Part shown: positions 1-25,499 of the stretch, one piece after another
Position numbering within the stretch: position 1 is the first letter of the stretch
Layout of the letters: each line of letters begins with the position of its first letter
Source of the DNA: a virus
Reading direction: 5' to 3' (one strand)
Virus record (IMG/VR): IMGVR_UViG_3300006641_000162
Location: 1-25,499 of that record
Length of the DNA: 25,499 nucleotides
The notes under the pieces: generated by a model
Told to the model about the DNA's origin: nothing
What the model saw: only the letters and a program-made list of their open reading frames with translations
Databases searched by the model: none
Program-made: the position numbers and the translations under genes

Positions 1-729
1 ACTAGTAAGGGTGATATAATTACTACCATTTGTTAAATGAGTAGTGTTAGTAGGTATTGTTATAACACCTGTAGTACTATTATAAGCACCACTACCTGCT
101 GTAAAACTATGAGCTGCTCTAGCTCTAGTATCCGTGTAATATAAGTTAGTACCTTCGCCAATATTAGTAGTTGTTAATGTTACAGCACCAGTTAGTGTAT
201 TAACACTAGTAACTCCACCTGTTACAGTAATTACTCCTGTAGCACTATCATAACTACCACTTCCAGTTACACTAATTGCAGCACGCGCTCTAGCATTGGT
301 AAAATATAAATTGGTACCTTCAGTTATATTACTAGTATTTAAATTAGCAATAACTACTGGCTGATATTTAACAAAAGTTACCTTATCATTAATATATGCA
401 GCACTAGCTAAAGTTACACTAGTAGTATTTGTTGCGGTATAATCGCTAGAATCTAACAATACGCCATTTAAATATACGTCGATAAATCCTACAGTATATC
501 CGCCGGTAACAGTAAAAACAGTTTGTCCACTAGTTGCAGAATTTTCTTGTACGGATCTAACTGTTGCCCCACCCGCTCCTGAACCAGAAATAGATTCTAT
601 ACTATTAGAACTATTTTTATAATATAATTTACCATCCGCATAGTTTATGGCTAGTTCGCCATAATCTAAATCTGTTACTAGGGGTACTTTTCCTGGAACA
701 GAACTTTTCTTTAATTTTACTAATGACAT
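1..729 (-). CDS. Tail fibre protein, C-terminus cut by the window edge
   Basis: Open reading frame of 243 codons without a stop, starting at ATG 727-729 and running off the left edge. AGGA lies 8 bases before the ATG. The N-terminus (residues 1-45) has the pattern K-x-S-x-V-P-G ... YGELAINYADGKLYYK, which resembles the N-terminus of the fibre at 784-2130 (both have the GELA motif followed by D..LY) and is probably the virion-attachment module. Residues about 60-115 form a typical phage-fibre domain (GGYTVGFIDVYLNGVLL). From about residue 120 two copies of a fibre repeat follow, each with an EGTNLYFT/EGTNLYYT core, an RARAA segment and a TGVIT strand. It is the last fibre gene visible in the transcript. 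Its receptor-binding end lies outside the window, so specificity cannot be judged. Virion fibre role is an inference from repeat type and position; the coding frame itself is clear. Confidence 0.85.
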   Translation of the reverse strand, partial: MSLVKLKKSSVPGKVPLVTDLDYGELAINYADGKLYYKNSSNSIESISGSGAGGATVRSVQENSATSGQTVFTVTGGYTVGFIDVYLNGVLLDSSDYTATNTTSVTLASAAYINDKVTFVKYQPVVIANLNTSNITEGTNLYFTNARARAAISVTGSGSYDSATGVITVTGGVTSVNTLTGAVTLTTTNIGEGTNLYYTDTRARAAHSFTAGSGAYNSTTGVITIPTNTTHLTNGSNYITLTS

Positions 730-753
730 TTTATTCGTCCTAATAAGGAAATA

Positions 754-773
754 TCGAAATTAAAAAATTTCGA
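754..773 (-). other. AT-rich hairpin between two fibre genes
   Basis: An 8-bp perfect inverted repeat (TCGAAATT / AATTTCGA) with a 4-base loop lies between the fibre genes ending at 784 and starting at 729. The stem is weak because only two pairs are G-C, and no U-run follows it, so it is unlikely to stop transcription. It may only affect mRNA processing or translation of the next gene. Confidence 0.35.
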
Positions 774-783
774 AGAACTTATA

Positions 784-2130
784 CTAGTATGTTCCGCCGT
801 CTACAGAATTTATAGTAACATAACCACTAGTAACTGTAAAGTCGCCATTGTAAAAACTAACTAATCCTTTTGTAGCAGCTCCAGAAGTAGCACCTGCTGT
901 TGCTGTTGGTATTGCTGTTGCACTAGCGGCTGTTATTAAACCTTTGGCATTTACAGTAAAACTTGGAACTGTTACGCTATCACCAAAACTTCCAACATTA
1001 CTATTAACAGTAGCTAGTGTTAAAGCTGCGCTAACATTGGCGCTACCATTTACACCTGTTAAAGTTGCGGTAGCGTCACCAGTTAAACTAAGATCTCTGG
1101 CTGTTTGCCAAGTAGTAGCTGTACTAGCATTACCGCTTACACCGCCAGTAAAATTAGGCGCGGTTATATTTTTATTAAAGTCCCAGGTATCTGTGCTGCT
1201 TGTATATAAAATTGTTGCACTAGCGCCAGCAACCGTTAAACCTGCACCATTCGCTTGAGCAGCTGTAGTAGCATCTTTGGCAAGTGTTATGTTAACATCT
1301 GCAATTGATACTGCAGTAGAATTGACAGTAGTAGTAGTTCCTTGTACTGTCAAATTGCCAGTAATTGTAGCATTACCTGCTACACTAATATTAGCAGCAG
1401 TAATATCGTCACTACTTAGTGTTCCATTAACTGTTACATTATTAAATGTAACGTTTGCAGTTGTTGAAACATCTTGTCCAATAGATACAGTAATACGTTT
1501 ACTACCAGTAGTAGTTGTTACGCCAGTTCCAGCCGCAACAAGAAAAGTATCAGTTAATAGATTAATACTTTCAGATAAACCACTAGTTCCAATAACAGTA
1601 AGTGTAGTAGCTACGTTAACTGTACCAGCAGCAGTTAATCTACCTTTTGCATCTACAGTAAAAGTAGGTATCTGAGTAGTACTACCATAACTACCGGCTG
1701 TAACACCGCTAGCTGCTAGTGTTAATGCCGTGCTAATGTTTGCTGAACCATTTACACCTGTAAAGGTTGCTGTTGCATCGCCTGTTAAACTAAGATCTCT
1801 AGCTGTTTGCCAAGTAGTAGCTGTGCTAGCATTACCAGTAAGATTACTAGTAATCATTGTAGCACTAAAGTTACCACTAGCATCACGTTTAACTATTGCA
1901 GAAGCAGTATTAGCATTAGTTGCAGCATCAACTAAATCTGTATATCGTTTACCACCAATAATAACATGATTAACAGCATTACCCGCGGTTTCGGTACCCA
2001 TACCGATATATAATCTATCACCACCATTTGAACCATTATCTGTTAAACCGCTATATGCTAATTCACCAGCACCTAGAACAGCTGGATTGCCACTTACTTC
2101 ACTGCGTTTTATTCGTAAAATTGAGGCCAT
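784..2130 (-). CDS. Tail fibre protein with duplicated internal segment
   Basis: 448-residue protein with AAGGA 7 bases before the ATG and a TAG stop. Residues 1-45 carry an N-terminal module ([23 protein letters not shown] ... GDRLYIG) that is widespread in phage fibres and is related to the start of the neighbouring fibre (GELA motif followed by D.LY). The rest is Thr/Ser/Ala/Asn-rich, beta-repeat-like sequence. A segment containing [20 protein letters not shown] occurs twice (encoded near 1732-1836 and 1030-1134), each copy followed by a strand of the type [14 protein letters not shown] / [14 protein letters not shown]. No enzyme motif, membrane segment or C-terminal chaperone is visible. 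It is probably a trimeric fibre or fibre shaft, sitting between two small tail proteins and a second fibre. Function is inferred from composition, repeats and position; the receptor is unknown. Confidence 0.85.
1030..1134 (-). repeat. Intragenic repeat in fibre gene, copy 2
   Basis: Second copy, in coding order, of a 105-base unit also found at 1732-1836 in the same gene and frame. The stretch 1082-1134 matches 1784-1836 at all but two positions. The remaining half of the unit is more diverged, mostly by synonymous-looking changes. Confidence 0.85.
1732..1836 (-). repeat. Intragenic repeat in fibre gene, copy 1
   Basis: First copy, in coding order, of the 105-base unit repeated at 1030-1134. 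It encodes the [20 protein letters not shown]-type segment. The spacing between copies (702 bases, 234 codons) keeps the frame, so recombination between the copies would delete 234 residues without a frameshift. Confidence 0.85.
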
Positions 2131-2141
2131 TTTATGTTCCT

Positions 2142-2384
2142 TTAGTATTGACCAGATTCAATTACTTGTTGATTAAGTAAATTTCCAGCAGTCCATTTTT
2201 GAGTAGTGGTATTATAGATTAATATTCCACCATTTTGTAAATTAGATATATCAATATCCGATAAATCAGCTATACCGCCAATAACTTTTTGTGGCCCAAT
2301 AGGTCCTGATAATACAACTACTTGCTGTTTTGATTCAACAACAACTGTATTATTTTTATCTGTAACTACTGCTTGAGTTGTCAT
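2142..2384 (-). CDS. Small tail fibre-associated protein
   Basis: 80-residue protein. GAGAGGTG lies just before the ATG, and the first ATG overlaps the previous gene's TGA by 4 bases (ATGA), so translation is probably coupled. A Val-rich N-terminal strand region (residues 8-26) is followed by the pattern [19 protein letters not shown], then KW and a C-terminal [11 protein letters not shown]. This arrangement (a D-x-D-x-S-N-L-x-N-G-x-x-L-x-Y block before a conserved KW) occurs in short segments of fibre proteins of aquatic phages. It could be a fibre connector or a detached fibre domain. No catalytic or membrane features are visible. Family recognition is from memory of the motif; the role is inferred. 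Confidence 0.7.
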
Positions 2385-2977
2385 CTGGTCACCTCTCTAA
2401 CTAATGTCATGTTTCCTGTTAAAAAGGGCACTACAAAAGTTCCTTGTGTTAACTCTAGTGAATAAACTGCAGTAGTAAAATCAAAATCTCGTGTAGTTGC
2501 AGCAGGAATTGTTATTGTAATATTATTATTTGTTGTGTCTACGTAAACCTGGTTATTAGTACTATTCATCTCATGAATAACAGTAGCGCTGTCTAGAGTT
2601 TCACGTATTTGCATTACTCCGGTATATCCAGCTAACGGTACGGGCTGATTATATTCTATAACGCCGGTGCTAGCAGTATGTACTGAATAATTTAAGCTAT
2701 TTAATTTATTAATAGTAACTGTATTGGAAGTAACAGCAGTAACTATATAATAAGAATCATCGCTAGTATTATTAATCTCTTTCATACCTTGTGCACCAAC
2801 TACTCTTATTCGCCAACCAATAGGTATGGAGTGATTGCTAACAGTAGTAATTACACAAGGAGCAGTTTTACTAATACTTTGTATTGGTACATATATTTTG
2901 GTGTCTGCTTCCCACCTAAAGGTTTCTTGGAAAGTGCTGCCCTCATATATCTTATAATTAATCTTAGCAGGTGCCAT
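2381..2977 (-). CDS. Conserved tail/baseplate-type protein of unknown function
   Basis: 198-residue protein with AAAGG 7 bases before the ATG. The start (INYKIYEGSTFQETFRW) and the later pair PLAGYTGVMQIR and VYSLEL...G....L.GN..LVREVTR are features of a widespread phage structural protein, in which 'LxGYxxxxQIR' is followed by 'VYxLEL' and a C-terminal VTR. In most versions these two halves are adjacent. Here an extra domain of about 85 residues (roughly 30-115), rich in beta-strand patterns with an IPIGWRIRVVGAQG segment, separates them. It resembles a small bind-and-transition domain of the kind seen in fibre proteins. No enzyme motif or membrane segment is visible. It overlaps the next gene by 4 bases. 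A role in linking fibres to the tail tip is plausible but unproven. Confidence 0.7.
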   Translation of the reverse strand: MAPAKINYKIYEGSTFQETFRWEADTKIYVPIQSISKTAPCVITTVSNHSIPIGWRIRVVGAQGMKEINNTSDDSYYIVTAVTSNTVTINKLNSLNYSVHTASTGVIEYNQPVPLAGYTGVMQIRETLDSATVIHEMNSTNNQVYVDTTNNNITITIPAATTRDFDFTTAVYSLELTQGTFVVPFLTGNMTLVREVTR

Positions 2978-2979
2978 AT

Positions 2980-3324
2980 TTATACCTTTACCTTTCTAAG
3001 AGCAGCTAGTTTCTTAAAACTATTTAACTCAGTAGTAAGCGCAGCTATTTCTTCTTGCAGCTTATTATTTTCAATATTAAGTTTAGTTAGTTGACTATTT
3101 AACTCAACTATATCTAACTGTAACTTAGTTAATTCTTCAGTAAGTTTACTATTCTGCTGACCCATACGCTCCAGCTCTTCGTGCATCATCTTGATAACAC
3201 TTGTTTCCGCATCAGTACTTCGCCAGTCTTTTAATAGTTTTTGCACTCCTACTGATAGTGCAATTATTGCCATAGCTGCCACAGAAATAGTTTGTACCAG
3301 ACTATGATTTTCTACTTCTACCAT
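2980..3324 (-). CDS. Membrane-anchored coiled-coil protein, possible lysis (spanin-like) or holin-like protein
   Basis: 114 residues from the ATG at 3322-3324, which has AAGGA 6 bases upstream. An ATG 9 codons earlier lacks such a site and was not used. Residues about 8-27 (LVQTISVAAMAIIALSVGVQ) form one hydrophobic membrane segment. From about residue 40 to 105 the protein is a heptad-patterned coiled coil rich in Leu, Glu, Asn and Lys, ending in a basic KVKV tail. One N-terminal anchor plus a long coiled coil is the layout of inner-membrane spanins (Rz-like), and also of some small phage membrane proteins of unknown role. No lipoprotein partner (o-spanin) or endolysin is seen nearby. It is the first gene after the promoter at 3447-3475 and so leads the last transcript. 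A lysis role is a guess; membrane insertion and coiled coil are directly visible. Confidence 0.75.
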   Translation of the reverse strand: MVEVENHSLVQTISVAAMAIIALSVGVQKLLKDWRSTDAETSVIKMMHEELERMGQQNSKLTEELTKLQLDIVELNSQLTKLNIENNKLQEEIAALTTELNSFKKLAALRKVKV

Positions 3325-3369
3325 TATAGTTCCTTTTTTCATAGGCAGCAATCTATATTTAGCTTATAT

Positions 3370-3414
3370 CTTGATTAAGTATTCACCTAGTTTAAGTGAT
3401 ACTATTTTGTCAAG
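3370..3414 (-). other. Imperfect stem-loop in the 5' leader of the last transcript
   Basis: Nested inverted repeats lie in the leader between the promoter at 3447-3475 and the start at 3324. CTTGA (3370-3374) pairs with TCAAG (3410-3414), AGTAT (3378-3382) with ATACT (3399-3403), and CAC (3384-3386) with GTG (3396-3398), with small bulges and a 9-base loop. It could stabilise the mRNA or mark a protein-binding site. It ends about 45 bases before the start codon and does not cover the Shine-Dalgarno site. Confidence 0.4.
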
Positions 3415-3446
3415 TAAAAATATTTAAACCTTTTTAACTCTTGTAT

Positions 3447-3475
3447 ATTATAACACAAGGGCAAGAAGTTGTCAA
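3447..3475 (-). promoter_or_regulatory. Sigma70-type promoter, perfect consensus
   Basis: On the minus strand TTGACA (3470-3475) and TATAAT (3447-3452) are separated by exactly 17 bases, a full match to the sigma70 consensus. Expected start of transcription is near 3440, giving a leader of about 115 bases before the ATG at 3324. The spacer contains CCCTTGTG one base from the -10 box, identical in sequence and position to the promoter at 19363-19391. A terminator lies directly upstream, so the membrane coiled-coil gene and the fibre genes to the left probably form a separately started transcript. Confidence 0.85.
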
Positions 3476-3479
3476 CTAG

Positions 3480-3514
3480 AAAAAATACCCTGCCCATATA
3501 ATTTGGACAGGGTA
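3480..3514 (-). terminator. Intrinsic terminator after the subtilase/94-aa gene pair
   Basis: On the minus strand a 10-bp stem (TACCCTGTCC / GGGCAGGGTA, one U-G wobble) with a 9-base loop is followed immediately by six T residues. The wobble would be a C-A mismatch if read from the other strand, which supports minus-strand use. It should end the transcript that covers the tail tip, S74 fibre, subtilase and 94-residue protein, only 5 bases before the next promoter. Confidence 0.85.
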
Positions 3515-3618
3515 CAGGATAGTACTTGTTATGTTTTTTACCGACTCGATATGTAGTTTCCAAACCGTTTTGATGAATTCGGTCGCCCAGTCGGGGTAAT
3601 TTTGTCGATCTAAAATTT
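3515..3618 (-). other. Structured or relic segment before the terminator
   Basis: About 100 bases between the stop of the 94-residue protein and the terminator, richer in G+C than its surroundings. On the minus strand CCGACT and AGTCGG, about 42 bases apart, could close a stem around an inner ACCG/CGGT pairing. It is too short for a normal tRNA and has no recognisable T-arm. Short frames here lack a start with a ribosome site. With the following leader (3325-3479) it makes up the only gene-free stretch near 300 bases in the window. Confidence 0.3.
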
Positions 3619-3903
3619 TCAGGGATTAGCTTGCTCTAAGAGTGTTCTTTCAGTATACTGCTTAAAATTTTCATCTGCGCTAACAGGTCTGGTTTGTAAC
3701 CACTCTAGTATTGCTTCAGTATTTGTATTGTATTCTATATTATTTCTTGTACAATATAATGGTTCTGTTACAAGATAAAAACCTTCGGTTTTGTACGGCT
3801 TATCGTCCTTGGTAAGTTCCAGACCCCAATGTATACTAGTTACTAAAAACTTTTCTGGATCTTCTTGAACTGGTACACACATTAATTTTATTATTTTCCA
3901 CAT
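3619..3903 (-). CDS. Small tail-module protein of unknown function
   Basis: 94-residue acidic protein, ATG at 3901-3903, with AGG 10 bases upstream and 13 bases after the subtilase stop, so it is co-transcribed with it. The visible pattern is VTSIHWGLEL ... GFYLVTEPL ... IEYNTNTEAILEWLQ ... E..LLEQANP: an early strand with IHW, a middle strand, then 'I-x-Y-N-x-x-T-E-A-x-x-x-W-L' and a C-terminal NP. Small phage proteins with this order (an early 'HW' strand and a later 'T-E-x-x-V/I-x-W' helix, as I recall for a DUF7936-type family) are common in tail and fibre regions. There is no signal peptide, membrane segment or catalytic motif. It may be a tail-associated accessory or partner of the protease; the function is unknown. 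Confidence 0.7.
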   Translation of the reverse strand: MWKIIKLMCVPVQEDPEKFLVTSIHWGLELTKDDKPYKTEGFYLVTEPLYCTRNNIEYNTNTEAILEWLQTRPVSADENFKQYTERTLLEQANP

Positions 3904-3916
3904 ACCATTTTACCTA

Positions 3917-6217
3917 TTAAGTTGATTGGGTTATATACCAATAGCTAGTTCGTTTTGTTAATAATGCAGTTCCTCTAACCGCAGTTACGGTTACAGTAAC
4001 TGTTCTAGTTCCTTGATTACTGCCCGTTGTACCAGTATATGTGGCAATACGATTGCCGCTGTTTAGGGTAAATAATCCAACATTAGCAATAGCTCCAACG
4101 GAATTATCTGGCAGCACAATATTTTCAAAAAGTATATTTAGTGTAATATTTTGAGGTGCAGCAATATTAGACCTTACAGTAATAGTATAAGGCTGTCCAG
4201 TATAAGAACTAGAAACATCTACACTTATAATATCAAAAGTAAGATCTGCTACAGTAGACTTGCTTTCGCATTTAAACATTCCATAGTTAATCTCGCCACT
4301 GCTAGGTATATTACTAGAAGTATTTGGCACATAGCTACCGCCACGATAGTACTCGGTTAAATTTATTGGATTACTACCGCCAAACTCTTGTTGAATATCA
4401 CTAGCAGTAACTATATTAGGGTTAACTACTGTTTTAAATGAACTACTAGTTGAGGGTATAGCTAATCTATTAGGACTGTCTGATAGATTACCAGAGGTAT
4501 AAAAAGTACTAGTTGAATTTACTTGATTATTAACACTTACAGTATTATTAACTATAGCTGACCTAAAATTAGTTGTTGTTACTGCGCTAGTCCCACTATT
4601 AGCTCTACGCTCCTCTGCCCATAATGCACAAATACCTGCAACATTAGGGCTTGCTGCACTTGTTCCGCTAAACGGTCCTTGATTATAATTAGTATCATCA
4701 TAGTAAGCACTACTACCACCATATTGGGAAGCGCACAATAAATTATCTCCTGGTGCCCAAACGTCTACTCTAGGTCCTTTATTAGTATACCAGCTTAAAT
4801 TATCTGTTTCACTAGTTGCTCCTACAACGATAGGCCCTACTCCACTACTAGAGTATACATCCCAAAAATTAGCATAACTTTCTTGTATACTGCCAGCGGG
4901 CATTACACCTCTGTGTGTTGGTACAGCGTATGTGATAGTACTATCACCTAATTGATAGTACCAAAAACTTGTACTGCTTTGAAAATGTTGATTATATCTA
5001 GTTAAGCTATAGGCAGGAGTTATACTATATGTATTATGGTTACCTGCACTACCTATTAATACTACTCCTGGTGTAGTAGATAGATCTACAAAATCAGCCA
5101 TTATTGCTGCAGAATAGTAAGGTACTAGTAACTGCCAATTACTAGGTCCGCCATATGCAAAAAACGAATCACTGGTATATATCCATAAATTATAAGTATT
5201 ACGTAAAGCACTAACAGTAATTCTAGCTCCATCAATAAACATTTGACCATACCCATTATCCTGAAAATATCTTGGTAGTGGCTTCCAACCGCCACCATAA
5301 CCAGTATTTACAGTACTATTTACAATAGCCTGAGATATTGGAAATGTTAAATAGGTGCTATCGGTTAAAGTAGTGCCGGTAGATACACCAGTATCAATTG
5401 AGCTTGGAAAATAATTCCAACTCATATTTATAACTGTTGGGTTTTTATTACCATAGGTAGGATTATTCGGCTTATTAGCTATCCATGCTTGTATATAATC
5501 TACTAATGCATACCACTCTATATATCCTGCGGCTGTGTATACATAGGGTCCGGCAATATTATAAATATTAGCTTGTGGTGCCCAACCATGCCTACGACCT
5601 GCAGCTATACTAGCTACACTTGTTGCATGCCAGTCATCTACTCCAGCATATTGACTATAGTTATAATTACCTCCGCCATAGCTATAGCCTAATGATGCAT
5701 TATGTTGAAACCAGTTATAGTTAGCAAGTCTAGATTGTCCTAGGTGGTTTAACCAGTCTGAATGTCCCTGCTGTATATGTCCATCCCAAATTAATACGTC
5801 TATGTCTTGTCCACGACGATCAGTGCCAGAGTTGGTAAATGCTGAACCATATCTGGTAGTGTTACCACTAGTATAACCAAGATAGGCTTGATTAGTTTGT
5901 CGGGCTATATGCCAACTTTGATGCTTTTGACTGTTTAGTGTAGAAAATATTTCTCCAACTCTGGCTGTTGCTGGACCACTTGGTATAGGTCTATTTAATT
6001 CTACGGCTAATACTCTACTATCCTGTTTTAGTGTTTCAGCTTCCTCTGTAGTAAGCATATAATGTGTATTTCTGCTATAAGGACGCCTTACAGCAAGATC
6101 TACCGTTCTATTAGGAATATATAAGCTTTCGCCAGGAGTTTCCATATCTTGGTAAAATTCGTCTAAGTCTTCCTTATTACGTAGGGTAACTATATATTCT
6201 CGTAATTGGTCGCTCAT
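3917..6217 (-). CDS. Virion-associated subtilisin-family (S8) serine protease with tail-fibre-type C-terminus
   Basis: 766 residues. Residues about 8-75 look like an I9-type propeptide (YIVTLRNKEDLDEFYQDME ... SRVLAVELN), which normally folds and inhibits the protease. The catalytic domain spans about 90-545 and shows the whole S8 set: Asp145 (IDVLIWDGH), His197 (DDWHATSVASIAAG), oxyanion Asn393 (GSAGNHN) and Ser520 (FSGTSAASPNVAG). The usual HGT at the histidine is HAT. The domain has large Tyr/Asn/Gly-rich insertions. Around residues 605-650 there is a segment (SDIQQEFGGSNPINLTEYYRGGSYVP...IPSSGEI) familiar from tail and fibre proteins, then a beta-rich domain to the end. No secretion signal is seen. 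Start ATG 6215-6217 overlaps the S74 fibre stop by 4 bases. A particle-bound protease that digests host surface or biofilm protein, or matures tail proteins, is inferred. Confidence 0.85.
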   Translation of the reverse strand: MSDQLREYIVTLRNKEDLDEFYQDMETPGESLYIPNRTVDLAVRRPYSRNTHYMLTTEEAETLKQDSRVLAVELNRPIPSGPATARVGEIFSTLNSQKHQSWHIARQTNQAYLGYTSGNTTRYGSAFTNSGTDRRGQDIDVLIWDGHIQQGHSDWLNHLGQSRLANYNWFQHNASLGYSYGGGNYNYSQYAGVDDWHATSVASIAAGRRHGWAPQANIYNIAGPYVYTAAGYIEWYALVDYIQAWIANKPNNPTYGNKNPTVINMSWNYFPSSIDTGVSTGTTLTDSTYLTFPISQAIVNSTVNTGYGGGWKPLPRYFQDNGYGQMFIDGARITVSALRNTYNLWIYTSDSFFAYGGPSNWQLLVPYYSAAIMADFVDLSTTPGVVLIGSAGNHNTYSITPAYSLTRYNQHFQSSTSFWYYQLGDSTITYAVPTHRGVMPAGSIQESYANFWDVYSSSGVGPIVVGATSETDNLSWYTNKGPRVDVWAPGDNLLCASQYGGSSAYYDDTNYNQGPFSGTSAASPNVAGICALWAEERRANSGTSAVTTTNFRSAIVNNTVSVNNQVNSTSTFYTSGNLSDSPNRLAIPSTSSSFKTVVNPNIVTASDIQQEFGGSNPINLTEYYRGGSYVPNTSSNIPSSGEINYGMFKCESKSTVADLTFDIISVDVSSSYTGQPYTITVRSNIAAPQNITLNILFENIVLPDNSVGAIANVGLFTLNSGNRIATYTGTTGSNQGTRTVTVTVTAVRGTALLTKRTSYWYITQST

Positions 6218-8388
6218 TTACTTACCTTTTTATGTAACTCAATAATTGCTTCAATTATTAGTGGTATTAGCTTAGTGTAGTTTACCGCTAGTATGCCATC
6301 ATCTCTAGTTACTACGGCTTGGGGTAGTACACCAAGTACTTGCTGTGCAATAATACCTACATCATCCCTTTTAATATAGTTTTCTGGTAGAGAACCTAAT
6401 GATTGTAAGTGTTTATCTGTCCAAGTAAAATTATAACCACCTAACGACAGTATTTTTTCAAGCGCATTTGGTATTCTAACAATGTCCTGCTTTAATGCAA
6501 TATCTGAGCCTGAATAGGCTGTTACTTCGCCGGTTACTAATAAGCTGCCTTGCAAAGTATTAGACCAGGTACCATCGCCACGTAAAAACTGACCAGTAGT
6601 ACCACCACTAGGTAAGCTGCTAGTTGAAACTGTAGCCCAAGTACCGTCTGCTCGTAAATATTTTGTATTAGTGCCGTCTGGAGGACTTATAAGATAGCTA
6701 TTCCAATTTAACCAACCTTCAATTTTTAAAGCTGTGCCACCATTATTTGTATTTCTTGCAAATATACCTGGTTTTGATGTTATTAGTGAGCGACCCTCTA
6801 TACCTGCAAAACCATCTGGATTGCTTAGAATACCTACCAGTCCCCAATATCCGCTCGTATTACTAGTAAGTCCTAGTACACCAATGTCTGCGGTTCCGGT
6901 ATTATTTGCTCTTACAGCAGTAGTAACAGCAAATGCCGTAGATGTACTACCATCAAATATTGCGCTACCCCTAGCATAGAATCCGGTAGAATATATGTTT
7001 CCATTTGTGCGATCAATATAGTAGCCAGTAGTTCCCCAAGTACTAGGATTATTAGGCGTTAAACCATTTGCTGGATTATCGCCATCCCAATTATCGCTGC
7101 GTATATCTTGAAATATACTAGCAGCAATTGGTATGCTCCATACTGTAGTATTTGCAGGTATACCTTCTACTGCGCTAGCATTAGGATTATATCTGCCAAA
7201 ACTATACCACAATACCTGCCCTACTGTTACTGAACTAGCTGTTAGGCTATAGTCAGTGGGAGCGGTTGCACCACTGGTATCACTAGGTGCTGTTGTTAGT
7301 GGTGAGTCAGTTTGATTACGTACTCTATAAGCAGTAATGCTGCGAATACCTTGTAGGCCAGTACTGCCAGGATTACCTGGATCACCTTGATCGCCTTTAT
7401 CACCTTTTGCACCTGCCTTACTCTTACTAATAGAAAAAACTTTTGACAGTGTAGGATAGTTAGTTCTGGTTGCCGTTATAGTACAAGTACCGCTATCCAC
7501 CGCATTAGTTAAAGCTGTAGCAGTAACAGTAATATTATTAACGCCTGCACTAGTACCTTGCAACGTAGTGGTTAATCCAGTACTATCAGTTTTTGTAATA
7601 GTCCAAAGATTTGTTTCGTTTGTAATACCACGAAATATTGCACCATAAGTAACAGCACCACTATAGCTAGTTACAAATCCGTCATTTGCTGCAGGAACTG
7701 TATGTGATTCGTTTGTTAATATAAAGGTTAATGCGTCGCTGCCATTATCACCACGAAATATTGTTGTAACATCTGATAAAGTGCCTAAAGTTACTGTTAC
7801 TTTTACATATCTTACTGTGGTTGGGCCTAGTGCATTAAAATTAGCTGCGGTTAATACACGAACATCACCTGTACCAGTTAGTGTAACATTACCCAAACTA
7901 ACATTACTGCTATTATAAGCTACTGCTGTAAATGTTGGTGTTCCAGTAAGATTTTGTTTAACAGCAGTAAACGTTATACTTGCAGGATTTTCTGGTGTAG
8001 TAGCTAAACTATCCTTAAATATAAAAGCCCAATCTGTTGTATCAAGCGTTAGTAAGCTAACTCCTTCTGTTGTTGTTGCAGTTAACTGTGCTGATACATC
8101 TATAACTTCTGGCTCAATACTACTTATTAATGCGTACTTTACATAATAGGTAGTATTTTTTGTTAATTTTTGAGTTGCGTCGGCTAAGGGCCCATTAATA
8201 GTAATATTTAGACCACTACCATCATATGCAAGTATACCTTGACTAGGAGGATTAAAGCCTGATGTTGTACTATACCAGACTTTAACTCCTATTAAGTCAT
8301 CTCTAACGTCGCTAGTTCTTATACTGTCATATGGCGTATCAATAATTAAGCTTAGGGATTCTAGTCCAGCATATAATCTTGCTGCCAT
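6214..8388 (-). CDS. Tail fibre with collagen-like segment and S74 intramolecular chaperone
   Basis: 724 residues, ATG 8386-8388 preceded by AGGA. Residues 1-310 are beta-rich (Ig/Fn3-like spacing, Thr/Val-rich strands). Around 320-350 seven Gly-X-Y triplets (GAKGDKGDQGDPGNP...) form a short collagen-like trimer segment. Residues about 350-620 look like a trimeric receptor-binding or shaft region. The C-terminus is a peptidase S74 domain: Ser628 and Lys633 in SDIALK match the Ser-Asp...Lys dyad of this family, followed by GYNFTW, DDVGIIAQQV and a C-terminal helix (NYTKLIPLIIEAIIELHKKV). In this family the chaperone trimer folds the fibre and then cuts itself off before the serine, releasing here about 97 residues. 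It follows the tail-tip protein by 9 bases and overlaps the subtilase start by 4, so it is made from the same transcript. Confidence 0.9.
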   Translation of the reverse strand: MAARLYAGLESLSLIIDTPYDSIRTSDVRDDLIGVKVWYSTTSGFNPPSQGILAYDGSGLNITINGPLADATQKLTKNTTYYVKYALISSIEPEVIDVSAQLTATTTEGVSLLTLDTTDWAFIFKDSLATTPENPASITFTAVKQNLTGTPTFTAVAYNSSNVSLGNVTLTGTGDVRVLTAANFNALGPTTVRYVKVTVTLGTLSDVTTIFRGDNGSDALTFILTNESHTVPAANDGFVTSYSGAVTYGAIFRGITNETNLWTITKTDSTGLTTTLQGTSAGVNNITVTATALTNAVDSGTCTITATRTNYPTLSKVFSISKSKAGAKGDKGDQGDPGNPGSTGLQGIRSITAYRVRNQTDSPLTTAPSDTSGATAPTDYSLTASSVTVGQVLWYSFGRYNPNASAVEGIPANTTVWSIPIAASIFQDIRSDNWDGDNPANGLTPNNPSTWGTTGYYIDRTNGNIYSTGFYARGSAIFDGSTSTAFAVTTAVRANNTGTADIGVLGLTSNTSGYWGLVGILSNPDGFAGIEGRSLITSKPGIFARNTNNGGTALKIEGWLNWNSYLISPPDGTNTKYLRADGTWATVSTSSLPSGGTTGQFLRGDGTWSNTLQGSLLVTGEVTAYSGSDIALKQDIVRIPNALEKILSLGGYNFTWTDKHLQSLGSLPENYIKRDDVGIIAQQVLGVLPQAVVTRDDGILAVNYTKLIPLIIEAIIELHKKVSK

Positions 8389-8397
8389 ATTATTTTC

Positions 8398-11300
8398 CTA
8401 TTTAATTGTAGTAATAGTTATAGTTCCTAAGGTACTAATTGAACTATAATTATCATTTTTATCTATTGCTCTACAAGCTATTCTATAAGCAATACCTGTA
8501 CTAGATATTCGTGGAGTTGGAAATTCTTTTAAATTAAACACGCCAACTGTAGTATTTTTTACAGTTTTTATACCGTATTTAGTTACATCTAGATTCCAAA
8601 AATCTCCACTTCCGCTATTTTTATATAGTCTAAATTCATACTCTTTAAAGCTTGGATCAGTACTATTTAAAACACCATCAATAGAAATGCTAGAAATTGT
8701 CTGTGTTTTATCTACTTGCCAGCTATTACCACTGCCACTAACTATATAAGTATTAGGTAATATACCGTTTCCAATTAGTAACATTCCTACTTTAGGTGTT
8801 CCACTAGATAGATTACCTATTGTAAGAGTTGTCCCACTTATGCTAGAACTTGTACTAGTAAACGAAATACTAGGTAAAACTACAATATAGTGATTAGATA
8901 AATCTACGGTTAATTCTGGAGATTTCAGTAAGGTTATACTCTTTCCTTCAATAGCAATAATTTTAATATCGCTCCACGGACCAACAATACTACCTATACT
9001 ATTTATATACCGAGCTCTAATTTTGTATACTTGACCAGCTATTAAACCTGTAATAGTTAAAGAACTTTGCTCTTTAAATATCTCATACCTTTGATTGGCA
9101 CCAACTACATCAAAGCTGCCATTTCCTGGTATAATCTCTAGCTGTATTTTTTCTGCTTGTACGCCTACATCTTCTGGATGTGTAAAACTAATTATAGTAA
9201 CGTTTTGATAGCTTCCAGGAGATAATTGTTCGCTTAATGGACTTGTACTAGTTGTTCCTACAATAATAGGCGATTTAGTTATACTATTTTTTACAATATA
9301 ATTGTTTGTTAAAGTTATATTACTAGAATAGGCTGGTAGGTCTACATTAGTATCTAATAGATCTAAAGAGTATATACTTGGGGAATAATCTACAAGCGTA
9401 AGTCTGGCGCTTAAATTAGAACTAGGCTCAATAGCTAAGACTATTAACTCTTGGGTTTCTTTACTAGTTTCGCCGACCATATATAGATTATCTGCCTCTA
9501 CACCATCACCTACTAATATAGATTGAGTTAGTGTAACTGTACTATAGTATCCTGTAGTTGCAACAGCTGTTAGAGTTCTTAATACGTAACCTGTGCCACT
9601 CGTTGCGGTAATGTTATTAGTTCTTATACGAATCTGATAAGTTTTTGAAGATTCTAAATAAACCTCATCTGATAATACTACGCTAGTTCCAGTATATGAT
9701 TTTATTCTTCCAGTTCCATTACCCCAAAGAGGAACATCGTGCGATACGCGTACTAAGTCGCCACGAGTACATACAAGATATTCAAAATCTACATTGAGTG
9801 TATATGTTTCAGGACGTAATTTTAGTTGTGCAAAATGAAATCTGGCTAAATATTTTGCTTGTGCTGCATTAGTAACACCAGGTAGATTTAGTTCTTCGAT
9901 TAATTCTACTGTACTCTCTGTTTTACCAAAGTTACAAACTATTAATTCATCTTGTTGATAAGATTTTTCTTCATTGATAAAACTTATTCTAAATGCATCC
10001 GGTATTCTTGGTAATGTTTTGGTACTTTCAAATCCCCAGCTATTATGTGGTGTAAAATGCTGAACTACATGACTACGAGCCTGTTCAATAACAACGCTCC
10101 ACTTTCCATCTATATACGTTGGACTAGCCATTCCAGCTGCACATATATCTCTAAGTACATCCATAACACTACGAGTATCTGATACTACTGCATTATATCT
10201 TAACTGTGGACGAGTAGCTGAACCATCACAAAATTGATGCCAAGCACTTATTGTAGTTAAATCTATTTCTGTATTAATATTTGTTACTCTATATGGCTTT
10301 GGAATAGCTGGATGTGTTAACACATATATAAATAAAGAAGCAGGATTATTTATAATACTATTAGGAACGAATTGGTTAGTACTACTATTCCAATCAAATC
10401 CAATAGTTTCTACTATTGCATTTACTCCCTCTATTTGTCCATTTATTTTATTTGAACTTTGAATTTGCATAGCGGTTTTAGCTAGCAAACATTCTGGTGG
10501 ATTAAGCATGGGTTTGTTATTACTATAACCTACGCTATTGATATACACACAGCGATGATAGTTTCTATAATCTCCCTGACCACTTGCATCTTCTTCTAAA
10601 CTACTGTTTATTCTACGAACTCTAAGTTTATAGCTAGAAGCTTGTACTACTGTATACATACCTGTTCCGGCAGCAGTAGTTAAACTAACAGTAGTAGATA
10701 GATTCTCTAGTGTACTAATAGTAATTTTCTTATTATCTAAATCTATAGACTTAATATAATAATTAGTATTTGTGGTTATTCCGCCAAAAGTTGTACCTTG
10801 AAATTTAACTCTATCTCCAACACTAAAAGCTGTGATAGATCCGCAGGTAAGCTTATTATCTACAGAATTAGTAGATGTAATTTGAATTGGGCTAGACTGT
10901 GCTTTTGCACTTAGCTGCTTAAATTCATGAACATAATTAAAAGCATCTTTTTGTCTTTCAAAAAATCCGCTTGCTCCAATTGTAATAATAGTTTGAGCAC
11001 TTGGAGAGCTATTTTGTGCAACATTGTCTGTATAACTAACTCTGCACGCTATACCAGCAGCACCACCTGTATTAGTAGCTGTTAATTGTAATGTGTGCGA
11101 ACCGCTTGATATATATCTTTCAACTGTGGCCCAGCCGGCATGCCCACCCTTAGGATAATCAATTACTAGGGCACCATCTAATAATACTTGTCCATTATCG
11201 TCACTACTAAATTCTATCTTATAAATGCCGCTTTTTGTTAAATTTAATATTTTTGTTTTATCAAAAGTTGCAGCTTGATTTGCAGCAGTTGTCCATACAC

Positions 11301-13353
11301 CGTAAATATTTATAAACTCGCCCCAAATACCTGACTCAATATTTAGAATAGTTTGAGATACTGGCTCAACATCTAAGAGCTGTCTAGTGTTAAATATTTC
11401 GGTAACGGTACCACTTACATTAGGTTGCCCACTTACTAATTGTGTTAATTGACCTGGCCCAATTCTTACAATATCTAAAATAGGGGCTGGTGGACTATAA
11501 GGATCTACATAGGCGTAATTAGTATTCTCTAAGGTAAGAGCTAATCCTTGGTATCCTTGACTATAATATGTAGTTAGGTGGTCTACTGTTTTAGCTGTTT
11601 GTATTCCATTACTACCAAAAATAACTACGCTATATAGTTTTATAAACCCATTGGGTATGGTTGGCTCATATAAAAAAGTATTGGTACTACTAATAAGTGC
11701 TTTATAGGTTGCGTCTGAATATAAGCTACTTAAGTTATTACTAGGAATACTATCTTCTACATCAGTGGCTGCTCCACTAAATCTACTTATCTGACCATTA
11801 GGTCCAATACAGTAAGTATGTTTTTGCCATAGCTGTATAGTTTCGCCATTGGAATCTACATAAAATGCGGGTGGAAGAGTATTTCTATACTCAGTTTCTA
11901 ATTTATAAGCAGGCCTATTATCAGCACTGGTTTCAGTCCATGCTTGTGTTCCAATACTATCGCCTAAATAGTATTTTTTAAGCTGAATCTCTAGTTGACA
12001 AGTAGCTTGTCTAGAGGTGCCAGAATTTTCGCCTTTAGTAATAATCTGGCGCATACCTTCTGGAAAATTAAAAGCTACGTCAATACTATTTACTGGATCA
12101 GTAAATGTTGCTTCTGTCCAAGGATTTCCTGCAGCAGCTGTATTTACTAATTCTACACTTGTACTGCCTGCTGCTACCTGTACATCTGTAGGATATAATT
12201 TTTCAAAACTTTCTACATCCTCTTTTGGCTTGCCATATAAGGTGATAGGAGTTGGAACCAATCCTGGTAAGTTATCTTGATAGTAATCCTCAATTTGGTT
12301 AGCACCAATGCAAATATCACGAACATTTAATGGGCCAAAACCCCACACAATAACTTGATTTAGTACAGTAGTAGTTGTTTTAGTTTTTATATAAGGCGTT
12401 GCACCTAATAAACCTGTATATCTAATTCTACCTAATACAACTGGTATAGGTCCGAATCTGTTAATTTGATTGCTACTGCCAGTAAATAAACCTAGCTGTA
12501 CTGGACTACCGGGATCTTTTTGTTCAGGTGGTCTAATAGGTAATACAGCATTTAATAATGCCATGCCAGCTACCTGAATAGCTGCTGCTGTTGCCACAAA
12601 AGTAATTTGTGCTAAACCTCCAGCAGCCGCAGCAGCAGCAGCTGTTGTGCCAAGTAAAGCACCTGCTGCATATGGTGCAGCAATAGCTATAGCAAATGTT
12701 AATGCTAGTCGTAAACCTTCGCGACCTTGCGGCACACTTTTATAAGTAATAGTTTGTCCAGGTTCTAATCTAGTAGTAGACCAGCGATCACGATTAATAA
12801 TTTCTCCATCTATCATAATTATTAATCTGCTAGCAATATGTTTGCCTAAATTATATTTATCAACTAAATATTTTGCAAATTCTAGGCAGGTAGTACCAGC
12901 TTGAGCTACTTCTAAAATAGTGGCTTGGCGTAATGGATGTGGTCTAGTAACTACTTGAATGGCACTTTGTTCACTATAGGAGTATATACCTTCTAATCTA
13001 CGATTCCATTTGTAATTTTGTAGTGATTCAATAACACTATCTTTACCATCTCTGCAATGCAAAAATTCTGACTGACCTATATAAATACCTACATGCGTAG
13101 GTTCGCCTAATATATTAAAAACGCAAACATCACCTGGTTTAGGTGATGTTGTTTGATTCCAGGTAATTTTTGTATGTTTTACAAAATCAGCTAGATACGG
13201 ATCATTGGCTCCTGTATAATTTTCTATATAGCTAGGTAGATCAATATTAAATTCGTTTCTATAAAAAAGGCGAACTAAGCCCCAGCAATCTACGCCGTGC
13301 TCTGTTCTGCCATTCTCTTGATATGGTAAGCCAATGTATTTTGTATAATCCAT
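8398..13353 (-). CDS. Fused tail-tip protein: NlpC/P60 peptidase + gpI-like + gpJ-like central tail fibre
   Basis: 1651 residues. Residues 1-125 are an NlpC/P60 cysteine peptidase (lambda gpK type): Cys23 in HGVDCWGL, His87 in THVGIYIG and His99 in FLHC. Residues 135-210 have a ubiquitin/ThiS-like strand pattern (IIMIDGEII ... LEPGQTITYKSVP), then Ala/Gly-rich hydrophobic stretches at 213-272, as in lambda gpI. From about 285 (NRFGPIPVVLGRIRY) it is gpJ-like, including the conserved region near 1020-1100 (W..FCDG ... SVMDVLRDICAAGMASP). An insert near 685-775 (SGIYKIEFSSDDNGQVLLDG ... GSHTLQL) resembles a PA14 carbohydrate-binding domain. An Fn3-like domain lies near 1370-1468. Start ATG 13351-13353 overlaps the upstream stop (TAATG). 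It should form the tail tip hub, cut peptidoglycan and contact the receptor. The stop is TAG. Confidence 0.88.
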   Translation of the reverse strand: MDYTKYIGLPYQENGRTEHGVDCWGLVRLFYRNEFNIDLPSYIENYTGANDPYLADFVKHTKITWNQTTSPKPGDVCVFNILGEPTHVGIYIGQSEFLHCRDGKDSVIESLQNYKWNRRLEGIYSYSEQSAIQVVTRPHPLRQATILEVAQAGTTCLEFAKYLVDKYNLGKHIASRLIIMIDGEIINRDRWSTTRLEPGQTITYKSVPQGREGLRLALTFAIAIAAPYAAGALLGTTAAAAAAAGGLAQITFVATAAAIQVAGMALLNAVLPIRPPEQKDPGSPVQLGLFTGSSNQINRFGPIPVVLGRIRYTGLLGATPYIKTKTTTTVLNQVIVWGFGPLNVRDICIGANQIEDYYQDNLPGLVPTPITLYGKPKEDVESFEKLYPTDVQVAAGSTSVELVNTAAAGNPWTEATFTDPVNSIDVAFNFPEGMRQIITKGENSGTSRQATCQLEIQLKKYYLGDSIGTQAWTETSADNRPAYKLETEYRNTLPPAFYVDSNGETIQLWQKHTYCIGPNGQISRFSGAATDVEDSIPSNNLSSLYSDATYKALISSTNTFLYEPTIPNGFIKLYSVVIFGSNGIQTAKTVDHLTTYYSQGYQGLALTLENTNYAYVDPYSPPAPILDIVRIGPGQLTQLVSGQPNVSGTVTEIFNTRQLLDVEPVSQTILNIESGIWGEFINIYGVWTTAANQAATFDKTKILNLTKSGIYKIEFSSDDNGQVLLDGALVIDYPKGGHAGWATVERYISSGSHTLQLTATNTGGAAGIACRVSYTDNVAQNSSPSAQTIITIGASGFFERQKDAFNYVHEFKQLSAKAQSSPIQITSTNSVDNKLTCGSITAFSVGDRVKFQGTTFGGITTNTNYYIKSIDLDNKKITISTLENLSTTVSLTTAAGTGMYTVVQASSYKLRVRRINSSLEEDASGQGDYRNYHRCVYINSVGYSNNKPMLNPPECLLAKTAMQIQSSNKINGQIEGVNAIVETIGFDWNSSTNQFVPNSIINNPASLFIYVLTHPAIPKPYRVTNINTEIDLTTISAWHQFCDGSATRPQLRYNAVVSDTRSVMDVLRDICAAGMASPTYIDGKWSVVIEQARSHVVQHFTPHNSWGFESTKTLPRIPDAFRISFINEEKSYQQDELIVCNFGKTESTVELIEELNLPGVTNAAQAKYLARFHFAQLKLRPETYTLNVDFEYLVCTRGDLVRVSHDVPLWGNGTGRIKSYTGTSVVLSDEVYLESSKTYQIRIRTNNITATSGTGYVLRTLTAVATTGYYSTVTLTQSILVGDGVEADNLYMVGETSKETQELIVLAIEPSSNLSARLTLVDYSPSIYSLDLLDTNVDLPAYSSNITLTNNYIVKNSITKSPIIVGTTSTSPLSEQLSPGSYQNVTIISFTHPEDVGVQAEKIQLEIIPGNGSFDVVGANQRYEIFKEQSSLTITGLIAGQVYKIRARYINSIGSIVGPWSDIKIIAIEGKSITLLKSPELTVDLSNHYIVVLPSISFTSTSSSISGTTLTIGNLSSGTPKVGMLLIGNGILPNTYIVSGSGNSWQVDKTQTISSISIDGVLNSTDPSFKEYEFRLYKNSGSGDFWNLDVTKYGIKTVKNTTVGVFNLKEFPTPRISSTGIAYRIACRAIDKNDNYSSISTLGTITITTIK

Positions 13354-13883
13354 TAGAACAGTCCTGGAAAATATCTAGGGGTAAAACTATAGGCTGGAAA
13401 TGGTTCTAGACTATAGTTTATCATATTAAGTTCTAGTTTAATACTATCACTACTATAATTTGCACTAGTTATATAGAATTTAGGAAACTCTGCCTCTATT
13501 GTATTAGGACTGCTTGCTAGTACTAATTTAATGTTTGCTAGTGCTGGTTTTGTTAAGTGGGTGCGTATAAGCGTAATTGCTTCTTGTGTTACATAATTAA
13601 TAGTTATATTACATTGTCCAACACCACTATCCTGTTCAGGCGGTAGTGTTATTTCCATAGGAATAAACGTATACTCTTGGCTATTACTAGTAACTCCATA
13701 CACTACTTCTTGATCTGTAGTGCTAGACAACCTATTAGTAAAACCATCGGCTAAATATAGATTATAAGCACCACCAGTAGTATCTGGATCTTCTATAGTC
13801 AATAACATTATTAATTGTTCGTCAGTTTCTGATGCGAACATTGCCCTAATCGCGCTGGCACTTAATCTATTTAATCTACTCAT
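13353..13883 (-). CDS. Minor tail protein, DUF1833 / lambda gpL-like
   Basis: 176 residues. The visible pattern is that of DUF1833 tail proteins: a short N-terminal helix (LSASAIRAMFASETDEQLIMLLTI), a central 'PMEITLP' strand, 'ITLIRTHL' and 'LVLASSPNTIEAEFPKF', and a C-terminal PAYSFTPRYFPGLF, the typical FP-G-L ending. Members occupy the gpL position between gpM and the NlpC/P60 protein and are believed to help build the tail tip, in the lambda case with an iron-sulphur cluster. Only one clear Cys (in GVGQCNI) is seen here, so a lambda-type cluster is unlikely. Start overlaps the gpM-like stop by 4 bases (ATGA) and its own stop overlaps the next start (TAATG), indicating tightly coupled translation of tail-tip genes. 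Confidence 0.82.
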   Translation of the reverse strand: MSRLNRLSASAIRAMFASETDEQLIMLLTIEDPDTTGGAYNLYLADGFTNRLSSTTDQEVVYGVTSNSQEYTFIPMEITLPPEQDSGVGQCNITINYVTQEAITLIRTHLTKPALANIKLVLASSPNTIEAEFPKFYITSANYSSDSIKLELNMINYSLEPFPAYSFTPRYFPGLF

Positions 13884-14263
13884 GGCATTATTTCAAAAGT
13901 TACGCTAACATTCCAGTATCCTGGAGCAAGGTATTGATAGCTAAATAATTGTCCGTCTCCTTGAGGAACAATACGAACTTCAACACTAGAACTTGTTCTA
14001 GGATGTGTAAAATTAAACCTGCCGACAGTTTTAATGCCGGCAGGATTTTGACTAGGGCTATTATTTACAAAGGTTTCTAAGGTTGTTACTTGACTAGTAG
14101 TCATTATAAATTCTAATGACATCGTATTCGGACTTTTACCACGATAACGCTGCTTTGCAGGACCTTTGTCAGTTTGGCTGCGAATAATACTAGCACCAAC
14201 TGTTTCTGTAAATCCTTTTTGTGGCGATTGTGGCAGTGCTGTTGGCCAGTTTAATACTGCCAT
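13880..14263 (-). CDS. Minor tail protein, gpM-like (distal tail)
   Basis: 127 residues. An excellent ribosome site (AAGGAG, 5 bases before ATG 14261-14263) lies over the end of the tape-measure gene. The sequence follows the gpM-type pattern: LNWPTALPQSPQKGFTETV, then a KGPAKQRYRGK segment, a strand with FIMTTSQVTTLETFV, and a C-terminal YWNVSVTFEIM strand. Lambda gpM sits below the tape measure and connects the tube to the tail tip; its place here, directly after the tape measure and before the DUF1833 protein, fits that. No membrane segment or enzyme motif is seen. It overlaps the next gene by 4 bases. Confidence 0.8.
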   Translation of the reverse strand: MAVLNWPTALPQSPQKGFTETVGASIIRSQTDKGPAKQRYRGKSPNTMSLEFIMTTSQVTTLETFVNNSPSQNPAGIKTVGRFNFTHPRTSSSVEVRIVPQGDGQLFSYQYLAPGYWNVSVTFEIMP

Positions 14264-14264
14264 A

Positions 14265-17200
14265 TTATCTCCTTGCTACCATAGGTTTAGTTCCAAAACT
14301 ATTTACAAATGATTGCTGTATGTTACTATTTGGTCTGCTTATTTCACCGGCTACTAAGTCTGCAACAATAACTTCTATACGGCGATTACCACGACTATCA
14401 GTAGTTTCACGAGTTTCAGCACGAGCTTGTGTATAATTATTTACTACAACCTCTACATTACCCTGATTAGTGCGAACACCTAGATTACCCTGACTATCGC
14501 GCTTTAGGGGCATAATGGCTTCGGGTCCTGCTTCGCCCATAACACCTAGACCTTGTGCTGCACGGAAAAATGTAGGTTGATTAACTATACTATTAGTAAA
14601 CATTCCACCATTAGCATAAGCTTGTATGCCACGATTAAATGCTCCGCCCATTGCTAGTGTATATCCAAATCCTGGAACGGCAGTATTTGATGCGCTAAAC
14701 GTATCACTACTATACCCGCCAAATCCAAATAAGTTGCTTAAAAATTTCTGTAAATATGGTCTACTTGTTGCATATGCTTCATGTGCTTGTAATCTTAGTT
14801 CATATCTAGCAATATCAGCTATAAAATTATTAATTAAGTCTTTAAAATTAAACTTACCTGTTTTGGCAAATTCAACTATAGCGTCTGCCATGCTTTCAAA
14901 CATAGATTTAAAAGCAGTGCTATATTTTTCCATTCTAGGAGTAATATCTAGTTCTCTATTTATTAATTGAATACTATTAACAGATTTTATTCTTAGAGCA
15001 TCTATTGCTTCCATAACAGTTTTAAGATCACTTAACGCTTTTATTTGTTCAGGTAATAACTGTGCTTCTTGAGTAACAATCTCTCCCCCGTCTATCATAG
15101 TTTGGCGAGGTTGGGTAAGTGGATTCTTTGCAGCTAAATCTCTTAATGTTTGCTCCAGCTTAGATTTTTCCTGTAGTAGCCTAAAACTTTCTCTATCGTA
15201 GTCTAATTGTACTTTTTGACGAGCTATATCAGCTTTTGCCAATTGAGCATTTCTATCATTGATTAAACCTAGTCTTTGCTGAATATCTAAATCTTGTTCA
15301 TTTAATGATATTATATGTTCTCTAGCTGTAGTTATAGTATTATACTGATTTGCTTCTCTGGCTAACGATGCTTCTAGTTTAGCCATATTTACAGCTTGTT
15401 CTAAAACTAATATATTTTGCTTACGCTGAGCTTCATTACCCTGTATTATTAAACCATTAATAAGTTTTTTACCTGCTATAGCTTCTTTATCTGCTTCAAC
15501 TGCCGCTAATAAACCTTGTAATTGGACATTTTGAGCTGGTGTTAAACCCTCGCTATTTGCATTTGCAAGTCTAAACGCTGCTAGTTTTGCCTCACTAAGA
15601 ACTAGATTTTTATTCAGGGATAATAGTTCTTCTTCCATACGGGTTTGCTCTATAAGTCTATCTAATCCTTGGCGACGTTGTTCTGCTAGGAGCCCTTCAC
15701 CGATTATTAGCCCTTTTTGAGCTTCAGCAATAGATATAATAATATCTAATTTGCGTTTTTCCTCTAAATATGTTTTTTGTGCTGCATTTTGTAGCTTAGT
15801 TTCTTGAGTAGTTTGATCTAGTTTCTTTTTAGCAACTGCATCTTCATATTGAGCTCTAGCTCTCGATGCTGCTAAATCTTCTGGTGGTTTTGAGCTTTTT
15901 GCTAAAACATCTAGCGCGTCTAATTTTGCTTTAGTGGCAAGATTAATTTTTGCAGTTTCTTGTTCATAGATAGTTAGTGCATAATCCATTTGAATTTGTA
16001 TTCGTTCTGGAGTATCTGCACCTATATTACTTAGAGCAGTATTTAAAGATTGAATCTCGTCATCTATAGCTTGAATTGCTTGTTGTGCTTGTAAATTAAT
16101 AGTATCAATTTCTTTACTAATTAAAGTTTGTTCTTTCTTATATTCACTGCCTTTTACTTTTAAAGATCTTGTTAGATTTCTGTTAAATGCACTAGCAAGA
16201 TTCGGAAACATTTGTAGATATTTTGCTATTTCAGCTTCAAATTCTTTTTGTGTTAAACCTAAGCTCTTTGCGTCACCAGCAACTAATTGTCTAGCTCTAT
16301 TAAATAATTCGGGATTTGTTCTGTCTAATAGTTTACTAATTTCTGTTTTTTCTGTATCCGTTAACTGTTGCGATCCTGGTTTGTTAGCTAAAAAATCTGT
16401 AGCACGAGTTTGTAATTCTGTTAATCGCCTAGCGTCACGCTCACCTTGTATTGTGTAATTAAGATCGTCTATACTTTTAGCTAAGTCATAATTTGCATTT
16501 ACTAGTTGTTCTTCTATACTAATTAACTGTAAATCTAATTTTGCCTGATATGCTATTCCTTCAACAGTTTTTACAGGATTTTTAGAGGCAATAAACTTTG
16601 CTTGCTCTACACCAAGTTTTTGAAATTCTAGTTTGAATTTTTGAATTGTAGCAGCTGCTTGCTCTGCAACACTTTTACTTATAGCAATACCAACGGCTTG
16701 AGTTAGTTCTGCAATTACTTTTTGACCACCTTTAACTGTTTTCTCTAATTCTTCTTTTAATTTTAATTTACCTTCAAGCTCTAATTGTTCGCTAAACCAT
16801 AAGAACCCTTTATCTTTAAGTTCTTCAATTCTAGTATTAACTTTTGTAAGTTCTTTACTAGCGGCATCTAGTGGTTCTTGCAATCTTTCAAATTCATCAC
16901 TAAGTCTAGCTACTTCAACAGCCGCTTCTCCAAATAATGCACCAAAATTAGCTCCTTTTAAACTATCTAATGCTGCTGCCTGCGTACGAAAATCACTAGA
17001 TTCTAAAGCTTTATTTAATTGCTGAACATATTTAAGATTATTTTCTTGAAATGTAGTAATTTTACTAGTATCTTTAAGACTATTCATAAATTCAGAAGCT
17101 GATTTTTCAGCATTTCTAGATTCTTCTTTTAAGCCTTTTAAGTACAATGTTTGTTCTTGAAATTTCTTGTTTGCTTCTTCAGTAACTTTAGTAATTTTGC

Positions 17201-19310
17201 CTTGCATTTCAGCATATTTCTCACTAGAGACAAATATACTATCTAAAGCATTAGTGACTACTTTTGCATCTAGTGGTTTTTTAGGGTCAACACCTAGAAT
17301 ACTAGATATATCTTCTCTATATTTTTTCGCTTCTGGTCTATCACCTAATGTAGTAAGTTGAGCTTGCACTGCTGTACCAACTGCTTTAGCAGCTTTTTCC
17401 TGCAAACTATCCATACCAGGAATTAAGTTTTTAATACTTTCTAACATCTTATCAAACGGATTAGCAGCAGCAGCGGCTTCATTAAAAGAATCCGTAGTAG
17501 CGCGCATAGCCTTGCTAACACTGTCAAAACTATTTGCATAAGCTAATAGTGCTTCAGTACTTAAACTCATCTTATATTTTTGATTTACATCTGTAGCAGT
17601 TTTTACAGTATCATTTAATTGATCTACTTTAGTATTAAAGGCTTCTATTTCTTTTGTATTTTTATGTATATATGGAGCTAGAAACTCATAGGCAGCTATA
17701 ACAAGTCCAATAATTTTAAGAAATGGAGATAAGAAACTTAAAGCAGTTCTAATAGTTACTCCAATGATACTTATTACTGCAGCTACTCTAGTTCCTGCTC
17801 TAGCAAAAAATCCCATACTAGTACTAGCAGAGTTTAATAATTCGCTTAATTTTTCAAGAGCAGCGATAGGTCCTTGTTCTTGAGCAACATCTGTTACTTG
17901 ACTTCTAATATCAAGACTACGTGCTCTAGTATTCTCCATTTCAGCAATTTTAGCTTTCATAAACCCCCACGTATCTTTAAGCAACGTGGGTTCATTTTTC
18001 ATTCTTTCTTCTGTGGCTTGAGCAATATCATTTTGCTTTTGTCGTTCTTTGCTAATTTCTCGTTGATTTTTTAATATCGTTGATTGCATGCGTATTACTT
18101 CATTATCACGCTTAATTATTTCAACAATAGTACCAACTTGTTTTTTCTTTGCATCGTCTATTTGCTTTTCAAGACTTAAGTTTTCATTAGCTAAATCCAT
18201 TACTCGTTTTTGGCTAGCACTCATGCCTGCTTTATCTGCTAAACGGGTATATTGTCCATGCCAAGCATCATCACTCATTCCAGAAGCAATTCTAGCACTT
18301 TCTTTAGCTGTTTCTCTGAGCCATTCATTATAATTTTGTAGAGCTGGAACAGCTTTTGTTATTAATTTACTAGCAATTACAGCAATTGCTCCACCAATTA
18401 ACACCTGATTATCTGCAAATATTTTTGCTATTGGACCTACAATACTATTTATTATTGTTAATATTTTTGTACCAGTATCTTTTAGTGTTGCTAATAGTTT
18501 GTCGTACGGATTACCTTCTTGTGCAATTTCTGCAAATTTATCTCTGCCTTCCTTTAACACAGCATTTGCAAATGCTTGGCGGCGCTCAAAGTCCGTTAGC
18601 TGACTTTCGCTTTTACCAACTGTACGTGCATAATCACTAACAGCTTTATCTAGTTTAGTAAATATACCAAGTTCGTCTAATAGTTCTGGCTCTAGTTTAG
18701 TAATACCGCGAGTTAATCTACTAACGGCATCATTCATATTTACACCTAAAGCCTGACTTGCACCTTTGGCTACAGTTGCTATTTGTAGAACTTGTTCTTG
18801 TCCTAATCCACTGGTAGTAGCTTTAGTTACTGCTTCGGCTGCTTCTCTAAAACTAATCATTCCATCTGTGGCTTTTAGAAAGCTAGTACTCATGCTTGCT
18901 AAGCTATCGCCTGTTGAGGCGCTTAGTTGTTCCATACCCTTAATCATTATTTGGGTATCCATAGCATTTCTAAGTGCTGTAAAAGCTGCGCTTACCGCAA
19001 ATAAATTAGCTGCATATTCTGCATATAATCTAACTAAACCACCCAAGCCACGAGCTTGATCAGCAAAGTCACGAGCACTACCACCAGCACGTTCGCCAGC
19101 TCCACGAGCAATATTATAGGCATTTACTTCGCCGCCAAAACCAGCTTGACGAGCGGCTCCAGCACCCGTTCTGGTGCCAGTTGTGCTGCGCATTAAATTT
19201 TGTGAGCGCTCTAGCTGCTCATTTAATTTCTTAGCATCATTTGTACGTGTTTGTAGCGTTCTGCTCTGATCTTGTACACTAAGATTGATGTCTATACGGT
19301 TACCTGCCAT
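14265..19310 (-). CDS. Tail tape measure protein
   Basis: 1681 residues, ATG 19308-19310 with GGAG 5 bases upstream, and its own promoter about 55 bases upstream. The long Lys/Glu/Gln/Leu-rich helical body (about 330-500 and 580-1420), hydrophobic stretches near 90-115, 285-315 and 505-550, and the lambda-type C-terminal region (about 1455-1510, ESMADAIVEFAKTGKFNFKD) identify a tape measure. The C-terminal segment MGEAGPEAIMPLKRDSQGNLGV is the hallmark end of lambda gpH-like proteins. It fixes tail length during tube assembly, with the chaperones encoded upstream bound to it, and may form a membrane channel at infection. At roughly 0.15 nm per helical residue the tail would be about 250 nm, an estimate only. 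No lysozyme or other enzyme domain was recognised. It is about twice the length of lambda gpH. Confidence 0.95.
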   Translation of the reverse strand: MAGNRIDINLSVQDQSRTLQTRTNDAKKLNEQLERSQNLMRSTTGTRTGAGAARQAGFGGEVNAYNIARGAGERAGGSARDFADQARGLGGLVRLYAEYAANLFAVSAAFTALRNAMDTQIMIKGMEQLSASTGDSLASMSTSFLKATDGMISFREAAEAVTKATTSGLGQEQVLQIATVAKGASQALGVNMNDAVSRLTRGITKLEPELLDELGIFTKLDKAVSDYARTVGKSESQLTDFERRQAFANAVLKEGRDKFAEIAQEGNPYDKLLATLKDTGTKILTIINSIVGPIAKIFADNQVLIGGAIAVIASKLITKAVPALQNYNEWLRETAKESARIASGMSDDAWHGQYTRLADKAGMSASQKRVMDLANENLSLEKQIDDAKKKQVGTIVEIIKRDNEVIRMQSTILKNQREISKERQKQNDIAQATEERMKNEPTLLKDTWGFMKAKIAEMENTRARSLDIRSQVTDVAQEQGPIAALEKLSELLNSASTSMGFFARAGTRVAAVISIIGVTIRTALSFLSPFLKIIGLVIAAYEFLAPYIHKNTKEIEAFNTKVDQLNDTVKTATDVNQKYKMSLSTEALLAYANSFDSVSKAMRATTDSFNEAAAAANPFDKMLESIKNLIPGMDSLQEKAAKAVGTAVQAQLTTLGDRPEAKKYREDISSILGVDPKKPLDAKVVTNALDSIFVSSEKYAEMQGKITKVTEEANKKFQEQTLYLKGLKEESRNAEKSASEFMNSLKDTSKITTFQENNLKYVQQLNKALESSDFRTQAAALDSLKGANFGALFGEAAVEVARLSDEFERLQEPLDAASKELTKVNTRIEELKDKGFLWFSEQLELEGKLKLKEELEKTVKGGQKVIAELTQAVGIAISKSVAEQAAATIQKFKLEFQKLGVEQAKFIASKNPVKTVEGIAYQAKLDLQLISIEEQLVNANYDLAKSIDDLNYTIQGERDARRLTELQTRATDFLANKPGSQQLTDTEKTEISKLLDRTNPELFNRARQLVAGDAKSLGLTQKEFEAEIAKYLQMFPNLASAFNRNLTRSLKVKGSEYKKEQTLISKEIDTINLQAQQAIQAIDDEIQSLNTALSNIGADTPERIQIQMDYALTIYEQETAKINLATKAKLDALDVLAKSSKPPEDLAASRARAQYEDAVAKKKLDQTTQETKLQNAAQKTYLEEKRKLDIIISIAEAQKGLIIGEGLLAEQRRQGLDRLIEQTRMEEELLSLNKNLVLSEAKLAAFRLANANSEGLTPAQNVQLQGLLAAVEADKEAIAGKKLINGLIIQGNEAQRKQNILVLEQAVNMAKLEASLAREANQYNTITTAREHIISLNEQDLDIQQRLGLINDRNAQLAKADIARQKVQLDYDRESFRLLQEKSKLEQTLRDLAAKNPLTQPRQTMIDGGEIVTQEAQLLPEQIKALSDLKTVMEAIDALRIKSVNSIQLINRELDITPRMEKYSTAFKSMFESMADAIVEFAKTGKFNFKDLINNFIADIARYELRLQAHEAYATSRPYLQKFLSNLFGFGGYSSDTFSASNTAVPGFGYTLAMGGAFNRGIQAYANGGMFTNSIVNQPTFFRAAQGLGVMGEAGPEAIMPLKRDSQGNLGVRTNQGNVEVVVNNYTQARAETRETTDSRGNRRIEVIVADLVAGEISRPNSNIQQSFVNSFGTKPMVARR

Positions 19311-19362
19311 ATTAGCTCCAGGTGAATTTTTCTAGCTGCATATTTTATGCGAGATTACACCA

Positions 19363-19391
19363 AGTATACCACAAGGGTTTTAAAATGTCAA
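19363..19391 (-). promoter_or_regulatory. Sigma70-type promoter before the tape measure gene
   Basis: On the minus strand TTGACA (19386-19391) and TATACT (19363-19368) are separated by 17 bases; only one base of the -10 differs from consensus. Expected start of transcription is near 19356, with a leader of about 46 bases before the tape-measure ATG. The spacer holds CCCTTGTG at exactly the position found in the promoter at 3447-3475. It lies just after a terminator and should start the tail-tip transcript. Confidence 0.85.
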
Positions 19392-19411
19392 ACACAAATA
19401 TTTTGAGGAAT

Positions 19412-19447
19412 AAAAAAGCCCGCTGTGTTAACTATTAGCGGGCTTTT
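19412..19447 (-). terminator. Intrinsic terminator overlapping the tail chaperone stop
   Basis: On the minus strand AAAAGCCCGCT and AGCGGGCTTTT form an 11-bp perfect stem with a 12-base loop, followed by a run of T residues (complement of 19412-19417). The stop codon of the -1 frame (19428-19430) lies inside the loop, so translating ribosomes reach into the hairpin. It ends the head/tube transcript and keeps tape-measure expression on its own promoter, which suits the low copy need of that protein. Confidence 0.88.
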
Positions 19448-19742
19448 GTTCTCGTTTATTTATTAGCTCAATTCTAACATTATCAATTAGTTTTATTAAT
19501 TGCACAATTAATTTTCTGTCACTGGTGTCAACTTCCATATAGTCTAATACTTCGGTTAAGCCTATAAAGCTTTTACCTAAATACAAACCATTGAAGCCTT
19601 CCCACTCATCTTTTAACATGCGATAAACACTTAGTGCTTGCTGCACATCTAGCGGAAAGTCTTCGTACTCTACAGGAATTTCACTATCTACAGGATCGCT
19701 ACCCATCATATCGCACATCTCTAAATAGCGTTCCTTGCTCAT
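19428..19742 (-). CDS. Tail assembly chaperone, downstream (gpT-like) part read by frameshift
   Basis: 104 codons from an ATG at 19740-19742, but this ATG has no Shine-Dalgarno site (the preceding bases read CAGCAAGTTAGT) and the frame is open upstream to the heptamer at 19811-19817. It is therefore probably made only as the C-terminal part of the fusion at 19428-20203. The sequence is acidic and helical (MSKERYLEMCDMMGSD ... LDVQQALSVYRMLKDEW ... GLTEVLDYMEV), without membrane or enzyme motifs. In lambda the T domain of gpGT binds the major tail protein and brings it to the tape measure; the same job is inferred here. The stop falls in the loop of the terminator. Confidence 0.75.
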   Translation of the reverse strand: MSKERYLEMCDMMGSDPVDSEIPVEYEDFPLDVQQALSVYRMLKDEWEGFNGLYLGKSFIGLTEVLDYMEVDTSDRKLIVQLIKLIDNVRIELINKREQKPANS

Positions 19743-20203
19743 ACTAACTTGCTGATTTTGAAAGTAGTTATTTAGCTGTGCTTCAACTCCTTGGAGCTGC
19801 TCTTGGAAAAGTTTCCCAAGTCATTAACTTGTTCGCTAATAAAACTATCAAAGTCGCCGGAATTCTTCATTAAGTAGAGTGCATTTTCACTAGAGTAATT
19901 TAATTCATCTTCTGGGTCTAGTTTACTTACATCTACTGGTGCTAGTTGTTCTAAGTATTTAATTTTTAAACCAGTCCAACCTTTTACTGCGTTTTCTACA
20001 TATAGTTGTAAAAATAATTCGTCATTTAATTCTTCTTGTGGTTGACGATTTTTAAAACTAGTTTTTGTTGCACGTTTGCGAATATTTACAATTGTTTCAC
20101 GACTTAAAAAAGCTAAGTCAATTTTAAAGCCTGGCATGCCAGGATATTCTACCTCAACACTTTTAGAGGGTACTAATAAAGATTTTAAACTAAGATCTGC
20201 CAT
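19428..20203 (-). CDS. Frameshifted tail assembly chaperone fusion (gpGT-like), 258 residues
   Basis: Reading from ATG 20201-20203 with a -1 slip at GGGAAAC (19811-19817) joins the first 131 residues of the upstream chaperone to 23 linker residues (LFQEQLQGVEAQLNNYFQNQ...) and then, in frame, to the 104 residues of the downstream frame. The total is 258 residues with no stop between. Two overlapping frames joined by -1 slippage, lying between the tail tube and tape-measure genes, is the conserved lambda G/GT arrangement. There, both products are needed in a fixed ratio: the shorter coats the tape measure and the fusion recruits tube subunits. Neither is part of the finished virion. The slip efficiency cannot be read from the sequence. 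Confidence 0.82.
19772..20203 (-). CDS. Tail assembly chaperone (gpG-like)
   Basis: 143 residues ending at TAA. The N-terminal half is beta-rich (VEVEYPGMPGFKIDLAFLS), then basic (RKRATKTSFKNRQ), followed by a helical region (LFLQLYVENAVKGWTGLKIKYL) and an acidic tail. The GW-x-x-L motif after an E-N-A-V-x helix is common in tail assembly chaperones of siphoviruses. Position between tube and tape measure, plus the frameshift signal near its end, gives the identity. The ATG at 20201-20203 has no clear Shine-Dalgarno site and lies 17 bases after the hairpin at 20221-20243. No other start in frame exists after the tube gene stop, so initiation may be weak or depend on translation of the tube gene. 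Confidence 0.85.
   Translation of the reverse strand: MADLSLKSLLVPSKSVEVEYPGMPGFKIDLAFLSRETIVNIRKRATKTSFKNRQPQEELNDELFLQLYVENAVKGWTGLKIKYLEQLAPVDVSKLDPEDELNYSSENALYLMKNSGDFDSFISEQVNDLGNFSKSSSKELKHS
19811..19817 (-). promoter_or_regulatory. Programmed -1 ribosomal frameshift site GGGAAAC
   Basis: On the minus strand the zero-frame codons GGA AAC follow a G, giving the canonical X XXY YYZ heptamer G GGA AAC (lambda uses GGGAAAG). A slip to GGG AAA leads into the open downstream frame; zero-frame reading stops 12 codons later. A 6-bp hairpin (CAGCTC, loop CAAG, GAGTTG, one G-U pair) begins about 11 bases after the heptamer and may stimulate the slip. Confidence 0.85.
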
Positions 20204-20220
20204 TTGTTTTTAAGGTTAGT

Positions 20221-20243
20221 GAGACCGGCGTTATACCGGTCTC
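20221..20243 (-). other. Strong hairpin between tail tube and chaperone genes
   Basis: Perfect 8-bp inverted repeat (GAGACCGG / CCGGTCTC) with a 7-base loop, lying 12 bases after the tail tube stop. No U-run follows on the minus strand, so it is not a classical terminator. It probably protects the 3' end of the tail tube mRNA or acts as a processing site; partial termination is possible. Confidence 0.6.
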
Positions 20244-20255
20244 GGTTGATAAAAC

Positions 20256-21503
20256 TTATGCGTAATATTTGACGTTAATTTCGTTAGCTTCTTCAAGATC
20301 AAAGTTGCGAACGCCATTAATTGTATCAGTACCTTGAGCAGTAAAGTTAATAGTTGTACTAATAACTTGCTCAGTAGCAACTGTTGGAATAGTAAGCACT
20401 ACACCAGGCATTTCGATTTCTACACGATCATTAGCAGTAGAACCACCAATTACAAGTTTCATATAAAATCTAGGATCTACTGTGGTACTGCTACCTGCTA
20501 GCAAATCTTGTAACAACTGTATAGTTTGTTTACGTCCGGTGGTTGGATCGCTAGTATTAGCGGCACCAGTAGCACTACCACTACGTAAGTAAGCTGTAAC
20601 ACTACCACTAATTGCACGTGTACCAGCAAAATATGTAACTGGATTGTTAACAATACCTAGGTTAGCAGGTGTTAAGTAACTAACGTTGTTGCTAATTGTT
20701 AGGTTACCACCCGTAATGGGTAGGTTGTAATAGGTAGTTGTAGCAGGAGGTGTTCCTGGACTGCCTAAGCCTGCCTGTAGTGTAAAGGTGCTAAGCTTGT
20801 TGGCAATAAACGCAGCTGTAGTAATCTTTTGTGCAAATGTACTAGCATTAAATATGCCACTACCAGTAAATGAGCCACTACCAATTGCTGTTGGGCCAGT
20901 AATTGGTCTAATTGCTTTAGCCTGTCCTGCCCAAGCAATGCTGGCAATAGCGTCAATACCGAAATCAATAGTTGCTGTGTTTAACACGCAATCATCAATT
21001 AAAAAGCACGCTGTGTCCATAATAACAATTAAACCAAAGCGCTGTAGCTGGTGCTTGTTACTATTTGTAGCTACTACAGTAGCAGGAGTTTCTGGAGTAA
21101 CTGTACTATCACCGTTTGTCCAAGCTGGACTAGTTCCACCAATTGGATCAACAGCAAACATTGCGTTCCATAATACACTTTCTTCAGCTGTAAGAATAGT
21201 GCCGTCGTCATATGGACGAATGTAAGTAGTCATGTTAAAATCAACAGGATCTAGCTGTGTGTTAAAAGTACGCTGTCCACGTACAGGTACAGCACCTGTT
21301 TCATTTAGTGTAATTGTTTCCGATGTAGTATTTTGACTAAACCCAAAACCGTCTAATACTTGAATTTCACGGGTATTAGTATTACTAATTACAGCATTAC
21401 CGCCAGCTGCTAGAGCTCCACCAATAACTCCTAGAGCAGAACCTGTATCACCTACTGCAGTAGTAAAAAACACTCTACTATTACGAAGTAAATTAAAACT
21501 CAT
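20256..21503 (-). CDS. Major tail tube protein
   Basis: 415 residues, ATG 21501-21503, with AAGGGA 6 bases upstream. The N-terminus (SFNLLRNSRVFFTTAVG...) is followed by IQVLDGFGFSQNTTSETITLNE and a QLDPVDFNMTTYIRPY segment. The C-terminal half has ITGGNLTISNNVSYLTP, FAGTRAISGSVTAYL and MPGVVLTIPTVATEQVISTTINFTAQG. These strand motifs are typical of tail tube proteins of the larger siphoviruses, which stack as hexameric rings around the tape measure. The length is well above lambda gpV (about 250) and suggests extra surface domains. Base composition is slightly richer in G+C than in the tape measure, as expected for a very highly expressed gene. It follows the tail terminator after 78 bases and is followed by the hairpin at 20221-20243. 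Tube assignment rests on position and motifs. Confidence 0.85.
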   Translation of the reverse strand: MSFNLLRNSRVFFTTAVGDTGSALGVIGGALAAGGNAVISNTNTREIQVLDGFGFSQNTTSETITLNETGAVPVRGQRTFNTQLDPVDFNMTTYIRPYDDGTILTAEESVLWNAMFAVDPIGGTSPAWTNGDSTVTPETPATVVATNSNKHQLQRFGLIVIMDTACFLIDDCVLNTATIDFGIDAIASIAWAGQAKAIRPITGPTAIGSGSFTGSGIFNASTFAQKITTAAFIANKLSTFTLQAGLGSPGTPPATTTYYNLPITGGNLTISNNVSYLTPANLGIVNNPVTYFAGTRAISGSVTAYLRSGSATGAANTSDPTTGRKQTIQLLQDLLAGSSTTVDPRFYMKLVIGGSTANDRVEIEMPGVVLTIPTVATEQVISTTINFTAQGTDTINGVRNFDLEEANEINVKYYA

Positions 21504-21581
21504 GTTTTTATCCCTTTTTATGGGTATTCAGCTAGCCTTGACTAGACGTTTATCTGTACCAGGCTTTATGAATACGGTTGC

Positions 21582-22022
21582 TTACATAATCTGGTATCTG
21601 ACCTGTAAGTTAATCTCGCCAACTGCATAGGGAGCTAAGAGGCCCTCATCCGTAGTTATTGAGTCTATTAATATTTCTGTTGTTTCATAATTGTTAGTTG
21701 CATCATATACTAGTTGACGATTTGCATCTATACAACGCTCTAAGTCCTCTAATAATTGCTCTAGTTGTTCTTGTGCAAACTCTTCACTTTTGCAGTATAC
21801 TTTTACACACACTCCAAGCATGCCCCAGGCAAAGTCTGCTGGATGATATTCACGCATTTCCGTACCAGGACTTAGGTATACACTAGGAAAGTCATTTACT
21901 TCGTCCCAGAACTTAAGTTTGGCAAAACACTGCTCTTGTAAATTTATTGTATAAGGCGCTGTACCGTCTATAGTTTTAAAACGTTCGGCAAGGGCCTTGA
22001 CTATACTAGTTCGTCTACTCAT
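21582..22022 (-). CDS. Tail terminator (tail completion) protein
   Basis: 146 residues. An N-terminal helix (SIVKALAERFKTID), strands ending in DFPSVYLSPGTEMREYHP, then LGVCVKVYCKSEEFAQEQLEQLLEDLERCID, and a C-terminal GEINLQVRYQI strand. This alpha-beta layout (helix, 'P-x-V-x-L' strand, 'V-x-V-Y' strand, long helix, final strand) is that of lambda gpU-type tail terminators, which cap the finished tube and join it to the head. Its place between the neck-type protein and the tail tube fits. The ATG overlaps the upstream stop by 4 bases (ATGA), with AAGGG 10 bases upstream. The 78 bases to the tube gene hold no clear terminator. Sequence identity to known members is likely low, so this call depends on fold pattern and position. 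Confidence 0.75.
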   Translation of the reverse strand: MSRRTSIVKALAERFKTIDGTAPYTINLQEQCFAKLKFWDEVNDFPSVYLSPGTEMREYHPADFAWGMLGVCVKVYCKSEEFAQEQLEQLLEDLERCIDANRQLVYDATNNYETTEILIDSITTDEGLLAPYAVGEINLQVRYQIM

Positions 22023-23623
22023 ACTAATACGGCCCTTAATCTTGTTATTTTGGCCTGTGCTGCTATTTGTCTAATTGACTTTGATATTAGCAGTTTAGGG
22101 TTTCTACTTCTAGGTTGTTCCTGCTTTCCACCGTCACTAAAAGTTGCATATGGGTAGCGCATATAGTCGTAATATGCGGTGACCATACCCTCTCTACCCT
22201 TAGTTAATCGTTCTACGCGCACACTTTCTGCAAATCTGCCACTACGTAAATTAAGTATATCACGCCTAGTACCGTTACCCATGTTTTGTTTAACAGTTTG
22301 TACAAGATTACTATTAAGTAAATTTTGTAATGATAGTAATTGATTGTCTTGTTTTGTAGCCCCTGATAACATTGATAACATTGGTTGCTGTTTGGCAACA
22401 ACTTTTGCAGGCCGTTTTACTTTTTTAACACCTTTTGTAAAACCAGTAATTGTGGGTACAGTTACCTTATCGGATTTTTTATTAGTTTTTGTTATTTTTT
22501 GCTTAAAGGCTGTTACAGTTTCGCCTTTAATCGTAGCCATAATACTATTAGCTATATAATCTAAAACACTTGGGGAACCTCTACCAGTTATTAAGGCACG
22601 TCTAATTTGTGTGGCTATTTTACCACCAACCGCACCTATTAGTTCACCCAACTTTCTTAATGTTTTAGAATTAGATTGTGTATTTATAGATTTTTCTAAA
22701 ACACTACCGCGTCGTTGATTAACTACACTATTTTCAAATCTAACAATATTCCCACCAATACTAACAAAAACTTTAATAAAACCTTCACTAAAATCTTTTT
22801 CTATGGTTAGGTATTCTTCTGTTTGTCTGGCTTGCTCAATAAAATTTACACTAGCTTGTTGTGCTGCTAGTAATCCCTGGGCACTACCACTGGTATCTGT
22901 AATTACATCAAAAATAATATTAATTACTTTTGGACTATTAAATTGTAATTTTATAGATCCATCTGGCTCTTGATAACCTATTGCTGTATGTCCATAGTCC
23001 AAAAACTCACTAATAGTGTTTACGTTTTTTATAGGATTTAAAGATAATTGCTTATTTATTTCTTTAGTAAAACTTGATGTAATATCATTAAAATTGTTAT
23101 ATAAAAATACGTCTCTATTTACATTACTTAAGTCAGTAATATGTATAGTATCTACAAATAGTTCTCTTAATCCCTGTAGAACTGTACCATATTCTCTATC
23201 ATATCTAATAATCTGATTGAGCTGTAGTAATAAATTTCTTTGTGATACACTAATAGAATTGGTTGCAAATTGTTTTGCCGCTGCTCTAATAGTTTTAACT
23301 ATTAGGTCTATTTCTTTATCACTCAATTTATTTTCAGTATACTTCTTATCTAAGCTAGGCGTATAGGTATCACCTAATGCTGTTTTCAAAGATTGGCCTA
23401 TATCACTATACTTTTTTAATTCACGCTCTATGTTGCTGTAGTCAATAACTAACATAGTTGGAAAAACACTGTCTACAATTTGTCTAAAGTCTAGTGTTTT
23501 TCGCTCATATAATCTGGTATCAGTTTGTTTTAATCCTCGGCTAGTATACTCACCAACAGTATTTACTAATTCTTTTGGCAAATCTCTAATAAATTCTACA
23601 TCAGCAGTTTGTGTAGACTTCAT
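22019..23623 (-). CDS. Large neck-region protein with gp10-like C-terminus, function unknown
   Basis: 534 residues between the gp6-like connector and the tail terminator, where most siphoviruses encode one or two short head-closure and tail-completion proteins (about 100-180 residues each). The N-terminal 400 residues are helical, Asn/Lys/Ile-rich and unfamiliar; near 395-425 there is a basic Lys-rich stretch (TKGVKKVKRPAKVVAKQQ). The C-terminal 75 residues (LRSGRFAESVRV ... YAT.SDGGK ... NPKLLISKSIRQIA) follow the layout of HK97 gp10-family completion proteins: 'SG-R-x-x-SV-x-V', a mid 'YA..' segment, and a final helix pair. It overlaps the upstream stop (TAATG) and the tail terminator start (ATGA). 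A neck or tail-completion role is inferred from position and the C-terminus. The long N-terminal domain could be a virion-injected or connector-bound extension. Confidence 0.65.
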   Translation of the reverse strand: MKSTQTADVEFIRDLPKELVNTVGEYTSRGLKQTDTRLYERKTLDFRQIVDSVFPTMLVIDYSNIERELKKYSDIGQSLKTALGDTYTPSLDKKYTENKLSDKEIDLIVKTIRAAAKQFATNSISVSQRNLLLQLNQIIRYDREYGTVLQGLRELFVDTIHITDLSNVNRDVFLYNNFNDITSSFTKEINKQLSLNPIKNVNTISEFLDYGHTAIGYQEPDGSIKLQFNSPKVINIIFDVITDTSGSAQGLLAAQQASVNFIEQARQTEEYLTIEKDFSEGFIKVFVSIGGNIVRFENSVVNQRRGSVLEKSINTQSNSKTLRKLGELIGAVGGKIATQIRRALITGRGSPSVLDYIANSIMATIKGETVTAFKQKITKTNKKSDKVTVPTITGFTKGVKKVKRPAKVVAKQQPMLSMLSGATKQDNQLLSLQNLLNSNLVQTVKQNMGNGTRRDILNLRSGRFAESVRVERLTKGREGMVTAYYDYMRYPYATFSDGGKQEQPRSRNPKLLISKSIRQIAAQAKITRLRAVLV

Positions 23624-24189
23624 TATACATAGTCCGCCATATACTGATCTAGTACACGCTTAATATGTGCCGGAAAGTTTGTAGTAGCTACATACTGTAT
23701 TTGTGTAACATTGGGCGTAACATCACGATTTACATGTACTGCGCTGTTATTCTTACTGTAGTATTCTACTAAGTCTAATACTGCTAATTTAAGATCTTCT
23801 GGTACAGTTTCATAACCTGCTGTGTAGGTTACGCGATAGCCGCGAATGTACTCTAGAAACCACCCGCCATTGCTTATAGCTCTAACACTGTCGCCATCTG
23901 GTACCCAGTCTGTAAACTTTACAAGTTTAGTATAAGTTTGACCATAGTCTACGCTTTTACTAACTTCTGCTACGTTAACAACTGGGGTTTCTTTTAATAT
24001 TAATTTATCAAATCCGCCATCAAAATATTCTGTTTTACTTTCATCATAGTAGTCAGTAAAATTTCTGCGGCAGTAGGTTTTTACTAACTGACTAACTTTA
24101 GGAATTAGCAGGTCAATTTCTTGATCTTTATTTGTAGTAGTAATTCCTAGATAGTTTTTATACTCCGTTCTAGTAATTAGGTCAGCCAT
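23623..24189 (-). CDS. Head-tail connector (adaptor) protein, gp6-like
   Basis: 188 residues from the ATG at 24187-24189, which has a perfect AGGAGG 4 bases upstream; an ATG 10 codons earlier has no site and would place the AGGAGG inside the coding region. Visible pattern: ITRTEYKNYLGI ... DQEIDLLIPKVSQLVKTYCRRNF ... EYFDGG ... L.ETPVVNV.EV ... VTYTAGYETVPEDLKLAVLDLVEYY. This is the HK97 gp6 / PF05135-type adaptor layout: a helix with a 'lixxvs.....y' pattern, the 'EYFDG' strand, 'P-V' strand, and 'Y-x-A-G-Y-x-x-x-P-x-x-L' before the final helices. It forms a ring below the portal. It follows the capsid gene by 76 bases containing two hairpins. The next gene overlaps its stop by one base. Confidence 0.85.
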   Translation of the reverse strand: MADLITRTEYKNYLGITTTNKDQEIDLLIPKVSQLVKTYCRRNFTDYYDESKTEYFDGGFDKLILKETPVVNVAEVSKSVDYGQTYTKLVKFTDWVPDGDSVRAISNGGWFLEYIRGYRVTYTAGYETVPEDLKLAVLDLVEYYSKNNSAVHVNRDVTPNVTQIQYVATTNFPAHIKRVLDQYMADYV

Positions 24190-24201
24190 AAATCCTCCTG
24201 T

Positions 24202-24235
24202 GTCTCTAAAGACTAGCACGCTAGACTTTAGAGAC
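24202..24235 (-). other. Long symmetrical hairpin after the capsid gene
   Basis: GTCTCTAAAG and CTTTAGAGAC form a 10-bp perfect stem. After one A-A (U-U in RNA) mismatch, CTAG/CTAG adds 4 pairs around a 4-base loop, so 34 bases fold into nearly one perfect stem. It ends 2 bases before the AGGAGG of the connector gene and has no U-run, so it is a better candidate for an mRNA stabiliser or processing site than for a terminator. Confidence 0.65.
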
Positions 24236-24254
24236 AGGGCTCCAAAGAACCCTG
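24235..24254 (-). other. Second small hairpin after the capsid gene
   Basis: CAGGG and CCCTG form a 5-bp stem with a 10-base loop, abutting the long hairpin at 24202-24235 and lying 11 bases after the capsid stop. The two in tandem leave little unstructured RNA between the capsid and connector genes. Confidence 0.5.
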
Positions 24255-24265
24255 CCTAAGTTTAA

Positions 24266-25499
24266 TTAAACGTAACGAACTGTTACAACACCACTACCTT
24301 CATTGCTTGTTAAGCGGCTCATAGCGATACGCATACTAGCAACGATAACACGGCGCTGGTTGATAACTTCGTCATCTGTGTCAATACGCATTGCACGATG
24401 GTTACCAACAACAAAGTTACGTGGGTTAACTAGAACAGCTAATGCATCGTTAGCAGCTGCACCTGTCATTTGTGCACTAACAACAACTGGAGTTTGGGCG
24501 ATTAGTCCAACTTGACCAGTAATTAGTGTGTTACGTGACTCACTAATCTTGTCTGTGCTTTGGAAAGTAGCATCTTCTAGTAGATCATAATATGCTGCTT
24601 GGCTAACAAAGCAGATTAGTTCGCTAGGCTCTAAGCCCCAAACACCTAGTGCACGACGAGCAGCTTGGAATTTAGCAAATGTAAATCCTGTTGCTCCAGT
24701 ACCACCAACAGCAACTGTTGGGCTGCTTGTAGCGCTACCGTCATAATATGCTAGACCATTGATACCAGCCGCATATGTTGTAGCACCAACGTCATTACCT
24801 AATAACATAGACTTGTCTAGTGTCTTAGCCATACGACGTGTGATTGCATCACGGATGATAGGTACTAGGGCGATAAGACCATCTTCCTCTTCTTCAAAGG
24901 CGATGTACTCTTTGGTAGCTAGTTTAGCGCTGCTGATTTCAATGTCTTTGAGCGCATGTGTACGAGCTGTACCACTGCTAGCTGCAGCACCAAAATCACT
25001 ATTTGCTACCCAGGTTGCATCTGCACCAGCATCTGGATTGATAGGCAGCTTCATGAAAGGCTGTGGCATAGCGATCTGACGGATTGTACCAGCAACAACT
25101 AGCTGACGACGAATCTCGTTTTCCATGTTGGTACTAACTTCTAGTTCCCAAGTTTGACCTGGTAGGCGAACTGCACCACCAGCACCGCCACCACTACCTG
25201 CAGCACCAGCTGTACCACCACTAGCGTACTTTTGTACTAGGCTCTTGGCATACTTAGTTTCTTCGATAGGCTTTTTAGTGATCTTGCTGATAAATACAGC
25301 AGCTTCTTTTTCTGCATATGTAGGACCACCGTCGCTGCTCTTAACATCACTAAACTGCATACGGCTCTTTTGAATAGCTTCTAGCTCAGCAGCTTTTTCA
25401 CGTAGTGCACTCTCTAGGCCTTCTAGGGCGCTCTTGTGGCTGTCAGCTTGCTCGGCTAGGCGCTTTTCAACTTCAGCTAATAGCTTTTCTGCACCTGTG
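24266..25499 (-). CDS. Major capsid protein, HK97 fold (N-terminus cut by the window edge)
   Basis: The frame is open through the right edge (410 codons visible), so ATG 25358-25360 is internal, not the start. The visible N-terminal 46 residues (EKLLAEVEKRLAEQADSHK ... LREKAAELEAIQKS) are a charged coiled coil, which together with the Ala/Gly-rich spacer (KYASGGTAGAAGSGGGAGGA) looks like a delta-domain scaffold that HK97-type capsids cut off on maturation. The main domain begins near VSTNMENEIRRQLVVAGTIRQIAMPQP and includes an E-loop-like KLPINPDAGADATWV region, LIALVPIIRDAITRRMAKTLDK (spine-helix-like) and a C-terminal strand VVTVRYV. A maturation protease and portal would be expected upstream, outside the window. 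The gene is near 50% G+C, against about a third in the tape measure, and leucine is mostly CTA, as if selected for very high expression. Confidence 0.88.
   Translation of the reverse strand, partial: TGAEKLLAEVEKRLAEQADSHKSALEGLESALREKAAELEAIQKSRMQFSDVKSSDGGPTYAEKEAAVFISKITKKPIEETKYAKSLVQKYASGGTAGAAGSGGGAGGAVRLPGQTWELEVSTNMENEIRRQLVVAGTIRQIAMPQPFMKLPINPDAGADATWVANSDFGAAASSGTARTHALKDIEISSAKLATKEYIAFEEEEDGLIALVPIIRDAITRRMAKTLDKSMLLGNDVGATTYAAGINGLAYYDGSATSSPTVAVGGTGATGFTFAKFQAARRALGVWGLEPSELICFVSQAAYYDLLEDATFQSTDKISESRNTLITGQVGLIAQTPVVVSAQMTGAAANDALAVLVNPRNFVVGNHRAMRIDTDDEVINQRRVIVASMRIAMSRLTSNEGSGVVTVRYV

What the first reader, a model, noticed from the sequence alone, without database searches (positions are those of the whole stretch)
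3447..19391. Two promoters share an identical CCCTTGTG block in a 17-base spacer: a possible phage-specific promoter signature
Promoter 3447-3475 reads TTGACA-N8-CCCTTGTG-T-TATAAT and promoter 19363-19391 reads TTGACA-N8-CCCTTGTG-G-TATACT. The spacers are both 17 bases, and the eight identical bases sit at the same position, one base upstream of the -10 box; the other spacer bases mostly differ. Each promoter lies just downstream of an intrinsic terminator. I saw no further copy of the block in the window. An ordinary sigma70 promoter does not need this spacer sequence, so it may be bound by a phage transcription factor, contacted by the host sigma factor, or mark these as late promoters of one regulon.
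Basis: partly seen in the sequence, partly recalled or inferred. Interest (0 to 1): 0.72.

Follow-up and report, generated by a model that had tools for sequence, protein, structure and literature searches.

The report
Conserved spacer element in phage promoters
Two promoters for virion genes in this T5-like freshwater phage share an eight-base block between their two standard boxes, and evolution has kept that block almost unchanged in relatives at one of the two promoters, so it is probably a real, previously undescribed promoter element rather than a coincidence.

Summary
Both promoters are on the minus strand, exact, with 17-nt spacers and CCCTTGTG in the same register, and each follows a real terminator. 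They precede the tape-measure gene (site T) and a coiled-coil gene of the tail-fibre/lysis region (site A). The virus is T5-like. At site A, in relatives picked by protein and not by promoter, 64 of 77 loci carry CCCTTGTG. On a gene tree the 9 bases GCCCTTGTG (-22 to -14) changed 0-5 times each, while spacer positions -28 to -24 changed 14-19 times: the block is as constrained as the -35 box. At site T it is fixed only in the window's clade (24 of 68 loci); elsewhere only RTG (-16 to -14) is kept. None of 102 other promoter-like sites in nine relatives has it, and relatives carry at most two copies. So it is a late-promoter element, not a large regulon. TGTG is the known extended -10. GCCCTT lies in the window contacted by the RNA polymerase zipper; I favour direct reading by host sigma70 polymerase. 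A phage-coded reader (a D5 homologue exists in relatives) is the main rival. Chance is excluded. No transcription data exist; 'late' is inferred from the genes.

The parts
3447..3475 (-). Site A promoter: -35 TTGACA 3475-3470, 17-nt spacer, -10 TATAAT 3452-3447
   Evidence: conserved upstream of the same gene in 73 of 77 protein-selected loci
3454..3462 (-). Conserved spacer element GCCCTTGTG (-22 to -14) of site A
   Evidence: 0-5 changes per position on the gene tree against 14-19 at -28 to -24
3485..3515 (-). Intrinsic terminator just upstream of site A
2980..3324 (-). First gene after site A: small transmembrane plus coiled-coil protein, weak Rz-like spanin match; start taken at the ATG at 3324
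   Evidence: homologue P26059A_0033 in Curvibacter phage P26059A
19363..19391 (-). Site T promoter: -35 TTGACA 19391-19386, 17-nt spacer, -10 TATACT 19368-19363
19370..19377 (-). CCCTTGTG block of site T, preceded by A at -22
19414..19447 (-). Intrinsic terminator just upstream of site T, overlapping the end of gene 19742-19428
14265..19310 (-). First gene after site T: tape-measure protein
   Evidence: Pfam Tape_meas_lam_C 9.6e-13

Best explanation
These are strong host-sigma70-type promoters for virion and tail-fibre/lysis genes of a T5-like freshwater phage. Besides the -35 and -10 boxes they carry a third conserved element in the spacer, (G)CCCTTGTG at -22 to -14. Its TRTG half (-17 to -14) is the known extended -10, read by sigma region 3. 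Its GCCCTT half (-22 to -17) lies in the spacer window contacted by the beta-prime zipper (-17/-18 and Z-element) and sigma 3. The most likely mechanism is direct recognition by host sigma70 RNA polymerase, possibly as modified by phage RNAP-binding proteins. This gives these promoters an identity different from the phage's early-type promoters, which have TTGAA-type -35 boxes, an ATAT-type discriminator and a different weak spacer preference. Shown: position, conservation, class specificity, absence elsewhere. Inferred: timing, and recognition by polymerase.
For: Constraint: at site A, -22..-14 has mean pairwise identity 0.929 against 0.923 for -35 and 0.392 for the neighbouring seven spacer bases, in 35 distinct promoters selected by protein; Fitch changes 0,1,4,2,0,0,5,0,0 against 19,17,17,17,14 at -28..-24. 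Class: RTG at -16..-14 in 34 of 35 site-A, 40 of 42 site-T and 15 of 102 other promoters; GCY at -22..-20 in 34/35, 13/42 (11 of 25 site-T promoters without the block) and 3/102 (Fisher values). Position agrees with published contacts: TG at -15/-14, zipper at -17/-18, Z-element -24 to -18 (passages of PMC5101437, and PMC4496709).
Against: No binding or transcription data. CCC at -21..-19 is not a known sequence-specific polymerase contact; PMC4496709 says it is unknown whether the Z-element contact is sequence-specific. If polymerase alone wanted GCCCTT, site T should keep it wherever site A does, but two of ten contigs with both sites read have CCCTTGTG at A and CCAGCGTG or CATATGTG at T, as do G012 and G013 with other bases at T. 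Only one of 398 Pseudomonadota genomes has a TTGACA-N12-TGTG-N-TATAAT site, and that genome was the centre chosen for having one, so hosts do not show the preference. P26059A and the annotated T5 late promoters lack the block.
Confidence: 0.48

Rival explanations
1. A phage-coded DNA-binding or polymerase-associated factor reads the spacer element and turns these promoters on late. D5 is the obvious candidate: T5 D5 is annotated as a DNA-binding protein needed for late transcription.
For: Promoter-specific nine-base constraint; absent from 102 other sites. Full-length D5 homologues, 41-44% identical to T5 D5, are encoded in 5 of 9 relatives read through, the same five that hold the DNA polymerase and D6 homologues; T5 annotation of D5. 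Site A keeps the block where site T does not, which is easier with a site-specific reader.
Against: No binding site of D5 is known to me. T5's annotated promoters PJ5 and PG25, called late in PMC7472727, lack the block, and CCCTTGTG occurs nowhere in T5 76000-121700. One or two copies per genome is few for a regulator's site. T5.026 was not found in the relatives by tblastn at 1e-3.
Confidence: 0.32
2. The block overlaps an operator: an early phage repressor or host protein covers the -10 region and delays these promoters.
For: Some site-A relatives have near-palindromes around the -10 such as TTGTGGTATAATATACCAAAA.
Against: The palindrome is not kept: L252, L265 and L285 have TATAATAGGTT, and other site-A promoters show G..T instead of G..C. 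Positions -5 to -2 change 3-8 times while the block changes 0-5 times. The block itself is not a dyad.
Confidence: 0.1
3. Two ordinary extended -10 promoters that agree by chance or by recent copying of one to the other.
For: TG or TGTG before strong -10 boxes is common in unrelated phages seen here.
Against: Chance 2.6e-4 for the pair and conservation in protein-selected relatives. The other spacer bases and the flanks differ between A and T, and A has G but T has A at -22, so no copied stretch is seen.
Confidence: 0.04

Closest known systems
Sigma70 extended -10 promoters (TGn, TRTGn)
   Same: TG at -15/-14 and a purine at -16 before the -10 at nearly all site-A and site-T promoters
   Different: A near-perfect -35 is kept as well, and five to six further spacer bases (GCCCTT) are constrained, strongest at site A
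Z-element / -17,-18 zipper contact (Yuzenkova et al. 2011, seen only through the reviews PMC4496709 and PMC5101437, passages)
   Same: Same position, -24 to -17
   Different: No sequence consensus GCCCTT is given in the passages read; sequence specificity of that contact is stated as unknown
T4 early promoters (UP/-35/TGn/-10; PMC2988021, passages)
   Same: All core elements present together, A/T-rich upstream stretch, extra consensus beyond the core
   Different: T4's are early promoters in Escherichia coli; here the genes served are virion genes
T5 late promoters (PJ5, PG25; PMC7472727, abstract, introduction, 3.3 and discussion)
   Same: T5-like virus; sigma70-type late promoters whose early/late discrimination is unexplained
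   Different: T5's two lack CCCTTGTG; in T5 the reported difference is the discriminator, here it is also the spacer
Lambda Q-dependent late promoter, T4 MotA/AsiA middle promoters
   Same: A phage-specific element sits within the promoter (Q element in the spacer: recalled)
   Different: MotA box replaces the -35 (PMC2988021); here the -35 is TTGACA. No Q-like gene or pause element was tested

Membership tests
Sigma70-type promoter with extended -10 | TTGACA / 17 nt / TATAAT | tested here: met
   12/12 and 11/12
Sigma70-type promoter with extended -10 | TG at -15/-14 | tested here: met
   35 of 35 site A, 42 of 42 site T
Sigma70-type promoter with extended -10 | transcription start about 7 bases after the -10 | not testable with these tools
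   no RNA data
T5-like phage | T5-type capsid and tail tube, polymerase, D6, D5 | tested here: met
   window capsid about 30-31% and tail tube about 31% to Demerecviridae; polymerase 46-49%, D6 36-38%, D5 41-44% in 5 of 9 relatives read through
T5 late promoter as defined in T5 | active late in infection | not testable with these tools
   inferred from structural genes only
T5 late promoter as defined in T5 | shares sequence with PJ5/PG25 beyond the core | tested here: not met
   no CCCTTGTG in T5 76000-121700
T4 middle (MotA/AsiA) promoter | MotA box near -30 in place of -35 | tested here: not met
   -35 is TTGACA at both sites
Lambda Q late promoter | Q binding element in the spacer and sigma-dependent pause, Q gene | not tested
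   definition recalled; no Q search made
   at most two sites with 0-1 mismatches per record in 17 records; 0 of 102 other promoters

The most novel reading that the evidence does not exclude
GCCCTTGTG at -22..-14 is a new late-promoter element of a large, uncultured T5-like phage family, read by a phage-controlled transcription factor or phage-modified polymerase, and it is the switch that separates late from early sigma70 promoters, a step unexplained in T5 itself.
Probability: 0.3. Interest if true: 0.72.

Novelty: new variant of a known kind. Interest (0 to 1): 0.52.

Why it matters
How T5-like phages switch from early to late genes while using only host sigma70 polymerase is stated to be unknown (PMC7472727, abstract and introduction). 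Here a nine-base spacer element, conserved as strongly as the -35 box, separates virion-gene promoters from about a hundred other promoter-like sites of the same phages. It gives an exact target for promoter mutagenesis, in vitro transcription and pull-downs. It also bears on whether polymerase reads the spacer (Z-element) sequence-specifically, which is called unknown in PMC4496709.

Tried and rejected
Large regulon: rejected; at most two near-exact sites per record and none in 102 other promoters.

Host housekeeping promoter motif: rejected for Pseudomonadota. Among 398 genomes only the centre genome, chosen because it had a match, has TTGACA-N12-TGTG-N-TATAAT. In 84,980 genomes the full motif gave 56 stretches, mostly Clostridia, one Gammaproteobacteria MAG, and no record titled as a betaproteobacterium. 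The host stays unknown; Curvibacter phage P26059A is the closest cultured relative seen by tape-measure C terminus (41.5% over 13% of the query).

Operator palindrome around the -10: not conserved. Copying of one promoter to the other: flanks differ. T5 nick consensus (5'-NPu pGCGCN-3', as written in the T5 record) does not fit the block. Rfam: 0 matches at gathering threshold in the window. T5.026: not found in the nine relatives. Papers: CCCTTGTG gave 65 papers, the 12 listed being unrelated; one search gave none; some searches gave reviews and T5 work. I found no report of this element in those searches; that is all the claim of novelty rests on.

Many of the 102 are unproven promoters.

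Full report
Observation. Searches confirm both promoters letter for letter on the minus strand: 3475-3447 and 19391-19363, each TTGACA, 17-nt spacer with CCCTTGTG at spacer positions 9-16, one base, then TATAAT or TATACT. With three mismatches allowed there is no third match in the record (the record is 25,499 bases). They are the two best sigma70-like sites among 74 in window 1-20000, so they were not chosen for their spacers. The chance that two random 17-mers share a run of eight in register is 2.6e-4. Both terminators fold well; the scan listed only the one near 3500, because the other has a 12-nt loop.

Surroundings. All long genes lie on the minus strand: capsid, connectors, tail tube, two tail chaperones, tape measure, tail genes, S74-chaperone protein, subtilase, then the coiled-coil gene and fibre genes. 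Capsid and tail tube are about 30-31% identical to Demerecviridae, and no near DNA match exists in the phage collection. Site T starts the tape-measure unit; site A starts the unit headed by a small transmembrane coiled-coil protein (weak Rz-like spanin match, E 0.001; homologue P26059A_0033).

Site T in relatives. Selected by the tail-tube protein, the promoter upstream of the tape-measure gene could be read in 36 of 51 loci; 31 have CCCTTGTG, one CCCTTATG, four (three with one identical sequence) something else. In a broader set (80 kept of 590) 68 loci were readable: 24 have CCCTTGTG and one CCCTTATG; the others, but for one without a good promoter, keep TG and mostly a purine before it, and vary in front of that.

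Site A in relatives. Selected by the coiled-coil protein alignment (80 kept of 188), 77 loci were readable: 64 CCCTTGTG, 4 CCCTTATG, 2 CTCTTGTG, 3 other single variants, and 4 with no recognisable promoter. In the 35 distinct promoters the seven bases after the -35 are near random while GCCCTTGTG is nearly fixed. Mean pairwise identity is 0.929 for -22..-14, 0.923 for -35, 1.000 for -10, 0.392 for -29..-23, 0.678 for the 30 bases upstream and 0.597 for the 30 bases downstream. On a gene tree of 61 rows the block changed 0, 1, 4, 2, 0, 0, 5, 0 and 0 times per position, and -28..-24 changed 19, 17, 17, 17 and 14 times. The comparison lies inside one promoter, so shared ancestry cannot explain it.

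Number per genome. In 17 records of 33-88 kb, seven of the window's kin (G001-G005, G008, G010) have exactly two exact sites, at the same two places; G009 and G011 have one exact and one with a single mismatch; G012-G015 and G017 one exact; G006 and G007 only a 3-mismatch site. G016 is unrelated by its flanks. A few further sites with 3 mismatches occur in G002, G011, G016 and G017. G011-G017 had been found by the pattern, so they are biased; G001-G010 were found by protein. In ten contigs where both sites were read by protein selection, seven have CCCTTGTG at both, two have it at A but not at T, and one has CTCTTGTG at A.

Other promoters of the same phages. Nine relatives were read through. 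Of 102 other distinct intergenic promoter-like sites with 17-nt spacers, 0 have the block, 15 have RTG at -16..-14 and 3 have GCY at -22..-20; site A gives 34 and 34 of 35, site T 40 and 13 of 42, and site T without the block 23 and 11 of 25 (Fisher p between 7e-6 and 2e-27; these p values ignore relatedness). A set of 93 sites chosen by TTG and TATAATA shows an A/T stretch near -45, C at -36, a weaker -35, a weak YYnAAT preference at -22..-17 and AT after the -10. That resembles the ATATT discriminator reported for T5 early promoters (PMC7472727, discussion), so I take these as the early type; this is inference, and the choice of TATAATA built part of the match in. Site A itself often has ATA after the -10, so the discriminator does not separate it from the early type.

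Background. 82 carry a homologue of the window's genes on the fetched DNA; nine more have the same flanks by eye; 27 are unrelated. The permuted block CTCC-TGTG gave 26 stretches in all. So outside this family the block is not special. It is also not a host habit.

Mechanism. TG at -15/-14 is the extended -10; the zipper touches -17/-18 and the Z-element covers -24 to -18 (PMC5101437 and PMC4496709, passages). The conserved stretch -22..-14 lies inside that window, which favours direct reading by polymerase. The uneven fate of the block at A and T in the same genomes argues for something specific to site A, such as a phage factor. Relatives carry full-length D5 homologues (41-44%; 5 of 9 records, those that also hold polymerase and D6), and T5 D5 is annotated as needed for late transcription; but T5 76000-121700 has no CCCTTGTG. 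Sequence cannot decide between the two. Timing, start sites and binding are not shown.

Verdict. Real, conserved, confined to a T5-like family and to one or two promoters per genome; a new variant of the extended -10 sigma70 promoter. The regulon idea is not supported; the class-signature idea is.

Noticed in passing
L189:5667, 6681, 8258, 9469 (G001 25667-29469); similar sites in G006, G011, G015, G017: Promoters with 18-nt spacers (TTGACAC..CAAATTATATGCTATAATTTGGCGCC) whose -10 sits inside a long inverted repeat, several per genome, near small HTH genes and a T5 dmp homologue: probably the pre-early region.
   Followed up: partly
L188:16960-17268, L189:4850-5161, L189:6169-6495, L189:9664-9990 and relatives: Multi-copy proteins of about 105 aa that resemble single repeats of the T5 regulator D5 (PHROG 323 and 1725); full D5 appears to hold three such repeats.
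   Followed up: partly
L170:6958-7644, L183:418-1104, L179:11406-11990, L197:17545-18222, L193:11356-12051: Full-length D5 homologues in uncultured T5-like freshwater phages.
   Followed up: yes
window 3330-3446 and L267-L316 upstream of the coiled-coil gene: The transcribed leader after site A keeps CTTGACAA and, in one subgroup of relatives, what looks by eye like a hairpin AATCTAAAGGGC..GCCGTTTAGATT; the window's own leader does not fold better than shuffles.
   Followed up: partly
L188:180-577 and L193:7372-7705: Relatives encode a tmRNA with tag ANDEVFALAA, and several tRNAs.
   Followed up: no
window 3917-6217: A subtilisin-like protease gene among the tail genes; full length at 71% or more in only two IMG/VR loci and absent at this place in G001: a variable cassette.
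   Followed up: no
L047, L078, L101: Unrelated phages have promoters whose -35 lies in an inverted repeat (GGGGCTTGACAA..CAAGCCCC) directly before TTGTGNTATAAT.
   Followed up: no

Follow-up and report, generated by a model that had tools for sequence, protein, structure and literature searches.

A predicted subtilisin-type protease encoded behind the tail fibre of a lambda-like siphophage, and its relatives in aquatic phages

Genomic context of the subtilase gene

The stretch of DNA analysed here (25,499 nucleotides of the IMG/VR virus record IMGVR_UViG_3300006641_000162, hereafter referred to as the window) carries the structural module of a lambda-like siphophage, encoded on the minus strand. 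The minus-strand genes of this module include those for the major capsid protein (24266-25360), the major tail protein (20256-21503), a tape-measure-like protein (14265-19310), minor tail proteins and, directly preceding the fibre gene, a 1651-residue central tail protein (8398-13353) in which an NlpC/P60 peptidase (NLPC_P60, E 6.1e-16), a lambda tail gpI-like region and a gpJ-like region (phrog_31, E 1.9e-71) are fused, with a PA14 domain inside. The best match of the window gpJ is that of Curvibacter phage P26059A (36% identity over 62%), and comparison of the fibres of the two phages found them to be unrelated. The window fibre (6214-8388, minus strand, 724 aa) consists of an N-terminal part shared with the fibres of sister phages, a collagen-like stretch and a C-terminal Peptidase_S74 intramolecular chaperone domain (6313-6507, minus strand; residues 628-692, Pfam E 8.1e-11).

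The subtilase gene follows at 3917-6217 on the minus strand, has an ATG start and encodes a 766-residue protein identified by matches to Pfam Peptidase_S8 and phrog_9158 and by an AF2 model of residues 1-590. Its start codon and the fibre stop codon share a 4-nt ATGA overlap (6214-6217, minus strand), which is identical in the related loci L005 and L006, and the ribosome-binding site, AAGG, occupies 6225-6228. The original prediction, namely, that an S8 protease gene lies at this position and is translationally coupled to a fibre gene with an S74 domain, is borne out by the ORF boundaries and the Peptidase_S8 match, by the overlap, which makes translational coupling likely, and by the S74 match. 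On the other side of the subtilase gene, a 123-aa coiled-coil ORF (2980-3351) has weak Rz-like spanin similarity only (E about 1e-3), and the 'coiled-coil/fibre block' described there may therefore include a lysis gene.

An intact S8 catalytic domain is predicted

Pfam Peptidase_S8 matches residues 151-562 of the subtilase (57.7 bits against a cut-off of 21.8, E 1.5e-15), and together with the fold match this places the catalytic domain at about residues 136-562 (4532-5812, minus strand). As had been proposed, the catalytic triad and the oxyanion asparagine occupy the usual S8 family motifs, i.e., Asp145 (codon 5783-5785), His197 (5627-5629), Asn393 in an SAGN motif (5039-5041) and Ser520 in GTSAAS (4658-4660), all read from the minus strand. 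When 58 diverse members drawn from phage records, IMG/VR and GTDB genomes are aligned, the first three are invariant (58/58 each) and the serine is present in all 57 members that reach that position, while mean column identity is 23% and most members are at 30-38% identity. Viral relatives were retrieved by peptide patterns free of catalytic residues, so the conservation of these residues was not selected for. Set against proteinase K-like chains, the S8 family profile placed the H, N and S motifs, and it placed the D motif in aqualysin. In this domain, the spacings from His197 to Asn393 and from Asn393 to Ser520 are enlarged by insertions; the first of them is 196 residues, compared with about 91 at the equivalent place in subtilisin. 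Relatives also have insertions, including a further insert domain.

With the 58-sequence alignment, the AF2 model of residues 1-590 reached a mean pLDDT of 79.9 and a pTM of 0.87; it was used instead of a 16-sequence run, in which the mean pLDDT was 34.7 and residues 1-77 alone were usable. Foldseek aligned this predicted model with a proteinase K target at a TM of 0.80, with PCSK9 including its prodomain (5vlh) at 0.70, and with unprocessed pro-subtilisin E (3whi) at 0.67-0.68. The model thus has the predicted fold of proteinase K, in line with the original prediction, the fold match standing in for the distances among Asp145, His197 and Ser520. Relative to its 71% identical counterpart in L006, the gene has a dN of 0.215 and a dS of 1.45 (dN/dS about 0.15) and is therefore under purifying selection.

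Taken at the level of sequence and model, the gene is predicted to encode a catalytically intact subtilisin-type protease. Chance similarity to S8 is ruled out by the Pfam match, the invariant catalytic residues and the fold match. A second candidate identity came from nomenclature, as the 'subtilisin-like domain' of Pfam Phage_sheath_1 denotes a structural sheath protein that has no protease role. This was likewise rejected, since the window protein matches Peptidase_S8 and no sheath profile in Pfam, and has the name alone in common with the sheath domain. Compared with classical members of peptidase family S8 (proteinase K, subtilisin, PCSK9), the window protein is alike in fold, catalytic residues and propeptide arrangement, but it differs in its long insertions, its viral tail context and its lack of a secretion signal, and its proteolytic activity is a prediction.

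Propeptide-like N-terminus and C-terminal parts

The N-terminal domain (residues 1-77; 5987-6217, minus strand) is I9-like in its predicted fold, and the region is aligned in full-length relatives. Residues 6-74 are predicted to be ordered beta-alpha-beta-beta-alpha-beta, as in an I9-type fold, with block pLDDT values of 71-94, and the alignments to pro-subtilisin E and to PCSK9 with its prodomain are long enough to span this domain. The Pfam I9 model gave no match up to E 1; the propeptide originally proposed is hence supported by fold order in the AF2 model and by structural alignment, but not by the family profile. The lack of a secretion signal, also part of the original prediction, extends to the whole family, in which no hydrophobic N-terminus was found.

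Behind the catalytic domain lies an FGGSNPI...EYYRGGSYVP...IPSSG segment (about residues 600-650; 4268-4420, minus strand), which recurs in 24 phage records, including phages of Vibrio, Xanthomonas, Stenotrophomonas and Lentibacter, and in loci L035-L038. The proteins that share it are encoded beside fibre-like genes and are nearly always annotated as hypothetical. The segment had been called typical of tail or fibre proteins; its recurrence in phages agrees with this, whereas its fibre-typical character is one of gene position only. In L036-L038, small ORFs begin with it, each overlapping by 1 nt the fibre-like ORF before it, and for this reason it may be an attachment element in the window lineage. 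The remaining C-terminal domain (residues 651-766; 3920-4267, minus strand) is predicted to be beta-rich at low confidence and gave no convincing sequence relative in the PDB. Residues 641-766 are nevertheless the part most conserved between the window and L006 (83% identity).

A family of phage subtilases

The window subtilase matches phrog_9158, a profile of unknown function, in two stretches (E 1.7e-57, best 2-281), and its sequence marks it as a divergent member of this uncharacterised family. At least 575 contigs in IMG/VR encode relatives, among them contigs 275 kb and 383 kb in length, and so do 32 GenBank phage records, 31 of which are Synechococcus phages, where their names vary between hypothetical, peptidase and subtilisin-like serine protease. 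The family thus spans siphophages, cyanomyoviruses and jumbo phages, and the arrangement of a subtilase behind a fibre gene can no longer be regarded as unusual among aquatic phages, as a virion subtilase had been at the outset. The search of 84,980 GTDB genomes gave two full-length relatives among the matches listed, both in metagenome-assembled contigs, and no relative was matched in plasmids; provisionally, the family may be considered virus-specific.

The members of T4-like cyanophages are 26-42% identical to the window subtilase. Those of S-H38, S-H9-1, S-WAM2 and Sf-FR1 (annotated 'subtilisin-like serine protease') and of S-CREM1 ('peptidase') resemble it in having the N-terminal and S8 domains in one ORF, the same catalytic residues, and a position directly behind a fibre or tail-pin gene. 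They differ in that cyanophage members mostly follow a fibre with a conserved C-terminal domain (see below) and lack the FGGSNPI segment and the C-terminal part, whereas the window member belongs to a lambda-like siphophage and follows an S74 fibre. Several relatives are fused to further domains of a binding or surface-active kind, e.g., to Laminin_G_3 in S-SCSM1 (1411 aa), to LCCL and Ig-like domains in L008 (2493 aa), and to a GDSL-lipase-like domain in L081 (1273 aa; a weak match below the Pfam cut-off).

Coupling to fibre genes and the conserved upstream domain

Among the 105 non-redundant members that have an upstream ORF, the subtilase starts within -4 to +5 nt of the end of that ORF in 100, as compared with 177 of the 593 other neighbouring pairs at the same loci. 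In 91 of the 105, the upstream ORF ends in one conserved C-terminal domain of about 125 residues, which is mostly 45-70% identical between otherwise different fibres and for which no relative was found in the PDB. Several of the remaining 14 follow another subtilase in tandem (a script counted 5, to which L012 and L018 add two cases with a cut or duplicate neighbour). Examples of the upstream proteins contain baseplate or fibre attachment domains, e.g., T4_gp9_10_N in S-H38 and Mtd_N in L010. The window fibre departs from this common family feature, as it ends in S74 and not in the conserved domain; throughout its lineage (the window, L005 and L006) an S74 fibre is the partner of a subtilase that carries the FGGSNPI segment and a further C-terminal part.

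The conserved domain is also found in cyanophages without this subtilase, often with another large protein directly after it, and in some of these phages the following protein is unrelated and has no S8 match. Examples of 608-851 aa lie directly behind such fibres in L002 (3181-5511), L044 (4581-6884), L003 (3828-6383) and L154 (6269-8095); they are not subtilases, gave no Pfam match where scanned, and are candidate alternative tip proteins. In S-CAM1, the protein that directly follows the conserved domain (C030809_094; L153 6275-8530) is annotated as a putative proximal tail fiber, yet it is a divergent S8 subtilase (Pfam S8 E 3.5e-10, Foldseek E 1.8e-18) with a Glu apparently at the catalytic Asp position. 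That one C-terminal domain precedes subtilases, the divergent S-CAM1 subtilase or other large proteins suggests that the fibre C-terminus may be a dock for an exchangeable tip protein. Separately, a giant S-BM3 gene annotated 'peptidase S8' (SBM3_00202, T4-GC_519; L154 1-3307) lies a few genes upstream of the fibre; VrlC of S-SCSM1, its possible counterpart, matches DUF4815 and not S8.

Comparison with sister phages

The gpJ of the sister phage at L164 is 78% identical to that of the window, and the fibres of the two phages share an N-terminal part of 134 residues (64% identical) and differ in their distal part. L164 has neither the S74 domain nor a subtilase, i.e., the subtilase is missing jointly with the S74-type distal fibre. 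The locus L163, which is truncated, is otherwise nearly the same as L164. Since L164 keeps the fibre N-terminus without the distal fibre and the subtilase, the latter belongs to the variable distal tail tip and not to the core assembly machinery. This swap was seen in one lineage, with three loci that have the subtilase, L164 that does not, and L163 like L164. The comparison favours a role in host contact, within a small sample and with the proviso that a fibre-specific maturation enzyme would co-vary in the same way.

Virion association of a relative

Mass spectrometry of S-SCSM1 cyanophage particles purified on CsCl is reported to have detected 45 proteins (PMC9602691), and 48 CDS in the genome record of this phage (MK867354.2) are flagged as virion proteins. 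The three non-structural proteins named as detected (ORF91, 213 and 214) are all flagged, whereas SSCSM1_245, a predicted short tail fibre, lacks the flag (MK867354.2, PMC9602691); the flag therefore very probably records detection, although not letter for letter. Among the flagged proteins is the subtilase relative SSCSM1_228 (QFG06492.1), named 'baseplate wedge subunit (virion protein)', which is thus probably a known virion protein. Like the window subtilase, it is an S8 family member at a tail locus (Foldseek match E 1.5e-27); unlike it, it has 1411 aa and is fused to a Laminin-G-type lectin and structural domains. The window subtilase is itself considered likely to be located on the virion. 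The original prediction of an unusual tail-fibre-associated protease stands in its catalytic assignment and in its fibre association, the latter supported by the flag of SSCSM1_228, and falls in the word unusual.

Proposed role and alternatives

A somewhat better than even case can be made for a virion-borne, propeptide-controlled protease that is exchanged with the fibre tip and cuts a host surface protein. In this model, the subtilase would be translated beside the tail fibre, kept inhibited inside the producing cell by its N-terminal propeptide, and built into the particle at the distal tail, where it may attach to the tip of the window fibre. Contact with a new host would bring about activation, and the enzyme would then cleave a surface protein of the cell or one in the matrix around it, by which the fibre could reach its receptor or the surface could be cleared. 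It may be likened to a virion depolymerase that acts on protein, as virion-associated depolymerases and tailspikes are tail enzymes with a similar proposed role in clearing the surface at adsorption. The virion enzymes reviewed to date mostly act on polysaccharides, and peptidase activity is named only for the poly-gamma-glutamate hydrolase of phage PhiNIT1, which cleaves peptide but is not a subtilase (PMC5380687). The computed basis of the model consists of the intact S8 domain with its conserved residues, the proteinase K fold with a propeptide-like domain, purifying selection, tight coupling to a fibre gene in unrelated phages, and co-variation with the distal fibre; further support comes from the record and literature on the S-SCSM1 relative and its probable presence in purified particles, as well as from the binding or surface-active domains to which relatives are fused and the attachment domains of some upstream proteins. 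For surface proteolysis by the window subtilase in particular, the balance tips modestly in favour.

The main rival explanation is a fibre or tail maturation protease, which would have the neighbouring fibre or some other tail protein as its substrate inside the producing cell, e.g., in chaperone trimming, and be a structural passenger at most. Much of the genomic context would look alike for such an enzyme: the gene strictly adjoins the fibre gene and is likely to be coupled to it in translation, the upstream C-terminal domain shows the strong conservation expected of a substrate or docking site, and subtilase and distal fibre are both missing from L164. The S74 domain, however, is of the type that cleaves itself, so the window fibre needs no such helper; the lectin, LCCL and lipase-like fusions of relatives would not be expected of a maturation enzyme, and the conserved upstream domain also precedes unrelated proteins without an S8 match. 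Maturation is for these reasons considered unlikely. Alternatively, the protein could be a subtilisin-fold adhesin that mainly binds a receptor, catalysis being secondary or lost in some members. Fibre-tip adhesins of other phages are encoded at the position held here by the subtilase, the S8 region is rich in aromatic residues (14% F/W/Y), and the divergent S-CAM1 relative appears to have Glu in place of the catalytic Asp; pure binding, however, would not require four catalytic residues to be invariant across 58 diverse members, nor the propeptide-like domain to be kept, and this reading is judged rather improbable. A non-virion protease that works inside the host or at lysis and lies in the tail module by chance is very unlikely, for although the virion flag belongs to the S-SCSM1 relative and not to the window protein, that fused relative is flagged, and the place behind fibre-like genes is fixed across siphophages, cyanomyoviruses and jumbo phages.

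Beyond the window, it is put forward tentatively, a little short of an even call, that phage tail proteases may include a large class so far unrecognised, built as two-gene cassettes in which an S8 tip protease is paired with a fibre that has either the conserved docking domain or an S74 tip. Such cassettes would be exchanged between siphophages, cyanomyoviruses and jumbo phages, and their proteases would give access to the host by cutting surface proteins instead of polysaccharides. The protein is not of a new kind, given that subtilase genes are already annotated in cyanophage tail regions and that one relative is probably an established constituent of virions. Judging by the journal articles searched, neither the siphophage version with its S74 fibre nor the size of the family, the statistics on coupling or the exchange between sister phages appears to have been described, and these articles included no paper on the activity of these phage subtilases. 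If the proposed role holds true, many aquatic phages would breach a barrier of surface proteins (S-layer, pili, outer-membrane or matrix proteins) by cutting, and protease modules would help to set host range. As the family is abundant, includes cultured cyanophages and has one mutable serine, the idea is directly testable. The assignment also provides names for genes now called hypothetical, as well as for the S-CAM1 'proximal tail fiber'.

Tandem subtilases

Pairs of subtilase genes in tandem occur in L009 (4358-9285), L010 (5702-10626), L020 (3217-8134), L032 (10001-14925), L098 (7218-11574) and L081 (8007-14890), including a case on a 383-kb contig. The members of a pair differ in length, which suggests duplicated enzymes with different specificities. 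At L081 (5572-14890), a spike-like protein with weak Gp5_OB and Peptidase_M15 matches is followed by two subtilases, the second of which is weakly GDSL-lipase-like, and this locus possibly encodes a multi-enzyme tail tip.
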